Positions 1-64,000 of a stretch of DNA of 64,000 nucleotides are shown here, piece by piece; position 1 is the stretch's first letter, and every line of letters starts with the position of its first letter. The notes beneath the pieces are model-generated. The model was not told the origin of the DNA and did no database searches. It saw nothing but the letters and a program-made list of their open reading frames with translations. The DNA is from Clostridia bacterium. Lineage in GTDB: Bacteria > Bacillota > Clostridia > Oscillospirales > CAG-272. A program made the position numbers and the translations under genes. The DNA lies in the NCBI GenBank assembly GCA_017411745.1, contig JAFQPM010000008.1, positions 1-64,000 of the forward strand, given 5' to 3'.

Positions 1-51
1 CTGATGCAACGATGTATGTTACTTTCCTGTCATCAGCGACAGGAAAGTAAC
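1..51. repeat. Hairpin repeat, copy A
   Basis: A perfect inverted repeat at 18-51 has 13-base arms (GTTACTTTCCTGT / ACAGGAAAGTAAC) and an 8-base loop, preceded by CTGATGCAAC. The same 51-bp unit recurs in opposite orientation at 9449-9499, including the flanking decamer. No protein is encoded. It is probably a small dispersed intergenic repeat, cut by the window edge on its left side. Confidence 0.75.
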
Positions 52-415
52 CAAAGGAGCGCCGCGTAGGGCGGGAGGGACTTATGATTCGGTAACAAAG
101 CGTTTCGGTTTGGAAGATTAAAGCCCGAATCATTGCGCCATCCTCCCCCCTAAGAACCCCCCACCTGCCCTTCGGGCGCATCCAAAATCCAATGCTTACA
201 GCCGAGGCGCTGAACTGCCAATGGGGTTTCTTGTCCCTCTAAAGCGTTCGCTCATTTTTATTGCTCGCACACGCTTGTGCTCGCAAGGTGACGAGGGCAA
301 GTGAGGTCTTTGGTGCTCACGCGTGGTTAACGATAGACACGGTGGCGTATTCTACTCATCCGTCGGCTTCGCCGACCGCAGCTTGTCTGCAATTCTCTTA
401 CAAGGGAAGGCTAAC

Positions 416-563
416 ATTCGCCTGTGGCGTAACACATTATGGCGAGGCAGCGGGTTTCCCTACTCGCCTGTGGCGTAACGAAACGTAGGCGGTTCGCTTC
501 ACTACTCGCCTTTGGCGTAACGAACCGTAGAAAGATCGCTCCACTACTCGCCCTGCGGCGTAA
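416..563. repeat. Imperfect ~42-bp direct repeats (4 copies)
   Basis: The word ACTCGCCTGTGGCGTAACG, or a close variant, starts at 416, 462, 504 and 545, giving periods of 46, 42 and 41 bp. The intervening sequence is only partly conserved (it often contains CGTAG and CGCTTC). Each core word includes a small GCC...GGC stem. Spacers are too alike and copies too few for CRISPR. Confidence 0.65.
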
Positions 564-868
564 CCTTGCGAAGCACAAGCGTGTGCGAGCAACGCAGCAT
601 TACTTTGGTTTCAGATGGACAAAAGAGCCCCATCAGGAAGTTCAACCACGCGGCTACAAATTCGGAAACACAGTGTGCCGAAGGCGATAGGGGGTTTCTT
701 AAGGGGGAATGGCGCAATGATTCGGGCTTTAAGTTTTCAAACCGAAGCGCCTTGTTACCGAATCATCAGCCCTCTCCCCCTTAAGCGGCGTTTCTTTGGT
801 TCGTTTCTTTTCGCTGCAGAAAAGAAATGAACATTCTCGTCGCACTGGTTACCTTTGCAGAAGATATC

Positions 869-925
869 ATTTTTAAAACAATCCCTCACCCGCTACCGCG
901 GGAGCTCCCTTTACACAAGGGAGCC
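869..925. repeat. Clostridial-type CTCCCTT...AAGGGAG dispersed repeat
   Basis: An ATCCCTCACCCGC stretch is followed by a CCCGC/GCGGG stem (889-902) and a GCTCCCTT/AAGGGAGC stem (about 904-924). Two consecutive stems of this kind, with CCTCA before and GAGCC after, resemble a short intergenic repeat I recall as common in gut Clostridia. Function is unknown. Confidence 0.55.
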
Positions 926-1109
926 ATATTTTTTCGTTTCTCCCATTTACGCAAGAGAGGCTTGTTTTAATCCGTTGCTCCTCCCCACACCTAAAAAACC
1001 TCTTTTTGCCAAGCCGAAGTTTGCGGAGCAAACTCGCAGAGTAAACCGCATGCGGTTTACGTATGTTTTCCCCAAAAGCGAAAAACGCAAATTTTCACAC
1101 AAAATTCAC

Positions 1110-1137
1110 TTGACATTTCACCACTTCGTGATATAAT
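1110..1137 (+). promoter_or_regulatory. Promoter of MarR-ABC operon
   Basis: TTGACA (1110-1115), a 16-bp spacer and TATAAT (1132-1137) form a consensus sigma-A promoter. It lies 64 bp before the chosen TTG start of the MarR gene and directly before the GTTAAC-rich candidate operator. Confidence 0.85.
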
Positions 1138-1143
1138 TAAATA

Positions 1144-1164
1144 GTTAACGATTAACAAGTTAAC
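1144..1164. promoter_or_regulatory. Candidate MarR operator
   Basis: Two GTTAAC palindromes (1144-1149 and 1159-1164) flank a third TTAAC half, and TTAAC-AA-GTTAA forms an inverted repeat at 1152-1163. The site overlaps the expected transcription start. MarR proteins commonly bind such AT-rich palindromes at their own promoter, so autoregulation is inferred. Confidence 0.5.
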
Positions 1165-1200
1165 TTTTTGCCAAAATACACTGCCGAAAGGAAAATCATC

Positions 1201-1734
1201 TTGTCAGAAAACAAAGAATTATATCAATCGCCACGTGAGAGCGCCGAGCATCGCGGCGTGCACTCCTTCATAATGGCAAACATTATGCACCGCCGAGCGA
1301 TCGACCGCTGGGCGATCAGCATCGGCATGGATCCCGACTCCTCTGCCGCAGGCATACACCGAGGGCAACACAGAATGCTGATGTACCTCTCGAAATGCAA
1401 AACAACACCCTCCCAAAAGGACCTTGCAAAATGCTTCGAGATCAGCCCCGCCGCAGTCGCGGTCTCGCTCAAAAAGCTCGAGAGCGAGGGCTATATCAAG
1501 CGTGAAAAGTGCTCCGAGCGCTCGGACTCGCGATATAACGAGATCAAAATTACCGATCTTGGAAGAAAAGTCGTTTCCGAAAGCTGCAAATACTTCCGAC
1601 ACGTCGACAGTCAAGCCTTCAAGGGCTTTTCCGACGAGGAGCTTGATATCTTCGCAGGTCTGCTTGAAAGAGTACAGGAAAATCTGAAGAATATCGAACC
1701 GCTTCCCTCCGCGGCAGAGGATGAGTGCAAATAA
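1201..1734 (+). CDS. MarR family transcriptional regulator
   Basis: A winged-helix regulator of about 177 residues. The middle of the protein contains the MarR pattern: a helix reading 'SQKDLAKCFEISPAAVAVSL' (recognition helix), then KKLESEGYIKRE and a wing with the typical 'ERSDSRYNEIKIT' turn. I choose the TTG at 1201 because AAAGGA lies 8 bases upstream; an in-frame TTG at 1168 lacks a ribosome site. It is the first gene of an operon with two ABC exporter subunits (40-base gap), a common arrangement in which the MarR protein represses export genes until a toxic ligand binds. The ligand cannot be predicted. The family call is secure. Confidence 0.88.
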   Translation: MSENKELYQSPRESAEHRGVHSFIMANIMHRRAIDRWAISIGMDPDSSAAGIHRGQHRMLMYLSKCKTTPSQKDLAKCFEISPAAVAVSLKKLESEGYIKREKCSERSDSRYNEIKITDLGRKVVSESCKYFRHVDSQAFKGFSDEELDIFAGLLERVQENLKNIEPLPSAAEDECK

Positions 1735-1774
1735 AAGCCGCAAACGCAATTCACGAAAGGAACCCCGATAAAAA

Positions 1775-3535
1775 ATGAAAAGATGGATGAAATACGTAAA
1801 GCCCTACCTGCTTTACTTTATTTTGGGCCCGCTTTGTATGATCATTGAGGTCGTCGGCGAGGTCCTGATGCCGATGTATCTCGCAGAGGTCATCAACGGC
1901 GCGGTCAAGGGCACTCTCACAAACGAGGGAAGCCTTTGGGTAATGGTAAAAATGATCGGCACCGCCCTGATCATGATGATCGGAGGCGTCGGCGGCTCGT
2001 ACTTCGGCGCTAAAGCGTCGGTCAACTTCGCCGCAGACCTGCGCGCAGACCTATTCAAAAAGGTCCAGGGCTACAGCTTTGCCAATATCGACAAATTCTC
2101 GACCGCGTCGCTGATCACAAGACTTACAAACGACGTAACTCAGGTGCAGATGTTCGTCAATATGATGCTCCGTATGATGCTCCGTTCCCCCGGTATGCTC
2201 ATAGGCGGCGTTATCATGGCGATCAAACTCAGCCCCTCTCTCTCCGTGATCATGGCGGTCACCATTCCCCTGCTTCTTATCTCTATGGCGTTCATAATCG
2301 TTCGCGGTATGCCCCGATTCTCGAAAATGCAGACCAAGATCGACGCGCTCAACTCCACGGTCCAGGAAAACATCACTAACGTGCGCGTGGTAAAATCCTT
2401 CGTCCGCGAGGATTTTGAGACCGAAAAATTTGAAGGCTCGAACAAAAACCTCAAGGGCGCAGGCATGTCCGCTATGAAGAATATGATCTTCATGCAGCCC
2501 GTCCAGAGCTTCTTTATGTATATCACGACGGGTCTCGTTATATGGTTCGGAAGTATTCTCGTTATCAACAACTTCGACAGCTTCGGCGTCAACTCGTCGT
2601 TCGGCGTCGGTGAGCTTTCGTCCTTTATAAACTACGTATCCCAGATCTTGATGTCGCTTATGATGGTCACCTTCCTGCTTATGTTCTCCTCGCGTGCACT
2701 TGCATCCGTCAAGCGTATCAACGAGGTGCTCGACGAAAAGATCGATATCGTCGACGGCGAGCACGCCGACGACAGCATGACCATCGAGAAGGGCGAGATC
2801 GAATTTCGTAACGTCACATATCGCTACTACAAGAACAGCGAGGAGCCCGTGCTTGCCAATATCGATCTGAAGATCGCGGCAGGCAGCACCGTGGGTATTA
2901 TCGGCTCTACGGGCTGCGGAAAGACCACCTTGGTCTCCCTCATTCCCCGTCTGTACGATACCGACGAGGGAGAGGTGCTCGTTGACGGCAGAAACGTCAA
3001 GGATTACACGCTCTACAATCTTCGCGAGGGAGTTGGAATGGTTCTCCAGAAGAACGTGCTCTTCTCGGGCACGATCGAGGAAAATCTCCGTTGGGGTAAC
3101 GAAAACGCCACCGACGAGGAAATGTTTGCCGCCGCAGAGAGCGCGCAGGCAGATAAATTCGTCAAGAACTTTACCCTCGGATATCAGACCGAGCTCGGTC
3201 AGGGCGGAGTCAACGTCTCGGGCGGACAGAAGCAGAGACTTTGTATTGCCCGCGCACTGCTCAAAGAACCCAAGATAATCATTCTCGACGACTCGACCTC
3301 GGCAGTCGACACCGCGACCGAGGCACAGATCCGCCGTGCCTTCCGCGAGGAGCTTGCGGCTTCGACCAAGATCATAATCGCCCAGCGTATCTCCTCGGTC
3401 AAGGATGCCGATATGATAGTCGTTATGGACGACGGCAAGATAACGGGAGTCGGCACTCACGCTGAGCTTATGGAAAACAACGTCGAGTATCAGGAGATAT
3501 TCAACTCGCAGATCTCGGGAAAGGACGGTAACTGA
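1775..3535 (+). CDS. ABC exporter subunit with degenerate ATPase site
   Basis: A fused membrane-ATPase half-transporter of 586 residues: six predicted membrane helices in residues 1-310, then a nucleotide-binding domain. Motifs seen are Walker A GSTGCGKT (about residue 376), signature VSGGQ (about 480) and Walker B IIILDDSTSAVD (about 504). Two catalytic positions are changed: the Walker B glutamate is Asp, and the switch histidine is Gln (IIAQR instead of IIAHR). This is the known pattern of one partner in heterodimeric exporters (BmrC/LmrC-like type), where only one composite site hydrolyses ATP. The next gene, 2 bases downstream, supplies canonical residues, so the two probably form one drug or lipid exporter. 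Substrate unknown. Confidence 0.92.
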   Translation: MKRWMKYVKPYLLYFILGPLCMIIEVVGEVLMPMYLAEVINGAVKGTLTNEGSLWVMVKMIGTALIMMIGGVGGSYFGAKASVNFAADLRADLFKKVQGYSFANIDKFSTASLITRLTNDVTQVQMFVNMMLRMMLRSPGMLIGGVIMAIKLSPSLSVIMAVTIPLLLISMAFIIVRGMPRFSKMQTKIDALNSTVQENITNVRVVKSFVREDFETEKFEGSNKNLKGAGMSAMKNMIFMQPVQSFFMYITTGLVIWFGSILVINNFDSFGVNSSFGVGELSSFINYVSQILMSLMMVTFLLMFSSRALASVKRINEVLDEKIDIVDGEHADDSMTIEKGEIEFRNVTYRYYKNSEEPVLANIDLKIAAGSTVGIIGSTGCGKTTLVSLIPRLYDTDEGEVLVDGRNVKDYTLYNLREGVGMVLQKNVLFSGTIEENLRWGNENATDEEMFAAAESAQADKFVKNFTLGYQTELGQGGVNVSGGQKQRLCIARALLKEPKIIILDDSTSAVDTATEAQIRRAFREELAASTKIIIAQRISSVKDADMIVVMDDGKITGVGTHAELMENNVEYQEIFNSQISGKDGN

Positions 3536-3537
3536 TA

Positions 3538-5541
3538 ATGGCTCGCTCACTACAAGAACTTCAGAAGCAATATCACAGCTCGTCCAAGCCCGGAGCAAAG
3601 GGTCCCGGTGGACCGGGCGGCGGCCCCCGAGGCGGCAGAGGCGGTCCCAAAGGTGCTGGCGGCAAGCCAAAAAACCTCAAAAAGACTATCGGCAGACTTC
3701 TCGGCTACGTCGGCAAATACAAGGTGCTATTATTCGTAGTGCTCATCTTCATGATGATCAATACCGTCGCCTCTCTCGTCGGCGGCTATATGACCAGACC
3801 TATCATAAATCAGCTCTCGGAATACGTCGGTCTTGAGGTCGACCAAGAGACGCTGAACAGCCCGATCTATCAGGCGCTCGACTCTGCAATACGCTCGGTC
3901 AAGGACAGCGCAGTCGGCTTTATCGGCGGCATAGTCGGCGACGGTTTCAATGAAAAAGCAACCGCGGTAATGTTCTATATCGCGGCGACTATAATGATCC
4001 TCGTCTGCATTTACGTTTTCACCATACTTACCCACTATCTGCAGGCGAGAGTTATGCTGACTATCTCGCAGAACTCGATCGAAAAGATCCGAAACGACCT
4101 TTTCAAGAAGCTGCAGAAGCTTCCCGTCCGCTATTTCGACACTCACCCCACGGGCGAGGTCATGTCGAGATTTACGAACGACGTCGACAACATCGACGTT
4201 ATGCTCAACAACTCGCTTACCAGCATAGTTTCGGGCGTTATCTCGCTTGTCGGAACTCTCGTGTTCATGATAACGACTAACCCCTGGCTGACTCTGATCA
4301 CGGTCGCCTTCGTTCCCTTCTTCGCGATCGGCGGCGCAAAGATCGCGGGAGCATCGAGAAAATATTACACTGGTCAGCAGGCGGCACTCGGCGCGGCTAA
4401 CGGATACATCGAGGAGACCGTTTCGGGACAGAAGGTCGTCAAGGTCTTCAACCACGAGCACGTTTGCTGCGAGGAATTCGAGACTCTCAACGAGGATCTC
4501 CGCGACAAGCAGATGAAGGCGCAGTTCTACGGCGGCATTATGGGTCCGATCATGCACAACACGAGCATGATCAGCTACTCGGTCACCATAGGCATCGGCG
4601 GCATACTCATGGTAATGGGCAGACTCGACCCCGGTGCGCTTCAGCTCTTCGCACAGTATTCCAAGCAGTTCAGTATGCCGATAAACAATATCTCCCAGCA
4701 GACCTCGTCTATCTTCTCTGCTCTTGCGGGCGCGGAGCGCGTTTTCGCGGTAATGGACGAGGAGCCCGAGACCCCCGACTCCGAGAGCGCGATCGATATG
4801 CCCGATATGAAGGGCGACGTGGTCTTCGAGAACGTGACCTTCGGATACAATCCCGATAAAACGATACTGAAAAATATCACTCTCTACGCTCACCCGGGTC
4901 AGAAGATAGCCTTCGTCGGCTCGACGGGCGCAGGTAAAACGACCGTAACCAACCTGCTCAGCCGCTTCTACGACATCGAGTCGGGCAAGATCACAATCGA
5001 CGGTGTCGACATTCACGACATCAAGCGCGATTCTCTCCGTTCAAACATCGCGATGGTGCTTCAGGATACCCATCTCTTTACGGGAACGGTCATGGAAAAC
5101 ATCCGCTACGGCAGACCCGACGCTACCGACGACGAGGTGATCGCGGCGGCAAAGACCGCAAGCGCGCACAGCTTTATTATGCGTCTTGAAAAGGGCTACG
5201 ACACTATGCTCGAGGGAGACGGCTCGAATCTCTCACAGGGTCAGCGTCAGCTTCTCAATATTGCCCGTGCAGCACTCTCCAAGGCTCCGATCCTCGTGCT
5301 TGACGAGGCGACCAGCTCGGTCGATACCCGAACCGAGCGCCATATAGAGCACGGTATGGACAGACTGATGGCAACGAGAACCACGTTCGTTATCGCCCAC
5401 CGCCTCTCCACCGTCCGTAACAGTAACGCGATCATGGTGCTCGAGCAAGGCGAGATCATCGAGCGCGGTACCCACGACCAGCTCCTTGAAATGAAAGGAC
5501 GCTACTACGAGCTCTATACAGGCAAGAGAGAATTGGATTAA
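3538..5541 (+). CDS. ABC exporter subunit, canonical ATPase partner
   Basis: The partner of the preceding subunit, 667 residues. It begins with a cytoplasmic Gly/Pro/Lys-rich, probably unstructured stretch (residues about 15-45), then a six-helix membrane domain with an enlarged first extracytoplasmic loop (about residues 95-145), then a nucleotide-binding domain. Walker A GSTGAGKT is near residue 461, the signature is LSQGQ (a variant of LSGGQ), Walker B ends in ILVLDEATSSVD with the catalytic Glu, and the H-loop is intact (FVIAHR). The two exporter genes are 2 bases apart. A strong terminator follows. The Gly-rich N-terminal tail is a recurring feature of this clostridial exporter branch. 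Confidence 0.92.
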   Translation: MARSLQELQKQYHSSSKPGAKGPGGPGGGPRGGRGGPKGAGGKPKNLKKTIGRLLGYVGKYKVLLFVVLIFMMINTVASLVGGYMTRPIINQLSEYVGLEVDQETLNSPIYQALDSAIRSVKDSAVGFIGGIVGDGFNEKATAVMFYIAATIMILVCIYVFTILTHYLQARVMLTISQNSIEKIRNDLFKKLQKLPVRYFDTHPTGEVMSRFTNDVDNIDVMLNNSLTSIVSGVISLVGTLVFMITTNPWLTLITVAFVPFFAIGGAKIAGASRKYYTGQQAALGAANGYIEETVSGQKVVKVFNHEHVCCEEFETLNEDLRDKQMKAQFYGGIMGPIMHNTSMISYSVTIGIGGILMVMGRLDPGALQLFAQYSKQFSMPINNISQQTSSIFSALAGAERVFAVMDEEPETPDSESAIDMPDMKGDVVFENVTFGYNPDKTILKNITLYAHPGQKIAFVGSTGAGKTTVTNLLSRFYDIESGKITIDGVDIHDIKRDSLRSNIAMVLQDTHLFTGTVMENIRYGRPDATDDEVIAAAKTASAHSFIMRLEKGYDTMLEGDGSNLSQGQRQLLNIARAALSKAPILVLDEATSSVDTRTERHIEHGMDRLMATRTTFVIAHRLSTVRNSNAIMVLEQGEIIERGTHDQLLEMKGRYYELYTGKRELD

Positions 5542-5553
5542 ATCATTTTTAGA

Positions 5554-5586
5554 GGGAAGCTTCTTTTTGGAGCTTCCCTATTTTTC
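5554..5586 (+). terminator. Rho-independent terminator of MarR-ABC operon
   Basis: GGGAAGCT (5554-5561) pairs with AGCTTCCC (5571-5578), followed by TATTTTT. It starts 12 bases after the stop codon. Confidence 0.9.
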
Positions 5587-6136
5587 ACATCAATTATAGC
5601 ACATTTGTTCTGCTTTGGAGAGCCCCAAGATGGTAAACATTTTATGAACGCTCTTGCAAAAGCGCGAGCGTGTCAGCGCGCGCCAAGCATCCGATCTGAT
5701 GACCTTTGTCGGCAGCGCAGCGACGGTATCGGAACCGCAACTCGCTCTGCTATACTATGCTATACTTTTCTTTGCTATACTATTCTATAGGTGTTGGGGT
5801 GCCGTCAACTACCCCGCCGGCCACCCCGCCGGCCACCCCGGCGGCTTCTCTTGCGAACAAATCGCCTTTTCTTCCCCAGATCACTTCCCGCACAGCACAC
5901 AATTTCCCTTTTTCCATAAGTGTTTCATAATTCTATGCAAAAACCCCAAAGGGCTGAATCAGTCGCCGCCAAGGCGCTGATCCAGCCCTTTATTTTTTTA
6001 TTTTTCAAACACATTTTGAAACAGTTTTGAAACAAAAACGAATCAAAATTGATTCAAAACCGAATCAAAAATCAAACATTTTTTGCTCGTTTCAGATCAA
6101 AAACCGACCAAAAAATCACACCGTCGCGATCCGAGT
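5587..6136. other. Intergenic region between convergent operons
   Basis: No gene seen. It holds CTATACT-type short repeats (about 5748-5790), three copies of a CCGCCGGCCAC/CCCCGGCGG motif (about 5813-5845), a terminator hairpin (5948-6006), and after it an AT-rich stretch with repeated ACGAATCAAAA / TTGAAAC words (about 6015-6080). Confidence 0.6.
5948..6006. terminator. Terminator between convergent transcription units
   Basis: AAAGGGCTGA (5948-5957) pairs with TCCAGCCCTTT (5981-5991). The plus strand continues into TATTTTTTTATTTTT. On the minus strand the stem is followed by GGGGTTTTT, so it can also end the minus-strand vWA operon. Confidence 0.75.
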
Positions 6137-8050
6137 TTACGGCCTTTCCGCAGGTGCCATTACACCCTGAATAGCCTGCCACTCCTCGTCGCTGAAAGTT
6201 CCGTTCTCAACGAAAGTGATCTTCGAAATATAGGTCTGCTCGGGGTAGGACTCCATAACGTACCCGTGCTCGACTATAACCACGTCGCCACTCTTAAAGC
6301 CGTCAAAGATAGTCTTGTCCTCGGAAGAAAGAAAGATCAGACGCGCTCCGCCGTCCACGACGAGCAAAGGATTGCGGTCGCCGGGCGAGGAAAAATAAAG
6401 TCTGCCCTTGCACTCGATTCCCGAGTCGCTGTCCACCTCGTCAAAATACGGGACAAGGATCTGCAGAATCTCATAAAATTCTGCCTTATAGGGATCGTCA
6501 AGCTCAAGGCTTGAAAGAGTTTCCAAAACGTCCGAGAGCGTAATATCACCGATATATTTGCTCGAGCGCAGTATCATACAGGTCTCGATGACCGAGGTGA
6601 TGAACTTCATGTCGTCGCTCATCTCGGTTGACACCTGATACAAGCCGACCTCGTGCTCATCGAGATTGCTTATCGGCTCGCCCGGGTTCTTGTATCTGAA
6701 ACGCAGCGTCAAAAGTGGCGACAAATCGTTTATCTGCGCCTCGCGTATCTTGATCTCATAGCAAACGGTGACCTGATGAGAAGCGCCGACCTCGCCCGCG
6801 TCCTTGGTATCGTCCTCAAAATCCTCGTTTGCAAGCAAACGGTTCTCATATCCGATAAGTCGGTAGGACTCAACCCTTGAAGCATTGAATTCGACCTGAA
6901 GCTTCACGTCCTCGGCAACCGTGTAAAGCGTGCCGAAAAGATCGGTTCCAAAGACCTTTTCCGCCTCGGAAGCACCGTCTATGTAATAGTAAACTCCATT
7001 TCCGTTATCGGCAAGCGCCTCCATATTGGCGTCGCGGTAGTTGCCCGTTCCAAAGCCGAGGACCGACAGATAAACTCCCTGATCTCTCTTTTCCTCTATA
7101 TACGCCTTAAGCTGCTCGGCAGAGGACATACCCACGTTAAGATCTCCGTCGGACGCCATTATGATACGGTTGTTGCCGCCCTCGATAAAGTAGCTCTCCG
7201 CGATCTGATAAGCCTTGGTCAAGCCTGCCTGACCGTTGGTAGATCCCGACGCGGTAAGCGAATTGATCGCATTCATTATCCTTTCCTTTTCAAGACCGTT
7301 GCAGCCCTCGAGCACGACCGCTTCTCTGCCCGAATAGGTGACGATCGACACGGTGTCGTCGCCGCCAAGATTATCAACGAGATACGAGAAGGACTCCTTA
7401 AGCAACGCCAGCTTATCCGCCGCCTGCATCGATCCCGAAACGTCGATAAGGAACACGAGATTATTTCCCGCGGCATTGACCGCCTGCTCCGCCTGAAGCG
7501 TTACGCGGAAAAGCATAGTCTGCGCGTTCCAAGGGCAAGGCACGATCTCGGTGTGAACACCGAAAAGCTCGTTTTCCTCGGGCTTTGGCACGTCGTATTT
7601 AAAATAATTGATGAATTCTTCGATGCGGAAGCTCGCTCCGCTGCCCTTGAGCGCCTCAAGACCGTAGCCCGCGCTAACGAGCTTGCGGAAATATGCGTAG
7701 GACGCGGTATCAACGTCCGCAGAGAAGGTCGAAATATTGTTTTCGGACGTCTTGATGAAACCGTTTTCAACGATCTGACTTGGTATCATAACGTCCTCGC
7801 CGACCGCGTCGTCATCCACACCCTCATTGAATCCATACTCGGGCTCTCCCTCGGGAACCATAGCGTCGCCGTAGATAATCTCGTCCTTCGATCCCGGCAA
7901 GCCCGCGATACCCGAGTTGCCGTTGGAGTGCATACCGTCGGCACCCTCCATAGCGTCGCCCTTGGATGCATCACACGACACGAGCGCAAAGAGCATCATC
8001 ATCGCAAGCAAAAGCGACCATATTCTCACGAAATTCTTGGTTTTTTTCAT
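6137..8050 (-). CDS. vWA-domain lipoprotein (YfbK-like)
   Basis: A secreted lipoprotein of 637 residues. The start at 8050 (MKKTKNFVRIW...) has GGGAGG upstream; a lipobox (FALVSC) follows a hydrophobic segment near residues 10-28. A region resembling the YfbK N-terminal domain (STFSADVDTASYAYFRK) precedes a von Willebrand A domain with the metal-site motif DVSGSM (Asp about residue 203). A C-terminal region of the DUF3520 type follows. Proteins of this type are probably adhesive or scaffold proteins on the outer face of the membrane; no enzymatic activity is expected. It is the third gene of an operon with an ECF sigma factor and an anti-sigma-like protein, so it is a likely output of, or input to, that envelope response. 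Confidence 0.85.
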   Translation of the reverse strand: MKKTKNFVRIWSLLLAMMMLFALVSCDASKGDAMEGADGMHSNGNSGIAGLPGSKDEIIYGDAMVPEGEPEYGFNEGVDDDAVGEDVMIPSQIVENGFIKTSENNISTFSADVDTASYAYFRKLVSAGYGLEALKGSGASFRIEEFINYFKYDVPKPEENELFGVHTEIVPCPWNAQTMLFRVTLQAEQAVNAAGNNLVFLIDVSGSMQAADKLALLKESFSYLVDNLGGDDTVSIVTYSGREAVVLEGCNGLEKERIMNAINSLTASGSTNGQAGLTKAYQIAESYFIEGGNNRIIMASDGDLNVGMSSAEQLKAYIEEKRDQGVYLSVLGFGTGNYRDANMEALADNGNGVYYYIDGASEAEKVFGTDLFGTLYTVAEDVKLQVEFNASRVESYRLIGYENRLLANEDFEDDTKDAGEVGASHQVTVCYEIKIREAQINDLSPLLTLRFRYKNPGEPISNLDEHEVGLYQVSTEMSDDMKFITSVIETCMILRSSKYIGDITLSDVLETLSSLELDDPYKAEFYEILQILVPYFDEVDSDSGIECKGRLYFSSPGDRNPLLVVDGGARLIFLSSEDKTIFDGFKSGDVVIVEHGYVMESYPEQTYISKITFVENGTFSDEEWQAIQGVMAPAERP

Positions 8051-8088
8051 AATAACCTCCCATTGTGCCGCATTGGCGGCATAAATAC

Positions 8089-8757
8089 TTATTTCAGTAT
8101 TTCCGAAACACATTCAACGAACTCGTCGTCGGGGATTATCTCCGCCTCGTAGTCGAATACAACGCAGCCCTCGTTGCCCGCGCCGTCCTTAAGATATGGC
8201 GAGACGACCGTTCCCTGCCCGTCGACTATCCAAACGTAGCAATCAAGCTCGGGCGAGCTCTCTCCGACCTCTTTTCCGCTTCCCATAGCCTCTTTAAGCT
8301 CACCGAGCTGCGTTGAGCTCAGGTTGGTAACGTAGACCTCGTCACCGTCGGCATACTGCCAAACAAGGCTTGCGTTGCCCGTATATGTGAGGCTGTCGGC
8401 AGAGGGGTAGACCGTGCAGTTATCAAGCGACGAGCCGCGAACGCCCAGCATGTACGCATCAAGAGAGCTTTGCCCCACTTCTTCGTTATTTTCGGGGTTT
8501 TTGTCAGGGTTTTCCACCACTCCGCCGCTGTTTTGCTCGGAATTTCCGCCAGAATCCCCCACCGTAGACATATTCCGCAGCATCGGCATCGCTACCGCGA
8601 TAACGCAAATAAGAGCAATACAAGCCGCCATCAGTCCAAGCTGGTGAAGGTTATATCTTCGCGCCGACTTGTATCCGATCGCCTCGTCAAGAAGGCTGTC
8701 GTCTATGTTGCCGATGGAGTCTAACAGTCGCTCGGCTTTTTCTTTTTTATCCATCAT
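8089..8757 (-). CDS. Membrane protein, probable anti-sigma factor
   Basis: A 222-residue protein with one membrane helix (about residues 45-62), a short cytoplasmic N-terminus and an extracytoplasmic C-terminal part containing a Gly/Asn/Glu-rich linker. Its ATG overlaps the stop of the ECF sigma gene in an ATGA, which indicates translational coupling. I see no zinc-binding HxxxCxxC motif. The role is inferred from position and topology: a single-pass protein translated directly after an ECF sigma factor usually binds it at the membrane. The extracytoplasmic part could sense the stimulus. Confidence 0.65.
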   Translation of the reverse strand: MMDKKEKAERLLDSIGNIDDSLLDEAIGYKSARRYNLHQLGLMAACIALICVIAVAMPMLRNMSTVGDSGGNSEQNSGGVVENPDKNPENNEEVGQSSLDAYMLGVRGSSLDNCTVYPSADSLTYTGNASLVWQYADGDEVYVTNLSSTQLGELKEAMGSGKEVGESSPELDCYVWIVDGQGTVVSPYLKDGAGNEGCVVFDYEAEIIPDDEFVECVSEILK

Positions 8758-9305
8758 AACAGCTCCTGCTCCTCCAATCTTTCCTTAAGCTCTGCTCTCA
8801 TTCTGAACAGTGTGGTCTTTACCTTTGACTCGCTTATACCCATTTTTTCTGCTATCTCGTCGATAGAGCTTGAGTAAAAGTAGCGCAAAACGAATATAAC
8901 TCTCTTTTCTTTGGGTTGTCCGTACAAAAATTCGTTCATCTGCTCGCTTATGCGCTTGTCATCGTATTCCTCGGCGGGCGTTCTTCCCTCCGATACGCAT
9001 TCGGTAAGCTCCGCGGTCAGATTGTCGATCCCGCCGCGCTTCTCTCTGTGCTTTTTGCGGAATCGGTCGACCGAGATCCTTCTCGTTATTTTGGAAAGAA
9101 ACGCACCAAGAAATTCGGGTCTTGCCGTCGGCATCGCGCCCCAGGCGTCGAGATATGTATCGTTTACGCACTCCTCGGCGTCCTCGCGCGACGATAGCAA
9201 TGAATATGACAGCGAATGAAGCATTCTGCCGTATTTTTTGTCAGACTCCAGTATTGCGTGCTCGTCTCGCGCCCAATACAAGTCAACGATCCTGCGGTCG
9301 TCCAT
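8754..9305 (-). CDS. ECF-type RNA polymerase sigma factor
   Basis: A compact 183-residue sigma factor with only regions 2 and 4. Region 2 is recognisable in 'SREDAEECVNDTYLDAW' (2.2-2.3) and the following RRISVDRFRKKHREKR. Region 4 ends with a helix-turn-helix in 'SSIDEIAEKMGISESKVKTT'. It heads a three-gene operon with an anti-sigma-like protein and a vWA lipoprotein, and a candidate ECF-dependent promoter precedes it, so it probably activates itself. The triggering stress is unknown. Confidence 0.9.
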   Translation of the reverse strand: MDDRRIVDLYWARDEHAILESDKKYGRMLHSLSYSLLSSREDAEECVNDTYLDAWGAMPTARPEFLGAFLSKITRRISVDRFRKKHREKRGGIDNLTAELTECVSEGRTPAEEYDDKRISEQMNEFLYGQPKEKRVIFVLRYFYSSSIDEIAEKMGISESKVKTTLFRMRAELKERLEEQELL

Positions 9306-9345
9306 GGTGTACCTCTCTTTTCGTTGTGTGTTTCGGGCTTCATCC

Positions 9346-9375
9346 TATACGTCGCCCTTTTTTCGATTTGGTTAC
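9346..9375 (-). promoter_or_regulatory. Candidate ECF-dependent autoregulatory promoter
   Basis: On the minus strand, GTAACC (9370-9375) and CGTATA (9346-9351) are separated by 18 bp, about 40 bp before the sigma gene. AAC-type -35 and CGT-type -10 elements are the usual ECF pattern. No good TTGACA/TATAAT pair is visible here. Confidence 0.5.
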
Positions 9376-9448
9376 AGTTTTTATGAAAAATTTTTCGCTT
9401 TTTTGCAAAAAGCTTGCAAAAATGGAGTGACTGAATGCGTGGTTTTAT

Positions 9449-9499
9449 GTTACTTTCCTGTCATCAGCAACAGGAAAGTAACACCTCTCGTTGCATCAG
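9449..9499. repeat. Hairpin repeat, copy B (inverted relative to 1-51)
   Basis: GTTACTTTCCTGT / ACAGGAAAGTAAC form perfect arms at 9449-9482, followed by GTTGCATCAG (9490-9499). Read on the minus strand, this is nearly the same 51-bp unit as at 1-51. It lies between metG and the sigma operon. Confidence 0.8.
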
Positions 9500-9568
9500 T
9501 CACTTTCAACCCAAAATCCGCAAAGGGAGAGAAAATCCGCCAAGATCTCCTCTCCCCTGCAAAATATC

Positions 9569-11551
9569 TTATCTTACTCTCTCTCCAAGAGGAGTATCAT
9601 CCGCCAAAAATACCACTCTGACGGTCTCCTCGCCCGAAGCGAGAATCATTCCGTTCGACTCAATTCCGCAAAGCGTCGCAGGCTTAAGATTTGCAACCAC
9701 AATGATCTTTCTGCCGATCAGCTCCTCGGGAGCATACCACTTCGCAATGCCCGAAACGACCTGTCTTTGCTCGTATCCGAGATCGATCTTAAGCTTGAGC
9801 AGCTTCTTCGCCTTAGGTACCTTTTCGCACTCAACTATCTTCGCCGTGCGAAGCTCAACGCCCATAAAGTCCTCTATACCAATGAGTGCACAGCCCTCAG
9901 GCTTCTCGGGGATCTCAGCCGCCTTCGCCGCAGCCTCTGCCGCCTTCTTCGCCGCCATCTCGGCTTCAAGCTCTGCAAGCAGCTTTGATTCGTCAATACG
10001 GGCAAAGAGCACCTTGGAGTCGCCGACAGTCGAGCCGACCTCAACGCCGCAGAACTTATCCGCAGAGCCAACGGTCGCATAGTCCGACTTGTCGGTTCCG
10101 ATCATAGCGAGAATCTCCGCCGCCGTCTTGGGAATAAAGGGAGAAAGCATAACCGCTCCCCAACGGATCGCCTCAAGCAGATTGTAAAGCACCGTGCCAA
10201 GACGCGCCTTCTTGCTCTCGTCCTTCGCGAGAGTCCAAGGCGTTGTTTCATCTATATATTTATTCGCGCGCGAGAGCATCTCGAAAATGCACTCCAGCGC
10301 GTCAGCGATCCTGAACGCGTCCATGTTCTTTACAAGTCCCTCAAACGCCTTGACACACGCCGCCTTGAGCTCATCATCAAGAGGCTCGCACTCTACGGGC
10401 GCCTGAACCACCTTGTCAAAATACTTCTTCTGCATGTCAAGCGTGCGCTTAACGAGATTTCCAAGATTATTTACAAGGTCAGTGTTGAATCTCTTGATAA
10501 CAGTCTCGTAGGTGATGCTTCCGTCGTTTGCGAAGGGCATCTCGGCAAGCGCGTAATATCTCACACCGTCAACACCGAAGCGACCTGCAAGCTCGTCGGC
10601 ATAGATCACGTTTCCGCGCGACTTGGACATCTTGTCCGCACCGAAATTGAACCAAGGATGGCCGAATATCTGCTTAGGCAGCGGAATATCGAGCGCCATC
10701 AAGAAGATAGGCCAATATATAGTATGGAAGCGAAGAATGTCCTTGCCGATAACGTGAACGTCTGCAGGCCAGTACTTTCTGAACTTCTCACTCTGCTCCT
10801 CGTAGGACTTGTCGGGGTCGTAGCCGATAGCGGTGATATAATTGGTCAGCGCGTCGAGCCAGACGTAAGTGACGTGACGAGGATCGAAGGTAACGGGGAT
10901 GCCCCAGGAGAACGAGGTTCTCGAAACGCAAAGATCCTGAAGACCGCCCTCGACCTTAAGGAAGTTGTTTACCATTTCCTTCTTTCTCGACTCGGGCTGA
11001 ATGAACTCGGGATGGCTCTCGATATGAGAGAGCAGTCTGTCGGCATACTTGCTCATCTTGAAGAAGTAAGCCTCCTCCTCCGCCTTCTGTACTGGTCTGC
11101 CGCAGTCGGGGCACTTGCCGCCCTCTGCCTGCGTTTCGGTAAAGAAGGACTCACAGGGAGTGCAATACCAGCCCTCATATTTTCCTTTATATATATCGCC
11201 CTGATCGTAGAACTTCTTGAAGATCTTCTGAACAGCCGCCTCGTGATAATCGTCGGTGGTGCGGATAAAGTGGTCGTAATCAACGTCCATATTATCCCAA
11301 AGCTCTCTGATCTCACCCGCTACGCCGTCAACGTATGCCTTGGGGGTAATACCCGCCTCCTTTGCAAGGTCCTCGATCTTCTGACCGTGCTCGTCGGTAC
11401 CCGTACAGTAGAATACGTCGTACCCCATCTGCTTTTTATATCTTGCCATAGCGTCGGTCATGATCGCCTCGTACGTGTTGCCGAAGTGCGGCTTTTTCGA
11501 GGCGTACGCGATCGCCGTCGTTATATAGTATTTCTGTTTGTTCTGCTCCAT
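9569..11551 (-). CDS. metG: Methionyl-tRNA synthetase
   Basis: Charges tRNA-Met with methionine in the cytoplasm. The 660-residue protein has the class I nucleotide-binding fold with KPHFGNTYE in place of the classical HIGH motif, zinc-knuckle cysteines (CTPC...CPDC), and the DKMSKS loop. A Lys/Ala/Glu-rich helix (about residues 530-550) links to a C-terminal EMAP-type tRNA-binding OB-fold (from 'GIEDFMGVELRTAKIVECE'). The ATG at 11551 is chosen because AAGG lies 8 bases upstream; a GTG three codons earlier overlaps that ribosome site. It has its own promoter and no visible T-box or S-box leader. Confidence 0.95.
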   Translation of the reverse strand: MEQNKQKYYITTAIAYASKKPHFGNTYEAIMTDAMARYKKQMGYDVFYCTGTDEHGQKIEDLAKEAGITPKAYVDGVAGEIRELWDNMDVDYDHFIRTTDDYHEAAVQKIFKKFYDQGDIYKGKYEGWYCTPCESFFTETQAEGGKCPDCGRPVQKAEEEAYFFKMSKYADRLLSHIESHPEFIQPESRKKEMVNNFLKVEGGLQDLCVSRTSFSWGIPVTFDPRHVTYVWLDALTNYITAIGYDPDKSYEEQSEKFRKYWPADVHVIGKDILRFHTIYWPIFLMALDIPLPKQIFGHPWFNFGADKMSKSRGNVIYADELAGRFGVDGVRYYALAEMPFANDGSITYETVIKRFNTDLVNNLGNLVKRTLDMQKKYFDKVVQAPVECEPLDDELKAACVKAFEGLVKNMDAFRIADALECIFEMLSRANKYIDETTPWTLAKDESKKARLGTVLYNLLEAIRWGAVMLSPFIPKTAAEILAMIGTDKSDYATVGSADKFCGVEVGSTVGDSKVLFARIDESKLLAELEAEMAAKKAAEAAAKAAEIPEKPEGCALIGIEDFMGVELRTAKIVECEKVPKAKKLLKLKIDLGYEQRQVVSGIAKWYAPEELIGRKIIVVANLKPATLCGIESNGMILASGEETVRVVFLADDTPLGERVR

Positions 11552-11641
11552 AGCTTTCACCTTACACGCTGCGAATGGGCAGCGCGCCTTTCATTTGTCA
11601 TTTGCTTTCGCATTTTTGGTTGAAGATTACTACATTATATC

Positions 11642-11670
11642 ATTATATCAAAAAGTTGCCTGTATTGCAA
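11642..11670 (-). promoter_or_regulatory. Promoter of metG
   Basis: On the minus strand TTGCAA (11665-11670), a 17-bp spacer and TATAAT (11642-11647). The leader of about 85 bases includes a small CGCTGC/GCAGCG hairpin (11567-11584) close to the ribosome site. Confidence 0.8.
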
Positions 11671-11710
11671 TAGTTTAGGCGAAATTTTTTGTTTCTACAC
11701 TGCTTTTTCA

Positions 11711-11744
11711 AAAAATCGCACGGTGCCGCCGAGTCAGCACCGTG
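11711..11744 (-). terminator. Terminator downstream of lipoprotein relic
   Basis: On the minus strand CACGGTGC pairs with GCACCGTG (11719-11744), then CGATTTTTTG. It separates the small lipoprotein cluster from metG. Confidence 0.8.
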
Positions 11745-11759
11745 TTTGATAATGTTCGA

Positions 11760-11968
11760 TTATTCTATTTCACCCAAAGAGAATACCAAACTACCGTCCA
11801 TATAAGCTTCTATATCCTCTTCGCTCTCGAGTTTAGATTTAAATTCGGAAATGCTGCATAGACTTAATGTGCCTGCTTTTTTTCTGTTGGAATACTTGCT
11901 GGCCATATCGTGTTGGCAGCAAGGAAAATAAAGCATACTGTCAAAATCAAACTAACAAATTTCTTCAT
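11760..11968 (-). pseudogene. Frameshifted small lipoprotein-like gene
   Basis: The minus strand starts MKKFVSLIL..., the same N-terminus as the adjacent lipoprotein at 12014-12628, with a hydrophobic signal stretch. The frame stops after 34 codons at TAA. Just before that is a run of seven A; adding one A would open a continuous frame of about 69 residues ending in ...DGSLVFSLGEIE with a stop at 11760-11762. This suggests a decayed paralogue or a sequencing error in the homopolymer. AAAGGA precedes the ATG. Function unknown. Confidence 0.55.
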
Positions 11969-12013
11969 AAATATGACCCATCCTTTCAAAATAATTCTTA
12001 ATCTAACAACACT

Positions 12014-12628
12014 TTATTCCAAAAAATAATCATTTGGAATAGGAAATTTATATACAACGTACACTTCTGTAACATAATCTAAATCCATCAAAGCTTTAAT
12101 AGCGGCATAGTCGTTATTAAAATCTTCAGGGGAATAATACATCAAATGCATTCCGGGCGAAAAGACGATGTTTGAATAGTCGCCTTTAGAAAGGTCTGCG
12201 CCATAGTAATTATAAAAAGCTGCATTTAAGGATTTGATATCTGTTTCGGCACACTGTTTATACCAATCCTCATTAATTGCTGCTTCATAATTGCAGCTTA
12301 CAGTAACTATAAAAACAGAGTCTGACCAATCAGCATTATCATATTGTCCAGATTCTTTAAGTTCAAAATAAATTTGTTCGTATTCAACCGAAAAACCCAA
12401 TTTTGTGTTTTTTTGAGAATCATTCCTAATTGTATCAAAAACTTCATTCAATTCCAAAATATCAACCTCGCTCGCATTACCAGAGCCGTTTTCATTTGAT
12501 CCTGCATTTGTTGTTTCCTCATTGTTTCCCACAGTTGTCTCCTCGCCATCGTTACTTGGCACCGTACACGCCGAAGCACACACAAGCACCAGAGAGCAAA
12601 GCAATATTAACGACACAAATTTCTTCAT
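12014..12628 (-). CDS. Uncharacterised lipoprotein
   Basis: A 204-residue secreted lipoprotein: MKKFVSLILLCSLVLVCASAC is a signal peptide with a lipobox ending at Cys 21, followed by an Asn/Glu/Gly/Thr-rich linker (to about residue 50) and a small globular domain with no motif I recognise. The start at 12628 is preceded by AGAGGTG. It is followed 45 bases later by a frameshifted relative. It is separated from the tiny ORF upstream by a terminator-like hairpin, and I see no separate strong promoter for it. A+T content is higher than in the neighbouring metG and ackA genes, which may mark acquired DNA. Confidence 0.75.
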   Translation of the reverse strand: MKKFVSLILLCSLVLVCASACTVPSNDGEETTVGNNEETTNAGSNENGSGNASEVDILELNEVFDTIRNDSQKNTKLGFSVEYEQIYFELKESGQYDNADWSDSVFIVTVSCNYEAAINEDWYKQCAETDIKSLNAAFYNYYGADLSKGDYSNIVFSPGMHLMYYSPEDFNNDYAAIKALMDLDYVTEVYVVYKFPIPNDYFLE

Positions 12629-12669
12629 AAAAATACACCTCTTTCTACTAAAATAACAAATCATCCAAA

Positions 12670-12694
12670 CAAAAAGCGCACAGATAGCTCTGTG
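12670..12694 (-). terminator. Terminator or attenuator between tiny ORF and lipoprotein
   Basis: On the minus strand CACAGA-GCTA-TCTGTG (12679-12694) is followed by CGCTTTTTG. It lies between the 31-codon ORF and the lipoprotein gene, so it could end a short transcript or attenuate read-through. Confidence 0.6.
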
Positions 12695-12717
12695 AAATCA
12701 GTTCTACCAATGCGCTG

Positions 12718-12813
12718 TTATATTACAATTTTCGGTTGACCTCTGCACCACTTAAAGCAGCATTTAAAAACATCGTGCAACGGGTAAAACTGCTTTTGCA
12801 TAACAATATCCAT
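12718..12813 (-). CDS. Small ORF of 31 residues
   Basis: A minus-strand ORF starting ATG at 12813 (MDIVMQKQFY...) and ending TAA at 12718-12720. Translation support is strong: GGAGGTG sits 5 bases before the ATG. Transcription support is also strong: a consensus promoter lies about 35 bp upstream and a hairpin plus T-run follows. The peptide has three cysteines in its middle (FKCCFKWC), several aromatic and basic residues, and no signal peptide. I do not recognise it. It could be a small functional peptide, or a leader peptide controlling the lipoprotein gene downstream. Confidence 0.55.
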   Translation of the reverse strand: MDIVMQKQFYPLHDVFKCCFKWCRGQPKIVI

Positions 12814-12848
12814 AATGACACCTCCGTTTTTTGCACCGACACACTAGT

Positions 12849-12877
12849 ATTATATCACATCATCCAATATTTGTCAA
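12849..12877 (-). promoter_or_regulatory. Consensus promoter of the 31-codon ORF
   Basis: On the minus strand TTGACA (12872-12877), a 17-bp spacer and TATAAT (12849-12854): a full match to both sigma-A boxes. The expected start is about 30 bases before the ATG. Confidence 0.85.
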
Positions 12878-13136
12878 TATATTGTCGCTAAAGGTTATCC
12901 ATTTTCATGCAACGTTATACCACAAAATCCCACCGAAATCGTCAAAAATTTAACCTATGTAAAAATATATCATAATTTGTAATTATTGGTAATACTGTAT
13001 GTAATTAGGCGCTCTTTGTTAATTATTTGTCACAATTTTCGGTTATTTTTTTGACAGTGGCATTTTTTTATAAAAATTGCAAAAAAACGCGCCCTCAATT
13101 TCGTGCACTATTTACCACCCAATTTAAACAAACCTC
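12878..13136. other. AT-rich divergent intergenic region
   Basis: Between the small-ORF promoter (minus) and the BMC operon promoter (plus). No gene seen. It is AT-rich, with several TTTTT tracts and weak symmetrical words (TGTAATTATTGGTAATACTG near 12975). No obvious activator gene is adjacent, so a binding site for a distant regulator could lie here. Confidence 0.4.
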
Positions 13137-13165
13137 TTGCAATTTGTTATTTTATTTGCTATAAT
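13137..13165 (+). promoter_or_regulatory. Promoter of the BMC operon
   Basis: TTGCAA (13137-13142), a 17-bp spacer and TATAAT (13160-13165), followed by a leader of about 120 bases before ackA. It is the only strong promoter I see ahead of the 16-kb run of co-directional BMC genes. Confidence 0.75.
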
Positions 13166-13292
13166 ATTATTGAAGAATTGTTTGTCTTTTCCCGATTTTC
13201 ACAAAATGGGCAAAAAACACGGCAAAATCACTAAAAATTAAGCATTTGCGTAACAAAATGCGCGAAATGTCAAGAAAGGAACGGTCCGAAAC

Positions 13293-14486
13293 ATGAAAAT
13301 TCTGGTTATCAACGCCGGAAGCAGTTCTCTGAAGTATCAGCTCTTTGATATGGAGAACGGTCAGGTGCTCGCAAAGGGACTTTGCGAAAAGATCGGCTTG
13401 ACGGGAGCGATCACCCACAAGCGCCCCGGCAAAGAGACCTACGAGGCAGATTATCCCATGCCTACTCACAACGAAGCTATTGCTCTCGTTCTTAAGCTGC
13501 TCACAGACTCCGAGTACGGAGTTATCTCGAGCGTAGACGAGATCAGCGCGGTCGGTCACCGCTTTGCTCACGGCGGCAAGCTCACCAAGTCCTGCCTGCT
13601 CGGCGAAGAAGAGATCAAGTACATCGAATCCATCATTCCCATCAATCCCCTTCACGGTCCTCCCGCACTCAAGGGCGTTGCCGCTTGTAAGGCTCTGATG
13701 TCAAACACCCCTCACGTAGGCGTTTTCGACACCTCCTTCTACTCGGGATTCGACAAGAAGGCGTATATGTACGCGCTTCCTTATGAATGGTACGAGAAGT
13801 ACGGCGTGCGCCGCTACGGCTTCCACGGAACCAGCCACCGCTTTGTTTCCGCAAAGGCGTGTGAGTTCCTCGGACTTGATTATAACAGCACGAAGATCGT
13901 TTCCTGCCACATCGGCTCGGGCTCGTCCATCACCGCAGTCAAGAACGGACAAGCAGTAGATACCTCCCTCGGCTTCACTCCTCAGGAGGGTCTGCCCATG
14001 GGTACCCGCTGCGGCTCTATCGACCCCTCGATAGTTCCCTACATCATCGAGCAGACAGGTATGAGCGCGGCTGAGGTAAATGATATAATGAACAAAAAAT
14101 CGGGACTTCTCGGTGTTTCGGGCGTGTCCAACGACGCGCGCGACGTCTGGGCTGCAGCCGCAGAGGGCAACGAGAGAGCTCAGCTCGCTATGGACCTTCT
14201 CGTTCACAACGCGAAGAAGATCATCGGCTCGTACGTAGCCGAGATGAACGGCATCGACGTTCTCATCTTCACCGCAGGTCTTGGCGAAAACGACCGTAAG
14301 ACAAGAGAGCTTATCGCGGAGAATATGGAATTCTTCGGCATCAAGCTCGACAAGGATGCAAACCTTAACGGTCCCAGAGGTGAGAACCTCGTGATCAGCG
14401 CACCCGACTCGAAGGTAAAGGTCGTAGTCATTCCCACCGACGAGGAATATATGATCGCGTCCGACACCTACGAGCTCGTTAAATAA
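13293..14486 (+). CDS. ackA: Acetate/propionate kinase
   Basis: Converts acyl phosphate plus ADP to carboxylate plus ATP. The 397-residue length and motifs are those of acetate kinases: NAGSSSLKYQ at residues 7-16 (phosphate 1 region) and GFHGTSHR in the middle. As first gene of the BMC operon it probably acts on propionyl phosphate made by PduL, giving propionate and ATP. It has no N- or C-terminal encapsulation helix, which fits a cytosolic site. AAAGGA lies about 12 bases before the ATG, a slightly long spacing. Confidence 0.93.
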   Translation: MKILVINAGSSSLKYQLFDMENGQVLAKGLCEKIGLTGAITHKRPGKETYEADYPMPTHNEAIALVLKLLTDSEYGVISSVDEISAVGHRFAHGGKLTKSCLLGEEEIKYIESIIPINPLHGPPALKGVAACKALMSNTPHVGVFDTSFYSGFDKKAYMYALPYEWYEKYGVRRYGFHGTSHRFVSAKACEFLGLDYNSTKIVSCHIGSGSSITAVKNGQAVDTSLGFTPQEGLPMGTRCGSIDPSIVPYIIEQTGMSAAEVNDIMNKKSGLLGVSGVSNDARDVWAAAAEGNERAQLAMDLLVHNAKKIIGSYVAEMNGIDVLIFTAGLGENDRKTRELIAENMEFFGIKLDKDANLNGPRGENLVISAPDSKVKVVVIPTDEEYMIASDTYELVK

Positions 14487-14530
14487 GCGACCAATTAAAT
14501 TGAAATAAATTTTGGAAAGGATATACAAAA

Positions 14531-15352
14531 ATGGCAAAATCACCTTTTGAAATCAAAAAAGAAATCTGTGACATCGGTAAAAGAATTTACGATCACGGCT
14601 TCGTAGCAGCAAACGACGGTAACATCTCCGTTAAGGTCGGCCCCAACGAGTACTACTGCACTCCTACAGGCGTATCCAAGGGCTTCATGACCCCCGATAT
14701 GATCATCAAGATCGACGGTAACGGAAACAAGATCGACGGTAAGCTCAATCCCTCCTCCGAGATCAAGATGCACATGAGAGTTTATCAGGAGCGTCCCGAC
14801 GCAAACGCAGTCGTTCACGCTCATCCCCCCGTTGCAACCGCTTTCACCGTTGCAGGCGTAGAGCTCGACCAGTACATTCTCCCCGAGGCTATCCTTACCA
14901 TTGGTAACGTTCCTACCTGTGACTACGGTATGCCCTCCACCATGGAGATCCCCGAGTCCCTTATGCCCTACATCCAGAAGCACGACGCATTCCTTCTCAA
15001 GAACCACGGTGCTCTTACCGTTGGTAACACCCTTCTCCGCGCTTGCTTCACTATGGAAGAGGTTGAGTTCAACGCAAAGATCAACCTTTACGCTCGTCAG
15101 ATCGGCGTAGGTAAGAACGCACACATCGAAGAGATCTCCTGCTACGAGCTCGAAAGACTTATGGAGCTCCGTAAGAAGATGGGTCTCCCCGGCAAGCACC
15201 CCGGATGCAAGTCCTGCCCCAACAACGGCACTGCAAACTGCAAGTGCAAGGATAACGGCGGCAGCTGCTCTTGCGGTTCTCACTCTGCTCCCGCAGGTGA
15301 CGACCTCGTTGCTGAGATCACCAGAAAAGTAATCGCTGCTCTCGGTAAGTAA
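14531..15352 (+). CDS. Class II aldolase with C-terminal encapsulation peptide
   Basis: Predicted to cleave fuculose- or rhamnulose-1-phosphate to dihydroxyacetone phosphate and lactaldehyde. The class II aldolase fold (residues 1-215) shows the zinc-ligand pattern VHAHPP, with a later NHG, and the catalytic SSEIKMH region. Compared with free fuculose aldolases of about 215 residues, it carries an extra tail of about 55: a Cys-rich linker with CKSC, CKC and CSC, then an amphipathic helix (DDLVAEITRKVIAALGK). Such a helix behind a linker is the usual BMC encapsulation signal, and a class II aldolase is the signature enzyme of GRM5-type loci. Whether fuculose, rhamnulose or both are used cannot be told; no sugar kinase or isomerase gene is in the window. 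Confidence 0.88.
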   Translation: MAKSPFEIKKEICDIGKRIYDHGFVAANDGNISVKVGPNEYYCTPTGVSKGFMTPDMIIKIDGNGNKIDGKLNPSSEIKMHMRVYQERPDANAVVHAHPPVATAFTVAGVELDQYILPEAILTIGNVPTCDYGMPSTMEIPESLMPYIQKHDAFLLKNHGALTVGNTLLRACFTMEEVEFNAKINLYARQIGVGKNAHIEEISCYELERLMELRKKMGLPGKHPGCKSCPNNGTANCKCKDNGGSCSCGSHSAPAGDDLVAEITRKVIAALGK

Positions 15353-15446
15353 TTCGAATTCTACATTATAATATAGGACTACGGAGATCCGCGGCAACAT
15401 GCCGTCGGATATTCAAAAAAGTTATCGAAAGGAGCGTCCGATCATT

Positions 15447-16907
15447 ATGGCAATGAATCTCACAGAGGCACAGATAAATGCTATCGTAGCACGCGTCGTG
15501 TCCGAGTTCAAATCCCCCGCAGCACCCACAACTTCGGGTAAGCCGTGGGATTCCACACAGTACAAAGGACGCAAGCTCATCGGCGTTTACGAAACGATGG
15601 AGGAAGCCATTGAGGTCGCTAACGCAGGATACAGAGCCGTCCGTTCAATGTCCGTAGCAGACAGAGAAAAGATCATTACGGCAATCCGCCGCTACACCCG
15701 TGAGGAAGCACACATCCTCGCAGAAATGGGCGTTGCCGAAACCAAAATGGGACGCGTCGACCACAAGTATGCAAAGCATCTTCTCGTGGCAGACAAGACC
15801 CCCGGTACAGAGGACATCGTAGAGGAAGCAAGAACAGGCGACAACGGCCTGACGCTCACCGAAATGGCTCCCTTCGGAGTCGTCGGAGCTATCACTCCCT
15901 CCACCAACCCCTCCGAAACCGTAATTTGTAACAGTATCGGTATGATCGCCGCAGGCAACGGAGTCGTTTTCAACCCCCACCCCGGCGCGATCGCTACCTC
16001 CAACTACGCAGTCGACCTCGTTAACCGCGCGGTCCACAGCGCAGGCGGCCCTGAGGTGCTGGTCGCAAGCGTAGTCAAGCCCACGCTCGACACCGCTAAC
16101 GTAATGTATAAGCACCCCTCCATCAAGCTTCTCGTCTGCACGGGAGGCCCCGGAGTAGTAAAGGCAGTTCTTTCGTCGGGCAAGAAGGCAATCGGCGCGG
16201 GCGCGGGCAATCCCCCCGTTATCGTTGACGATACCGCTGACATCGATAAGGCGGCAAAGGACATCATCGACGGCTGTACCTTCGACAACAACCTCCCCTG
16301 CATCGCAGAAAAGGAAGTTTTCGTATTCGACAACGTCGCTGACAGACTCATCGCAGGAATGCTCAAGAACGGCTGTATCAAGCTCACGAAGGCGCAGGCA
16401 GACGAGCTTGCAAAGATCGTTCTCGTCGAAAAGACCGACAAGAACGGCAAGGTCAAGAAGATCGTCAACCGTGACTGCGTCGGCCGCGACTGCCGCGTGA
16501 TCCTCGAGAAGATCGGCATCAAGGTCGGTCCCGAGATCCGTTGCGCTATCGCAGAGGTTCCCTTCGAGCACGATTTTGTTCAGGAAGAGCTTATGATGCC
16601 TATCCTCGGAATCGTTCGCGTAAAGAACATCAACGAGGCGATAGACCTTGCAGTTAAGGCAGAGCACGGCAACCGCCACACTGCTCATATGCACTCGAAG
16701 AACATCGACAACCTCACCGCATTCGCTCGTGCGGTCGAGACCACGATCTTCGTAAAGAACGCTCCCTCCTATGCAGGCATCGGCTTCGGCGGCGAGGGTC
16801 ATACCACCTTTACGATCGCAGGTCCTACGGGTGAGGGTATTACCTCGGCGCGCAGCTTCACAAGAAAGCGCCGCTGCGTAATGGTCGACAGCTTCAGAAT
16901 TATCTAA
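15447..16907 (+). CDS. pduP: CoA-acylating aldehyde dehydrogenase (PduP-like)
   Basis: Oxidises propionaldehyde with NAD+ and CoA to propionyl-CoA inside the compartment. The 486-residue protein begins with an amphipathic helix (LTEAQINAIVARVVSEF) and a Pro/Ala/Thr-rich linker, the N-terminal encapsulation signal known from PduP. The ALDH fold follows, with the catalytic Cys in NNLPCIAEKE and a GAGNPPV stretch. The ATG at 15447 has AAAGGAG upstream; an upstream in-frame ATG at 15399 would add 16 residues that do not belong to the family. It is placed after the aldolase and before the alcohol dehydrogenase. Confidence 0.92.
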   Translation: MAMNLTEAQINAIVARVVSEFKSPAAPTTSGKPWDSTQYKGRKLIGVYETMEEAIEVANAGYRAVRSMSVADREKIITAIRRYTREEAHILAEMGVAETKMGRVDHKYAKHLLVADKTPGTEDIVEEARTGDNGLTLTEMAPFGVVGAITPSTNPSETVICNSIGMIAAGNGVVFNPHPGAIATSNYAVDLVNRAVHSAGGPEVLVASVVKPTLDTANVMYKHPSIKLLVCTGGPGVVKAVLSSGKKAIGAGAGNPPVIVDDTADIDKAAKDIIDGCTFDNNLPCIAEKEVFVFDNVADRLIAGMLKNGCIKLTKAQADELAKIVLVEKTDKNGKVKKIVNRDCVGRDCRVILEKIGIKVGPEIRCAIAEVPFEHDFVQEELMMPILGIVRVKNINEAIDLAVKAEHGNRHTAHMHSKNIDNLTAFARAVETTIFVKNAPSYAGIGFGGEGHTTFTIAGPTGEGITSARSFTRKRRCVMVDSFRII

Positions 16908-16930
16908 AATCTACGAAAGGATACATAGAG

Positions 16931-18154
16931 ATGGATATCACAGCTTCTCAGATCGAAAGCATCGTTCGTTCCGTGATCAACTCCATGGGCGCGGGCGCTG
17001 CCCCCACGGCAAACGGTCCCCTTCCCAAGACTGCTCACGTTGCAATGCTTACCGGTGAAAAGAAAATCGAGCTTCAGGAAATTCCCCTTCCCGAGCTTGG
17101 AGATAACGATATTCTCGTCAAGGTCGAGGGCGCGGGAATCTGCGGAACCGACGTTCACGAGTGGAAGATGGACCCCTTCGGTCTTATTCCCGTAATTCTC
17201 GGACACGAGGGTACCGGTGAAGTAGTTTATCTTGGCAAAAACGTCAAGTGCGACACCGCCGGAAAGTCGCTTAAGGTCGGCGACAAGATCGTAACCTCGG
17301 TCATCAGCTGCGGCGAATGCTATGCTTGCCGCATGGTTCCCGGAAGAACAAACCTCTGCGACAATCAGGGCGTTTTCGGTCTTATCGGTGACAAGAGAGG
17401 TCAGGCAGAAGGCAACCGCGCAAACGGTTGGTTCGCTGACTATATGGTTATTAAGGGAGGTAAGGGCGTTACCTATTTCCAGGTCAACGAGCTTAACCTC
17501 AAGCAGAGAATGATCCTTGAGCTTGCTTGCGTTTGCGTACACGCACTCGAGCGCAGCCAGAGCACAGGACTTCTCAACTTCGGCTCCAAGGTTCTCGTTC
17601 AGGGCTGCGGTCCCGTTGGTCTGGTTATGATCACGGTTCTCCGCGCAGCTGGTATCAACCACATCATCGCGGTTGACGGAAACGAGGACAGACTTAAGGT
17701 AGCACAGAAGATGGGCGCTAAAACGACCATCTGCTTCAAGAGACCCGACGAGGACACTCTCGAAAAGAGAGTTGCAAAGGTAAAGGCCGTTGCAAACAAC
17801 GTCGGTGCAGACTTCGCATTCCAGTGCACAGGCGCTCCCATCGCGGCAGCTGATATTTACAGCTACATCCGTCGCGGCGGCGGAATGTGCGAGATGGGCT
17901 TCTTCGTAAACAACGGCGAATACAAGGTAAATCCCCACTTCGCTATGTGTAACAAGGAGATCAACATCGTCGGCTCGTGGGACTACTCCGCTGAGGACTA
18001 TCCCAAGACCGTGGCATTCCTCAAGCAGTGCCAGGAAATGAACATTCCGATCGAGGATCTTATCACTCACTCCTTCCCTCTCGACAAGATGAACGAGGCT
18101 ATGGAAACAAACGTAGCACAGAAGGGTATTAAGATCTGCTATATAAATGACTGA
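16931..18154 (+). CDS. Zinc alcohol dehydrogenase, BMC-targeted
   Basis: A medium-chain Zn-dependent dehydrogenase of 407 residues. The N-terminus (ITASQIESIVRSVINSM) is an amphipathic encapsulation-type helix followed by a Gly/Ala/Pro linker. The catalytic domain shows CGTDVHE and GHEGTGEV (catalytic zinc) and a structural-zinc lobe CGECYACR...C; the cofactor fold has GCGPVG. In the compartment it would regenerate NAD+ by reducing propionaldehyde to propanol, and could also reduce lactaldehyde to 1,2-propanediol. In this locus it takes the place of the iron-type PduQ of the classical pdu operon. Which aldehyde dominates is inference. Confidence 0.88.
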   Translation: MDITASQIESIVRSVINSMGAGAAPTANGPLPKTAHVAMLTGEKKIELQEIPLPELGDNDILVKVEGAGICGTDVHEWKMDPFGLIPVILGHEGTGEVVYLGKNVKCDTAGKSLKVGDKIVTSVISCGECYACRMVPGRTNLCDNQGVFGLIGDKRGQAEGNRANGWFADYMVIKGGKGVTYFQVNELNLKQRMILELACVCVHALERSQSTGLLNFGSKVLVQGCGPVGLVMITVLRAAGINHIIAVDGNEDRLKVAQKMGAKTTICFKRPDEDTLEKRVAKVKAVANNVGADFAFQCTGAPIAAADIYSYIRRGGGMCEMGFFVNNGEYKVNPHFAMCNKEINIVGSWDYSAEDYPKTVAFLKQCQEMNIPIEDLITHSFPLDKMNEAMETNVAQKGIKICYIND

Positions 18155-18168
18155 TCAGGAGTCTGGAT

Positions 18169-18510
18169 ATGGCACAGGCACTCGGAATGATTGAGGTCTA
18201 CGGCTACACGACCTCGATAGTAGTAGCAGACTTGGTGGCAAAGACCGCCGACGTCAAGGTTGTAGCCATTGATAAGAATAAGCCCGCAAACGCAGAGGCG
18301 TGCGCGGTACCGCTTGTTATGGTAGTCAAGTTTATGGGCAACGCGGGAGCAGTTCAGTCTGCTCTTGACGCGGGTGTCGAGGAAGCGAAGAACCGCGGAC
18401 TTTACATAACCTCCAAGGTCATCGCAGGTCTTGACGATCAGGTACAGTGGTTTGCGGACCTCAACGCAACGGGCAAGGATAAGCTTCGCAACATGGAGCT
18501 TTCCGAATAA
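18169..18510 (+). CDS. BMC-H shell protein with enlarged pore loop and C-terminal tail
   Basis: A hexameric shell-protein domain (starts AQALGMIEVYG) of 113 residues, longer than the usual 90. Aligned by eye to the PduA-like proteins downstream, it has about 9 extra residues where they have the pore motif KIGSG; the loop here reads NKPANAEACAV and contains a cysteine. The C-terminus replaces the usual PRPH end with GLDDQVQWFADL and a charged tail. The gene lies 14 bases after the alcohol dehydrogenase. It probably forms a shell facet with a different pore from the other BMC-H proteins. Confidence 0.88.
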   Translation: MAQALGMIEVYGYTTSIVVADLVAKTADVKVVAIDKNKPANAEACAVPLVMVVKFMGNAGAVQSALDAGVEEAKNRGLYITSKVIAGLDDQVQWFADLNATGKDKLRNMELSE

Positions 18511-18554
18511 ACAAGTTTAAAAAAATAAGAACATAAAAAAGGAGATTTTTTATC

Positions 18555-18830
18555 ATGAACGAAGCATTAGGAATGGTTGAGACCAGAGGTCTCGTAGCAG
18601 CTATTGAGGCAGCAGATGCTATGGTTAAGGCAGCAAACGTACAGCTCATCGGCTCCGAGAAGATCGGTAGCGGACTCGTATCCGTTATGGTTCGCGGCGA
18701 CGTTGGAGCAGTAAAGGCAGCAGTTGAGGCAGGCGGCGCAGCAGCAAGCAGACTCGGCGAGGTTATCGCAACTCACGTAATCCCCAGACCTCACACCGAC
18801 GTAAACAAGCTCCTCCCCACACTTGGTTAA
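18555..18830 (+). CDS. BMC-H shell protein, PduA-like (copy 1)
   Basis: A 91-residue canonical BMC-H protein. It has the N-terminal [20 protein letters not shown], the pore motif KIGSG, and the end VIPRPHTDV. It should form the main hexagonal facet with a small polar pore for diol passage. It is almost identical to the gene at 19374-19649, differing by a Ser-Arg/Ala-Asn pair near residue 74. The leader (AAAAAGGAGATTTTTTATC before ATG) is also shared, suggesting recent duplication or gene conversion. Confidence 0.95.
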
Positions 18831-18944
18831 TTTTAGGCTTCGCCGAAAATTAACGTGATATTTGTCCTGCGGACAAGTGAAATGTTGCTTTGCAACATGA
18901 AATACGCCTCCGGCGTGTGAAATGTCGCTTGCGCGCAAGCGACG
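18831..18944. repeat. Mini-hairpin array between shell genes
   Basis: A chain of small perfect stem-loops: GGC/GCC, GTCC-tgc-GGAC, GTTGC-ttt-GCAAC, ACGCC-tcc-GGCGT and GTCGCTTGC-gc-GCAAGCGAC, mostly spaced by GTGAAAT-like words. It begins at the stop codon of the first PduA-like gene and ends before the next shell gene. Similar arrays occur at 25633-25801 and 51410-51615. It could stabilise mRNA segments and tune shell protein ratios. Confidence 0.75.
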
Positions 18945-19007
18945 AGAAGAGTTGCGAATACAAAAAAGCTCGTCCGAGGACAGATCAAACTATTTAGGAG
19001 ACGAATT

Positions 19008-19292
19008 ATGGAAAAAGCAATTGCACTGCTTGAAGTTCAAGCTATGGTTACGGCTATAGTCGGACTTGACGCAATGGTTAAGACGGCGGACGTTAAGCTC
19101 ATCCACGTCGAAAAGCGCTTGGGCGGAAGACTTGTGACAGTTGTTGTTGAAGGTACCGTTTCGGCGGTAACTGCCGCACTTGAGGCGGGAGTTGAAGCCG
19201 CACAGGCAGTCGGAAACGTAATGTGCAAGGAAGTAATTGCACGTCCCCACCCCGACATCATAAAATTCATCAAGAGTGACAAGGGTGTTTAA
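19008..19292 (+). CDS. BMC-H shell protein with Arg-rich pore loop
   Basis: A 94-residue BMC-H domain (EKAIALLEVQAMVTAIVGLDAM). At the pore position it has RLGGR rather than KIGSG, so the pore would be lined by bulkier, positively charged side chains. The end reads VIARPHPDI. TAGGAGAC precedes the ATG. It lies between the two nearly identical PduA-like copies. It is probably a second facet type with different transport selectivity. Confidence 0.92.
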   Translation: MEKAIALLEVQAMVTAIVGLDAMVKTADVKLIHVEKRLGGRLVTVVVEGTVSAVTAALEAGVEAAQAVGNVMCKEVIARPHPDIIKFIKSDKGV

Positions 19293-19373
19293 TCTTAAAC
19301 CTCTTTCATTATAAGCGCTCGCAAGAGCAACACAAAATTTTAAAAAAATTTATCCAAAAAGGAGATTTTTATC

Positions 19374-19649
19374 ATGAATGAAGCATTAGGAATGGTTGAG
19401 ACCAGAGGTCTCGTAGCAGCTATCGAGGCAGCAGATGCTATGGTTAAGGCAGCTAACGTACAGCTTATCGGTTCCGAGAAGATCGGTAGCGGACTCGTAT
19501 CCGTTATGGTTCGCGGCGACGTTGGAGCAGTAAAGGCAGCAGTTGAGGCAGGCGGCGCAGCAGCAGCTAACCTCGGCGAAGTTATCGCTACTCACGTTAT
19601 CCCCAGACCCCACACCGACGTTAACAAGCTTCTCCCCACCCTTGGTTAA
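19374..19649 (+). CDS. BMC-H shell protein, PduA-like (copy 2)
   Basis: Near-identical second copy of the 91-residue shell protein at 18555-18830, with KIGSG pore and PRPH end. The DNA is also nearly identical, with scattered silent changes, so the copies are held together either by recent duplication or by gene conversion. Two gene doses of the major facet protein would raise its share in the shell. Confidence 0.95.
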
Positions 19650-19685
19650 TTCTTACCAAACAAGAATCTATCAAGCACTTAAAAA

Positions 19686-19748
19686 GGTGGCGTGACGCTT
19701 AAAGGCACGTCGTGCTCTCTGCCCATCAAAAATGGGCAGAGAGCCACC
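19686..19748 (+). other. Structured RNA element between shell genes and pduL
   Basis: An outer stem GGTGGC (19686-19691) / GCCACC (19743-19748) encloses a strong 13-bp hairpin, GCTCTCTGCCCAT / ATGGGCAGAGAGC (19714-19744; its last two bases overlap the outer stem). No T-run follows directly (next is CCCCAAAAACAAT), so it is unlikely to be a classical terminator. It could block 3' decay of the shell mRNA or partly terminate, lowering expression of the genes behind it. Confidence 0.5.
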
Positions 19749-19844
19749 CCCAAAAACAATAATTTTCGTATAAAAGCGTTTAAACCTTGAATTTGACCGT
19801 TTTTATATGAAAATTATCGCAAAAAATCGAAAGGAACGTAAAAA

Positions 19845-20498
19845 ATGAGCATTTCGAACAAGGATATTGAAAATATCGTCAAGAAGATAGTACTTGAAAT
19901 GGCGGGCGAGACCGCCAAGGGCGGCAACGAGATCCCCGTAGGCATCTCCAACCGTCACATTCACCTGACCAAAGAGGATCTCGAGACCCTTTTCGGTGCG
20001 GGTTACGAGCTTACTCATCTTAAGGATCTTTCCCAGCCCGGTCAGTACGCCTGCAAGGAGACGTTGACAATCGTCGGTCCTTCTATGAGAGCTATTGAAG
20101 GCGTCAGAGTGCTTGGTCCTCTCCGTAAGGCAAGCCAGGTTGAAATTTCCGTGACCGACTCTTACGTTCTCAAGGTAAAGCCCCCCGTTCGCGAGTCGGG
20201 CAAGCTTGACGGAAGCGCACCTATCACCATCATCGGTCCCAAGGGTATCGTAAGACTCAATCAGGGCTGTATCATAGCAAACCGCCATATCCACATGAGC
20301 CCCGACGACGCAACTCGCTTCGGAGTCAAGGACGGCGACTATATCGACGTTGACGCCATGAGTGGCACCAAGCGCACCCGCTGGTTCGACGTTCAGGTCA
20401 GAGTACACCCCGATTTCCGCCTTGAAATGCACGTCGACACCGACGACGCAAACGCGGTCGGCTTCAAGAACGGATCTACCGTTACTCCCGTAAAGTAA
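19845..20498 (+). CDS. pduL: BMC phosphate acyltransferase PduL
   Basis: Transfers the propionyl group from CoA to phosphate, recycling CoA inside the shell. The 217-residue protein starts with an encapsulation helix (ISNKDIENIVKKIVLEM) and a short linker, then two PduL half-domains with metal-ligand histidines in SNRHIHLT (about residue 36) and ANRHIHMS (about 145). Length and motifs match PduL rather than the unrelated housekeeping Pta. The next gene, eutN-like, is 13 bases downstream. Confidence 0.94.
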   Translation: MSISNKDIENIVKKIVLEMAGETAKGGNEIPVGISNRHIHLTKEDLETLFGAGYELTHLKDLSQPGQYACKETLTIVGPSMRAIEGVRVLGPLRKASQVEISVTDSYVLKVKPPVRESGKLDGSAPITIIGPKGIVRLNQGCIIANRHIHMSPDDATRFGVKDGDYIDVDAMSGTKRTRWFDVQVRVHPDFRLEMHVDTDDANAVGFKNGSTVTPVK

Positions 20499-20511
20499 GA
20501 GGTAAAGAAAG

Positions 20512-20775
20512 ATGTTAAAAGGAAAAGTAATAGGCAATATCGTATCGACCAACAAGCTCGACAAGCTCGTAGGATACAAGTTCCTTGAAATTCAGGTTAT
20601 TGAAAAGAACGAGCTGACCGATAAGTTCATCGTTGCAGTTGACCGCACGGTGAGCGCAGGTATCGGTGAGGAGGTCCTCGTAACCACGGGAAGCAGCGCG
20701 CGCGTAGCCGTTGGAGATGCAAATTCTCCCGTCGACGCAGTCGTTGTAGGAGTAGTCGATAAAAAACAGAGCTAA
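20512..20775 (+). CDS. BMC-P pentameric vertex protein (EutN/CcmL)
   Basis: An 87-residue EutN/CcmL/PduN family protein that caps the twelve vertices of the shell. Family marks seen are MLKGKVIGNIVSTNK at the start, LVGYKFLEIQ, VDRTVSAGIGEEVLVTTGSSAR, and the C-terminal DAVVVGVVD. Only one such gene is present, as is usual in compact GRM loci. Confidence 0.94.
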   Translation: MLKGKVIGNIVSTNKLDKLVGYKFLEIQVIEKNELTDKFIVAVDRTVSAGIGEEVLVTTGSSARVAVGDANSPVDAVVVGVVDKKQS

Positions 20776-20806
20776 CAGATCAGATACATAGAAACAGAGG
20801 AAGATT

Positions 20807-22138
20807 ATGTCTTTAGATGAACTCAAAAAAATAATGCAAGATCACAGCATCGTCGGTGCGGGCGGCGCGGGATTCCCTTCCTACGCAAAGCTTGCCGAGG
20901 GCGCTGAGTTCTTGGTCATCAACTGCGCGGAATGCGAGCCCTTGATCTACACAGACTTCATGCTTATGCGTGAAAAAATGGACAAGATCGTAGGCGGCGC
21001 GCAGATAATAATGGAAAACACGGGGATCAAGCACACCTTCATCTCTATCAAGGAGCACAGAGGTCACATGCTCGGATACACCGACGGTCAGGTTCTCGGC
21101 GAGGGTGTTTCGGTCAAGCTTCTCCCTAACGTATATCCTATGGGCGACGAGATCAACCTCATCTACGAGACCACGGGTCGCGTAGTAAAGCCGGGTTGTC
21201 TCCCCATCACCTCGGGCATCATCGTATTCAACGGTGAGACCGTATATAACGTATGGCGTGCGTACAATATGAACCGTCCCGTCGTTTCCGACTGGTTCAC
21301 GATCGGCGGCGATATCCCCAAGCGTTACGTCGTTAAAACCCCTATCGGCACTCGTCTCAAGGACGTTTTCGATATGCTGGGCGTAACCTTTAACACTGAT
21401 ACCCACGCTATCATCAACGGCGGACCCTCTATGGGTAGGATCGACGACCTTAACTCGATCGTAGTCAACAGAACCTCAAAAAGCTTCCTTATTCTTCCCA
21501 AGACTGCCCGTGCGGTCAAGAATAAGCAGGTACATATAGAAGATATGCTTCGCCGCGCGGCTTCGGCTTGCTGCGGATGCTCAAGATGCACCGAGATGTG
21601 TCCGAGACACACCTTGGGTTACCCCATCGAGCCCCACAAGATGATCAGAGTTGCAAACGGAAACGCTGCCGCCGACCATCCCGAGCTCGTAACCACGGCA
21701 TCGCTCTGCTGCTCTTGCGGAATCTGTGCCGAGGTCTGCTGTCAGGAGATCTCCCCCAAGGACGTTATCCTCAATCTCAAGGGCATTCTCGCAAAGAACA
21801 AGCTCAGATTTACCCCCACGGGTGAGGAATACAAGGTTTCGGAGGATCGCCCGAACCGCATGATTGCTTCTCACCGTTGGGAAGATATGCTGAACGTTCA
21901 CAAATACGACGTCGTTCCCGAATTCGTATTCGAAAAGCTCAAGGTCAAGAGAGTTGAGGTCCCCATGGGCACTCACATCGGCGCAAAGGCTATTCCCATC
22001 GTTAAGGTTGGAGATATGGTCGAGGAGGCACAGCGTATAGCTGACGCGGCTCCCGGCTTGTCTATCCCCCAGTTCGCATCGATCTCGGGTAAGGTCACAT
22101 ACGTTGACGAAAACAAGGTCGTCATCGAGGCAGTTTAA
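20807..22138 (+). CDS. pduS: PduS-like RnfC-type Fe-S flavoprotein
   Basis: A 443-residue flavoprotein of the RnfC/PduS family. The N-terminus has the NAD/FMN-binding GAGGAGFPSYAK and NCAECEPL; the second half has two [4Fe-4S] motifs, CxxCxxCxxxCP (CGCSRCTEMCP) and CSCGICAEVC. PduS reduces cobalamin in the classical pdu system. Here the dehydratase is a glycyl radical enzyme with no need for B12, so this protein more likely moves electrons across or at the shell, perhaps through the Cys 38 cluster of the following PduT-type shell protein, or recycles NAD. Confidence 0.92.
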   Translation: MSLDELKKIMQDHSIVGAGGAGFPSYAKLAEGAEFLVINCAECEPLIYTDFMLMREKMDKIVGGAQIIMENTGIKHTFISIKEHRGHMLGYTDGQVLGEGVSVKLLPNVYPMGDEINLIYETTGRVVKPGCLPITSGIIVFNGETVYNVWRAYNMNRPVVSDWFTIGGDIPKRYVVKTPIGTRLKDVFDMLGVTFNTDTHAIINGGPSMGRIDDLNSIVVNRTSKSFLILPKTARAVKNKQVHIEDMLRRAASACCGCSRCTEMCPRHTLGYPIEPHKMIRVANGNAAADHPELVTTASLCCSCGICAEVCCQEISPKDVILNLKGILAKNKLRFTPTGEEYKVSEDRPNRMIASHRWEDMLNVHKYDVVPEFVFEKLKVKRVEVPMGTHIGAKAIPIVKVGDMVEEAQRIADAAPGLSIPQFASISGKVTYVDENKVVIEAV

Positions 22139-22167
22139 CGGTTTTATCGTAAGAAAGGATTACATAA

Positions 22168-22713
22168 ATGTATCAGGCAATAGGTGTAATTGAACTTAAA
22201 AGTATAGCAAAGGGCATTGAGGCTACCGACGCCGCGCTCAAGAGTGCGGGCGTAAGAGTAGTCACCGCCCACGCGGCTTGTCCCGGAAAGTACGAGATCA
22301 TTCTCACGGGTACTATCTCCGACGTAACGAGCGCAGTCGACCACGTAAAGAGCCGCTTTGACGAGAAGCTCGTCGACTCCTCTATTATGGGTCGCATCGA
22401 TCCTCAGGTCATCACTGCCCTCTTTGGCACTGCTCCCACCGAAAAGAAAGGAAGTCTCGGCATTATCGAGACCTTCTCCGCCGCGTCTATCATCAAAGCG
22501 GCTGATATCGCAGTCAAGACCGCAAAGGTCTCGATCTTCGAGCTCCGTACCTCTCGCGGTATGGGCGGTAAGGGTGTTTGCCTCGTAACAGGTGACGTCG
22601 GTGACGTTACCGCCGCAGTTGAGGCAGGTGCACAGCACGCAAAGGATCAGGGAGTATTCTTCGGAAGCTCCGTTATCGCTGCTCCCCACGCTGAACTCTG
22701 GGATCAGATGTAA
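22168..22713 (+). CDS. pduT: BMC-T shell protein, PduT-like, predicted Fe-S pore
   Basis: A 181-residue tandem-BMC trimer-forming protein: domain one (YQAIGVIELKSIAKGIEATD) and domain two (GSLGIIETFSAASIIKAADI). It resembles PduT throughout, including ACPGKY with the cysteine at position 38, which in PduT holds a [4Fe-4S] cluster in the central pore. It lies directly after the PduS-like flavoprotein, supporting electron transfer through the shell. The end, APHAELWDQM, also matches PduT. Confidence 0.93.
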   Translation: MYQAIGVIELKSIAKGIEATDAALKSAGVRVVTAHAACPGKYEIILTGTISDVTSAVDHVKSRFDEKLVDSSIMGRIDPQVITALFGTAPTEKKGSLGIIETFSAASIIKAADIAVKTAKVSIFELRTSRGMGGKGVCLVTGDVGDVTAAVEAGAQHAKDQGVFFGSSVIAAPHAELWDQM

Positions 22714-22734
22714 GAGGCGCGAGGGGATGCGTTC

Positions 22735-22978
22735 GAGAAACTTTTTTGAAAAAAAGTTTCTCGAGCTCTTCAAAAAACTTCCCGAAGGATAGATTAAGTA
22801 CGGACGGTTTTGGTTATAAAACGGTTGCGGTATTTGTTTTGTCCTTCTGCTATCGTGTTGATAGCGAAATTAAGCTTGTATATCAGTTAATTTGCAGTTT
22901 ACCCTATAAAATGACCTCAAAAAGCACCTTACAGGAAGTTTTTTGGAGGTTTGGAACCTTTTTCTCAAAAAAGGTTCC
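22735..22978. repeat. Hairpin-ended inverted element before the dehydratase gene
   Basis: Left end (22735-22792): hairpin GAGAAACTTTTTT...AAAAAGTTTCTC, then AAAAAACTTC and AAGGATAG. Right end (22925-22978), inverted: GAAGTTTTTTGGAGG then hairpin GGAACCTTTTT...AAAAAGGTTCC. The 244-bp unit has inverted ends and no gene, like a MITE. The right hairpin ends 5 bases before the AAGGAG of the dehydratase gene, so it may affect its translation. Related elements are at 25547-25942, 27346-27479 and 55740-55990. Confidence 0.65.
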
Positions 22979-22999
22979 AAGAAAAAGGAGAACAAACTT

Positions 23000-25531
23000 A
23001 TGAGTCAGATTAAATTTGTAATAGAAAAAAGCCCCCGAATACAGAAGCTTGTTGACCATCTTTACGCCAACATGCCCGAGATCGAGGCTGACAGAGCCGA
23101 GCTCATAACCGAGAGCTACAAGGAGACCGAGGGTCTTCCTATCGTCAAGAGACGCTCGGCGGCATTCCGTCACATTATGGAGAACATTCCGATCGTTATC
23201 CGCCCCGACGAGCTCATCGTAGGAAGCAACTCGATCGCTCCCCGCGGCTGTCAGACCTTCCCCGAGTACTCGTTCGAGTGGCTTGAAAAGGAATACGACA
23301 CGGTCGCGACGAGAGAAGCCGACCCGTTCTACATATCCCCCACTACCGTTGAAAGACTTAAGAAGGTATATCCCTATTGGAAGGGCAAGACCGTAAGCGA
23401 TCTCGCGGCTCAGTCGATGGACCCCGAGGTTCTTGACGTATTCCTCAACCACGGCGTATTCACCGTCGGTAACTACTTCTACAACGGTATCGGTCACATC
23501 AACGTAGACTACGCGAAGGTTATTAACAAGGGTCTCGAGGGCGTTATAGAGGAAACAAAGGCTGCACTTGCGAAGCTTTATATCGGAAACGGCGACTATC
23601 TGCGCCGCAAGAACTTTCTCGAATCCGTAATCGAGAGCTGTGAAGCGGTCATTACCTACGCAAAGCGCTATTCCGAGCTTGCTCGGCAGGAAGCGCAGAG
23701 CTGTAACGACAGCACCCGCAGAGCCGAGCTTATAAAGATCTCCGAGAACTGCGCTCGCGTTCCCGCAAAGCCCGCGCGCAACTTCTACGAGGCTTGTCAG
23801 GCGTTCTGGTTCATTCAGCAGCTCCTTCAGTGTGAGTCGAGTGGACACTCGATCTCTCCCGGACGTTTCGACCAGTATATGTATCCTCTCTTCAAGCAGG
23901 ATATCGACGCAGGCAGACTTACCTACGAGCAGGCGCAGGAATATATCGACTGTATCTGGGTAAAGCTCAACGATCTTAACAAGGTCAGAGACGCGGCAAG
24001 CGCCGAGGGCTTTGCAGGCTACGGACTTTTCCAGAACCTCATCGTCGGCGGTCAGAACGAGGACGGAGTAGACGTTACCAACGATCTCTCCTATATGTGC
24101 CTTGAGGCAACCATGCACGTCCGTCTGCCCCAGCCCTCTCTTTCGATCCGTGTATGGAACTGCTCCCCCCACGATCTGCTTATCAAGGCGGCAGCTGTCA
24201 CCCGCGAGGGTCTCGGTGTTCCCGCATTCTATAACGACGAAGTTATCATTCCGTCCATTATGTCCAGAGGTCTCACGCTTCAGGATGCCCGCGACTACTG
24301 TATCATCGGTTGCGTAGAGCCCCAGAAGGGCGCGAGAACAGACGGCTGGCACGACGCGGCATTCTTCAATATGTGCCGTCCTCTCGAGCTTGTTTTCTCT
24401 AACGGCTACGACAAGGGCGAGCTGATCGGTCTTCAGACGGGCGACGTCGAGAAAATGACCACCTTCGAGGAGTTCTTCGACGCTTACAAGGCTCAGCAGC
24501 TCCATATGATCGAAATGATGGTCCACGCCGACAATGCGGTCGACTACGCGCACAGCGTTCGTTGTCCTCTGCCCTTCCAGTCCTGCCTGTGCAACGACTG
24601 TATCGAGCGCGGCGTATCGCTTCAGGAAGGCGGCGCACACTATAACTTCACGGGTCCTCAGGGCTTCGGTATCGCAAATATGACCGACGCGCTTCTCGCT
24701 ATCAAGACCCTCGTCTTCGAGCAGAAGAAGGTGACCATGGCAGAGATGAAGCAGGCGCTTGCCGACAACTTCGGTAAGGGCATTATGCAGAAGAAGGCGA
24801 TCGAGCTTACCACCGAGGTCGCAAAGCAGCTTGATGCTCAGGGAGTTGACGTAAACGAGGCGGCTATCAGAACTATCTACGACAGCATCACGGGCGCAAC
24901 TCACATTTCCGACGCAAAGAAGGCAAGATATCAGGAGATCCTCGATATGATCAACGCCCTTCCCAAGTACGGTAACGATATTCCCGAGGTCGACGCGTTC
25001 GCGCGCGAGGTCGGAAACACCTATACAAAGCCCTTCGAGAACTTCACCAACAACCGCGGCGGTATGTTCCAGGCAGGACTCTATCCCGTATCGGCTAACG
25101 TTCCGCTTGGCTATCAGACAGGCGCAACTCCCGACGGCAGACTTGCATACACTCCCATCGCGGACGGCGTAGGTCCTGCTTCGGGCAGAGACGTCAAGGG
25201 TCCCACCGCAACCGCAAACTCGGTCGCCAAGCTCGACCACGGAATTGCCTCCAACGGAACCCTCTTCAACCAGAAGTTCCATCCCTCCGCACTCACAGGT
25301 ATGGCAAGCCTTGAAAAATTCGTCGCTTACCTGCGCGGATACTTCGATCAGAAGGGTATGCACGTTCAGTATAACGTAGTCTCCAAGGAGACCCTTCTCG
25401 ACGCGCAGAAGAACCCCGAAAAGTATAAGAACCTTGTCGTAAGAGTCGCAGGCTATAGCGCACTCTTCACTACCCTCTCGCGCTCGCTCCAGGACGATAT
25501 CATCAACCGTACCGAGCAAAGCGGACTGTAA
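23000..25531 (+). CDS. Glycyl radical diol dehydratase (B12-independent)
   Basis: Predicted 1,2-propanediol dehydratase of the glycyl radical family, making propionaldehyde. The 843-residue protein has the thiyl cysteine in IIGCVEPQ (Cys 438; Glu 440 is the base used by diol and choline enzymes) and the glycyl radical loop RVAGYSALFTTLS (Gly 818). The start at 23000 follows AAGGAG; an upstream frame into the repeat is not family sequence. The aldolase partner argues for propanediol rather than choline or glycerol as substrate. I see no clear encapsulation helix. It would be inactivated by oxygen, so the organism must be anaerobic. Its activase is the next gene. Confidence 0.92.
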   Translation: MSQIKFVIEKSPRIQKLVDHLYANMPEIEADRAELITESYKETEGLPIVKRRSAAFRHIMENIPIVIRPDELIVGSNSIAPRGCQTFPEYSFEWLEKEYDTVATREADPFYISPTTVERLKKVYPYWKGKTVSDLAAQSMDPEVLDVFLNHGVFTVGNYFYNGIGHINVDYAKVINKGLEGVIEETKAALAKLYIGNGDYLRRKNFLESVIESCEAVITYAKRYSELARQEAQSCNDSTRRAELIKISENCARVPAKPARNFYEACQAFWFIQQLLQCESSGHSISPGRFDQYMYPLFKQDIDAGRLTYEQAQEYIDCIWVKLNDLNKVRDAASAEGFAGYGLFQNLIVGGQNEDGVDVTNDLSYMCLEATMHVRLPQPSLSIRVWNCSPHDLLIKAAAVTREGLGVPAFYNDEVIIPSIMSRGLTLQDARDYCIIGCVEPQKGARTDGWHDAAFFNMCRPLELVFSNGYDKGELIGLQTGDVEKMTTFEEFFDAYKAQQLHMIEMMVHADNAVDYAHSVRCPLPFQSCLCNDCIERGVSLQEGGAHYNFTGPQGFGIANMTDALLAIKTLVFEQKKVTMAEMKQALADNFGKGIMQKKAIELTTEVAKQLDAQGVDVNEAAIRTIYDSITGATHISDAKKARYQEILDMINALPKYGNDIPEVDAFAREVGNTYTKPFENFTNNRGGMFQAGLYPVSANVPLGYQTGATPDGRLAYTPIADGVGPASGRDVKGPTATANSVAKLDHGIASNGTLFNQKFHPSALTGMASLEKFVAYLRGYFDQKGMHVQYNVVSKETLLDAQKNPEKYKNLVVRVAGYSALFTTLSRSLQDDIINRTEQSGL

Positions 25532-25546
25532 GATAAGGGGGCGAAT

Positions 25547-25942
25547 GCGGAACCCTTTTTTAAGGAAAAAGGGTTCCGCACCTCCCAAAAACCTTCAATT
25601 AGGATAGCGAAAACGACAGACGGATTAATTTCAAAAATGGACTTAATCCATTTTTAAAAGTTTCGCTCAAGCCTTTTCAAAGGCTTGTCCGAGCCGCCGA
25701 GATCGGCGGTCGCCTCCGCAGAGGCGAAATCTCTCCTATGCGTTTTTCTTTTTGCATTACTTTTTCTTTTTGCGCCTCCTGTGTCAAAAAGAAAAAGTAA
25801 TATTAAAACCTTGAATAAGGATAGTAATGGTTACAAAATTACACCTCTCTACACGGCGTAGTGGAATAAAATAGCAAAAATTATTACTCGCCTTATTTGA
25901 AGTTTTTGGAATTCTTAAAACCTTTTTTGAGAGAAAGGGTTT
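25547..25942. repeat. Hairpin-ended inverted element with inner hairpin array
   Basis: Left end: hairpin GCGGAACCC...GGGTTCCGC (25547-25579), CCTCCCAAAAACCTTCAATTAGGATAG. Right end, inverted: CCTTATTTGAAGTTTTTGG then hairpin AAAACC...GGTTT (25891-25942). Between them is an array of perfect hairpins at 25633-25655, 25668-25687, 25694-25709, 25711-25726 and 25756-25801; the last is followed by another tail copy (25805-25824). The 450-base gap between dehydratase and activase genes holds no gene. Confidence 0.65.
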
Positions 25943-25981
25943 AAGTCGCCGAAGGCAAAAAATTCACGAAAGGAGACCGAA

Positions 25982-26776
25982 GTGAAAAGCATATACGAAC
26001 AAACGGGACGTATCTTTGATATTCAAAGATATTCGATTCACGACGGTCCCGGAATCAGAACGATAGTCTTCCTCAAGGGCTGCTACCTCCGTTGCAAGTG
26101 GTGCTGCAACCCCGAATCGCAGGAATACGGCATACAAGAAATGACCCGTGCGGGCAAAAAAGAGATAATGGGTCGCGACGTCACCGTTGCCGAGGTCATG
26201 GACGAGATCGCGGGAGATCGCATCTACTACGCTCGAAGTGGCGGCGGACTGACACTTTCAGGCGGCGAATGCATGGCACAGCCCGAGTTTGCAGAGGCGC
26301 TTTTGCGCGCGGCACACGATTACGGCTTCAACACCGCGATCGAAACCACCGCGTTTGCAAGCCGCGAGGTCGTACAAAGACTGCTCCCCCACGTCGACCA
26401 TTTCTTAATGGATATAAAGCATATGAATTCCGACAAGCACGAGGAATTCACCTCGCAGCGAAACGAAAAGATCCTTGAAAACGCAAAATATATCGCCGAA
26501 AACGCAAATCACCTCGTGATCCGCGTTCCCGTAGTCCCCACCTTCAACGCGACACCCTCCGAGATAGCCGACATCGCACGTTTTGCAGACTCTCTGCCTA
26601 ACGTGACCGAGCTTCACCTGCTCCCCTATCACCGTCTCGGTCAGGACAAGTACACGGGACTCGGCAGAACCTATCTGCTCGACGGCATCGCCCCCCCTAC
26701 TGCTGACACGATGAATATGCTGCTTGAGGCGGCAAAGAGCGTCTCGACCAAGCTTCACGTACAGATCGGCGGATAA
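25982..26776 (+). CDS. Glycyl radical enzyme activase (radical SAM)
   Basis: Generates the glycyl radical on the dehydratase using S-adenosylmethionine. The CxxxCxxC cluster motif is GCYLRCKWC (Cys 34, 38, 41), followed by the family NPESQ and a GGE SAM motif (LSGGECMAQ). At 264 residues it lacks the two-cluster ferredoxin insert found in many diol and choline activases, and so is built like the pyruvate formate-lyase activase. Start is GTG at 25982 with AAAGGAGA upstream. Confidence 0.93.
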   Translation: MKSIYEQTGRIFDIQRYSIHDGPGIRTIVFLKGCYLRCKWCCNPESQEYGIQEMTRAGKKEIMGRDVTVAEVMDEIAGDRIYYARSGGGLTLSGGECMAQPEFAEALLRAAHDYGFNTAIETTAFASREVVQRLLPHVDHFLMDIKHMNSDKHEEFTSQRNEKILENAKYIAENANHLVIRVPVVPTFNATPSEIADIARFADSLPNVTELHLLPYHRLGQDKYTGLGRTYLLDGIAPPTADTMNMLLEAAKSVSTKLHVQIGG

Positions 26777-26812
26777 ATATCGCCAACAATCGATCCTATG
26801 GAGGATAAATAT

Positions 26813-27184
26813 ATGTCTAATCAATTCGAATATCAGGATAAAATGCGAATAGTGCAGGAGCTGGTGCCGGGTCGCCAGATCACTCTTGCCCATATTATCG
26901 CTAACCCCGACCCCACGCTCTATCAGAAGCTGGGTCTTGACCCCAAGCTCGATTACGAAAAGGCAGCTATCGGCGTTCTTACAGTCAGCCCTGCCGAGAC
27001 CGCGGTCATTACCGCCGATATCGCGCTCAAATCCTCGGGCGCTGACCTCGGTTTCGTCGATCGCTTCTCGGGCACGCTGATCATCACAGGAAAGGTTGCC
27101 GAGGTCGAAGCCTCCTTTACCGCAATTACCGAGTATTTCAGAAACGTTCTCAAATTCTCTGTTTGTGAAATGACCAGAACGTAA
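26813..27184 (+). CDS. BMC shell protein, EutS/PduU type
   Basis: A circularly permuted BMC-H protein of 123 residues. The sequence follows EutS/PduU: RIVQELVPGRQITLAHIIA at the start, then IGVLTVSPAETAVITADIALKSS, GFVDRFSGTLIITG and a CEMTRT end. This subfamily forms a hexamer whose pore is closed by a small beta-barrel and is thought to dock accessory proteins. In PduU the N-terminal part interacts with PduV, and here the PduV/EutP-like GTPase is the next gene. ATG at 26813 is preferred, with GGAGG 7 bases before. Confidence 0.9.
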   Translation: MSNQFEYQDKMRIVQELVPGRQITLAHIIANPDPTLYQKLGLDPKLDYEKAAIGVLTVSPAETAVITADIALKSSGADLGFVDRFSGTLIITGKVAEVEASFTAITEYFRNVLKFSVCEMTRT

Positions 27185-27229
27185 GGAAAGGCGCGCGCGT
27201 TACTTTTCTTGAAATGAAAACAGCAAACT

Positions 27230-27479
27230 CGCAAGCGAGATTTACACGAGTTTGCCTATGGCAAACTTTGTAACCAAAAGAATTTCCCCACAAAAAATAT
27301 TTAACACACTATCCATCTTATATTGTAAAATGGGGGAACCAAAGACTATCCTTGTTGGAGTTTTTTGGTGCTACCTTTTTTGCAAAACCCTCTATAATCC
27401 CATCTCCAATCGTAAAATGGGTAACACAAAAACTATCCTTCGGGAAGCTTTTTGGCTACCTTTTTCTCGAAAAAGGTAG
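27230..27479. repeat. Duplicated hairpin-tail elements before the GTPase gene
   Basis: Two small hairpins (CTCGC/GCGAG at 27230-27241; GTTTGCC/GGCAAAC at 27251-27267) precede two tandem minus-oriented copies of the hairpin element: CTATCCTT...GAGTTTTTTGG at 27346-27371, with a damaged hairpin, and CTATCCTTCGGGAAGC...CTACCTTTTT/AAAAAGGTAG at 27433-27479. Each copy is preceded by GTAAAATGGG. The second hairpin ends 7 bases before the GTPase ATG, leaving little room for a normal ribosome site (AGGA at 27478-27481). Confidence 0.6.
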
Positions 27480-27486
27480 GAAAAAT

Positions 27487-27921
27487 ATGAAAAAACTGAT
27501 ACTAATGGGGCGCGTAGCCGCGGGCAAGACCACCTTGACCCAAGCCTTAAAGGGCGAGCAGCTCCACTATTGCAAAACTCAATATATAAATTATATGGAC
27601 ACGATCATCGACACTCCGGGCGAGTACACCGAGGTGCACACGTTGGCGGCGGCGTTGGCGGTCTATTCATACGAGGCTGACGTTATCGGACTTGTAGTCA
27701 GCGCGAACGAGCCGTTCTGCATATTTCCGCCGAACTGTGTCCACCACGTCAACCGCGACGTCATCGGCATAATTTCGGGCATAGACAAGCCCGATGCCAA
27801 CGTGCCGCTTGCGGAGCGCTGGCTGAAGAACTGCGGACTCAAGAGCGAAAAGCTTTTTTACGTCAGCTCCTACACCCGCGAGGGCTTGGACACGATCATC
27901 GACTATCTCAATCAAGAATAA
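27487..27921 (+). CDS. EutP/PduV-like small GTPase
   Basis: A 144-residue Ras-like P-loop protein of the EutP/PduV family. Motifs are GRVAAGKT (P-loop, residues 8-15), DTPGEY (switch II) and GIDKPD in place of the usual NKxD. PduV associates with the outside of the Pdu shell, and a role in compartment dynamics has been proposed. It is followed directly by the ParA-like gene, so the two may act together in positioning. Start ATG 27487; upstream in-frame codons come from the repeat element. Confidence 0.87.
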   Translation: MKKLILMGRVAAGKTTLTQALKGEQLHYCKTQYINYMDTIIDTPGEYTEVHTLAAALAVYSYEADVIGLVVSANEPFCIFPPNCVHHVNRDVIGIISGIDKPDANVPLAERWLKNCGLKSEKLFYVSSYTREGLDTIIDYLNQE

Positions 27922-27939
27922 ATATATTTGGAGGAAGCT

Positions 27940-28731
27940 ATGGCTCAGACCAAAACGATCTGCTTCGCCAATAACAAGGGCGGAAGCGGAAAATCCACCA
28001 CGTGTGCAAACGTGGGATACTCATTGAGCACTCTCGGTAAAAAGGTGCTTCTCATCGACGCAGATATGCAGATGAACCTCACTCTGCAATTTTTCGACGA
28101 CGAAAAGTCGCTTGAAATGGCAAAGGGTGATAAAAACCTCTATGTCGGCGTGGTTGAGCAAAAGGATCTGACCGATTTCGTCGTTCCCACCGAATATGAA
28201 AATCTCGACCTGATCCCCTCGTCCACCCTGATGAGTGGAATCGAGTTTCAGCTCTTCACCAAGTGGCAAAGAGAGTTTATTCTCCGCCAAGGACTGAAAA
28301 AGATCAAGGAATCGGGCAAATATGACTACATTCTCATCGACGCTCCCCCCACGCTTGGTTGCTGGGTCATGAACATCATGTGCGCGTCGGACAAGCTCGT
28401 AATTCCCGTCGAGGCTTCACCGTGGGGACTTTTCGGACTTGCCAATATGTTTGAATTTTACGAGCAGGTCAAGCTCATCTCCCCCTCGCTTGAAATTCTC
28501 GGCATTGCCATCACAAAGGCAAGCGAGCGCAAAAATTATTTCAAACAGACCGTCGAGACCCTCTCGTCACTTGACAACGTGCGCCTTCTCTCGTCAATAA
28601 TCCGTATCGACAGTACGGTAGAATGGTCGCAGGACAACAGTAAACCCGTTATGGCTTATAAGCGCACCAGCCGCGCCGCGCTGGAATATATGGAAATGGC
28701 AAAGGAGATCATGAAATATGCCGATAGGTAA
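27940..28731 (+). CDS. ParA/MinD-family ATPase in BMC operon (McdA-like role proposed)
   Basis: A 263-residue deviant-Walker ATPase: KGGSGKST (residues 13-20, with signature lysine K13), LLIDADMQMN (A' motif) and YILIDAPP (Walker B), plus the late VIPVEASPWGL. This is the ParA branch that positions plasmids, chromosomes and, as McdA, carboxysomes on the nucleoid. It begins 18 bases after the EutP-like gene with GGAGG, and its last 14 bases overlap the next gene, so the pair is co-translated. Unlike beta-type McdA, it keeps the signature lysine. Position in the operon argues for spacing or segregating the glycyl-radical compartments; that is inference. Plasmid origin is unlikely, since no rep, parB or parS-like repeats are seen. 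Confidence 0.87.
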   Translation: MAQTKTICFANNKGGSGKSTTCANVGYSLSTLGKKVLLIDADMQMNLTLQFFDDEKSLEMAKGDKNLYVGVVEQKDLTDFVVPTEYENLDLIPSSTLMSGIEFQLFTKWQREFILRQGLKKIKESGKYDYILIDAPPTLGCWVMNIMCASDKLVIPVEASPWGLFGLANMFEFYEQVKLISPSLEILGIAITKASERKNYFKQTVETLSSLDNVRLLSSIIRIDSTVEWSQDNSKPVMAYKRTSRAALEYMEMAKEIMKYADR

Positions 28732-29128
28732 GGACAGCATCACGAAAAGAGTAGCAAAGCAGACCCCCGCAAACGATATCGTAACCGAGACCCTGACCCC
28801 TCCGCAGACGGAAGACAAAAATATTGCTCCCGAGCTTGTAGCAACCGTTGGCGTAGCTCCCGCAAAGACCACCAAAAAAGCGCCCGCGAAGAAGACTACT
28901 ACCTCTAAAACAACGGCATCAAAGGCAACAACTGCAAAGTCAACTGCCGAGAAAAAGCCTGCAGCTCCCAAAAAGACCGCAAGCAAGCCTGCCGAGGCCA
29001 AGACAGTTGAGACCGCCGTGCTTGCAAACGTCGCTCCCGAGACCGTAGAAAAGGTCATCGGTCACAAGGAAGACGAAAAGTACGAGAAGGTTCAGATCGG
29101 ACAAAAAATGCCCGATTTCCTGCTTTAA
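28718..29128 (+). CDS. Low-complexity ParA partner (McdB-like role proposed)
   Basis: A 136-residue protein in three parts. The N-terminus, MPIGKDSITKRVAKQ, is basic, like the peptides by which ParB-type partners stimulate ParA. Residues about 45-100 are low-complexity Ala/Lys/Thr/Ser/Pro and probably disordered. The C-terminus, EKVQIGQKMPDFLL, looks like a short linear motif. It overlaps the ParA gene by 14 bases and is the last gene before a strong terminator. No similarity to characterised McdB can be claimed by eye; the parallel is architectural. The C-terminal motif could bind shell or cargo. It could also be a nucleoid- or shell-associated linker unrelated to positioning. Confidence 0.7.
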   Translation: MPIGKDSITKRVAKQTPANDIVTETLTPPQTEDKNIAPELVATVGVAPAKTTKKAPAKKTTTSKTTASKATTAKSTAEKKPAAPKKTASKPAEAKTVETAVLANVAPETVEKVIGHKEDEKYEKVQIGQKMPDFLL

Positions 29129-29137
29129 TATGATTAC

Positions 29138-29172
29138 AAAACAGAGAAGACTCAAAAACTTCTCTGTTTTTT
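29138..29172 (+). terminator. Terminator of the BMC operon
   Basis: AAACAGAGAAG pairs with CTTCTCTGTTT (29138-29169) followed by a run of six T. It starts 10 bases after the stop of the ParA partner gene. Confidence 0.92.
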
Positions 29173-29223
29173 GCACTAAAATCCGTCCAAATATTAAATA
29201 TTCTTAAAAATCTTCATTTTCTG

Positions 29224-29252
29224 TTTACTTGTGACAATATATTTGATATAAT
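29224..29252 (+). promoter_or_regulatory. Promoter of YwaF-like gene
   Basis: TTTACT (29224-29229), a 17-bp spacer and TATAAT (29247-29252), with an extended TG-A before the -10 box. Confidence 0.7.
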
Positions 29253-29287
29253 TAGCACGTTAATTATGACTTCATTGGAGGCCAACT

Positions 29288-30031
29288 ATGCTCTGGGGTT
29301 CTTACGGACTTGTTCACATCATAACCTTGATCATCTCCGCTTGTATAATATTGGGAATATACTTTATTCTCCGCAACCGCAGCGAGAAAACAAAGGTTAT
29401 CGTGCTGTTTATCCTTTCGCTCAGCGGGCTTGCCGCTATAATCTTCAATCTCGTGACCTGGGGCACGCCGCTTGAATATCTCCCCTTCCATATGTGCTCT
29501 ATCACCGCACTTATTTTGCCGTTCGCGATCCTCACAAGAAGCAAGATCTTTTCAAATCTTCTTCTTTTCTGGTGTCTCGGCGCGGCAATGGCAATAATCT
29601 GCAATCAGGGACAGGCAAATTACGTGATTCCGTCGGCAACCTTTTTCTTCTATTACATACCGCACACGCTCGAATTCGGCATCCCGATATTGATGTTTGC
29701 GCTTAAGATAGTGAAAAAGGATGTGCGTTGCATCGCCTCAACCGTCGTATTAACGATGGCTATATACACCCTCGTTCATTTTATCAACCTTGCGATCAAC
29801 AGCTATTGTGTGGCTAACGCGCTCACCAACCCCTCGGGCGAGATCATACAGGTCAATTATATGTATTCCCTGTTCGCTCCCGTACCGCTTATGCAGGCGA
29901 TGTATAATCTGATCCCTCACTCGTATTGGTATATGTACGTGGTCGTACCGTTTGTCGTGATCTACCTTGGCATAGTCTACCTGCCCGAGATCATCTCTTT
30001 GATCAAATCGCGCAAAAAACAAGCTCAATAA
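29288..30031 (+). CDS. YwaF/TMEM164-like membrane protein
   Basis: A 247-residue integral membrane protein with about seven hydrophobic helices. The pattern W(G)TPLEYLPFHMCSI followed by LILPFAI in the middle helices is typical of the YwaF (TIGR02206) family, distantly related to TMEM164. Bacterial members have no proven function. It has its own promoter and sits between two terminators, so it is a single-gene unit unrelated to the BMC operon. Confidence 0.6.
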   Translation: MLWGSYGLVHIITLIISACIILGIYFILRNRSEKTKVIVLFILSLSGLAAIIFNLVTWGTPLEYLPFHMCSITALILPFAILTRSKIFSNLLLFWCLGAAMAIICNQGQANYVIPSATFFFYYIPHTLEFGIPILMFALKIVKKDVRCIASTVVLTMAIYTLVHFINLAINSYCVANALTNPSGEIIQVNYMYSLFAPVPLMQAMYNLIPHSYWYMYVVVPFVVIYLGIVYLPEIISLIKSRKKQAQ

Positions 30032-30035
30032 ACAC

Positions 30036-30076
30036 AAAATCGTCGTAATACTCTTTCCGAGTATCACGACGATTTT
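30036..30076. terminator. Bidirectional terminator
   Basis: AAAATCGTCGTAATACTC pairs with GAGTATCACGACGATTTT (one mismatch/bulge), with T-runs on both strands. It ends the YwaF-like gene on the plus strand and the opp operon on the minus strand. Confidence 0.9.
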
Positions 30077-30080
30077 TTCA

Positions 30081-30335
30081 TCATAAAAGAATATAAACGA
30101 TAAGAAACGCCAATGCAAGAATTCCCAACACAGCAAGCATTGGAAGAAACATCATCTTGACTGCATCGGTATACGTTTTAAATTGCTCTTTAAACGATGC
30201 GCGAGGGCGTGCCCCGCTGCTGTTATGCCTTGAAGCGTTGCTTTTTCCAACACCCGACATATCTGCTATCGTCGAGCCATCGTCAACGTAGACCGTCTTC
30301 TTTTTCTTTTTCTTTTTTTTGTTATCTTTTCCCAT
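30081..30335 (-). CDS. Small poly-Lys single-pass membrane protein
   Basis: An 84-residue protein with a run of eight lysines near the start (KDNKKKKKKKK), a polar Ser/Gly/Arg middle, and one C-terminal membrane helix (about residues 62-83), so N-in and tail-anchored in form. Its ATG is 2 bases beyond the oppF stop (TGAtcATG), so it is coupled to the opp operon as its last gene. I do not recognise a family. It could assist the transporter or be an unrelated SecE-sized membrane protein; there is no SecE motif. Confidence 0.65.
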   Translation of the reverse strand: MGKDNKKKKKKKKTVYVDDGSTIADMSGVGKSNASRHNSSGARPRASFKEQFKTYTDAVKMMFLPMLAVLGILALAFLIVYILL

Positions 30336-30337
30336 GA

Positions 30338-31420
30338 TCACTGATCCTTTTCAAGAAGATGGCACGCGGCAAAATGCCCGGGCTCGTATTCCTTGTATTG
30401 GGGTGTTATATGCTTGCATTTTTCCGTCGCATAAGGACATCTTGTGTGGAAGCGACAACCCTTGGGAGGATTTATCGGAGATGGGATATCGCCGTTCAGC
30501 ACGACACGGTTCATCTTCACGTCGGGATCGGGATTTGGAATCGCCGAAAAGAGCGCTTTCGTGTAAGGATGAAGCGGATTGGAGAAAATATCCTCCTTCA
30601 ATCCGAATTCAACCATAGAGCCAAGATACATTACACCAACCTTATCGGAAATGAACTTGACAACCGACAGATCGTGAGAAATGAAGAGATATGTCAGGTT
30701 CATCGACCTTTGCAGATCCTTAAGAAGATTAATGATCTGCGCCTGAATAGAAACGTCAAGAGCAGAAACGGGCTCGTCGCATATAACGAGCTTCGGCTTG
30801 ACCGACAAGGCTCTTGCAATACAGATCCTCTGTCTTTGTCCGCCCGAAAATTCGTGAGGATATCTCTCGTAATAATAGTCGCGCAGACCGCACTTCTCCA
30901 TAAGATCCATAACGTATTCCTTGACCTGATTCTGAGGCACGATGCCGTGGACCTTCACAGGCTCGGAAAGAATATCTCCGACCGTCGCTCTTGGAGGCAG
31001 CGAGGAATAAGGATCTTGGAATATGATCTGCATATCAGTACGCAGAGGTCTCATCTTCGCGTGGCTATAGCTCGTAATATCCTCGCCGTTAAAGATGATC
31101 TGTCCGCCGCTGGGCTGATGCAGCTTGAGCACGGTACGACCCATAGTAGTCTTACCGCAACCCGACTCTCCAACGATACCCAAGGTCTCTCCGGCTTTAA
31201 GTGTAAATGAAATATCATCTACCGCCACCAGCTCCTTCTCGACCTTGCCCAGCAGATTTTTCTGAACGGGAAAGCATTTACGAAGGTGACGCACCTCAAG
31301 GAGCGCGTCGGGATCAAAGGGCTTATTTTTATCCGCTTCGATTGCAGCTTGCTTGGATCTAGCCTCATTTTCCGCTATTTCTTCGTCGTTGTAAACTGCA
31401 TTTTCATTCAATTCACTCAT
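30338..31420 (-). CDS. oppF: Oligopeptide ABC transporter ATPase OppF
   Basis: One of two ATPases powering peptide import. The 360-residue protein has Walker A GESGCGKT, signature FSGGQRQR, Walker [12 protein letters not shown], and the C-terminal oligopeptide/dipeptide extension with a cysteine cluster ([14 protein letters not shown]) that in this family holds an Fe-S cluster or metal. Its start overlaps the end of oppD by 8 bases. The N-terminus has about 35 extra acidic/basic residues before the ATPase domain. Confidence 0.93.
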
Positions 31421-32646
31421 CAGCTTTGCCCTCCTCTCCGTACAAATGACATGCTACAAAGTGAGTGGGGCTCAACTGCACCATGCAGGGATAATCTCCC
31501 GAGCATTTTTTTGTGCACTGCGAGCAACGCTCCTTGAAATAGCAATGATTCGGCATGTTCACGGGATTGGGAACGTTGCCGGGAATATTGAACAAGGTGT
31601 CGCTATCCGAATCCATAGTAGGCTTGGACTTCTGCAGACCGACGGTATAGGGGTGCTTGGGATCGTGGAAGATCTCCTGCACAGTTCCCTGCTCGATAAC
31701 CCTGCCCGCATACATAACGACTACGTAATCCGCCATTTCAGCCACAACGCCCAGATCGTGAGTTATAAGCAGGATAGAACCGTTTATCTTTGTCTTAAGA
31801 TCGCGGAACAGATCAAGTATCTGCGCCTGGATCGTAACGTCAAGCGCGGTAGTCGGCTCGTCCGCAATTATCAGACGGGGATTACACGCCAGCGCCATGG
31901 CGATCATAACTCTCTGTCTCATACCACCCGACAGCTCGTGAGGATACGACTTGTAAACTCGTTCGGGGGGAGGCAATTCCCACGAGCTCAAGCATCTCGA
32001 TCGACGCCTTCTTCGCCATTTCCTTCGTTGCATCGGGAACGTGAATAAAAGTAACCTCATCAAGCTGATCTCCAATAGTGAATACAGGATTAAGCGAGGT
32101 CATAGGCTCCTGAAAGATCATAGCGATCTGACGGCCTCTGATACGGTAAATCTCGTTGATCGGCATATTTGCGATATCGTAAACCTTTTCTTCGGTCTCA
32201 AAGCGCTTATTGCCGTCGGCGTCCGTGATCGGCATGGGATCGCCTTTTTTGTCTCTGCGGTAATCCTCGGAATTGAAGCGTATCTGTCCCGAAACGATCT
32301 GTCCTGCAGGTCCTTGAATGAGCTGCATGACAGACATACTCGTCACAGACTTTCCGCAACCCGATTCACCGACGATACCGACCGTGGAATTCTTGGGCAC
32401 ATTGAAGGAAACTCCGTTGACCGCCTTGACAACGCCCTGATCGGTGTAAAAATAGGTATGAAGATCCTCGATCTCGAGAATATTCTCGGGATTTTTCATC
32501 TCGGTGACGAACTCACTCTCCTCGGCACGTCTGTGCTTGCGCTTTTCAAGCGCCGCGGTGATCTTTCGATTTTCCTTCGCGATAGCGCGTATCTCCTTAC
32601 CCGACAAGTAATGATTGTCAGATTTGGTATTTGTTTTGCCTGCCAT
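31413..32646 (-). pseudogene. oppD: OppD ATPase, frameshifted in a C6 run
   Basis: The second Opp ATPase, read in two frames. From ATG 32646 (AAGGAGG upstream) the first frame gives an extended N-terminus, Walker A GESGCGKS and the Q-loop (FQEPMTSLNP), and continues to ...MLELVGIASP. The other frame resumes with [19 protein letters not shown], Walker [12 protein letters not shown], the H-loop and the Cys-rich C-terminus. The break is at a run of six G on the plus strand (31965-31970); with five, the protein is continuous at the [17 protein letters not shown] junction. All other motifs are intact, so this is either a very recent mutation, a switchable homopolymer or a sequencing error. Confidence 0.88.
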
Positions 32647-32650
32647 ACCG

Positions 32651-33754
32651 TCACCTCCTTGCCTTAGGATCAAGGGCATCTCTGAGACCGTCGCCAACGA
32701 AGTTAAAGCCAAGAACAGCGATAACTATGCAGATGCCGGGAGGCGCCCATACGTTAATATAATTTGAAAGAATATTAAGATCGCTTGCGGCGTTGATCAT
32801 AGTTCCCCAAGCGGCGTAAGGAGGCTGAACTCCCATGTTAAGGAAGGACAGCGAAGCCTCGTAAAGTATCATGCTTCCAAGGCTCAAGGTCATAGAAACG
32901 ATAAGCTGAGGCATAACGTTGGGAATAAGATGCTTGAATATTTTTCGTGACGTGGAATATCCCATCGCCTCGGCGGCTACCATATACTCCTGCTCGCGCA
33001 GAGAAAGGATCTGTCCGCGAACGAGTCGCGCCGTTCCGGGCCATGAGAACAGAGTCAGAAACGCCATAAGGAAATATATTCTGTACTGTGGATCTCCCAT
33101 GATCTCTTGAAGTGCATTGGGACTTTCCATCTCTCCAAAGGCAGTAAGCACCGTTCCGAAGACCAGCATGATGGGAAATCCGGGAATACACATAAGAATA
33201 TCGCATATTCTCATGATGACGTTGTCAATGACACCGCCAAAATATCCCGCAATACCGCCCATTATAACGCCGAGAACGGTAATAATGAATACGGATATAA
33301 ATCCGATTATCAGGGAAATACGGCCGCCATACATCAGTCTTGCCAGAACGTCATATCCCGTTTCATCGGTTCCGAGAGGGTGCACCGAGCTCATAGGCGC
33401 AAGTGCGTTTTCCTTCTCGGTCTTCTCGGTGATCTGATAAATAATATGCGTCTTTCCGTTCTTTTCGTATTCGATGGTTTTGGACGTATACTCTACCATC
33501 GGGCTCTCGTCTACCTCTATCTCTCCCCACTCATCGTAAACGACGGGGCCGAGAAAACAGAAAAGGAAGAGCGCCGCGAGCATTATGATTCCGATCACAC
33601 TGAGCTTCGAACGGAAGAAACGGCGGACCACCATTCGCGTCGGAGACATCAATCTGACGTTTCGATCAAGGGGTGTTTCCGTGTCCTGCGTTTCAACCTC
33701 GGGAATTTCCGAAACCTTATCAACCTGATTGTTTTCAACGTTGTCTTTTTTCAT
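32651..33754 (-). CDS. oppC: Oligopeptide ABC transporter permease OppC
   Basis: A 367-residue permease with a cytoplasmic N-terminus, a first membrane helix (about residues 53-72), a long extracytoplasmic loop of about 75 residues, then a DppC-type core with the EAA-like loop (EYMVAAEAMGYSTSRKI). HPLGTDETGYDVLARLMYGG is the family mark at the start of the core. It lies between oppB and oppD with 15- and 4-base gaps. Confidence 0.92.
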   Translation of the reverse strand: MKKDNVENNQVDKVSEIPEVETQDTETPLDRNVRLMSPTRMVVRRFFRSKLSVIGIIMLAALFLFCFLGPVVYDEWGEIEVDESPMVEYTSKTIEYEKNGKTHIIYQITEKTEKENALAPMSSVHPLGTDETGYDVLARLMYGGRISLIIGFISVFIITVLGVIMGGIAGYFGGVIDNVIMRICDILMCIPGFPIMLVFGTVLTAFGEMESPNALQEIMGDPQYRIYFLMAFLTLFSWPGTARLVRGQILSLREQEYMVAAEAMGYSTSRKIFKHLIPNVMPQLIVSMTLSLGSMILYEASLSFLNMGVQPPYAAWGTMINAASDLNILSNYINVWAPPGICIVIAVLGFNFVGDGLRDALDPKARR

Positions 33755-33769
33755 CCGTGACTTCCCCCT

Positions 33770-34732
33770 TTACTGCAATTTGACACGAGGGTCGACCACG
33801 GCATACATAAGGTCTGCCAGCAACACGCCTATAATACTTAGCAAGGCAAGAAACATATTGTATCCCATAATAACAGGCACGTCACCGACTATCATTGCAT
33901 CGTAAGCCGTGTTACCTATACCGGGCAGGTCAAAGACCTGCTCGGTTATAATTGCTCCCGAGAAGAGCGACGGCAAAAGTCCCGCAAGACTCGTTACAAG
34001 GGGTATCATCGTATTTCTGAACGCGTGCTTGAAAACAACGACGCGCTCTTTAAGACCTTTAGCTCTTGCCGTACGGATATAGTCGGAGTTCAACACCTCG
34101 AGCATATTGGTACGGGTCATTCTCATTCTTCCGCCGATGCTAAGTATCACGACGGTCATAATGGGCAATATGAGGTACTTGATATACTCAAGAATATACG
34201 CAATACCCGTTGCCGACTGTGTCGCGTCGCCAAGTCCCGAAGACGGCAGCCACCCAAGTCCCGTCGAGAACACTCCCTTAAGGACCTGTCCAAAGAAGAA
34301 TGACGGCAAGGAAATGCCTATCATTACAAGCACCGTAACGAGATAATCGCGGAAGGAATACTGATGCGTTGCGGCGGTAATACCGAGAGGAATTGCTATC
34401 ATAAACTCAAACACCGTTGCGATGGCTGCTACAAGGAAGGATACGAACATATCCCTCTTGATAACGTCAACAACAGGCATGCTCTGCGTAAAGCTTTCAC
34501 CGAAATCGAGCGTCACGATACGCAAGAGCCACTCACCGTAGCTCATATCGTACATCTCCATGATCGCGTCCTTCGTCGCCTGATCCACGATCGCACCGCC
34601 CGCATTCATTTCGTTGATCTTATTTTCAGCGAAGCTTGAGGGCATATTCTGGATCAGCACGAACAGGATCAGCGACACGCCAAGCAATATAAGCACCGAG
34701 AGCAGAAGTCTTTTAAATATGTATTTTAACAT
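33770..34732 (-). CDS. oppB: Oligopeptide ABC transporter permease OppB
   Basis: A 320-residue permease with six predicted helices. The N-terminal MLKYIFKRLLLSVLILLGVS helix is typical of OppB/DppB, and the EAA loop reads DYIRTARAKGLKERVVVFKHA. It pairs with OppC to form the channel. GGAGTG lies 6 bases before the ATG. Confidence 0.93.
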   Translation of the reverse strand: MLKYIFKRLLLSVLILLGVSLILFVLIQNMPSSFAENKINEMNAGGAIVDQATKDAIMEMYDMSYGEWLLRIVTLDFGESFTQSMPVVDVIKRDMFVSFLVAAIATVFEFMIAIPLGITAATHQYSFRDYLVTVLVMIGISLPSFFFGQVLKGVFSTGLGWLPSSGLGDATQSATGIAYILEYIKYLILPIMTVVILSIGGRMRMTRTNMLEVLNSDYIRTARAKGLKERVVVFKHAFRNTMIPLVTSLAGLLPSLFSGAIITEQVFDLPGIGNTAYDAMIVGDVPVIMGYNMFLALLSIIGVLLADLMYAVVDPRVKLQ

Positions 34733-34759
34733 AGATCACTCCAAATTTGTCGCGCTTTT

Positions 34760-37339
34760 TTAATTTGCAAATTCTATTTCCCAAATGCGATCAAGCGGCG
34801 AGGTGTAGGGATTGATCTCGCTCGGAAGCGAGTCGCTGCTGATGATCTTGGAGTTGTATGCGTAAAGCACGTCTCTCTGGTAAACGGGCAACTCGACAGC
34901 AAGATCAAGAACATATCCCATAGCCTCTTTGTAAAGAGCAGTACGCTCTGCCTGATCCTCGGTCTCACGAGCCTGATCGATCACCGCGCTGAGATCGTTG
35001 AGGATCTTGTTCTCCTCCACGTAGGTTGCGGGAGATGCCAAAATCTCGCGATAACCCCAAGCGAGAACGCTGGTTGCGGTAGAATTCTTGTGATAGACCT
35101 GATACATATCGGGGTCAACGGTGCTTCCCCACGCTGCTGCCCAAACGGCGAGAGATCCGGTGGTCAGCTTGGTAAGCGCCTGAGTATCGGGAACGACCTC
35201 GATATCCCAACCCATAGAGTTGAGAAGATCTGCTGCCGCGCGGAAGGTAAGATAAGTCGGGTGATCGGTAAGATCTGCACCCGCAATGGTAAACTTAAGC
35301 GAAAGCTTGGAATCACCCGCAGACACACCTGCAGCATTCATATAATACTGGATCTTTTCCTTCGCGCTTTCCTTGCTATACTGAACCGAGGGATAATCGT
35401 GATTGTTCAAACGGTCGTTGTTGCCAAGCTCATCCTTAGGATATGCCCAGCTTACCGTCGACATGGGCCAGTAAATGTTCTCTGCCGTTCCAACGCTGTA
35501 ATAGCTGAGTGCAAGAGAGGTATCCATCGCGCACATGATCGCCTTACGGATATTGATGTCGGGAACCTTTCCTGCGTTGATGCCGATATAACCGTATCCG
35601 AGCTGATCTGTGTTAAGCTTCTTGATACCGTCAGCGGCCATAGCGTTAAGCTGATCGATATTATACTGGGTGTACTGGGGAGAAATGTAGTGTACCGAGC
35701 CCTCCTTGAGCGCTGCGATCGCATTGGAGGTGCTTACTACACGGTAACGGATCTTTTCGATCTTGGGCTGACCCATAAGGAAATTATCGTTTCTCTTGAA
35801 GTAAACGACGTTATCGGTAAAGAAATCGTCTTCCTTGGGATTATCGCTGTTATTTCTGTCGGTTGCCTTGTATGCGCCTGCACCCATAGGCACCTTGATG
35901 TTTCTCGTAGACTGGATCACGTCTCTCATAAAGTCGAAGGACGCGTATTCAACTCCGAACTGATTGTTCGCGATATCGACCGTGTAGCCCTTTGCGTAAT
36001 AGTGCTGGGGAGCTACCGCAAAAGCGAAGTTCCATATAGCCTTGGGGTCAACACCGTTGATAGTGATCTCCAGAACGTCGTATTCGTTCTCGTTCTTGGG
36101 AGTACCGTCCTCGTTGTGCTCGTGAGCAACGGTATAGGTCGTTCCGTCGATCGTTACGGAAGGAGTGCTGGTCGTGTGTCCGAGAGACTTGATTCCCGAA
36201 ATATTCTCGATAGCAAGCTTGCCGTCGGTCGAGCCTTCGCGAAGAATGACCTCTTTTGCTTGAGCAGTATACTGGGTACGAAGCTCGGTCGCGGTCGCCC
36301 ACATCGTAAGGATCTCGCCGAGAGCATTCTCCACCTTGTGATTATATACGTAATTTATCGCAGACTCCTTGTCCTTGACAACGGACGAGCTGTACGAGGG
36401 AGTCAGCTTTTCGATCTTTGTCGTATCGATCTTGCCGTCTGCATCTCTTGCATACTCGACCTCAACGTATCCTTCCATGAACATAAAGCAGAACACTTCG
36501 TCCTTGAACTGCTCAAAAGACTTGTAAGGCTCCTCTGTGAAGGATTCCTTTGCTCCCGCATAGTCTCTTTCAAGCTCTTCCTTGAAAAGCTTGAGCGTCA
36601 GCTCGTAGTCTGCGAGAAGCTGAGCGTTCGTAACAGAATCGGGATTCGTAGATACAGCCTTTTTATAGCCTGTCGAAAGGGTGTGCTTGCTGATAGCATC
36701 TACCATAGTATCGTAATCAGCACTGTATGCTCCGGCCGTAGGTGTTTTTCCGACCTGCTGATAAAGGTTGATCAGCTCTTTGATACGGTCGTTGGCTCTG
36801 CCGGACGCCGCAGTCGAAAGCGCATCGTCGGTGCCTGTCGAGCCCGATCCGAGAGTCTGGGTTCTGTAATTCTGCAGACCTACGATGTCGGTCGAATACA
36901 TAGTGGACGAACCCGTATAAACGGGGTCAAGATATACGTACATATTGAAGATAACGTCCTCAATCGTCAAAGGATGACCGTCGGAGAACTTGATTCCGTT
37001 CTTGATAACAAAGGTGTAGACCGTAGTATCGTCGCTGTCGTTGTGAACGATAGACAGATCCTTGACTACAACGGCTTCGTCGTCTCCGTACGCAACGGTG
37101 ACGTCGCCGTTCTTGTAGCCGGTCGTGAGCATACCGATCTGTGTCATAGAAACGATAGTGCTGTCATTTCCACTCGTTGCAAAGAAGGGGTTGAACAAGC
37201 CGTCAAGCTGTTCGGTCATAATAACGAACGCATCGGGCGTCTCTGTTTTTTCGTCAGGCTTTGTATCGCAGCTAACGAACGCGAAAACTCCGAGAAGCGT
37301 CGCTATAGAAAGAGCAATACATAAAATTCTCTTTTTCAT
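34760..37339 (-). CDS. oppA: Oligopeptide-binding lipoprotein (SBP family 5)
   Basis: An extracellular peptide-binding lipoprotein of 859 residues that delivers peptides to OppBC. It has a signal peptide with lipobox (AFVSC) at residues 1-25 and a bacterial SBP-5 fold, with KFSDGHPLTIEDVIFNMYVYLD in the first half and IRKAIMCAMDTSLALSYY in the second. It is longer than typical OppA (about 540-600), with about 250 extra residues inserted after the first strand region (about residues 150-400), rich in charged residues. GGAGG precedes the ATG. Confidence 0.92.
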   Translation of the reverse strand: MKKRILCIALSIATLLGVFAFVSCDTKPDEKTETPDAFVIMTEQLDGLFNPFFATSGNDSTIVSMTQIGMLTTGYKNGDVTVAYGDDEAVVVKDLSIVHNDSDDTTVYTFVIKNGIKFSDGHPLTIEDVIFNMYVYLDPVYTGSSTMYSTDIVGLQNYRTQTLGSGSTGTDDALSTAASGRANDRIKELINLYQQVGKTPTAGAYSADYDTMVDAISKHTLSTGYKKAVSTNPDSVTNAQLLADYELTLKLFKEELERDYAGAKESFTEEPYKSFEQFKDEVFCFMFMEGYVEVEYARDADGKIDTTKIEKLTPSYSSSVVKDKESAINYVYNHKVENALGEILTMWATATELRTQYTAQAKEVILREGSTDGKLAIENISGIKSLGHTTSTPSVTIDGTTYTVAHEHNEDGTPKNENEYDVLEITINGVDPKAIWNFAFAVAPQHYYAKGYTVDIANNQFGVEYASFDFMRDVIQSTRNIKVPMGAGAYKATDRNNSDNPKEDDFFTDNVVYFKRNDNFLMGQPKIEKIRYRVVSTSNAIAALKEGSVHYISPQYTQYNIDQLNAMAADGIKKLNTDQLGYGYIGINAGKVPDINIRKAIMCAMDTSLALSYYSVGTAENIYWPMSTVSWAYPKDELGNNDRLNNHDYPSVQYSKESAKEKIQYYMNAAGVSAGDSKLSLKFTIAGADLTDHPTYLTFRAAADLLNSMGWDIEVVPDTQALTKLTTGSLAVWAAAWGSTVDPDMYQVYHKNSTATSVLAWGYREILASPATYVEENKILNDLSAVIDQARETEDQAERTALYKEAMGYVLDLAVELPVYQRDVLYAYNSKIISSDSLPSEINPYTSPLDRIWEIEFAN

Positions 37340-37380
37340 AAATGCCTCCATAAATGTATTTCAATAAAATTTTAAGCAAA

Positions 37381-38181
37381 TTATTCTTCAGACCAAGTGA
37401 TATAGATCTTGACGACGGTTTTTTTGACAGTTCCCGTCTCATAATCGACGAAAAGCTTTCTGCCGTCAAGATTTTCGCTGATCTCCTCGGTCAAAGCCTC
37501 ATCGAGATACGCAGAGGCAAAAACCTTACCGCTGACCTTGGGAAAATCATTCATATTGATGTTCCCCGTTGCTTCGCTCACCTTCGGTATCTGTAAGGTA
37601 AGCTTTTGCTTCGTTCCGATCAGTTCAAACTCGCCGGATTCGTTCTGGGAATAAAATTCGTAAGTAAAGAAGGGCGCCCACGCGGCATACAACGTCAATT
37701 CCCCGTCGGCAAGCGTAGCAGGATCGACAACGTCGCTGTTAAAATCCCATAATCCGCTGTAGATATAAGCCTGTTCTCGCTTTGATTCGGCCGTCGGAAC
37801 ACCGAAGACGTCGAGAGGATTGCCTTCATCGTCAACGACAGGGGTCCTTCCCGTGTACCAGCCTATCTGGAAATAGTTGTTGGTTCCGTCTATCTTAGCG
37901 AGCTTGAATACGCCCTCGCCGCGAATCGGATCGTCGGGAGCCAGAAGCGCAACGCCTACTGCTCCGTCCCTTGTCACGACGTCGTCTTCATTAAAGACTT
38001 CAACGATCGTAACGTTTTGCGTATCGTTGACAAACGCCCCGCCCGCATCAAATCTGACCTTGACGGCATAGCCCTGCTTGGCAAGCTCGTCGTAAACGTT
38101 GCCTTTGGTGCAAGCCGCAAGGCTCATAGCCAAAGCTATGAGCAATATTGCGGCACAAATTCTAATAATTGTGTTTCTCAT
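37381..38181 (-). CDS. Lipoprotein with InlB-like repeats
   Basis: A 266-residue lipoprotein (signal peptide with lipobox SLAAC at about residue 24). The mature part contains two or three short beta modules of the Listeria-Bacteroides (Flg_new/InlB B) type: VKVRFDAGG...GWYTGRTPVVDDEGNPL...LTLYAAW. It lies 27 bases after the giant protease and 41 bases before oppA, so it is probably co-transcribed with them. A role in binding or holding protein substrates at the surface is a guess. Confidence 0.72.
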   Translation of the reverse strand: MRNTIIRICAAILLIALAMSLAACTKGNVYDELAKQGYAVKVRFDAGGAFVNDTQNVTIVEVFNEDDVVTRDGAVGVALLAPDDPIRGEGVFKLAKIDGTNNYFQIGWYTGRTPVVDDEGNPLDVFGVPTAESKREQAYIYSGLWDFNSDVVDPATLADGELTLYAAWAPFFTYEFYSQNESGEFELIGTKQKLTLQIPKVSEATGNINMNDFPKVSGKVFASAYLDEALTEEISENLDGRKLFVDYETGTVKKTVVKIYITWSEE

Positions 38182-38208
38182 TTTTTTCTCCGAAAATTCT
38201 CACCGTTG

Positions 38209-41200
38209 TCACGCGTCCGCGCCGTCGGTGTTTTCGCTGACGGACTCCTCGCTTTGTTCGGGAGCCGTCTTTTTCATTTTCTTTTTAACGTTGATATAAA
38301 GGGTGATAAATACGATTGCAAGAGTCAGAGATATTGCTGCTCCAACAAGACTTGAGATCGTAAGTATCTTCTCTATATCAAGCTCACGCTGAGGATCAGT
38401 TGTCACGGTATCGTCGGGAGTTGTCTCCGTCTCTGTATCGGGCTTCTGCTCGTTTTGAATATACTCAAGATCGCTGATCTTCTGCTCTGCCTTGCGGAGC
38501 TTTTCGTAGTTATTTACGAGACCTCTCTGCGTATCAGAGGTGATCTTATCGTACGCTGCTCTCGCGGCGGCAACGAGATCTTTATCTGCGAGCGTAATAT
38601 TGTCAGGGAGCATATCTATTGCCGCGATAGCCGCAAGCGTTGTCGCGTCTGCCGCCGCTTCTCCGTTGACCGACAAAGCAAAGTACTTTCCGTAGATAAA
38701 TGAATCATAGTTAAGACCGTTTGCGGGCTTGACCATTACCACGGTACTGTCAACTCGTCCTACGTAGTCCACGAAGTTCGCTCCGTAGTAAATGACCGCA
38801 GGAGTATCCGTCGCGTTCCACATAAAGTAAGGAACGATTCCAAGTCCTTCATAAACCAAGACCTCACCGGTATAAGCATCCTCGTACTGATATTCGCCGG
38901 TTGCAGGAAGATTCTCCGCAGACAGCCAGTAGCTGTAATCGTACTCTTCCTCGAGCACGGGAGCTTCATAGCTTGCAAAGGACACCATAGTAAGCGAGTC
39001 ACAAGCGTAGAACGCCTTGTGTCCGATAGACTTGAGCGTCGAAGGAAGCATGACCTGAACGATATCCGAGCCCGCGAATGCCTGTGCGGCAATTCTCACC
39101 GTACCGTCGGCAACCTTTACCGCCGTTTCGTCACCCGTGTAGGTGATCAATTCAAGACCGTTCGGAACAACGCGATACAGCATACCGTCGATGACCCTAA
39201 CGTTCTCGCTTATATCGTAAGTAAAGGTAGGCTTTTCGAAGACCTCACCGTTAAAGGTTTCAGAAACGGTAGATTCAAATTTTGAAAGCTTACACATAGC
39301 GAAAGGATTTTCACCGATATCGGTAAGCTTCTCTCCGAGCTTGATCTCAAACTCGGTCACAGTTTCCTTGAGGAACGCGCCGTCACCGAGATAAGTTGCG
39401 CCCGTAAGATCAATGCTTGTAATAGCCGTATATGCGAAAGAGTAATCGCCGACCTCGGAAATATGCTCCGAGCCCGTTACGGTTACAAGCGCGTCGCAGT
39501 AAGAGAACGCACCTTCACCGAGAACAACGTTTTCTTGCGAAAGAATGACCTCGGTAAGCTCATCGTTGTAAACGAAAGCGTATTTGTCGATCTTTTCAAC
39601 CGCAGAAAGATCAGCAATCGTCAGCGCCGCCTCGCAGAAAGCGCTCTCTCCGATAGTCTTAACGGAAGAAAGATCAATATTTTCAAGCTTAACGCAAAGA
39701 TTGAATACTCTTGAGGGAAGCTTCTCAACGCCATCACCAAGCTTGACTGAAACAAGCTCACGGCAGAATTCAAATGCACCCTCTCCGATATATTCAGCGG
39801 AGGATACGTCGATCGACGAAAGAACGGGAGCATAATATCTGTACACGTATTCCCTGTCGGCGTTGATCAAAGGCTCGATCATATTCATATCGGAGAATTC
39901 GTAGAGAACGTCGCCCGAGAAGGCGGCAGCTCCGATAGACTTGACCTTTGAAAGATCAATGGTTTTAAGTCTGGGTGTGTTAAAGAATGCGTTATCTCCG
40001 ATAACAGCTCCCTCACCAAGCGTAACGGTTTCAAGTTCAGCCGCGCCCATAAACGCGCCGTCCCCGATCTCGACGTTATTGCCGATCGTCAGCGTGTGGA
40101 GAGGAGAGGTATAAATGTAATAGTAAACACGGAGTCCGTTCGCACCCTCATACGAGCCGGGAGTCTCCGTAAAGTTGGTCTCGCGGTCAAGTCTGAAAGC
40201 GTCGTTTCCGATCTTAACGTTATTTCCGATCGTGACCGAAGAAAGCGACTTACACTCTCTGAAAGCACCTTCTCCGATATTCATTCCATCGGGAACGACC
40301 AGCTCGGTCACGTTGGTATACGCAAAGGCGTAATCGCCTATAGCGATTGTCTTATTCAAATCGGGAACCGTATCTATCGCGGTCCTGTAGAAAGCGTAAT
40401 CACCGATAGCTTCAAGCTCTCCGAGTTTGACCTCGGCAAGTCTCTCGCAATATGCGAAAGCATAATTAGCTACTCGCTTGACACTCGGGATATTTACCGA
40501 CGTTATGCGGAGATTTCCCGAGAACGCACCCATTCCAACCGAGGTTATCCTGTCGTCGTTGACCTCAAAAGCACCGCTGATACCGGGAGCTATAAGCAAG
40601 ATCTCGGTTCCCGCCTTGTTCGTGAGATACTCACCCGACTTTGCCGCAGCGAAGGTCGAGTTGCGACTGTCAACCTCAAATACGGTTGCGGCGGCGTTAC
40701 TGAAGGCATACTCGCCTATAACTGCAACGTCCTTTCCAAGTGTTATCTTCTCAAGCGAAGTACACTCGTTGAAGGCGGCGGTGGGGATAACTGCGGCATT
40801 GATATCGATCTGCTCAAGATCACTGCACATATTGAACGCATACTGACCGAGCTTAATGATCTCAGCCTCTATCGTTACTTTCTTAAGCGCCGTGTTTCCG
40901 CTGAACGCGTACGCTCCGACCGACTGGACGTCCGTACCAAGAGTGATGCTCGCAAGCTTCGTATTGTTGGCAAACGCGCGGTCCGCGATCGCAACCGTCT
41001 TTTCAAGGTCGATATCTCCGCGGAGTGCGCATCCCTCAAATGCGCTTCTGTTGATAAACTTAACGTTCTCGATACCTTCGACTTCCATCAAAGACGAGCA
41101 ACCGTAGAACGCGCCGAAATCAATTCTTTCAAGAGTCGAAGGAAGAACGACCTTCGTCAGCGCAGTCAGGTTTGCGAACGCGTACGATCCGATAGTCTTG

Positions 41201-44200
41201 ACACCCTCAGGGATCACGACCACCTCGATCGTGTTCTCACCAATGAACCACTGCTTAGTTGCCGTGGGGTCGTCCTCAGAGATCTCGTCGCCCTCTCCCT
41301 TCAATACGTAATCGAAGTTCGAAAAAGCAAACTGACCGATATCGGTGATCGCCAATGACTCGGGTATCTCAACCATACCGCCGTTGCCGAAATAGTGTGT
41401 CAGCGAAGGACCGGTCGTTATATAAGGATCTTTTATTTCAATATTGATGGACTGCGAATAATACGTGCTCTTTCCGTCCATCACGACGTTTACGGTGACC
41501 GAAGCATATCCCTCAGCCTTGGCGGTGATCACCCACTCGCCGTTTATCTTCTGAACCTCGACGAGATTGTCGTTACCCGATTCGACAACGACCTCGGTAA
41601 CGTCGGGATAGTAAGCGTCGAGCTTGTACCTGAGCGTGACCGATTCCGAAGGATACATAGACAGCGAATAATTGCCGCCCGTAAACTTCATCTCATCACC
41701 CGTGCTTCCTATATCTCTTTCATCGCTGGAAAGGAAATAGAACGCCTTGTTGGTAAGATAACCCGTCAGAACGAAATTGTCGGTTACGGGCTTGTCATAT
41801 TTGACGTAACCCTCGTCACCCTCGCCAAGAACCGTCAGCTCAAGCATGACCTGCTTGTTCGTTTTGGGATCCTTAGCGATTATCACGGTCTGACCGGGAG
41901 CGTCGGTTACGATCTTGTTGTTAACGATATGTGCAACCTTGGTATTAGTTGAAACGTACTGAAGAAGCTCGGTCCACTCGGTTCCGGGATAAGCCATAGG
42001 AGTCAGAGTGTAGACCTGATTGGGACTAAGCGTCAGCGACTCCTCCTCAAAATAGAAGGAATCAAAATCATCGGGGAGCGCGATCTCATAGGTCGCAGTA
42101 TTGAGCGCATAATCGTACGTCGCTACAGTAAAGCTGTTCGCGTTGACCGCATTTCTCTTGATATCATCAATATAATCAGTCAATTCGTAAACAACGTAAG
42201 AGGTTGAATTTTTCTCCGAATAGATGGGTGTCAGATACTGATCGAAGGTCTCGAGCATATATTCGGTTCCCGTAGAATCAAGTCTGACGTATCCTACCTG
42301 GAGAGCCATCGCGTAGTGGTTATCGTAAACCGCTACCTTGGCAAACAGACGGGTCTTTTCAGCTGTGCGGTCGTACTCGGTGTAGAACTCACAGTCCGTA
42401 ACCGCAGGAGCCTCAAAATCGGCGGTCAGCGGGAATTCAAAGGTATTGCTCAGGTTGGTATCGGCTCCGCCGTCACCGTAATCAAGATACGCCTGAAGCT
42501 TTACCGTGTAAGTCGTGTTGTTTTTGAGGTTTTCCTCGTAAGCATCAAATCCGATCTCAACGTCAGCGGGGTATATAGAGCCGCCGTCGCCGTACGACTT
42601 TCTTATATCGGTCTCCACCTTTTCAAATACGATCTCACCGGTCGCATCATCGGTGATCGTTATAACGATGCTTGCACAGTTTCGAAGCAGACCTGCCCAG
42701 ACGTTGCTGAGCTCGTGGATCGAACCCACCTGATTAGAAAGAGAAACGTACTTTCTGTCAGCCGCGATCTGCGTGGTGCTGGGGTCCTGAACGAAGTAGA
42801 AGGAGCCGAGATAGCTGACGAAATCGTCCTGAACGCTTCCGATGGGACGCGTTGCGTATGCATCGGGAAGAGTTTTGTCGAGCAGATCGATCGAATCATC
42901 CAGCTCGTCCTTGTTAGTTGCATAGTAATCAAGGTCGAAAATGGGAGCTACGGTCCAGTCGCCGTAGAAGGCAAGATAAGGAACGCTGAGATCAACGACG
43001 CTTTCGTCTGCCGCATCGAGAACCACGAAGCCCTCGACGTACATACCGTTTTCAAAGGACTCGTCAAGATATTTCTTGTCCTCCGCACTCAAGGTGATAG
43101 TGACCGTTACGTTTGCGGTCTGTCCCGCGGCAACGGTTATATTCATTCCGTTCTGAGTCGCACCCGAGATAGAGGTGATCTCTACCTTTGCGCCGCCAAG
43201 CAGATATCCCTGCTCGTCGACCGTGGTCTGTCCCTGATTGGTCTTCGTATCGCTGACGCCCTCGGTCATAACGTATGCCGAAACGTCGTAGGAAAGCGAC
43301 GTGCTTCCGAAATTTTTAACTGCAAACGAAAGAGTATACACACCGGTTTTGGACGGATCATCGCCAAGCTCAAGCTTGGTCTTGTCCATCTCCTTGCCGT
43401 CCTTAAAGGTAATGATGTAGGCATCGGTGTTAGCGATATTGTCAAGATTCGCAAGACCTGCTCCCTGCTTTCTTACCGCATAAGGCAGTCCGTTGGTATT
43501 GTAAACTATGTCCGCCGTGGACATCATAAGCTGGTTAACGAATGCGGTCACCTTCACGGGATCGTTTGCGATCTCGGGGAAGTTCTCTACCACGTACTGT
43601 CTGATGAGAGCAGTAACGCCCGCGATGTTAGGGCTTGCCATAGAGGTTCCCGACTGGTGATCGTAGCTCTGACCGGGAACTGCGGAATATATCATACCGC
43701 CGTGCGCCGTGATCTCGGGCTTGATGCCAAGATCGGGAGTCGGTCCCCAAGACGAGAAGTCGGACATAAAGGGACCTGACGTCTGAGATCTGCTGAGCTT
43801 AAGCGTTCCCGTTTCGGTGGCAGCAAGCATCTCGCCGTCATCCTGACTTATTGAGCAAACGCCGATCGTAGCGTCGCCCACGTTCATTTTTATATCACCC
43901 GATACGTTGTTGTAAATGATGATACCCGCCGCGCCCTTCGATTGCGCCACGTTTGCCTTTTCCTCAAAGGTCGTAGATCCGCGTCGAACGAGCACGATCT
44001 TGCCCGTAACGTCAAGACCGCTGTAATCCGCCGAGCGTCCCGCGCCGGGAATCGTTATGTACTCGATCTCCATCTCGTTGACGCCGTCGGGCATAATATC
44101 GTCATAAAAGTTCTTTTCCTCGGTCACACGGTCCGTGGATTCCGAGAAGTATATGATCTTATCGTTGAACAGAATGTAAGGAGTTTTCTTTCCGCTGATA

Positions 44201-45483
44201 GAAGCGACGGACATCGCTCCCTCGTATGTAGATGGCGAGCCGACCGTCGCGCTGTCGGGGTTGGAGGTAAGACCGAGGTTTCCGTTCTTCTCCGAGCCGT
44301 AAGTTGAGTTGAAGCTGTTGGACGCTGCAACTACCATACTGATGCCGGTCGCACGAATACGGTCGTAAACTCCGCTTATTGCCTCTTTATCCATCTCACG
44401 GCTGAATCCGCAGCTCGTACCGATCGACATGTTGATAACGTCAACACCAAGGACAACGCAGTCTTCAAGTGCGCTCAGGATCCAGGATGTACGCGCGGTC
44501 GATACAACGTCCGAAAAGATCTTCATAATAGCGAGCTGTGCGTTGGGAGCAACGCCCGTGATCTCATCGTCCTTACCCGCAATAACACCCGCAACGTGCG
44601 TTCCGTGCTCGCTCGCAGAGGGAGTCATGGGATATACGTCGGGGTCGTAATCGGCGTAGTCAAATGCAAATGGCACCTTTTCGTTTATGTATACGTCGGC
44701 AGCCGTCAGTCCGCTGTGAAGCTTGCTCGCCTTCGTGTCGGAGATAAAGTCCTCAACGTCGGAAAGAGTCATACCCAGCTTGCTTCTGTCCGCCGTAAAA
44801 TTGTCCACCGAGAATGCGGTGTGGTTATAGTCAAGACCGGTATCAAGGACCGCCACGACCATACCCGTTCCGTCGTACCCGAAGGAAGAGCTGTTGAAAA
44901 TGCCCGTTTCGTAGACGTTGACCTTGTTTTCAACGAGCTGTGTTTCGCAGGTTTTGTACTCGTCGCCAACGATGACCGTAGCTCGATCACCGACCGACTC
45001 ACAAAGCTCCTCAAAATCAGCAGCCTTTATGACCACCTCGAATCCGCCGAAGATAGCCTTGTAGTCGGCTCCGAGAGTATAGCTGATATCGTTGTCATCA
45101 AAGAAAGACAATATCGTGTCCTTCTCCGCAAGGATCTTATCCTCAACGGCAGCCGCGTCGTCGGAATAAACGTACTCCGTGAACGACAGCGCTCTGTCCC
45201 CCTCCTCGTAAGCATCTAGCAGAGAGTCCTCTTTGGTCTGGATAATGACCGATATATCATCAGTATCCTTAACGGTAGCGGGCAGCTTGTACATTACTGA
45301 GCTGTCCAGATACTGAATAAGATTTTTTTCAATATCCTTGTTTGTAAGTTGAACGATAGAGCCTGTGCCCTGTGCAGTCTCGTTTTTTATCGGAGCGAGA
45401 GCTGCCGAGAAGAGCATAGTGATCGCAAGCAGCATAACCGCCGCAAAGCTTACTGATCTGATCCATTTTTTTCGGTTCGCCAT
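38209..45483 (-). CDS. Giant cell-surface subtilisin-like protease with BspA-like repeats
   Basis: A 2424-residue secreted serine protease. After a signal peptide (residues 1-40) and an I9-like propeptide region, the S8 triad is in VLDTGLDYNH (Asp about 214), SEHGTHVAG (His about 293) and GTSMASPN (Ser about 614); a PA domain sits between the last two. Then come C5a-peptidase/Fn3-like beta domains, a Big_2-like domain (LTLSPNQVYTLTPMA), and a long series of BspA-type leucine-rich repeats (about residues 1390-2200: 'IGDYAFY', 'LTEVILS'). A helical segment, an acidic Thr-rich linker, one membrane helix (about 2370-2390) and a basic cytoplasmic end anchor it. It probably cuts host or dietary proteins for the Opp system encoded downstream. 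Confidence 0.92.
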   Translation of the reverse strand: MANRKKWIRSVSFAAVMLLAITMLFSAALAPIKNETAQGTGSIVQLTNKDIEKNLIQYLDSSVMYKLPATVKDTDDISVIIQTKEDSLLDAYEEGDRALSFTEYVYSDDAAAVEDKILAEKDTILSFFDDNDISYTLGADYKAIFGGFEVVIKAADFEELCESVGDRATVIVGDEYKTCETQLVENKVNVYETGIFNSSSFGYDGTGMVVAVLDTGLDYNHTAFSVDNFTADRSKLGMTLSDVEDFISDTKASKLHSGLTAADVYINEKVPFAFDYADYDPDVYPMTPSASEHGTHVAGVIAGKDDEITGVAPNAQLAIMKIFSDVVSTARTSWILSALEDCVVLGVDVINMSIGTSCGFSREMDKEAISGVYDRIRATGISMVVAASNSFNSTYGSEKNGNLGLTSNPDSATVGSPSTYEGAMSVASISGKKTPYILFNDKIIYFSESTDRVTEEKNFYDDIMPDGVNEMEIEYITIPGAGRSADYSGLDVTGKIVLVRRGSTTFEEKANVAQSKGAAGIIIYNNVSGDIKMNVGDATIGVCSISQDDGEMLAATETGTLKLSRSQTSGPFMSDFSSWGPTPDLGIKPEITAHGGMIYSAVPGQSYDHQSGTSMASPNIAGVTALIRQYVVENFPEIANDPVKVTAFVNQLMMSTADIVYNTNGLPYAVRKQGAGLANLDNIANTDAYIITFKDGKEMDKTKLELGDDPSKTGVYTLSFAVKNFGSTSLSYDVSAYVMTEGVSDTKTNQGQTTVDEQGYLLGGAKVEITSISGATQNGMNITVAAGQTANVTVTITLSAEDKKYLDESFENGMYVEGFVVLDAADESVVDLSVPYLAFYGDWTVAPIFDLDYYATNKDELDDSIDLLDKTLPDAYATRPIGSVQDDFVSYLGSFYFVQDPSTTQIAADRKYVSLSNQVGSIHELSNVWAGLLRNCASIVITITDDATGEIVFEKVETDIRKSYGDGGSIYPADVEIGFDAYEENLKNNTTYTVKLQAYLDYGDGGADTNLSNTFEFPLTADFEAPAVTDCEFYTEYDRTAEKTRLFAKVAVYDNHYAMALQVGYVRLDSTGTEYMLETFDQYLTPIYSEKNSTSYVVYELTDYIDDIKRNAVNANSFTVATYDYALNTATYEIALPDDFDSFYFEEESLTLSPNQVYTLTPMAYPGTEWTELLQYVSTNTKVAHIVNNKIVTDAPGQTVIIAKDPKTNKQVMLELTVLGEGDEGYVKYDKPVTDNFVLTGYLTNKAFYFLSSDERDIGSTGDEMKFTGGNYSLSMYPSESVTLRYKLDAYYPDVTEVVVESGNDNLVEVQKINGEWVITAKAEGYASVTVNVVMDGKSTYYSQSINIEIKDPYITTGPSLTHYFGNGGMVEIPESLAITDIGQFAFSNFDYVLKGEGDEISEDDPTATKQWFIGENTIEVVVIPEGVKTIGSYAFANLTALTKVVLPSTLERIDFGAFYGCSSLMEVEGIENVKFINRSAFEGCALRGDIDLEKTVAIADRAFANNTKLASITLGTDVQSVGAYAFSGNTALKKVTIEAEIIKLGQYAFNMCSDLEQIDINAAVIPTAAFNECTSLEKITLGKDVAVIGEYAFSNAAATVFEVDSRNSTFAAAKSGEYLTNKAGTEILLIAPGISGAFEVNDDRITSVGMGAFSGNLRITSVNIPSVKRVANYAFAYCERLAEVKLGELEAIGDYAFYRTAIDTVPDLNKTIAIGDYAFAYTNVTELVVPDGMNIGEGAFRECKSLSSVTIGNNVKIGNDAFRLDRETNFTETPGSYEGANGLRVYYYIYTSPLHTLTIGNNVEIGDGAFMGAAELETVTLGEGAVIGDNAFFNTPRLKTIDLSKVKSIGAAAFSGDVLYEFSDMNMIEPLINADREYVYRYYAPVLSSIDVSSAEYIGEGAFEFCRELVSVKLGDGVEKLPSRVFNLCVKLENIDLSSVKTIGESAFCEAALTIADLSAVEKIDKYAFVYNDELTEVILSQENVVLGEGAFSYCDALVTVTGSEHISEVGDYSFAYTAITSIDLTGATYLGDGAFLKETVTEFEIKLGEKLTDIGENPFAMCKLSKFESTVSETFNGEVFEKPTFTYDISENVRVIDGMLYRVVPNGLELITYTGDETAVKVADGTVRIAAQAFAGSDIVQVMLPSTLKSIGHKAFYACDSLTMVSFASYEAPVLEEEYDYSYWLSAENLPATGEYQYEDAYTGEVLVYEGLGIVPYFMWNATDTPAVIYYGANFVDYVGRVDSTVVMVKPANGLNYDSFIYGKYFALSVNGEAAADATTLAAIAAIDMLPDNITLADKDLVAAARAAYDKITSDTQRGLVNNYEKLRKAEQKISDLEYIQNEQKPDTETETTPDDTVTTDPQRELDIEKILTISSLVGAAISLTLAIVFITLYINVKKKMKKTAPEQSEESVSENTDGADA

Positions 45484-45551
45484 TATTTCTTTACCTTTCG
45501 TTTCGTGCGTTCTTTGAATCAAACTGATTTACTTTATACACAGATACATAT

Positions 45552-45580
45552 ATTATATCACATATTATTAAATATCGCAA
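45552..45580 (-). promoter_or_regulatory. Promoter of protease-opp operon
   Basis: On the minus strand TTGCGA (45575-45580), a 17-bp spacer and TATAAT (45552-45557), about 70 bases before the protease ATG. All gaps in the following minus-strand run (38181 to 30081) are short, so it may drive about 15 kb. Confidence 0.78.
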
Positions 45581-45662
45581 GCCTTTTTTTAAAACAAAGC
45601 CTCGATAAAGTGCAAAATGCAATAAATTTTTATCGCCTCCTCATAATTTTGCAATTTGCGTA

Positions 45663-45691
45663 TTGATTTTTTCGAAAATTCATGGTATGAT
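45663..45691 (+). promoter_or_regulatory. Promoter of lipoprotein operon
   Basis: TTGATT (45663-45668), a 17-bp spacer and TATGAT (45686-45691), about 75 bases before the redoxin lipoprotein gene. Confidence 0.65.
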
Positions 45692-45764
45692 TAATAATGG
45701 ATGTTTATTGTCACTTGATTTTTATCACAAACCCAAAATAAATCGAATTTTTAGGAGGCCTTTT

Positions 45765-48605
45765 ATGAAAAAGAGCATTCGAATTGCCGCTATGGCGCTG
45801 ACGTGGCTGATAATAATGATGGCTATCGGCACGGCAACGGTCGGTTGCGACACGGGTCATCACGATGATGAAACGAACGGAACGACCACCGCCCAGACGA
45901 CCGAAAAGACCGAAGATACCACTACCGCACCTACTACCCCCGATAACACAAAGACCGAATACACGATCAGTGTAAAAACGATCGGCGGACGTGCTATCTC
46001 GGGACTTACGTTCCACATTTACGAGGGTGACGATCTAGTTGACTACGGTCAGACAGACGAAAACGGCATTGGAAAGATCTCGCTCAAGCCCTCGGACAAT
46101 TACAGCGTAGAGCTCTCGACCTCCATGCTTGAAGGATATCTCGTCGAGGAAAGATACGCTTTCGCAGGCACCTCTGTAGACATCGTTCTCACGTCCGCGG
46201 TCATAGCCGACTCCGAGCTCACGGGTGTGCAGTACAAGCTTGGAGATATCATTCGTGATTTCACTTACACAACGTCTGACGGAGAAACCTTTACTCTGTC
46301 GGAGGTTCTGAAGGAAAAGAAAGCCGTTCTCATCAATTTCTGGTATTCCTCCTGCGGCCCCTGCGTAAACGAATTTCCCTATATGCAGTCCGCATACGAA
46401 AAGTATCAGGATGATATCGAGATCATCGCGCTCAATAACTATGGGGGCGACAATGAAAACGCAGTCAAGGATTTCAAGGCGGCAATGGGTCTTACCTTCC
46501 CCGTCGCAAAGGATTATTCCCGACTCGGCTCGGCATTCAACCTTATGGGTTATCCCACCTCCATCCTTGTCGACCGCTACGGCACCATCTGTCTTATCGA
46601 GGTCGGAGGCCTGACCAGCGAAAAGCCCTTCCTTGCAGTATTCGAGCATTTTTCCTCGGATAACTACGAGCAAAAGCTCTTTACCTCGATAGATGAGCTT
46701 ACTCCCACCGAAACCCCCAACGTAGAGATGCCCTCCTCCGAGGAGATCGGAAGCGCGCTCAACGGAACGGGCTTCAGTGCGATATACTCTCCTGAGACCG
46801 AAACGTCCGACGCAAAATATTCCTGGCCCTTCCTGATTGGAACGAAGGATGGAAAAAGCTGCGTATATTCTTCCAACTTCTATAAGGACGGCTCCTTCGC
46901 AACGCTCCACGCAACCGTAGAGCTCAAGGCAGGAGAAGCGTTGGCTATCGACTGGTTTGCCGACACAGAGCTGAGCGTCGACACGCTCTATATCCTCGTT
47001 GACGGCAAGGATATTTATCAGATCTCGGGAAACAGCGAAGATTGGCAGACCTGCTACCCCTTCGTTGCGGTTGAAGACGGAACCTATAAGGTATCCTTCG
47101 TGTACGTTAAGGACAGCACGACCGACGAAGGAGAAGACCGCGTGTATCTGAGCAACTTCCGCACCGTCGCCATTGAGGATATTGACAGCGCTACCTATAT
47201 TCCCCGTCAAGCAGCTACAAAACCCAATGCAAACGGTCTTGGATACCAAAAATATGTAACAGTTGTTTATAATTCAACAGACGGTTACTATCACGTGGGC
47301 TCTGAAAACGGCCCCCTTCTCCTTGCAAATCTGATGTTGGGAACCCAACTCAATGAAACCTCTCTCAACGACCTCGGATATAACGGCAACCTCAAGGATG
47401 CACAGGGCGACGTCTACGAAGCACTTGTTACCTATTGTAATTATTCGATCAACGGCACGCTGTACGGCTATTGCCCCGTAACAGAGGAGCTTAGAGGACT
47501 GCTCGAAAGATCTGCCGATCTCATAGGCTTCGAGCAAGGAAATCCTGATCAGTGGCTTCAGGCTTGCTCTTACTACGATGCATACGGAACCGACGGAAAG
47601 CAGCTCGAGGATCCCGTCAAGGGAGTTGCCTTCTTCGCCGCGTTTGACACCGTCCTTTCGACCGATGCTGAAGAAAAATTCAACACCGTAGTTTACGACG
47701 GACGCGTGATCATGCCTCGCGGTCTTAAATACAAATTCATTCCCGAAAGATCGGGCGCGTATATCATCCAATCCCAGAGCAGCGACGAGGTGGACGGCTG
47801 GATATTCGACGAAAATTGCGAGCTCATTCATACTGCGTCGGTCGTAGACCGTCCCTATAACGGCCAAGAGGTAGATACGACCAACGTTTCTATCATTATA
47901 TATTTTGAAGCAGGCAAAACTTACTATATCGATATCGCCTACTACGACATTTACGCAGCAGGCACCTTCACCTTTACGGTAAAATATCTCGCGGAGTCCT
48001 ATGAGCACTTCCATCTCGCGTCCCCCGGATATTTCACATACGTTGAAAGCACCACGGGTCAGCTCAACCAGACTATCGCAGGTGGAATCGACGTTCAGCT
48101 CGGAGAGGACGGATATTATCACGAGCTCCTCGCAGACGGCACTCTCGGCTCTGTCGTTTATGCCGACTTCAAATATGCTACAGGCTTGTTCTCTCATTCC
48201 ATTATGGAAATGATAGGTATGGATGCCTTCAACTTTGCCTACAACGAAACCGACCAGATGGTTATGGCAAAGCTCGAGGAGCTTAATGGCGACGTTGACG
48301 CTTGCCGAGAATACTATAAGAATCTCTGGGGCGACGGCTACGCCGAATGGGAAGAAATCTATAAGCTCGAGGAGGTTCTCGCAGGCAAATATCACGGTAC
48401 GGGAGCTGACCTCACCGACGAGATCAATGCTTATGTAGAAAAGATGATCGCGTATTCAAGCGACGCGCCTGAGCTTGAGGGCTGTGTTCCCGTTGACGAG
48501 GAGCTCGGAGAGATCCTTCAGGCTCTTATGGATAAGTATTCTTTGAGCGGAGTCAAGAACTCTTGGACAAAGCTTTGCTACTATTATAAGAGCGTAGCAC
48601 CTTAA
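45765..48605 (+). CDS. Redoxin-domain lipoprotein with DGYYH domains
   Basis: A 946-residue surface lipoprotein. Order: signal peptide with lipobox-like Cys (GTATVGC); a Thr/Glu-rich linker; a prealbumin-like beta domain (EYTISVKTIGGRAISGLTF); a thioredoxin-like redoxin domain with INFWYSSCGPC (Cys 197 and 200) and IIALNNYGGD; a beta region; and two copies of an unnamed C-terminal domain marked by DGYYH and ending in a (W)...C-YY pattern. ATG 45765 has AGGAGG upstream. Function: probably a thiol-disulfide or peroxide-type redox protein outside the membrane, fed by the NapH-thioredoxin protein at 52647-54224. It heads an operon with two related lipoproteins. Confidence 0.82.
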   Translation: MKKSIRIAAMALTWLIIMMAIGTATVGCDTGHHDDETNGTTTAQTTEKTEDTTTAPTTPDNTKTEYTISVKTIGGRAISGLTFHIYEGDDLVDYGQTDENGIGKISLKPSDNYSVELSTSMLEGYLVEERYAFAGTSVDIVLTSAVIADSELTGVQYKLGDIIRDFTYTTSDGETFTLSEVLKEKKAVLINFWYSSCGPCVNEFPYMQSAYEKYQDDIEIIALNNYGGDNENAVKDFKAAMGLTFPVAKDYSRLGSAFNLMGYPTSILVDRYGTICLIEVGGLTSEKPFLAVFEHFSSDNYEQKLFTSIDELTPTETPNVEMPSSEEIGSALNGTGFSAIYSPETETSDAKYSWPFLIGTKDGKSCVYSSNFYKDGSFATLHATVELKAGEALAIDWFADTELSVDTLYILVDGKDIYQISGNSEDWQTCYPFVAVEDGTYKVSFVYVKDSTTDEGEDRVYLSNFRTVAIEDIDSATYIPRQAATKPNANGLGYQKYVTVVYNSTDGYYHVGSENGPLLLANLMLGTQLNETSLNDLGYNGNLKDAQGDVYEALVTYCNYSINGTLYGYCPVTEELRGLLERSADLIGFEQGNPDQWLQACSYYDAYGTDGKQLEDPVKGVAFFAAFDTVLSTDAEEKFNTVVYDGRVIMPRGLKYKFIPERSGAYIIQSQSSDEVDGWIFDENCELIHTASVVDRPYNGQEVDTTNVSIIIYFEAGKTYYIDIAYYDIYAAGTFTFTVKYLAESYEHFHLASPGYFTYVESTTGQLNQTIAGGIDVQLGEDGYYHELLADGTLGSVVYADFKYATGLFSHSIMEMIGMDAFNFAYNETDQMVMAKLEELNGDVDACREYYKNLWGDGYAEWEEIYKLEEVLAGKYHGTGADLTDEINAYVEKMIAYSSDAPELEGCVPVDEELGEILQALMDKYSLSGVKNSWTKLCYYYKSVAP

Positions 48606-48642
48606 CTCTAACCGATCACACCACCAATCTTGGAGGTAAATG

Positions 48643-50877
48643 ATGAAAAAATTCAAACTGTACGTAACCATATTCTTGCTTCTTTGCACCCTTACTTGCA
48701 CGGTTTTCGCGATCGCGGCGTGCAACACCACAACGGGATCGCAAAAAGAAACGTCCGCAACGAACGAGACCACTGCAGCAGACGAAACTTCGGGGACAAC
48801 GGCAGAGTGCTTGCACGAGGTCACCGAATGGATCGTTGACACAAACGCGACCTGCTCCGAGGAAGGCACAAAGCACAAGGAATGTTCTCAGTGCAAGGCT
48901 TCTCTTGAAACTGCCGTCATCTCAAAAACGGCACACACGGAAGAGATAGTTTCGGGCAAAGCCGCGACCTGCTCCGAAAATGGACTCACAGAAGGAAAAA
49001 AATGCTCCGTATGTAACGAAATACTGGTTGAGCAGACAGAAATTGCCACGATCAGTCACACGGAAGAAATAATTGAAGGCATATCCGCCACCTGCACACA
49101 AACGGGTCTTACAAGCGGCAAAAAATGCTCCGTTTGTAAGACTGTGCTCATTGAGCAGCAGGAGATTGCTATGTTGGAGCACAATGAAAGCGATTGGATC
49201 ATCGACAAGATCGCAGAGGTCGGAGTCGAAGGATCAAAGCACACGGAATGTCTCGGATGCAAAGAGGTCATTCAGACAAAATCTATTCCGGCTGTGACAG
49301 AAGATCACGTTCACGAAGGCTCCGAATGGATCGTCGTGACCCCGTCAACCTGCTCGCAGGCGGGCGTTAAAGACTTCATCTGCGACTGCGGTCTGACTAT
49401 GCACACAGAAGAAATAAGTACGATCGCCCACACCGAAGAGATCGTGTCGGGCAAGGCTGCAACCTGCACCTCTACAGGCCTTACCGACGGCAAGAAATGC
49501 TCGGTCTGCAACAAAACTCTCGTAAGCCAAACAGTCATCGCCAAAGCTGCTCATACCGAGATAACCGTTTTGGGCGTATCCGCAACGTGCACTCAATCGG
49601 GCCTTACCGACGGCAAAAAATGTACGGTCTGCTCCGCGGTCACGGTTGCACAGATGGCAGTTCCCCCAACAGGCCACAGATTTAGCTCGGGTACTTGTAT
49701 CGGTTGCGGCATCAACGAGCCCTACGGAGTTTGGATCGTTGACGGCCAAGGCAATCCGATGAAGGATATCATCGTTAAGATCACGAAGAACGGCGAACAG
49801 ATCAAAATGTTCCCCTACAACGGAGAATTTCTCTCTCTCGACGTTGAGCAGGATACCTACGGTATAGTTCTTGATCTTTCTCAGCTTAATGAGACCTACG
49901 TGTACGATGAATCGCTCTGTGTAATTACACCCGATTCAAAGACCGCAACCATCCGTCTCTTCAAGCAGCCCACGCCTACGGAGGAGCCACTCTTCGTCGG
50001 ATCTCCGATCTCGGCTGATTACCCCGCATATCGTATTGAGGATGGTGCCTATATGGCGTCTCTGACTCCCAATGATTACACCTTCTTTATTTTCTCCCCC
50101 TCGATAGCCGCAACGTACACCATTACGTACGAATGCACCTCTGATCTTGCGATCAGCTACCACGGCGGAACCTTCTTCGTTCAAGGCTCGGATCTCACCG
50201 ATGCATCTTCTGATATCTCCAGATACGAAAACGGCATTTCCATAAACGTTTACTCCAGCAATATCGGAGGAGAGTACGTTATCGCCGTAAGATCCGCCTC
50301 AGCAACGTCCTGCGTTATCAACATCAAAAATGCGGGCGATCCCGGAACAAGGATCGAGGATACTCCCTGGATACCGTACCTCGAGGACGAAGAGATGGTC
50401 GAGGAACAGTTGAACATATCGGTCGAAGGAGAATACACTCCCATCGACCTCACCGATCTGTCTATCACGGCGGTCTATAATGAGTCGGACGGATATTATC
50501 ATCTCGGCTCTGAGGACGGCGCTATCGTCTTCATAGATCTGACGTCGCACACGCCATACGTCAGCAGCATCCAAACGATCTGCGGATATCAAAGAATGGG
50601 CGCTTACATTTATGACGTTAACGGCAATATCGTCGAAAAGCGCAGCTATAACGAGCTGTTCATTCAGTACGGCATGCCCGATAGCGCCGACGCACCGGTA
50701 GATCAGCCTATAAGAATTCCTTTGACCGCCAAATTAGCCGAAGCAATACAGTCCTTCGGCGGCAAAAACGGTTGGTGGACTCCGGATTCTGACGCTAACA
50801 TCTTCACACCTGCGCTCTTGGGTGCACCATATAATCAGGAATACGCTTGGTTGCTCTTCTGCGGTTATTATTCCTGA
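48643..50877 (+). CDS. Lipoprotein with repeated zinc-knuckle-like Cys motifs
   Basis: A 744-residue lipoprotein (lipobox AIAAC). Residues about 50-340 are imperfect repeats of about 40 residues with the pattern His-Thr-Glu-...-Ala-Thr-Cys-...-Gly-Leu-Thr-x-Gly-Lys-Lys-Cys-x-x-Cys, seen six to seven times. They could bind zinc or form disulfides. Then follow the same prealbumin-like beta domain as in the neighbours (PYGVWIVDGQGNPMKDIIV), a carbohydrate-binding-like beta region, and one C-terminal DGYYH domain ending WLLFCGYYS. The ATG at 48643 is 6 bases after GGAGG; an ATG one codon earlier is possible. Second gene of the operon, 37 bases after the first. Confidence 0.8.
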   Translation: MKKFKLYVTIFLLLCTLTCTVFAIAACNTTTGSQKETSATNETTAADETSGTTAECLHEVTEWIVDTNATCSEEGTKHKECSQCKASLETAVISKTAHTEEIVSGKAATCSENGLTEGKKCSVCNEILVEQTEIATISHTEEIIEGISATCTQTGLTSGKKCSVCKTVLIEQQEIAMLEHNESDWIIDKIAEVGVEGSKHTECLGCKEVIQTKSIPAVTEDHVHEGSEWIVVTPSTCSQAGVKDFICDCGLTMHTEEISTIAHTEEIVSGKAATCTSTGLTDGKKCSVCNKTLVSQTVIAKAAHTEITVLGVSATCTQSGLTDGKKCTVCSAVTVAQMAVPPTGHRFSSGTCIGCGINEPYGVWIVDGQGNPMKDIIVKITKNGEQIKMFPYNGEFLSLDVEQDTYGIVLDLSQLNETYVYDESLCVITPDSKTATIRLFKQPTPTEEPLFVGSPISADYPAYRIEDGAYMASLTPNDYTFFIFSPSIAATYTITYECTSDLAISYHGGTFFVQGSDLTDASSDISRYENGISINVYSSNIGGEYVIAVRSASATSCVINIKNAGDPGTRIEDTPWIPYLEDEEMVEEQLNISVEGEYTPIDLTDLSITAVYNESDGYYHLGSEDGAIVFIDLTSHTPYVSSIQTICGYQRMGAYIYDVNGNIVEKRSYNELFIQYGMPDSADAPVDQPIRIPLTAKLAEAIQSFGGKNGWWTPDSDANIFTPALLGAPYNQEYAWLLFCGYYS

Positions 50878-50914
50878 CACGTTGATAAGAAAAAAACATT
50901 AATGGAGGACAATC

Positions 50915-51382
50915 ATGAAAAGATCCGTATTTCATAAGCTAATTATAATTTTTTGTGTTGTTATCAGCATGTTGCTGATAGCAACTGCATGCGACAACAC
51001 AAGCGGAAACACAAACGACGACACCACAACGGGAGCCGACATCTCAACTGCGGAAACAACTGCTGATGCGACTTCGCAAACCACCGTTTCCGAAAACACT
51101 ACAGAAGAGACCGAAACTACGGCTGCCAACACCAACGCTACGTATACGGTAACGGTAGTCGATGCCGACGGTGCACCTCTTGCCGGCGCCACCGTACAGC
51201 TTTGTGTCGGTGATCTGTGCCGCCTGCCCGTAGCAACCGATGCCAACGGTATTGCTACCATCGAAGCAGAAGCGGGAGAATACACCGTAAAGGTCACTCT
51301 TTCGGGTTACACGGGCGAGGCCCAGTATAGCTTCCCCGAGGGCTCCACAGAGCTTACCGTTACGTTGACCGCGGAGTCTTAA
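50915..51382 (+). CDS. Short lipoprotein with prealbumin-like domain
   Basis: A 155-residue lipoprotein: signal peptide with lipobox (IATAC), a Thr-rich linker (residues about 28-70), and one carboxypeptidase-regulatory/prealbumin-like beta domain (YTVTVVDADGAPLAGATVQL ... LTVTLTAES). It is a reduced version of the two preceding lipoproteins. The third gene of the operon, again with a 37-base gap and GGAGG 8 bases before ATG. Confidence 0.82.
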   Translation: MKRSVFHKLIIIFCVVISMLLIATACDNTSGNTNDDTTTGADISTAETTADATSQTTVSENTTEETETTAANTNATYTVTVVDADGAPLAGATVQLCVGDLCRLPVATDANGIATIEAEAGEYTVKVTLSGYTGEAQYSFPEGSTELTVTLTAES

Positions 51383-51409
51383 GCTTCATAAAATATCCCC
51401 GACGGGAAA

Positions 51410-51615
51410 GGCGTTGTGTTCCTAAGGACACAACGCCAACTCTATTCGCCTCCGGCGAGTGATATTGCTTTGCAGTGATATTCGGCTTACGCCGAGTGGT
51501 ATTCGCTACGCGAGTTGAGGAGGCGAATAGAATATCACTGCAAGGCGAAGCCTCTGCAATATCACTTTTGCGGTAGCAAAAATATAACGCTGTCGAAGAC
51601 AGCATATCACTCAAA
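51410..51615. repeat. Mini-hairpin array with mirrored spacers
   Basis: About nine short perfect hairpins: GGCGTTGTGT/ACACAACGCC, CGCC-tcc-GGCG, TTGC-ttt-GCA, TCGGC-tta-GCCGA, TCGC-ta-GCGA, AGGC-gaa-GCCT, TTTTGC/GCAAAA and GCTGTC/GACAGC. Spacers read GTGATAT in the first half and ATATCAC in the second; CTATTCGCCTCC (51451-51462) pairs with GGAGGCGAATAG (51519-51530). The array can fold hierarchically. It lies in the 460-base gap behind the lipoprotein operon, which holds no gene. Confidence 0.72.
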
Positions 51616-51671
51616 GCCTTCAGGAAGGGCGCACTTACTCACCACCGGGGGCGCTAGTGAAAATAGAAAAG

Positions 51672-51705
51672 AGCCGATATGGAAATAAATCCATATCGGC
51701 TTTTT
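51672..51705 (+). terminator. Terminator of lipoprotein operon
   Basis: AGCCGATATGGA pairs with TCCATATCGGCT, followed by TTTT. It lies after the hairpin array. Confidence 0.88.
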
Positions 51706-51782
51706 AACTGTCCTTTAGCACCCGAAGCTAATCCGTCGGGGATTTTTTACGGCACAAAATAACAAAAGCATCAAAATTTCTC

Positions 51783-51811
51783 TTGATTTTATCCCTATTG
51801 TATATTATAAT
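51783..51811 (+). promoter_or_regulatory. Promoter of CXXC/NapH-thioredoxin operon
   Basis: TTGATT (51783-51788), a 17-bp spacer and TATAAT (51806-51811), about 35 bases before the ATG at 51846. Confidence 0.75.
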
Positions 51812-51845
51812 TAAAATGATATATTGAATCGAAAGGGAGATATAA

Positions 51846-52628
51846 ATGTCAAAAAAAGCGATCAAATATATAAAATTGATATACGGGGTAGCACTGTCCG
51901 TTTTGCTCATAGTAACGGGAGTGCTTCTTATGGCTGCGTGCATTAATATTTACAATATCGGCAACCGTCCCTTCACAGTCGAAAACATATCCGGCGAATT
52001 TGCGAAGATCTCAGCATTCGTTTGGCTGACTGTTGGCGCAACCTTCGTTGGAATCGTCTTAACTCTCGCGTTGCCGAGCGACATCGGCAAGCTCAAAGCA
52101 AGCAAGGATAAAAAAGCCACGCTTTCCCGCCTTATGCAAAAGCTTAACCAAGAAGCCTGCGATCAAGAAAAGCTGACGTTGATAAAAAAAGAGCAAAAGC
52201 GCCGTATTATACTTCGCACCACAGCGATCGCTTTGTGCGTGATAGCGGCACTTCCTGCAGTCATATATGCATTGAATTTCAATAATTTCAGCGGAGATTA
52301 TAATGCCAGCGTGATCTCAGCTTGCCTTTGGGTGCTTCCCTGCACGTTTATATCTATGGGCATCTGCATCGCACTCGTTTACCTCGAAAATGCAAGCTTT
52401 GAGCGTCAATCGGGATACGTTAAGTCTGCGCTTGCCGAGGCCAAGGGTAGCTTTTGCTCAAAAACAAACGAAAAGCCTCACTCGAATTCAAAAATCGTCA
52501 CAGGTATCAGAATAGCGGTCGCCGTTGCCGCGCTTGCTCTGATCGTCGCAGGTATCCTTAACGGCGGAATGGCAGACGTGCTCTCAAAGGCGATCAACAT
52601 CTGCACCGAATGTATCGGTCTTGGATAA
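51846..52628 (+). CDS. Membrane protein with CD1871A-like CXXC tail
   Basis: A 260-residue protein with about five membrane helices (near residues 12-35, 56-78, 125-145, 155-180, 220-238) and a cytoplasmic basic loop. The last 45 residues (IRIAVAVAALALIVAGILNG ... CTECIGLG) look like the stand-alone CD1871A-family CXXC protein of Clostridia, here fused to a larger membrane part. The gene lies 18 bases before the NapH-thioredoxin protein, where the small CXXC protein is usually found. The CxxC pair probably passes electrons across the membrane between ferredoxin-type centres and thioredoxin domains outside. Confidence 0.68.
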   Translation: MSKKAIKYIKLIYGVALSVLLIVTGVLLMAACINIYNIGNRPFTVENISGEFAKISAFVWLTVGATFVGIVLTLALPSDIGKLKASKDKKATLSRLMQKLNQEACDQEKLTLIKKEQKRRIILRTTAIALCVIAALPAVIYALNFNNFSGDYNASVISACLWVLPCTFISMGICIALVYLENASFERQSGYVKSALAEAKGSFCSKTNEKPHSNSKIVTGIRIAVAVAALALIVAGILNGGMADVLSKAINICTECIGLG

Positions 52629-52646
52629 GGGGAGGTAGCGATCATT

Positions 52647-54224
52647 ATGAAAAAAATCATTCGTTGGTTTAAAGCTCACAAGCCCTCAAAAAGAAAGCTG
52701 ATACAGTTATATGCCGCGTTGCTGTTTAACGCCAATCTTAAAGGCTTTTCCACGGGCAACATATATAAAGGACCGCTGAAAAACGTCTGCACTCCGGGGC
52801 TGAACTGCTATTCCTGCCCGGGTGCATCGGGCGCCTGCCCCCTCGGCGCGTTGCAAAATTCGCTTGCATCAAGCGGAAAGACCGCCCCATACTACGTATT
52901 TGGAATCATTATGCTCTACGGTCTGCTGTTCGGCCGTTGGATCTGCGGATTTCTCTGCCCCTTTGGTCTGATCCAGGAGTTTTTCCATAAGATACCCACC
53001 CCCAAACTCAAAAAGAACAAGGTAACGCGCATCCTCTCGTATCTTAAATACGTCATTTTGGTCTTTTTCGTGTTTATCATACCGATAGCGTACGCCTTCA
53101 GAAACTTCCCCTTGCCGGGATTCTGCAAATACATATGCCCCGCGGGCACTCTTGAAGGAGCGATGGGATTGCTTTCAAATCGCGTAAACGAAGGCTATCT
53201 TCGTATGCTCGGCCCGCTTTTCACATGGAAGTTTCTCCTTATGGTATCGATTTTGACCGCGTGCATATTCATCTTCCGTTTCTTCTGCCGCTTTTTGTGC
53301 CCTCTCGGAGCGCTTTACGGACTTTTCAATAAGATCTCTCTTGTCGGCGTCAAGGTCGACCACTCAAGCTGTACCGATTGCGGACTCTGCGTCGGCAAAT
53401 GCAAAATGGATATCAAGCACGTCGGAGATGCCGAGTGTATCAACTGCGGCGAATGTATAAGCGCGTGTCCCACGAAGGCGATCAGCTGGAAGGGCTCAAA
53501 GATATTCCTCGCGCCCAACGAGATCCCTGATCCTGCAGAAGATAGGGCAAAAGCCGAAGAAACCGCAAAAAAGATCAAAAAGCGCAATACTATTATTAAA
53601 TCAATCGTAGCGATACTTTTGATAGCCGCGCTTTGCGGAACGCTCGTGTATTATAATTTCATTGACGGACGTGATACAAGCCCCTTAGTTCCGCCCGTGG
53701 AATCTACCGAAACGACCTCTGACGACGGCACGGCCGAAACAACGGATGATCAGCCACCGAAAGCTCCCGTTGGAACGGCGATCGGTAACACCTGTCCCGA
53801 GATCTTAGTTGATCTTGTCGGCAGCGATGATAAATTCAACGTTCAGGCGATCAATTCAGAGGGTCGCGCGGTAGTTCTTAATTTCTGGTACACCACCTGT
53901 GGACCTTGCCTCGAGGAATTGCCATATTTTTATGAGGTTGCAAACGATTACGAAGATCAAATAGACGTGATCGCGATCCATATCGACCAGCCTAACGTAG
54001 ACGTCACAGATTTCATCGCAAACGATTCGGGACACCCCGAGTGGAGCGACGGCACGATGCTCATTGGTTGGGACACAAATATGCGCTACGTCAATATGTT
54101 CAATATTCAGGCTTGCCCCGTTACGATCGTTATTAATGCAGACGGCGTTATTACCGACAAATTCGTCGGAGGACTCACACAAGACGAGCTTATTGCCGCC
54201 GTTGAAAAAGCGTTGGCACATTAA
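52647..54224 (+). CDS. NapH-like membrane ferredoxin fused to thioredoxin
   Basis: A 525-residue fusion. The N-terminal half is a NapH/CcdG-like membrane protein with Cys motifs (CTPGLNCYSCPGASGACPLG, CGFLCPFG, CKYICPAG, CRFLCPLG), then a 2x[4Fe-4S] ferredoxin with CTDCGLCVGKC and CINCGECISACP. One more membrane helix (about residues 310-332) and a Thr-rich linker lead to an external thioredoxin/redoxin domain with WYTTCGPC (Cys 418 and 421). It would carry electrons from the cytoplasm to an outward thiol. Together with the CXXC protein before it and the redoxin lipoprotein at 45765, it suggests an extracytoplasmic reducing pathway, for protein disulfides or oxygen/peroxide defence. Confidence 0.88.
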   Translation: MKKIIRWFKAHKPSKRKLIQLYAALLFNANLKGFSTGNIYKGPLKNVCTPGLNCYSCPGASGACPLGALQNSLASSGKTAPYYVFGIIMLYGLLFGRWICGFLCPFGLIQEFFHKIPTPKLKKNKVTRILSYLKYVILVFFVFIIPIAYAFRNFPLPGFCKYICPAGTLEGAMGLLSNRVNEGYLRMLGPLFTWKFLLMVSILTACIFIFRFFCRFLCPLGALYGLFNKISLVGVKVDHSSCTDCGLCVGKCKMDIKHVGDAECINCGECISACPTKAISWKGSKIFLAPNEIPDPAEDRAKAEETAKKIKKRNTIIKSIVAILLIAALCGTLVYYNFIDGRDTSPLVPPVESTETTSDDGTAETTDDQPPKAPVGTAIGNTCPEILVDLVGSDDKFNVQAINSEGRAVVLNFWYTTCGPCLEELPYFYEVANDYEDQIDVIAIHIDQPNVDVTDFIANDSGHPEWSDGTMLIGWDTNMRYVNMFNIQACPVTIVINADGVITDKFVGGLTQDELIAAVEKALAH

Positions 54225-54251
54225 AAACCTCGAACACAAATACAAAAATAT

Positions 54252-54303
54252 AGAGACTGCCTCAAATGCTTTGTGATCTGCATTTGAGACAGTCTCTTTT
54301 TTT
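54252..54303. terminator. Terminator between convergent genes
   Basis: AGAGACTGCCTCAAATG pairs with CATTTGAGACAGTCTCT (one mismatch), then TTTTTTTA on the plus strand. The minus strand also has a short T-rich tail, so it may serve the XRE gene too. Confidence 0.88.
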
Positions 54304-54305
54304 AT

Positions 54306-55106
54306 TTATCCAACGTAAACCACGCCTTCACAGTGCTTGACTTCGCCCTCAAGCTTCTTACAGTGAATATCTCCGCCGCAATTCGTGATAGTGTGAACGT
54401 CTCCGCAGGTCACATCGTCCCCTGCCGTAACCGAAGCACCAACGTTGCCGCAATTAACGCCGTCGCCCGCAGTAACCGACATTCCTACGTTTCCGCAGTT
54501 TACTCCGTCGCCTGCGTGAACCGACATTCCTACGTTACCGCAAGCAACTCCGTCACCCGCCTGAACCGACATTCCCACGTTGCCGCAAGCAACCCCGTCT
54601 CCTGCAGTAACGTTTCCGCCTATATCTCCCTCAATATGCGCGTTTCCGACTATATGAACGTTCACCGTTTTTCCGTCTCCAATAGTTTTGTCGTCAATAG
54701 CCAGCGGAATAACCACGTCACGCTTATAGTCATTCTCTCTGATAAGTTTTCTGCCCACAAACTGAAGCACGCGCAGATCCTTGTCGTCAGGCAACGCGTC
54801 AAAATAATAACGCCCGAGAGCGTCACGTCGGTCAAAGTGCTGTCCTTCTCCGTCGGGTTTCTCCTCACGCTCGCTCTCCCTACGACCTATATCAGTATCC
54901 TTGTCAAGCAAAAGCTTGTCTATCGTGATCCCAAAAAGCTCCGACAATGCGATTATTGAATCGATATCGGGAATAGAAAGCATACATTCCCACTTGCTCA
55001 CCGCCTGAGAGGTCACTCCGAGTCTTTCCGCCAGCGCTTCTTGACTGAGGCAGAGCTCTTTTCTGTATTTCTTGATGTTGTTCGATATGTTGCTCTGAAT
55101 ATCCAT
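54306..55106 (-). CDS. XRE-family regulator with 15-residue repeat tail
   Basis: A 266-residue protein. Residues 1-65 are a Cro/C1-type helix-turn-helix (KKYRKELCLSQEALAERLGV, TSQAVSKWE). The C-terminal 90 residues are five tandem 15-residue repeats of AGDGVxCGNVGMSV type, each with one Cys, ending in a VKHCEGVVYVG strand. The DNA repeats with a 45-bp period at about 54400-54610. Such regular Gly/Asp repeats suggest a small beta-helix, possibly a ligand or metal sensor or an oligomerisation tail. ATG 55106 is chosen, with AAAGGAA upstream; an in-frame ATG six codons earlier lacks one. It is divergent from the ArsR metal genes. Confidence 0.82.
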   Translation of the reverse strand: MDIQSNISNNIKKYRKELCLSQEALAERLGVTSQAVSKWECMLSIPDIDSIIALSELFGITIDKLLLDKDTDIGRRESEREEKPDGEGQHFDRRDALGRYYFDALPDDKDLRVLQFVGRKLIRENDYKRDVVIPLAIDDKTIGDGKTVNVHIVGNAHIEGDIGGNVTAGDGVACGNVGMSVQAGDGVACGNVGMSVHAGDGVNCGNVGMSVTAGDGVNCGNVGASVTAGDDVTCGDVHTITNCGGDIHCKKLEGEVKHCEGVVYVG

Positions 55107-55169
55107 AAAAAATTCCTTTCTCATCTTCGCCGCGTCCGACGTATCGGGATAATCGATTTCCTCTACTAT

Positions 55170-55198
55170 ATTGTAGCATATTTCCCGCAAAAACACAA
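55170..55198 (-). promoter_or_regulatory. Promoter of XRE regulator gene
   Basis: On the minus strand TTGTGT (55193-55198), a 17-bp spacer and TACAAT (55170-55175). Confidence 0.65.
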
Positions 55199-55227
55199 CA
55201 TACCGTGCGTTGTATCGCCGATTTTTT

Positions 55228-55246
55228 ATACAACTGACAGTTGTAT
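55228..55246. promoter_or_regulatory. Palindromic operator candidate in divergent region
   Basis: ATACAACT-gac-AGTTGTAT is a perfect palindrome with 8-base arms, about 30 bp upstream of the XRE -35 box and 35 bp before the ArsR -35 box. Another TTGTAT half-site lies nearby (about 55210-55215). It is a natural binding site for the XRE protein; direct proof is lacking. Confidence 0.5.
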
Positions 55247-55280
55247 TTTGATTTTTTAGCTAAAAAACATCTCAACCCCC

Positions 55281-55309
55281 TTGACATTTCCCTCATAGAA
55301 TGATATAAT
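55281..55309 (+). promoter_or_regulatory. Promoter of arsR-metal ATPase group
   Basis: TTGACA (55281-55286), a 17-bp spacer and TATAAT (55304-55309), a full consensus match. Confidence 0.9.
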
Positions 55310-55320
55310 ACAATCAACAC

Positions 55321-55336
55321 TTGAACAATTATTCAA
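55321..55336. promoter_or_regulatory. Candidate ArsR/SmtB operator
   Basis: TTGAA-CAATTA-TTCAA is an inverted repeat just after the -10 box, where it would block transcription start. ArsR/SmtB-family metal sensors bind similar TTGAA/TTCAA-type AT-rich palindromes. Confidence 0.6.
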
Positions 55337-55359
55337 ATATCGAATGAAAGGACACCAAA

Positions 55360-55728
55360 ATGCATCAGGATCAAGAAAAATTGCCCACGTGTGAGCACGG
55401 TTCAGCCCACACACCCGATCAAAGCCCCGCCGCCAATATTATCCTCCCCGACGACGAGCATTTCTTCGACCTCGCCGAGTTCTTCTCCGTCATCGGCGAC
55501 AGTACTCGGATCAAAATACTCTACCTTCTCTTTAACGGTGAGTGCTGCGTCTGCGACATCTCCGAAAAGCTCGGTATGAGTATGTCCGCTATTTCCCACC
55601 AGCTCCGTGTCCTAAAAAATTCCCGTATAGTCAAATACCGCAAGGTCGGCAAATCCGTCCTCTATTCCCTCGACGACGACCACGTCAAAACCATTATCAA
55701 CATGGGCGTCGAGCATATAGAGGAGTGA
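55360..55728 (+). CDS. ArsR/SmtB-family metal-sensing repressor
   Basis: A 122-residue winged-helix repressor. The recognition helix region reads ISEKLGMSMSAISHQLRVLK, preceded by the ECCVCD motif, the metal-binding cysteine site of the CadC/CzrA group. Further ligands may come from the N-terminal CEHGSAH stretch (residues about 11-17), as in CadC, and the C-terminal H-rich helix (DDHVKTIINMGVEH). It lies ahead of a small metal-binding protein and a P1B-type ATPase, so it should derepress them in Zn, Cd or Pb. Confidence 0.9.
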   Translation: MHQDQEKLPTCEHGSAHTPDQSPAANIILPDDEHFFDLAEFFSVIGDSTRIKILYLLFNGECCVCDISEKLGMSMSAISHQLRVLKNSRIVKYRKVGKSVLYSLDDDHVKTIINMGVEHIEE

Positions 55729-55739
55729 GAAGAAGGATT

Positions 55740-55990
55740 GCGGAACCTTTCTTTCGCAGAAAGGTTCCGCACCTCCAAAGAACTTCAATTAGGATAGATA
55801 AAGCTACAGACGGTTTAGGTTTTAAAACGGTGGAGTAAATAATTTTTTTAACCCCTGCGGGAAGTTTCCTTGCAGCGATCCGCGCCTGTGCGGTTGCAGC
55901 TTTCTCTTTCAAAATCTTTCTCGTTCAAGAAAAACCTTTGTCTTTTTCTTGTGGGAAGTTTCTTTGCTTCTTTCTTTTCAAAGAAAGAAG
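55740..55990. repeat. Hairpin-ended inverted element before metal transport genes
   Basis: Left end: GCGGAACCTTTC/GAAAGGTTCCGC hairpin (55740-55770), CCTCC, AACTTCAATTAGGATAG, followed by ACAGACGGTTTAGG. Right end, inverted: GGGAAGTTTC then CTTCTTTCTTTTC/AAGAAAGAAG hairpin (about 55953-55990). The length, 251 bp, is close to the 244 bp of the copy at 22735-22978, and the left tails are nearly the same, although the loci are 33 kb apart. No gene within the 300-base gap. Confidence 0.6.
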
Positions 55991-56030
55991 AGAAAATCCA
56001 CGCACACATTAACTTAGAAAGGATAAAATC

Positions 56031-56252
56031 ATGAAAAAAACATTCACACTTGATGAAGTAGACTGCGCGAACTGCGCGGCGAAAATGGAGGTAGCCATTA
56101 ACAAAATTGAGGGCGTCAGCTCGGCAACGGTCAGCTTTATGACACAGAAGCTCACGATCGAGGCAGACGAAAAGGATTTTGACAAGATACTTAAGGCGGC
56201 GCAGAAGGCGATCAAAAAGATCGAGCCCGACTGCCGCATCGTAATAGACTAA
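56031..56252 (+). CDS. Heavy-metal-associated (HMA) domain protein
   Basis: A 73-residue ferredoxin-fold metal chaperone with the metal-binding DCANCAAKME motif (CxxC, residues 12-15) and the typical EGVSSATVSF strand. It stops 2 bases before the ATPase start, so the two are coupled. In many Zn/Cd ATPases this domain forms the N-terminus of the pump; here it is a separate gene and the pump starts without one. Confidence 0.9.
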   Translation: MKKTFTLDEVDCANCAAKMEVAINKIEGVSSATVSFMTQKLTIEADEKDFDKILKAAQKAIKKIEPDCRIVID

Positions 56253-56253
56253 A

Positions 56254-58158
56254 ATGCGAAAAAAAGACAAAAAGCAACTGATAAAGATCATTATTTCGGC
56301 AGTTGCGCTGATATTGGTCGCGCTGACCGACCACTTTGAGCTTATCCCAAAGATATTGACCATAAACGGCTTCAATCTGCAAACGCTGTTGCTTTATATG
56401 ATCCCCTACCTCATAGTTGGCGGCGCGGTTTTGATGCGCGCGGCAAGGGGAATTTTGCACGGTCAGATGTTCGACGAAAATTTTCTGATGTCGATCGCCA
56501 CGATCGGCGCTTTCGCGATCGGAGAATACTCCGAAGCCGTGTTCGTTATGCTGTTTTACAGCGTCGGCGAGCTTTTTGAGCACGTTGCAGTCAATAAGAG
56601 CCGCGGCTCGATCAAGGCATTGCTTTCGATCCGCGCGGACACCGCTTTCGTCGAGAACAACGACGGCGAACTTGTCGAGATCCCCTGCGAGCAGATCGCA
56701 ATAGGCGACGTAATTTGTGTCAAGCCGGGCGGCAAGATCGCGCTTGATGGCGAGATAATCGAGGGCTCGACTTCGATCAACACCGTCGCGCTCACGGGTG
56801 AGTCGCTTCCGCGCGACGTAAAGGAAGGCGACCTCGTGCTCAGCGGATGCGTCAATATGCAGGGCTTTATAAAGGTCAGAGTCACCAAGCTCTTTGGCGA
56901 CTCGACCGTATCGAAAATTCTTCAGCTTGTCGAAAGCTCGGTCGAAAACAAATCGAAAAGTGAGAATTTCATCACCAAATTCGCTCGATTTTATACCCCT
57001 GCGGTCGTCGGCGCGGCGGCACTTCTGGCAGTCCTCCCCCCGCTTTTCATTGGAGCAGACAGCCTCTCCGTCTGGAAGGAGTGGATCGGCAGAGCTATGA
57101 CATTTCTCGTCATAAGCTGCCCCTGCGCGCTCGTCATCTCGGTTCCGCTTTCCTATTTCGGCGGAATCGGCTCGGCTTCGTCCAAAGGAATCTTGGTCAA
57201 GGGCTCAAGCTATCTTGACGCGCTTTCGGGGTGCGACACCGTGGTGTTTGACAAAACCGGCACTCTCACCGAGGGCAATTTCACGGTCACGGATATAAAG
57301 ACCGAAAACGGCATCGCCCGAGAGGATCTGCTTGCCCTCGCCTCCGCCGCAGAAAAATATTCAACTCACCCCATCTCGCTCGCTATAATCGCCATCGCAA
57401 GCGCCGAAAATTGCGCCACGACGCGCGAAGCAACCGAAATAGAGGAAGTCTCGGGCCGCGGAGTCAAGGCTCTTGTGGGCAAAAAGCTCCTGCTTGTCGG
57501 CAACTCCGAGCTGATGAAGGAAAACAACGTTTCCCTGCCCTCCGACTCCTTCGCGGAGCGCGGGGTGACGGTACACGTAGCACACGGCAGCGAATATCTC
57601 GGAGCAATAATCGTCTCCGACCGCCCCAAAGCAAAGGCAAGCTCAACGCTCGCAAAGCTCCGCAAGCTTGGAATCAAAAAGACCGTCATGCTCACGGGCG
57701 ACCGCGCCGCAGAGGCCAAGTTGACCGCAACAGAGCTCGGCATTGACGAATATCACGCGGAGCTCCTCCCCGCCGACAAGGTGACCGCGATCGAAACCCT
57801 CCTCCAAGAGAGTAAAAACGGCGCAAACGTAGCATTCGTAGGCGACGGCATCAACGACGCCCCCGTCCTCGCGAGAGCCGACGTCGGCATCGCTATGGGC
57901 GCGCTCGGCTCGGATGCGGCAATAGAAGCCGCCGACGTCGTGCTTATGAACGACGACCTCGACAAAATAGGCGACGCCATTTTGCTTGCCAAGAAAACAC
58001 GCCGCATCGTGATACAAAACATCGTTTTCGCGCTTGGTGTCAAGGCAGGCGTGCTCGCACTCGGCGCACTCGGACTCGTAGGACTCAATGCCGCGGTCTT
58101 CGCCGACGTCGGAGTCGCAGTCATTGCGATCCTCAACTCAATGCGAGCTCTCAAATAA
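56254..58158 (+). CDS. P1B-type heavy-metal ATPase (Zn/Cd/Pb exporter)
   Basis: A 634-residue metal-exporting ATPase. Motifs in order: LTGES (actuator domain), the membrane SCPCALVIS, DKTGTLTEG (phosphorylated Asp), STHP (HP motif), MLTGD, and VGDGINDAP. The CPC motif, with a Lys in helix 7 (FALGVKAG) and an Asp in helix 8 (FADVGV), is the signature of the Zn/Cd/Pb (P1B-2) group rather than copper. No N-terminal HMA domain; that is supplied by the preceding gene. A terminator follows 20 bases after the stop. Confidence 0.93.
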   Translation: MRKKDKKQLIKIIISAVALILVALTDHFELIPKILTINGFNLQTLLLYMIPYLIVGGAVLMRAARGILHGQMFDENFLMSIATIGAFAIGEYSEAVFVMLFYSVGELFEHVAVNKSRGSIKALLSIRADTAFVENNDGELVEIPCEQIAIGDVICVKPGGKIALDGEIIEGSTSINTVALTGESLPRDVKEGDLVLSGCVNMQGFIKVRVTKLFGDSTVSKILQLVESSVENKSKSENFITKFARFYTPAVVGAAALLAVLPPLFIGADSLSVWKEWIGRAMTFLVISCPCALVISVPLSYFGGIGSASSKGILVKGSSYLDALSGCDTVVFDKTGTLTEGNFTVTDIKTENGIAREDLLALASAAEKYSTHPISLAIIAIASAENCATTREATEIEEVSGRGVKALVGKKLLLVGNSELMKENNVSLPSDSFAERGVTVHVAHGSEYLGAIIVSDRPKAKASSTLAKLRKLGIKKTVMLTGDRAAEAKLTATELGIDEYHAELLPADKVTAIETLLQESKNGANVAFVGDGINDAPVLARADVGIAMGALGSDAAIEAADVVLMNDDLDKIGDAILLAKKTRRIVIQNIVFALGVKAGVLALGALGLVGLNAAVFADVGVAVIAILNSMRALK

Positions 58159-58178
58159 TCTATAATTACACACAAAAA

Positions 58179-58209
58179 AACGCTTGTGAATGCTCACAAG
58201 CGTTTTTTT
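58179..58209. terminator. Bidirectional terminator
   Basis: AACGCTTGTGA pairs with TCACAAGCGTT, with T-runs on both sides. It closes the metal ATPase group and the convergent creatininase operon. Confidence 0.9.
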
Positions 58210-58215
58210 GTTTTA

Positions 58216-58950
58216 TTATCGAATAGCCTTGTCCAGATATTCGAGCGAAAGCTTTACCATCTTCTCACCGAGCTCGGCATTTGCCCTCTCGGCGCTCTTG
58301 GTAAACCAATGAGGTCTTTCACCGATTCGGTCAAGCTCCACGCAATCGGGATAAAGCGCCATAAGTATCGAGCACTCAAACTCGCCCGCGTGATCATAGC
58401 CCGTGGCATTTTGAACCGCGGTGCTCATCGTGGGAATGACCTTGATCCAGTTGAAGGGGTTGTTGTCGCCCTCAAGCTGCTCGTAGTAATTAGCGTAGCT
58501 TTCACTTCCCCACCAGCCCTGACCGAGCGTTTTTTCGAGATACGCCATAGTCGCTCTTTTGGCCGCCATACGGTAGCAAAGAGTCATCGGCATCTCGCTC
58601 TCCTGCTCAAACTGATGGTGAATGACCACGTAAATATTGCGGTATCCCGCCGAAAGAAGACTCATAAACACGTAATAAACGTAGTTTTCAAAAGCTCTCT
58701 CCTCAACGTGAACCGTGCCGCTCTTGTCGTCGCCGACCGCGTAGCTCGAGGGACTGTAGCTGATGGTGGGCGCAAGCATGATCTCCTTTGTCTTCATTAG
58801 CTCCTTGATCAAGCCCTCTGCAACGAGGGTATCACAGCCGTAGGAGCAATGAGGGCCGTGGTATTCAACCGTGCCCGCGGGAATGACCAGCGGTATGTTC
58901 TCCCTTTGTGCGCGTTCAGCCTCTCTGGGAAAAGAATGATCCAAAATCAT
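58216..58950 (-). CDS. Creatininase-family amidohydrolase
   Basis: A 244-residue metal amidohydrolase of the creatininase family. Metal ligands can be seen in VEYHGPH (Glu and His), a later GCDT (Asp) and YDHAGEFE (His/Glu). Family members open cyclic amides such as creatinine or act on formamides. The genes upstream in the operon encode a sensory-rhodopsin-transducer-like protein and an M24 creatinase-like protein, so a small C-N bonded compound is likely the substrate. The exact one is unknown. It lies 27 bases after the preceding gene. Confidence 0.85.
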   Translation of the reverse strand: MILDHSFPREAERAQRENIPLVIPAGTVEYHGPHCSYGCDTLVAEGLIKELMKTKEIMLAPTISYSPSSYAVGDDKSGTVHVEERAFENYVYYVFMSLLSAGYRNIYVVIHHQFEQESEMPMTLCYRMAAKRATMAYLEKTLGQGWWGSESYANYYEQLEGDNNPFNWIKVIPTMSTAVQNATGYDHAGEFECSILMALYPDCVELDRIGERPHWFTKSAERANAELGEKMVKLSLEYLDKAIR

Positions 58951-58977
58951 AATAATCCTCCTTAAAAACCCAAGCCC

Positions 58978-59340
58978 TTAAAACGCAAGGGTCGTGTAAT
59001 ACGCGAGATTGACCTGACGGTTGTCAAGACGGCCGTACTGCACTACGATCTCAGTGGAGCTTTCGAGCTTCATCGCGTACTGAGTCTCCTTCTCAACAAC
59101 GTATCCGCACATATCGTCGACGTTGTTCATACGGAAGCACTTGACTCTCTGGGGCTCAACCACCCACTCAATGTCGGTATAAGGCTCTTTATCCACAAAG
59201 AACAGCTTTACCTTGATGTGCGCGGTCTTGTCGGTGTCGTTAACAACGATCACGCTCTCGTGACCCTTAAGCTCGCCCTCACCCTCGGGAGGAAGCTCGC
59301 AATCGGGGATGATCCAATTTTTCTTTCCGCACACTTCCAT
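58978..59340 (-). CDS. Sensory rhodopsin transducer (ASRT)-like protein
   Basis: A 120-residue beta-rich protein: GKKNWIIPDCELPPEG at the start, HESVIVVNDTDKTAHIKVKL, and the end VVQYGRLDNRQVNLAYYTTLAF. These match the Anabaena sensory rhodopsin transducer family (DUF1362), whose bacterial members without rhodopsin are thought to bind small ligands or carbohydrates. No rhodopsin is near. It begins 1 base after the M24 gene ends and precedes the creatininase gene, so here it is probably a ligand-binding partner in the same pathway. Confidence 0.82.
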   Translation of the reverse strand: MEVCGKKNWIIPDCELPPEGEGELKGHESVIVVNDTDKTAHIKVKLFFVDKEPYTDIEWVVEPQRVKCFRMNNVDDMCGYVVEKETQYAMKLESSTEIVVQYGRLDNRQVNLAYYTTLAF

Positions 59341-59341
59341 A

Positions 59342-60514
59342 TCAGAACTCCAATTCTATAATGCCCTTCTTGAGGTAATCGGTATAGCTCTCGATGCCGT
59401 CCTTCTTGATGGCAACGCCCTTTTCCCAACGGCAACCGAAGGTAGGTCCGGAGATAAAGGTATCGATCTGGAAGGTCATATTCTCCTGAAGCAGATAGTC
59501 GGTGCTGGTCTCCATCCAGGGAGCCTCGACCTCGATCATACCTGTTCCGTGGCAAGGACCGTAAACGTAGTTCTTCTCATATCCCGCATCCTTGTACTTC
59601 TGAAGGAATGCCTTTGCAACGTCACTCGCCATAACGCCGGCCTTGAGATTTTCGCCGGTCCACTCGTGCATCTGACGGCAGAACTCAACAAGCTCACGGC
59701 GCTCGCCCTCAAGCTTGCCCATAATAACGGGAAGTCCGATACTGGGAGAATAGCCGTCTATCTTCGCGGAGAGGTTGAGCTGAACGATATCGCCCTTCTT
59801 GATCTCTCTGTAACGCGAACGGCTGATAGCGTGACGGGTGCTCTCCTCGCTGAATACGTACATAGGAAGACCCTCGTACTCTGCGCCGTTTTCATAAATA
59901 ACTCTCTGGGCAACGCCAACCATCTGAAGCTCGGTAACACCGGGCTTGAGGGATCTGATAACCTCGTCGGTAGCAAGCTCGATAATTCGGAAGCCCTCGC
60001 GGATACAAGCAAGCTCGTTAGCGCTCTTGATCTGACGGAGAGATACCATAATATCGTTGCACTTCACTATCTCAGCCTTGGGATAAGCGTCCTTAAGTCC
60101 CTCGTAAATGGGGAGAGTGCACTCAACGTAGCTTCCAAGACCGATCTTGATATGCTCACCGGTAACGCCGATAGCCTTGAATACGTCGTTAAAGGTGCTT
60201 GCCTGAAGCTCGGGATAGGAGGGGTCTGCGGACTCGCGGAATTCGCGAAGAACGAATACCTTGTCGATCTTACCGAAGTCCTTTCCGAAAACTGCGGACT
60301 CGGGACCAACGAGAAGCGCCGCGTCACCGCTTGCACTGATAGCAACGCCCGCTCTTTCAAAGAGAGGCCAGAAGCCCGAGAAATATCTTGCGTTAGCGTA
60401 GTCACTCTCGGTGGAAGCTACGATCATAACGTCAAGTCCGCGCTCGCGGAGCATCTTGGCTGCCTTCTGGATTCTTTCCTGATATTCCCAATCAGGTATG
60501 CATACTCTGTTCAT
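59342..60514 (-). CDS. M24-family peptidase (Xaa-Pro dipeptidase/creatinase-like)
   Basis: A 390-residue pita-bread-fold protein with a creatinase N-terminal domain (residues 1-150) and an M24 domain with 'SLRQIKSANELACIREG' at the joint. The metal-ligand set of dinuclear aminopeptidases (D, D, H, E, E) is only partly seen: where Asp is expected, GDIVQLNLSAKIDG has Asn; His is seen in GPCHGTG. So it may be a creatinase-like hydrolase without metals rather than a true prolidase. First gene of the operon with an ASRT-like protein and a creatininase. Confidence 0.85.
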   Translation of the reverse strand: MNRVCIPDWEYQERIQKAAKMLRERGLDVMIVASTESDYANARYFSGFWPLFERAGVAISASGDAALLVGPESAVFGKDFGKIDKVFVLREFRESADPSYPELQASTFNDVFKAIGVTGEHIKIGLGSYVECTLPIYEGLKDAYPKAEIVKCNDIMVSLRQIKSANELACIREGFRIIELATDEVIRSLKPGVTELQMVGVAQRVIYENGAEYEGLPMYVFSEESTRHAISRSRYREIKKGDIVQLNLSAKIDGYSPSIGLPVIMGKLEGERRELVEFCRQMHEWTGENLKAGVMASDVAKAFLQKYKDAGYEKNYVYGPCHGTGMIEVEAPWMETSTDYLLQENMTFQIDTFISGPTFGCRWEKGVAIKKDGIESYTDYLKKGIIELEF

Positions 60515-60642
60515 GGTTATTCTCCTTTTTTTATAAAATTATTTTCATTTTCATTATACATTTTTTCGCACCTTTTGTATTTGCATTATCTTCAATATAT
60601 TTTGAACTTTCGTAAATTTTTTTACTAAATTAGATAATGCTA

Positions 60643-60670
60643 TTGACAAAACCGCGACATCCGCTATAAT
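60643..60670 (+). promoter_or_regulatory. Promoter giving a probably leaderless araC mRNA
   Basis: TTGACA (60643-60648), a 16-bp spacer and TATAAT (60665-60670). The ATG at 60677 is only 6 bases after the -10 box, at the expected transcription start, and no ribosome site precedes it. Confidence 0.8.
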
Positions 60671-60676
60671 AAAAAT

Positions 60677-61546
60677 ATGGAATATATCATAAAAAGACTT
60701 CAAACGAACCTTAACATAACGGGCATCGTGAACATTCACTTTTTCGAATTTGACAAGAACTTTACAACGGCTGACGAAAGGCATCCGTTCTACGAGCTGG
60801 TTTTTGTCAACACGGGAAAGCTACAGATCATCTCCGAAAGCTACACGGGAAAGCTGTCGAAGGATCAGCTCATCATTCACCGCCCCAACGACTCGCACTC
60901 GCTCCGTTGCAGCGACGAGACCAACCCAACCGTCATCATAATCGGCTTCGAATGCGACACAAATGCGCTCGAGGTCCTGGCAAATACACCGATAACGCTT
61001 AACGAATCGGCTATCAAAAAGCTTGCCGAGATTGTAAAGGAGGCGCGCAACGTGTTTGCCCCTCCCTTCAACATCCCGACGCACAATATGAAAAAAAAGA
61101 AAAAGCAGAGCTACGGAGCCGAGCAGATGCTCAAAATACTGCTTGAATATTTTCTTCTTAAGCTGGTCCGCGAGTATTATTACAACGAAAATATCGAAGA
61201 AAACCTAAGACCGCCTCTCAGTCAAAGCGAGCTGGTGGAATACGTAGATCTCAACTACCGCGAAAGGATCACGATAGAGGAGCTGGCGTTTTTGTTCAAG
61301 ACCAACCGTTCAACGCTCTGTAAGGAGTTCAAGGCGGCAACCGGCAAAACGCTTGTCGAATATATCAACGAAAAGAAGATCGGCAAGGCGAAGAAAATGA
61401 TCGCCGAGTCAAACGACAGCTTCACAAAAATCGCCGAGGATCTGCACTTCGACAGTATCCACTATTTCACAAGACTCTTCAAAAAGCTCTCGGGAATGAC
61501 CCCGACCGAGTACCGCGCCGAGCACAAAAAACAGGCGCAACCCTAA
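60677..61546 (+). CDS. AraC-family transcriptional regulator
   Basis: A 289-residue regulator with an N-terminal cupin ligand-binding domain (HPFYELVFVNTGKLQI, then HRPNDSHSL) and a C-terminal double helix-turn-helix (ITIEELAFLFKTNRSTLCKE and IAEDLHFDSIHYFTRLFKKL, then GMTPTEYR). A short Lys-rich patch (MKKKKKQ) lies between. It is divergent from the M24-ASRT-creatininase operon across 160 bp and is probably its activator, responding to the substrate. The mRNA looks leaderless. Confidence 0.92.
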   Translation: MEYIIKRLQTNLNITGIVNIHFFEFDKNFTTADERHPFYELVFVNTGKLQIISESYTGKLSKDQLIIHRPNDSHSLRCSDETNPTVIIIGFECDTNALEVLANTPITLNESAIKKLAEIVKEARNVFAPPFNIPTHNMKKKKKQSYGAEQMLKILLEYFLLKLVREYYYNENIEENLRPPLSQSELVEYVDLNYRERITIEELAFLFKTNRSTLCKEFKAATGKTLVEYINEKKIGKAKKMIAESNDSFTKIAEDLHFDSIHYFTRLFKKLSGMTPTEYRAEHKKQAQP

Positions 61547-61550
61547 TAAA

Positions 61551-61585
61551 AAACCACGGCCGTCACGGTCGTGGTTTTTGTTTGA
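61551..61585. terminator. Bidirectional terminator
   Basis: AAACCACGGCCGT pairs with ACGGTCGTGGTTT (one mismatch), with A-tract before and T-tract after, so it can end both the araC gene and the minus-strand BspA operon. Confidence 0.88.
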
Positions 61586-61588
61586 GTT

Positions 61589-63007
61589 TTATTTTTCTGT
61601 ATTAATTTCAGGCTTTGCAATCAAAGCCGTGTTCCCATCCGCGACCTCAATTCCGTTGCAATCAACGGGAGTAAGCGAAGTACAGCCCTTGAAGGCATCC
61701 TTGCCAACAGCCTTCACGTTACCAAGCTCAACCGAGGAAAGCGATTCGCAAAGCGCAAAGGTTGAGCTTCCGATCTCGGTCACCTTGTCGGGCATCGCAA
61801 CCGATTTTAGCGACCTGCATCCGTAAAACGCCTGCATACCGATCTTCTCCACACCCGAGCCAAAAGCGACGGCTTCAAGATTGTCACATCCGAAAAACGC
61901 GTCGTCACCGATAGAAATCACCGAATCGGGCATATCGATCGACTTAAGCGAGCGACAGCCGTAAAAAGCTCTTACTCCAATGCTCTTTATTCCCTCTCCA
62001 AGCGCAAATTTCGCAATATAAGCACAGCTTGCGAAGGCTCTGTCAGGGATTTCATCGCAACCAACCAACGAAACCTCGCGAAGACTCACGGGAACGAAAT
62101 CATCGTTGTAATCAGCGCTCTCCGCACCGAAAATATAGCCCAAAAAGCGATTGTTCTCGGCGGTCTCACCTACAATGGAAAGAGAGAGCGAATAGATCGA
62201 CTTGCAGTTATAAAGAGCGCCCAGCCCAATACGCTCCGCGCCCTCAAGCGAGAGCGAAAAGAGCGACGAACAATATCCAAAAGCATAATTTCCAATCTCG
62301 GCAACCGAGCCGCCAAGCTGAGCATAAACGAGATCAAAGCACTCGTAAAACGCAAATTTTCCAATCGAAGTAACAGTTTCGGGAAGCACGATTGCACAAA
62401 GCTTCTTACAGCCTGCAAAAGCGTTATCCGCCACCGACTCCGCCGCACCGACGATCACGACCTCAAGCGTGGCAGGCACCTTGACCGCGTGGTATTCGTA
62501 GCTGTCAGCACCAAAAATATAGCCAAAGTGAGCGTTCTCCCCACCGTCGCCAATAAAGGGAATGCGAAGCGTGACCAGCGCGGACGCGCCCTCAAAAGCA
62601 CCCTTCTCTATCGATCTCACGCTGTCGGGCACGTAGACCGCGCGAACGGTAGCGTTGGCAAAAGCAGCCTCTCCGAGAGCAACCACGGCAGCACCGCCGA
62701 TCTCATCGGGAATCACAACTATATTATCCGCGCCGACATAATCGGTTATCTTGACCTCATTATCTCCAACCGACTCAAACTCAAAGCAGGCTGCGTCAGT
62801 GACCTCGTTGAGACCAAACGCCGATCCAACCTTTTCCTTATATTCCTCGTATTTGGCGGCGTTAATTGCCGCCTGCTCACTCATTCCGTCAACAGCGGTG
62901 AACTCCTCCTTGCCCTCCCAGTCGCCGTCCTCAACGGGCGCCTGAATACAGCTAACACACACTAATGCAAGACAAAGAGCAAGACAAACAATAAAAATCT
63001 TTTTCAT
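61589..63007 (-). CDS. BspA-like leucine-rich-repeat lipoprotein
   Basis: A 472-residue surface lipoprotein: signal peptide with lipobox (LVCVSC, about residue 17), a short helical segment, then BspA-type LRR_5 repeats from about residue 90 to the end (SIGKFAFYECFDLVYAQLGG, SVISIGDDAFFGCDNLEAV). These solenoids often bind host or microbial surface proteins. It shares its repeat type with the giant protease at 38209-45483. Last gene of a minus-strand operon, starting 1 base after the membrane protein gene. Confidence 0.9.
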   Translation of the reverse strand: MKKIFIVCLALCLALVCVSCIQAPVEDGDWEGKEEFTAVDGMSEQAAINAAKYEEYKEKVGSAFGLNEVTDAACFEFESVGDNEVKITDYVGADNIVVIPDEIGGAAVVALGEAAFANATVRAVYVPDSVRSIEKGAFEGASALVTLRIPFIGDGGENAHFGYIFGADSYEYHAVKVPATLEVVIVGAAESVADNAFAGCKKLCAIVLPETVTSIGKFAFYECFDLVYAQLGGSVAEIGNYAFGYCSSLFSLSLEGAERIGLGALYNCKSIYSLSLSIVGETAENNRFLGYIFGAESADYNDDFVPVSLREVSLVGCDEIPDRAFASCAYIAKFALGEGIKSIGVRAFYGCRSLKSIDMPDSVISIGDDAFFGCDNLEAVAFGSGVEKIGMQAFYGCRSLKSVAMPDKVTEIGSSTFALCESLSSVELGNVKAVGKDAFKGCTSLTPVDCNGIEVADGNTALIAKPEINTEK

Positions 63008-63008
63008 T

Positions 63009-63530
63009 TTAACCTTCCACTCGCTTTTTTGGGTCGCCATTTTCCAAAAGCTCCTTCTCCTCACTTCCAACGCGGACCGAATGATATCCTATAAGCACGC
63101 AAAAAGGAATTATCTGTGCAAAAAACCATTTCGCGCCGATATCCCAAAGCGTTTTGATCTCCTCGGCCTCCTCGCCGGACACATCTCCCTTTTGGAGAAG
63201 AACGTACCCGAGCATAACAGTATAAGTGAATGCTGCCACAATACAAGCAATAAATAACTGCTCCTTGCGGCTGTGCACGGGCACGTATTTTTCCTTATTC
63301 GAATAAAACGCCGCTATGATCAGCGCGACCAGCGGAACGGGAAGGAATGCCGCTACGTGCTCAAGCAACCAAATAATATTTGGGGTATCTTCCTTGTCGT
63401 TCAGCTTTTCCACTATCTCGGGCACTTTTTCACAATAAAAGGAAAAAGCAGCTATCATTAGAATACAGGCAACTACGATACAAACAACGATCTGAAAGGT
63501 ATCGTGCTTTATTTTATTATTTTCTGCCAT
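63009..63530 (-). CDS. Four-helix membrane protein, unknown
   Basis: A 173-residue integral membrane protein with predicted helices near residues 12-31, 50-72, 88-112 and 133-153, and a charged C-terminus (SEEKELLENGDPKKRVEG). No family recognised. AAAGGA is 7 bases before the ATG. Co-transcribed with a DUF6472-like protein and cytidine deaminase upstream and a BspA-like lipoprotein downstream. Confidence 0.75.
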   Translation of the reverse strand: MAENNKIKHDTFQIVVCIVVACILMIAAFSFYCEKVPEIVEKLNDKEDTPNIIWLLEHVAAFLPVPLVALIIAAFYSNKEKYVPVHSRKEQLFIACIVAAFTYTVMLGYVLLQKGDVSGEEAEEIKTLWDIGAKWFFAQIIPFCVLIGYHSVRVGSEEKELLENGDPKKRVEG

Positions 63531-63548
63531 CGTTTGATCCTTTGTTTT

Positions 63549-63758
63549 TTAATTTTGTTTTTGTACGCTTTTATACTCGTCATAAAAGCGATAATAGGGA
63601 CATCTATTCGTGTTTCTGCCGAGAAAATCTATCATCTCGTCCTCGTCGAGCGATATCGAGCAGATATATTCGTCCCATTCCTCGTCGTAGTCGTAAAATT
63701 CGCAGGTCTCGCAAGTGCCGACCGCGCGTTTTTTGTTATCTGAATTGTCAATCATCAT
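63549..63758 (-). CDS. DUF6472-like small zinc protein
   Basis: A 69-residue acidic protein with CETC near the start and further cysteines at ICSIS and RCPYYR, a likely four-Cys zinc site. The pattern CxxCxYYDYDEE...C...LDEDEM...CPYYRxYDEYK is that of the clostridial DUF6472 family, often next to housekeeping genes. Its ATG overlaps the stop of the deaminase gene (ATGA), so it is coupled. Function unknown. Confidence 0.75.
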   Translation of the reverse strand: MMIDNSDNKKRAVGTCETCEFYDYDEEWDEYICSISLDEDEMIDFLGRNTNRCPYYRFYDEYKSVQKQN

Positions 63759-64000
63759 CTGTCACCCTTTAACACGAACGTATCGGGAAGGAGCTCTCCG
63801 AGCGTTCTCAAAACGGGCTTTTCCCCGTCAAAAAGAACGATATTGAAGTCCGCACCGCAAAATTCGGACATAAATTGTCGGCAGATCCCGCAAGGAGCAC
63901 AGATCTCGCCTATCTGGTCGCCGTGCGGAGCTCCCACGATAGCGATCGCCTCAAAATCACGCTTACCCATACTGATAGCGGCTAAAAATGCAGACCTTTC
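63755..64000 (-). CDS. cdd: Cytidine deaminase, partial (5' end outside the window)
   Basis: Deaminates cytidine and deoxycytidine in pyrimidine salvage. The visible 81 C-terminal residues begin in ERSAFLAAISMGKRDFKA-like sequence, just after the catalytic CAE that lies beyond the right edge. They include the zinc-ligand PCGICRQF motif. The frame is open through base 64000, so an in-frame ATG at 63970 is internal. Confidence 0.9.
   Translation of the reverse strand, partial: ERSAFLAAISMGKRDFEAIAIVGAPHGDQIGEICAPCGICRQFMSEFCGADFNIVLFDGEKPVLRTLGELLPDTFVLKGDR

Follow-up and report, generated by a model that had tools for sequence, protein, structure and literature searches.

A ParA-type ATPase and a small partner protein with two conserved ends accompany GRM5-like microcompartment genes in gut Clostridia and probably position the compartments

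The closest described systems are the McdA-McdB pairs of alpha- and beta-carboxysomes, each a ParA-type ATPase with a small low-complexity adaptor near the microcompartment (BMC) locus. In H. neapolitanus, McdA binding requires the N-terminal 20 amino acids of McdB, which also suffice for it, with Lys7 critical, and the purified protein was reported not to bind DNA (PMC12204374). McdB was also reported to lack similarity to ParB (eLife; PMC6328274). Cargo targeting by carboxysome McdB has been ascribed to an invariant C-terminal Trp, and the McdB-like proteins of GRM and PDU loci have instead a Tyr or Phe within the last five residues that was proposed to serve as the Trp does (both from PMC11321042). 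McdAB-like systems at GRM/PDU loci are an already published idea (MacCready 2020 as cited in PMC11321042; PMC8262871). The pair described below falls under the same proposal and the same broad BMC class, with a C-terminal Tyr or Phe within the last five residues, and judging by their description the published pairs are likely of the same family.

The window analyzed here is a stretch of 64,000 nucleotides from a Clostridia bacterium (contig JAFQPM010000008.1 of a 1.84-Mb assembly in 34 contigs). It contains a BMC operon that starts with ackA at 13293 and has the following features, all on the forward strand.

13293..22713, +: remainder of the BMC operon, with AckA, class II aldolase, AldDH, zinc alcohol dehydrogenase, four BMC-H, PduL, EutN-type BMC-P, PduS-like and BMC-T genes (translations and Pfam matches; order kept in relatives)
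22982..26776, +: glycyl radical enzyme (PFL2-3 family, 1.2e-237) and radical-SAM activase (from its translation), the GRM signature enzymes
26813..27184, +: EutS-like BMC-H shell protein (Pfam BMC 3.3e-12; EutS model 4.4e-30)
27487..27921, +: EutP/PduV GTPase, directly 5′ of parA (Pfam PduV-EutP 2.2e-46)
27940..28731, +: ParA-type ATPase, 263 amino acids (ATG-to-stop reading frame and translation), putative motor of the pair
28718..28731, +: 14-bp overlap of parA and the partner gene, the last 14 bases of parA, which may couple their translation
28718..29128, +: partner, a putative adaptor, 136 amino acids (ATG-to-stop reading frame), net charge +8, predicted to be disordered
28718..28762, +: N-terminal basic motif of the partner, M[PSA][IV]GKx[SA]Ix[RK] (counts over 96 partners), candidate ParA-contact peptide
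29084..29125, +: conserved C-terminal tail of the partner, EKVQIGQKMPDFLL, pattern [LM]Px[YFHW]L[LM], candidate shell-binding peptide
29138..29170, +: terminator hairpin at the operon end (RNA fold −13.8 kcal/mol, z −4.38)

The original prediction, made from the DNA alone, placed the pair in the BMC operon with a terminator after it, and this is what we observe. The parA gene starts 18 bp after the EutP/PduV stop, and none of 200 shuffles folded as stably as the hairpin, which a simple consensus terminator scan missed because its loop is 9 nt long. The prediction of a GRM5-type compartment holds for gene content, with an unusual gene order. GRM5 is defined by a 1,2-propanediol dehydratase-type glycyl radical enzyme, a class II aldolase, a lactaldehyde-reductase-type dehydrogenase, and PduS and PduT-like proteins (PMC6325248), and the translations and profile matches of the window agree with this definition, the substrate of the glycyl radical enzyme being putative. 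The gene order of the window, AckA-aldolase-AldDH-dehydrogenase-shell-GRE-activase-EutS-EutP-ParA-partner, departs from the usual GRE-activase-EutS-EutP-aldolase-dehydrogenase-shell.

Several other features of the locus can be recorded here. Short repeats and inverted repeats that resemble one another (AAACTATCCTTCGGGAAG, CCTTTTTCTCGAAAAAGG and others like them) occupy operon gaps at 22737-22996, 25749-25953 and 27313-27494, and the repeat-bearing EutS-EutP gap spans about 300 bp in the window versus less than 20 bp in most relatives. Two near-identical BMC-H genes (18555-18830 and 19374-19649; 91 amino acids, few differences) flank a third, an arrangement also present in relatives. A gene for a TMEM164-family membrane protein (Pfam 3.5e-18) lies 3′ of the terminator at 29288-30031 and is probably unrelated, since the downstream genes vary among relatives.

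To count BMC genomes we used EutN, the BMC vertex gene, as the marker. Among 146 genomes of the window's family (f1), 35 have EutN and 19 have the ParA (56-100% identical), and all 19 fall within the 35, so that EutN is present in 19/19 ParA genomes versus 16/127 others (Fisher 1e-14) and the ParA is found in 0/111 EutN-free genomes of this family. A sample of 250 genomes from Lachnospiraceae, the family of Blautia massiliensis, gave 28 with ParA, 73 with EutN and 27 with both (EutN in 27/28 ParA genomes versus 46/222 others; Fisher 1e-15), leaving one ParA genome without detectable EutN. In a further family (f186), the ParA is present in 9/9 genomes and shell genes in 8/9, the exception being an assembly that is 76% complete. 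Genome samples at the level of the phylum and class returned mostly Soj background or few matches. A scan of 84,980 species yielded 80 closest orthologues (63-95% identical) from Oscillospiraceae-type bacteria and Lachnospiraceae, including Blautia, Mediterraneibacter and Faecalicatena.

The pair lies away from the BMC operon in many Lachnospiraceae, but shell genes were still present in 22/22 such genomes tested. The BMC regions of 18 of these 22, together with two from family f186, contain GRM5-like gene sets, with a class II aldolase in 17/20 and a glycyl radical enzyme in 13/20 of the stretches read. A functional tie of the pair to its EutP and EutS neighbors, which had also been proposed, is tentative, as the pair is far from both in many Lachnospiraceae, although EutP occurs somewhere in 7/7 genomes tested. 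The original prediction had named as evidence against itself a pair that mostly neighbors partition genes instead of BMC loci, and we find the reverse, with the pair in or co-occurring with BMC genes nearly everywhere. Because the pair is nearly confined to gut bacteria with sugar-fermenting microcompartments, it most likely spaces these along the chromosome and shares them out, in the way that a related pair handles carboxysomes.

The ATPase is a deviant-Walker ParA with signature Lys13, as had been read from the sequence. Its P-loop is NNKGGSGKST (27970-27999), Pfam assigns AAA_31 (E 7.9e-53) and also CbiA/ParA, and Lys13 and Lys18 are invariant in an 18-row ParA alignment. In a tree built without McdA, the ParAs of the pair form one clade separate from chromosomal Soj with 100% SH-aLRT support. 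Against the sequences of solved structures, the window ParA scores 113 bits with ParA, 91 bits with Soj and 58 bits with McdA (6NOO), which places it outside the McdA sequence subfamily. Since it is nearer to Soj than to McdA, we class the pair as working like McdAB and not as containing an McdA orthologue; the predicted likeness to McdAB survives in this functional sense. The ParA was rejected as the chromosomal Soj because the window's genome carries its own soj-spo0J at a separate locus beside mnmG and rsmG. A plasmid or phage origin of the pair was also rejected, as the plasmid and phage collections gave generic ParAs only, all at most 41% identical (best matches 41% and 34%).

The partner of the window has the N-terminus MPIGKDSITKRVAKQ, a middle rich in Ala, Lys and Thr, and the tail given above. 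A partner gene lies directly 3′ of parA for 97/123 distinct ParAs, and in 91 of these 97 the two genes overlap by either 14 bp (69) or 10 bp (22). The predicted overlap with a 136-residue partner gene is confirmed in the window, and the same 14 bp are kept in 19/19 loci of its family, including 18/18 relatives, all of which also have the N-terminal motif and the tail. To avoid circularity, we selected reading frames by the N-terminal motif alone and then scored the tail, whose pattern ends 95 of the 98 frames selected; two more nearly match and one is spurious. Among about 6,200 reading frames of the fetched loci, a single unrelated one bears the tail pattern.

The basic N-terminus and conserved C-terminus noted at the outset are thus real, and they ([IV]GKxSIxR and [LM]Px[Y/F/H/W]L[LM]) are the sole conserved parts of the usual partner. 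Over 96 complete partners, Gly4 occurs in 95, Lys5 in 85 and Arg or Lys at position 10 in 92, while Pro at −5 and Leu at −2 are present in 96/96. The residue at −3 is Tyr in 58, Phe in 15, His in 15 and Trp in 8. It is Phe in the window, which therefore has an aromatic within its last five residues, with the 15 His-bearing partners as the exception, since His does not count as aromatic in the sense used for McdB. These ends are retained as the length of the partner varies from 63 to 375 amino acids. AlphaFold2 predicts the window partner to be disordered except at its end (mean pLDDT 53, pTM 0.12). The model is most confident in the tail (block pLDDT 72-78), which is mostly coil.

The partner is a small adaptor-like protein encoded next to its ATPase and shares with the McdBs a basic N-terminus, a low-complexity body and a conserved aromatic near the C-terminus. 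It differs from them in its putative cargo, here a GRM5-like metabolosome, and in its −3 residue, which is Tyr, Phe, His or Trp and is preceded by an invariant Pro at −5, whereas carboxysome McdBs have an invariant Trp. A tail that is short, conserved and hydrophobic also resembles shell-binding peptides in general, and the partner gene sits among cargo genes, so that the partner could instead be a luminal cargo or scaffold with a C-terminal encapsulation peptide, with ParA acting in assembly and not in positioning. We think this improbable: the encapsulation-like helices that we recognized by eye in the operon are N-terminal (AldDH, alcohol dehydrogenase and PduL), the modeled tail is mostly coil, and the partner of a cytosolic, nucleoid-bound ParA should presumably face outward.

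In 12/97 partners, the same two ends enclose a ParB N-terminal domain, which the window partner lacks. The ParB-type partners are cleanly split from the others by a core model (E ≤2.5e-17 versus ≥0.88). Pfam ParB_N matches were 1.2e-13, 5.8e-10 and 1.2e-10, plus a weak one of 7.3e-5 below the cut-off, and a four-row profile of ParB-type partners matched Noc (4.7e-16) and Spo0J (2.9e-12) among PDB sequences. A model of one such partner (L123), of which the core alone is confident, matched ParB-CTP structures in Foldseek at 7e-8. In the longest partner (375 amino acids, locus L204), a long Ala/Lys/Pro tract and the ParB_N domain occur together between the conserved ends. The ParB_N subset, with a domain classically found in partners of ParA, independently supports the partner as a ParA partner, and it sets this pair apart from McdAB, given the reported lack of ParB similarity in McdB. 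PadC links ParA to a partner other than DNA, the bactofilins, and we know of no genomic tie of PadC to microcompartments. The Myxococcus xanthus protein (PDB 6RYK) was among the Foldseek matches through its ParB-like domain, but differs from the partners in cargo and tail.

The nearness of the ParA to Soj and the ParB_N domain, which matches Noc, Spo0J and ParB, could be read as signs of DNA partition, with a plasmid- or chromosome-type ParA and its ParB sitting by chance in a BMC operon. Of the alternatives weighed here, we consider this the least probable. In the ParB-type partners the domain is followed by a linker and the tail, and we found no helix-turn-helix and no C-terminal dimerization region; these partners also lack the ENxQR motif seen in Spo0J of the window's genome, which makes CTP hydrolysis doubtful. 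In addition, the genome has its separate soj-spo0J, plasmid and phage homologues do not exceed 41% identity, and the co-occurrence with BMC genes is near-exclusive. The cargo of this pair, unlike that of Soj-Spo0J/Noc, would be a protein shell.

A quick ParA tree seems to scatter the ParB-type rows, with five changes, but a single clade is not rejected (AU p 0.62), and we therefore do not claim that the domain was gained or lost several times independently. The earliest branches show the linker-form partner alone. A tentative and, in our judgment, unlikely origin for the adaptor would be domestication of a ParB, in which Soj and ParB were together recruited to the microcompartment, the DNA-binding half swapped for a shell-binding tail, and the ParB domain left to decay to a disordered linker in most lineages, the window's included. 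In a weaker form of this idea, an existing disordered adaptor would have captured a ParB domain in one branch.

The linker itself suggests another role. Ala makes up 21%, Lys 20% and Thr 11% of the usual middle, the median net charge of the partners is +9, and the Ala/Lys/Thr/Pro composition brings a sub-threshold similarity to the histone-H1-like Hc2. A Lys-rich partner might thus tether compartments directly to DNA as Hc2 would, with ParA loading or recycling it. However, the Hc2 match is compositional and well under the cut-off, and we rejected it as an identification; the net charge of some partners is zero or negative (down to −2) and others have ParB_N in place of the tract, in each case with both ends kept. 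We regard direct tethering as very improbable.

The pair tracks one version of the GRM5-like locus. In 19/19 loci of the window's family with the ParA, the pair stands at the end of the BMC operon in the order EutS-EutP-ParA-partner, and it is present in 19/19 family loci of the window's architecture in which the locus end is assembled. By contrast, 15 of the 16 EutN genomes without the pair have the other GRM5 gene order, and the stretches read contain neither a ParA nor a tail-motif gene; the sixteenth follows the order of the window, on a contig that ends inside the glycyl radical enzyme. In this family, 15/35 BMC genomes do without the pair. Six family loci (L028, L030, L031, L033, L034 and L036) have shell genes and the pair but neither the glycyl radical enzyme nor its activase, from which we conclude that the pair follows the shell and does not depend on the glycyl radical enzyme. 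These six have a class II aldolase wherever the contig extends far enough, and their compartment possibly stops at lactaldehyde. Among the loci without the enzyme, two class II aldolase-like genes are seen in three, and the gene 3′ of the partner resembles one for a ketose-bisphosphate aldolase.

A Lachnospiraceae clade, with 17 of the 80 closest-orthologue loci, has the ParA without a recognizable partner (L110, L118, L124, L125, L129, L132, L135, L137, L139, L140, L142, L143, L149-L151, L161 and L162). For this clade, searches out to 9 kb, of eight BMC regions and, at low sensitivity (positive control E 0.009), of the whole genome gave no partner. Its parA usually adjoins an AraC-type regulator and in some loci a rhamnulokinase-like gene, as might be expected if the pair regulated BMC or fucose/rhamnose genes and did not move organelles. 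Such a role appears very improbable, since the partner has no DNA-binding domain and elsewhere parA is as a rule overlapped by a partner gene whose product has a shell-type tail.

What we observe are the genes, the conserved ends of the partner, the genomic association of the pair with BMC genes of GRM5 type, and a ParB domain in a subset of partners. From these we infer, with a probability of roughly 0.7, that the two proteins form a module that positions organelles in the manner of McdAB; the comparative tests support the positioning originally proposed, and ParA activation, shell binding and compartment movement are the inferred parts. Weighing against it are the His at −3 in 15 partners, the clade with ParA alone, the BMC genomes of the window's family that do without the pair, and the two ParA genomes in which EutN or shell genes are missing. 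In such a module, ATP-dimerized ParA would bind the nucleoid without sequence specificity. The basic N-terminal peptide of the partner ([IV]GKxSIxR) would dock on ParA and activate it, and the C-terminal [LM]Px[aromatic/His]L[LM] peptide would grip the GRM5-type shell from outside, the two being held apart by a spacer that is usually an Ala/Lys-rich, probably disordered tract and in some species a ParB-type N-terminal domain. Compartments coated with the adaptor would locally free ParA from DNA and track the resulting ParA gradient, and this tracking would space them and split them between daughter cells.

To the published idea, the present analysis adds a strict genomic association, the locus architecture that goes with the pair, counts for both terminal motifs, gene coupling and the ParB-domain subset. 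We found no report of a ParB domain in BMC adaptors in the literature searched, and the texts searched on GRM/PDU pairs mention neither ParB_N-bearing members nor the tracking of locus architecture. The placement and inheritance of catabolic microcompartments is an open question, a worked-out system being available for carboxysomes only. The family defined here is widespread in gut Clostridia, and its two short terminal peptides are suited to simple fusions. The identification of GRM5-type loci with and without the pair allows one organelle to be compared in its presumably positioned and unpositioned forms. The ParB-domain subset, in turn, would link organelle positioning to chromosome partition.
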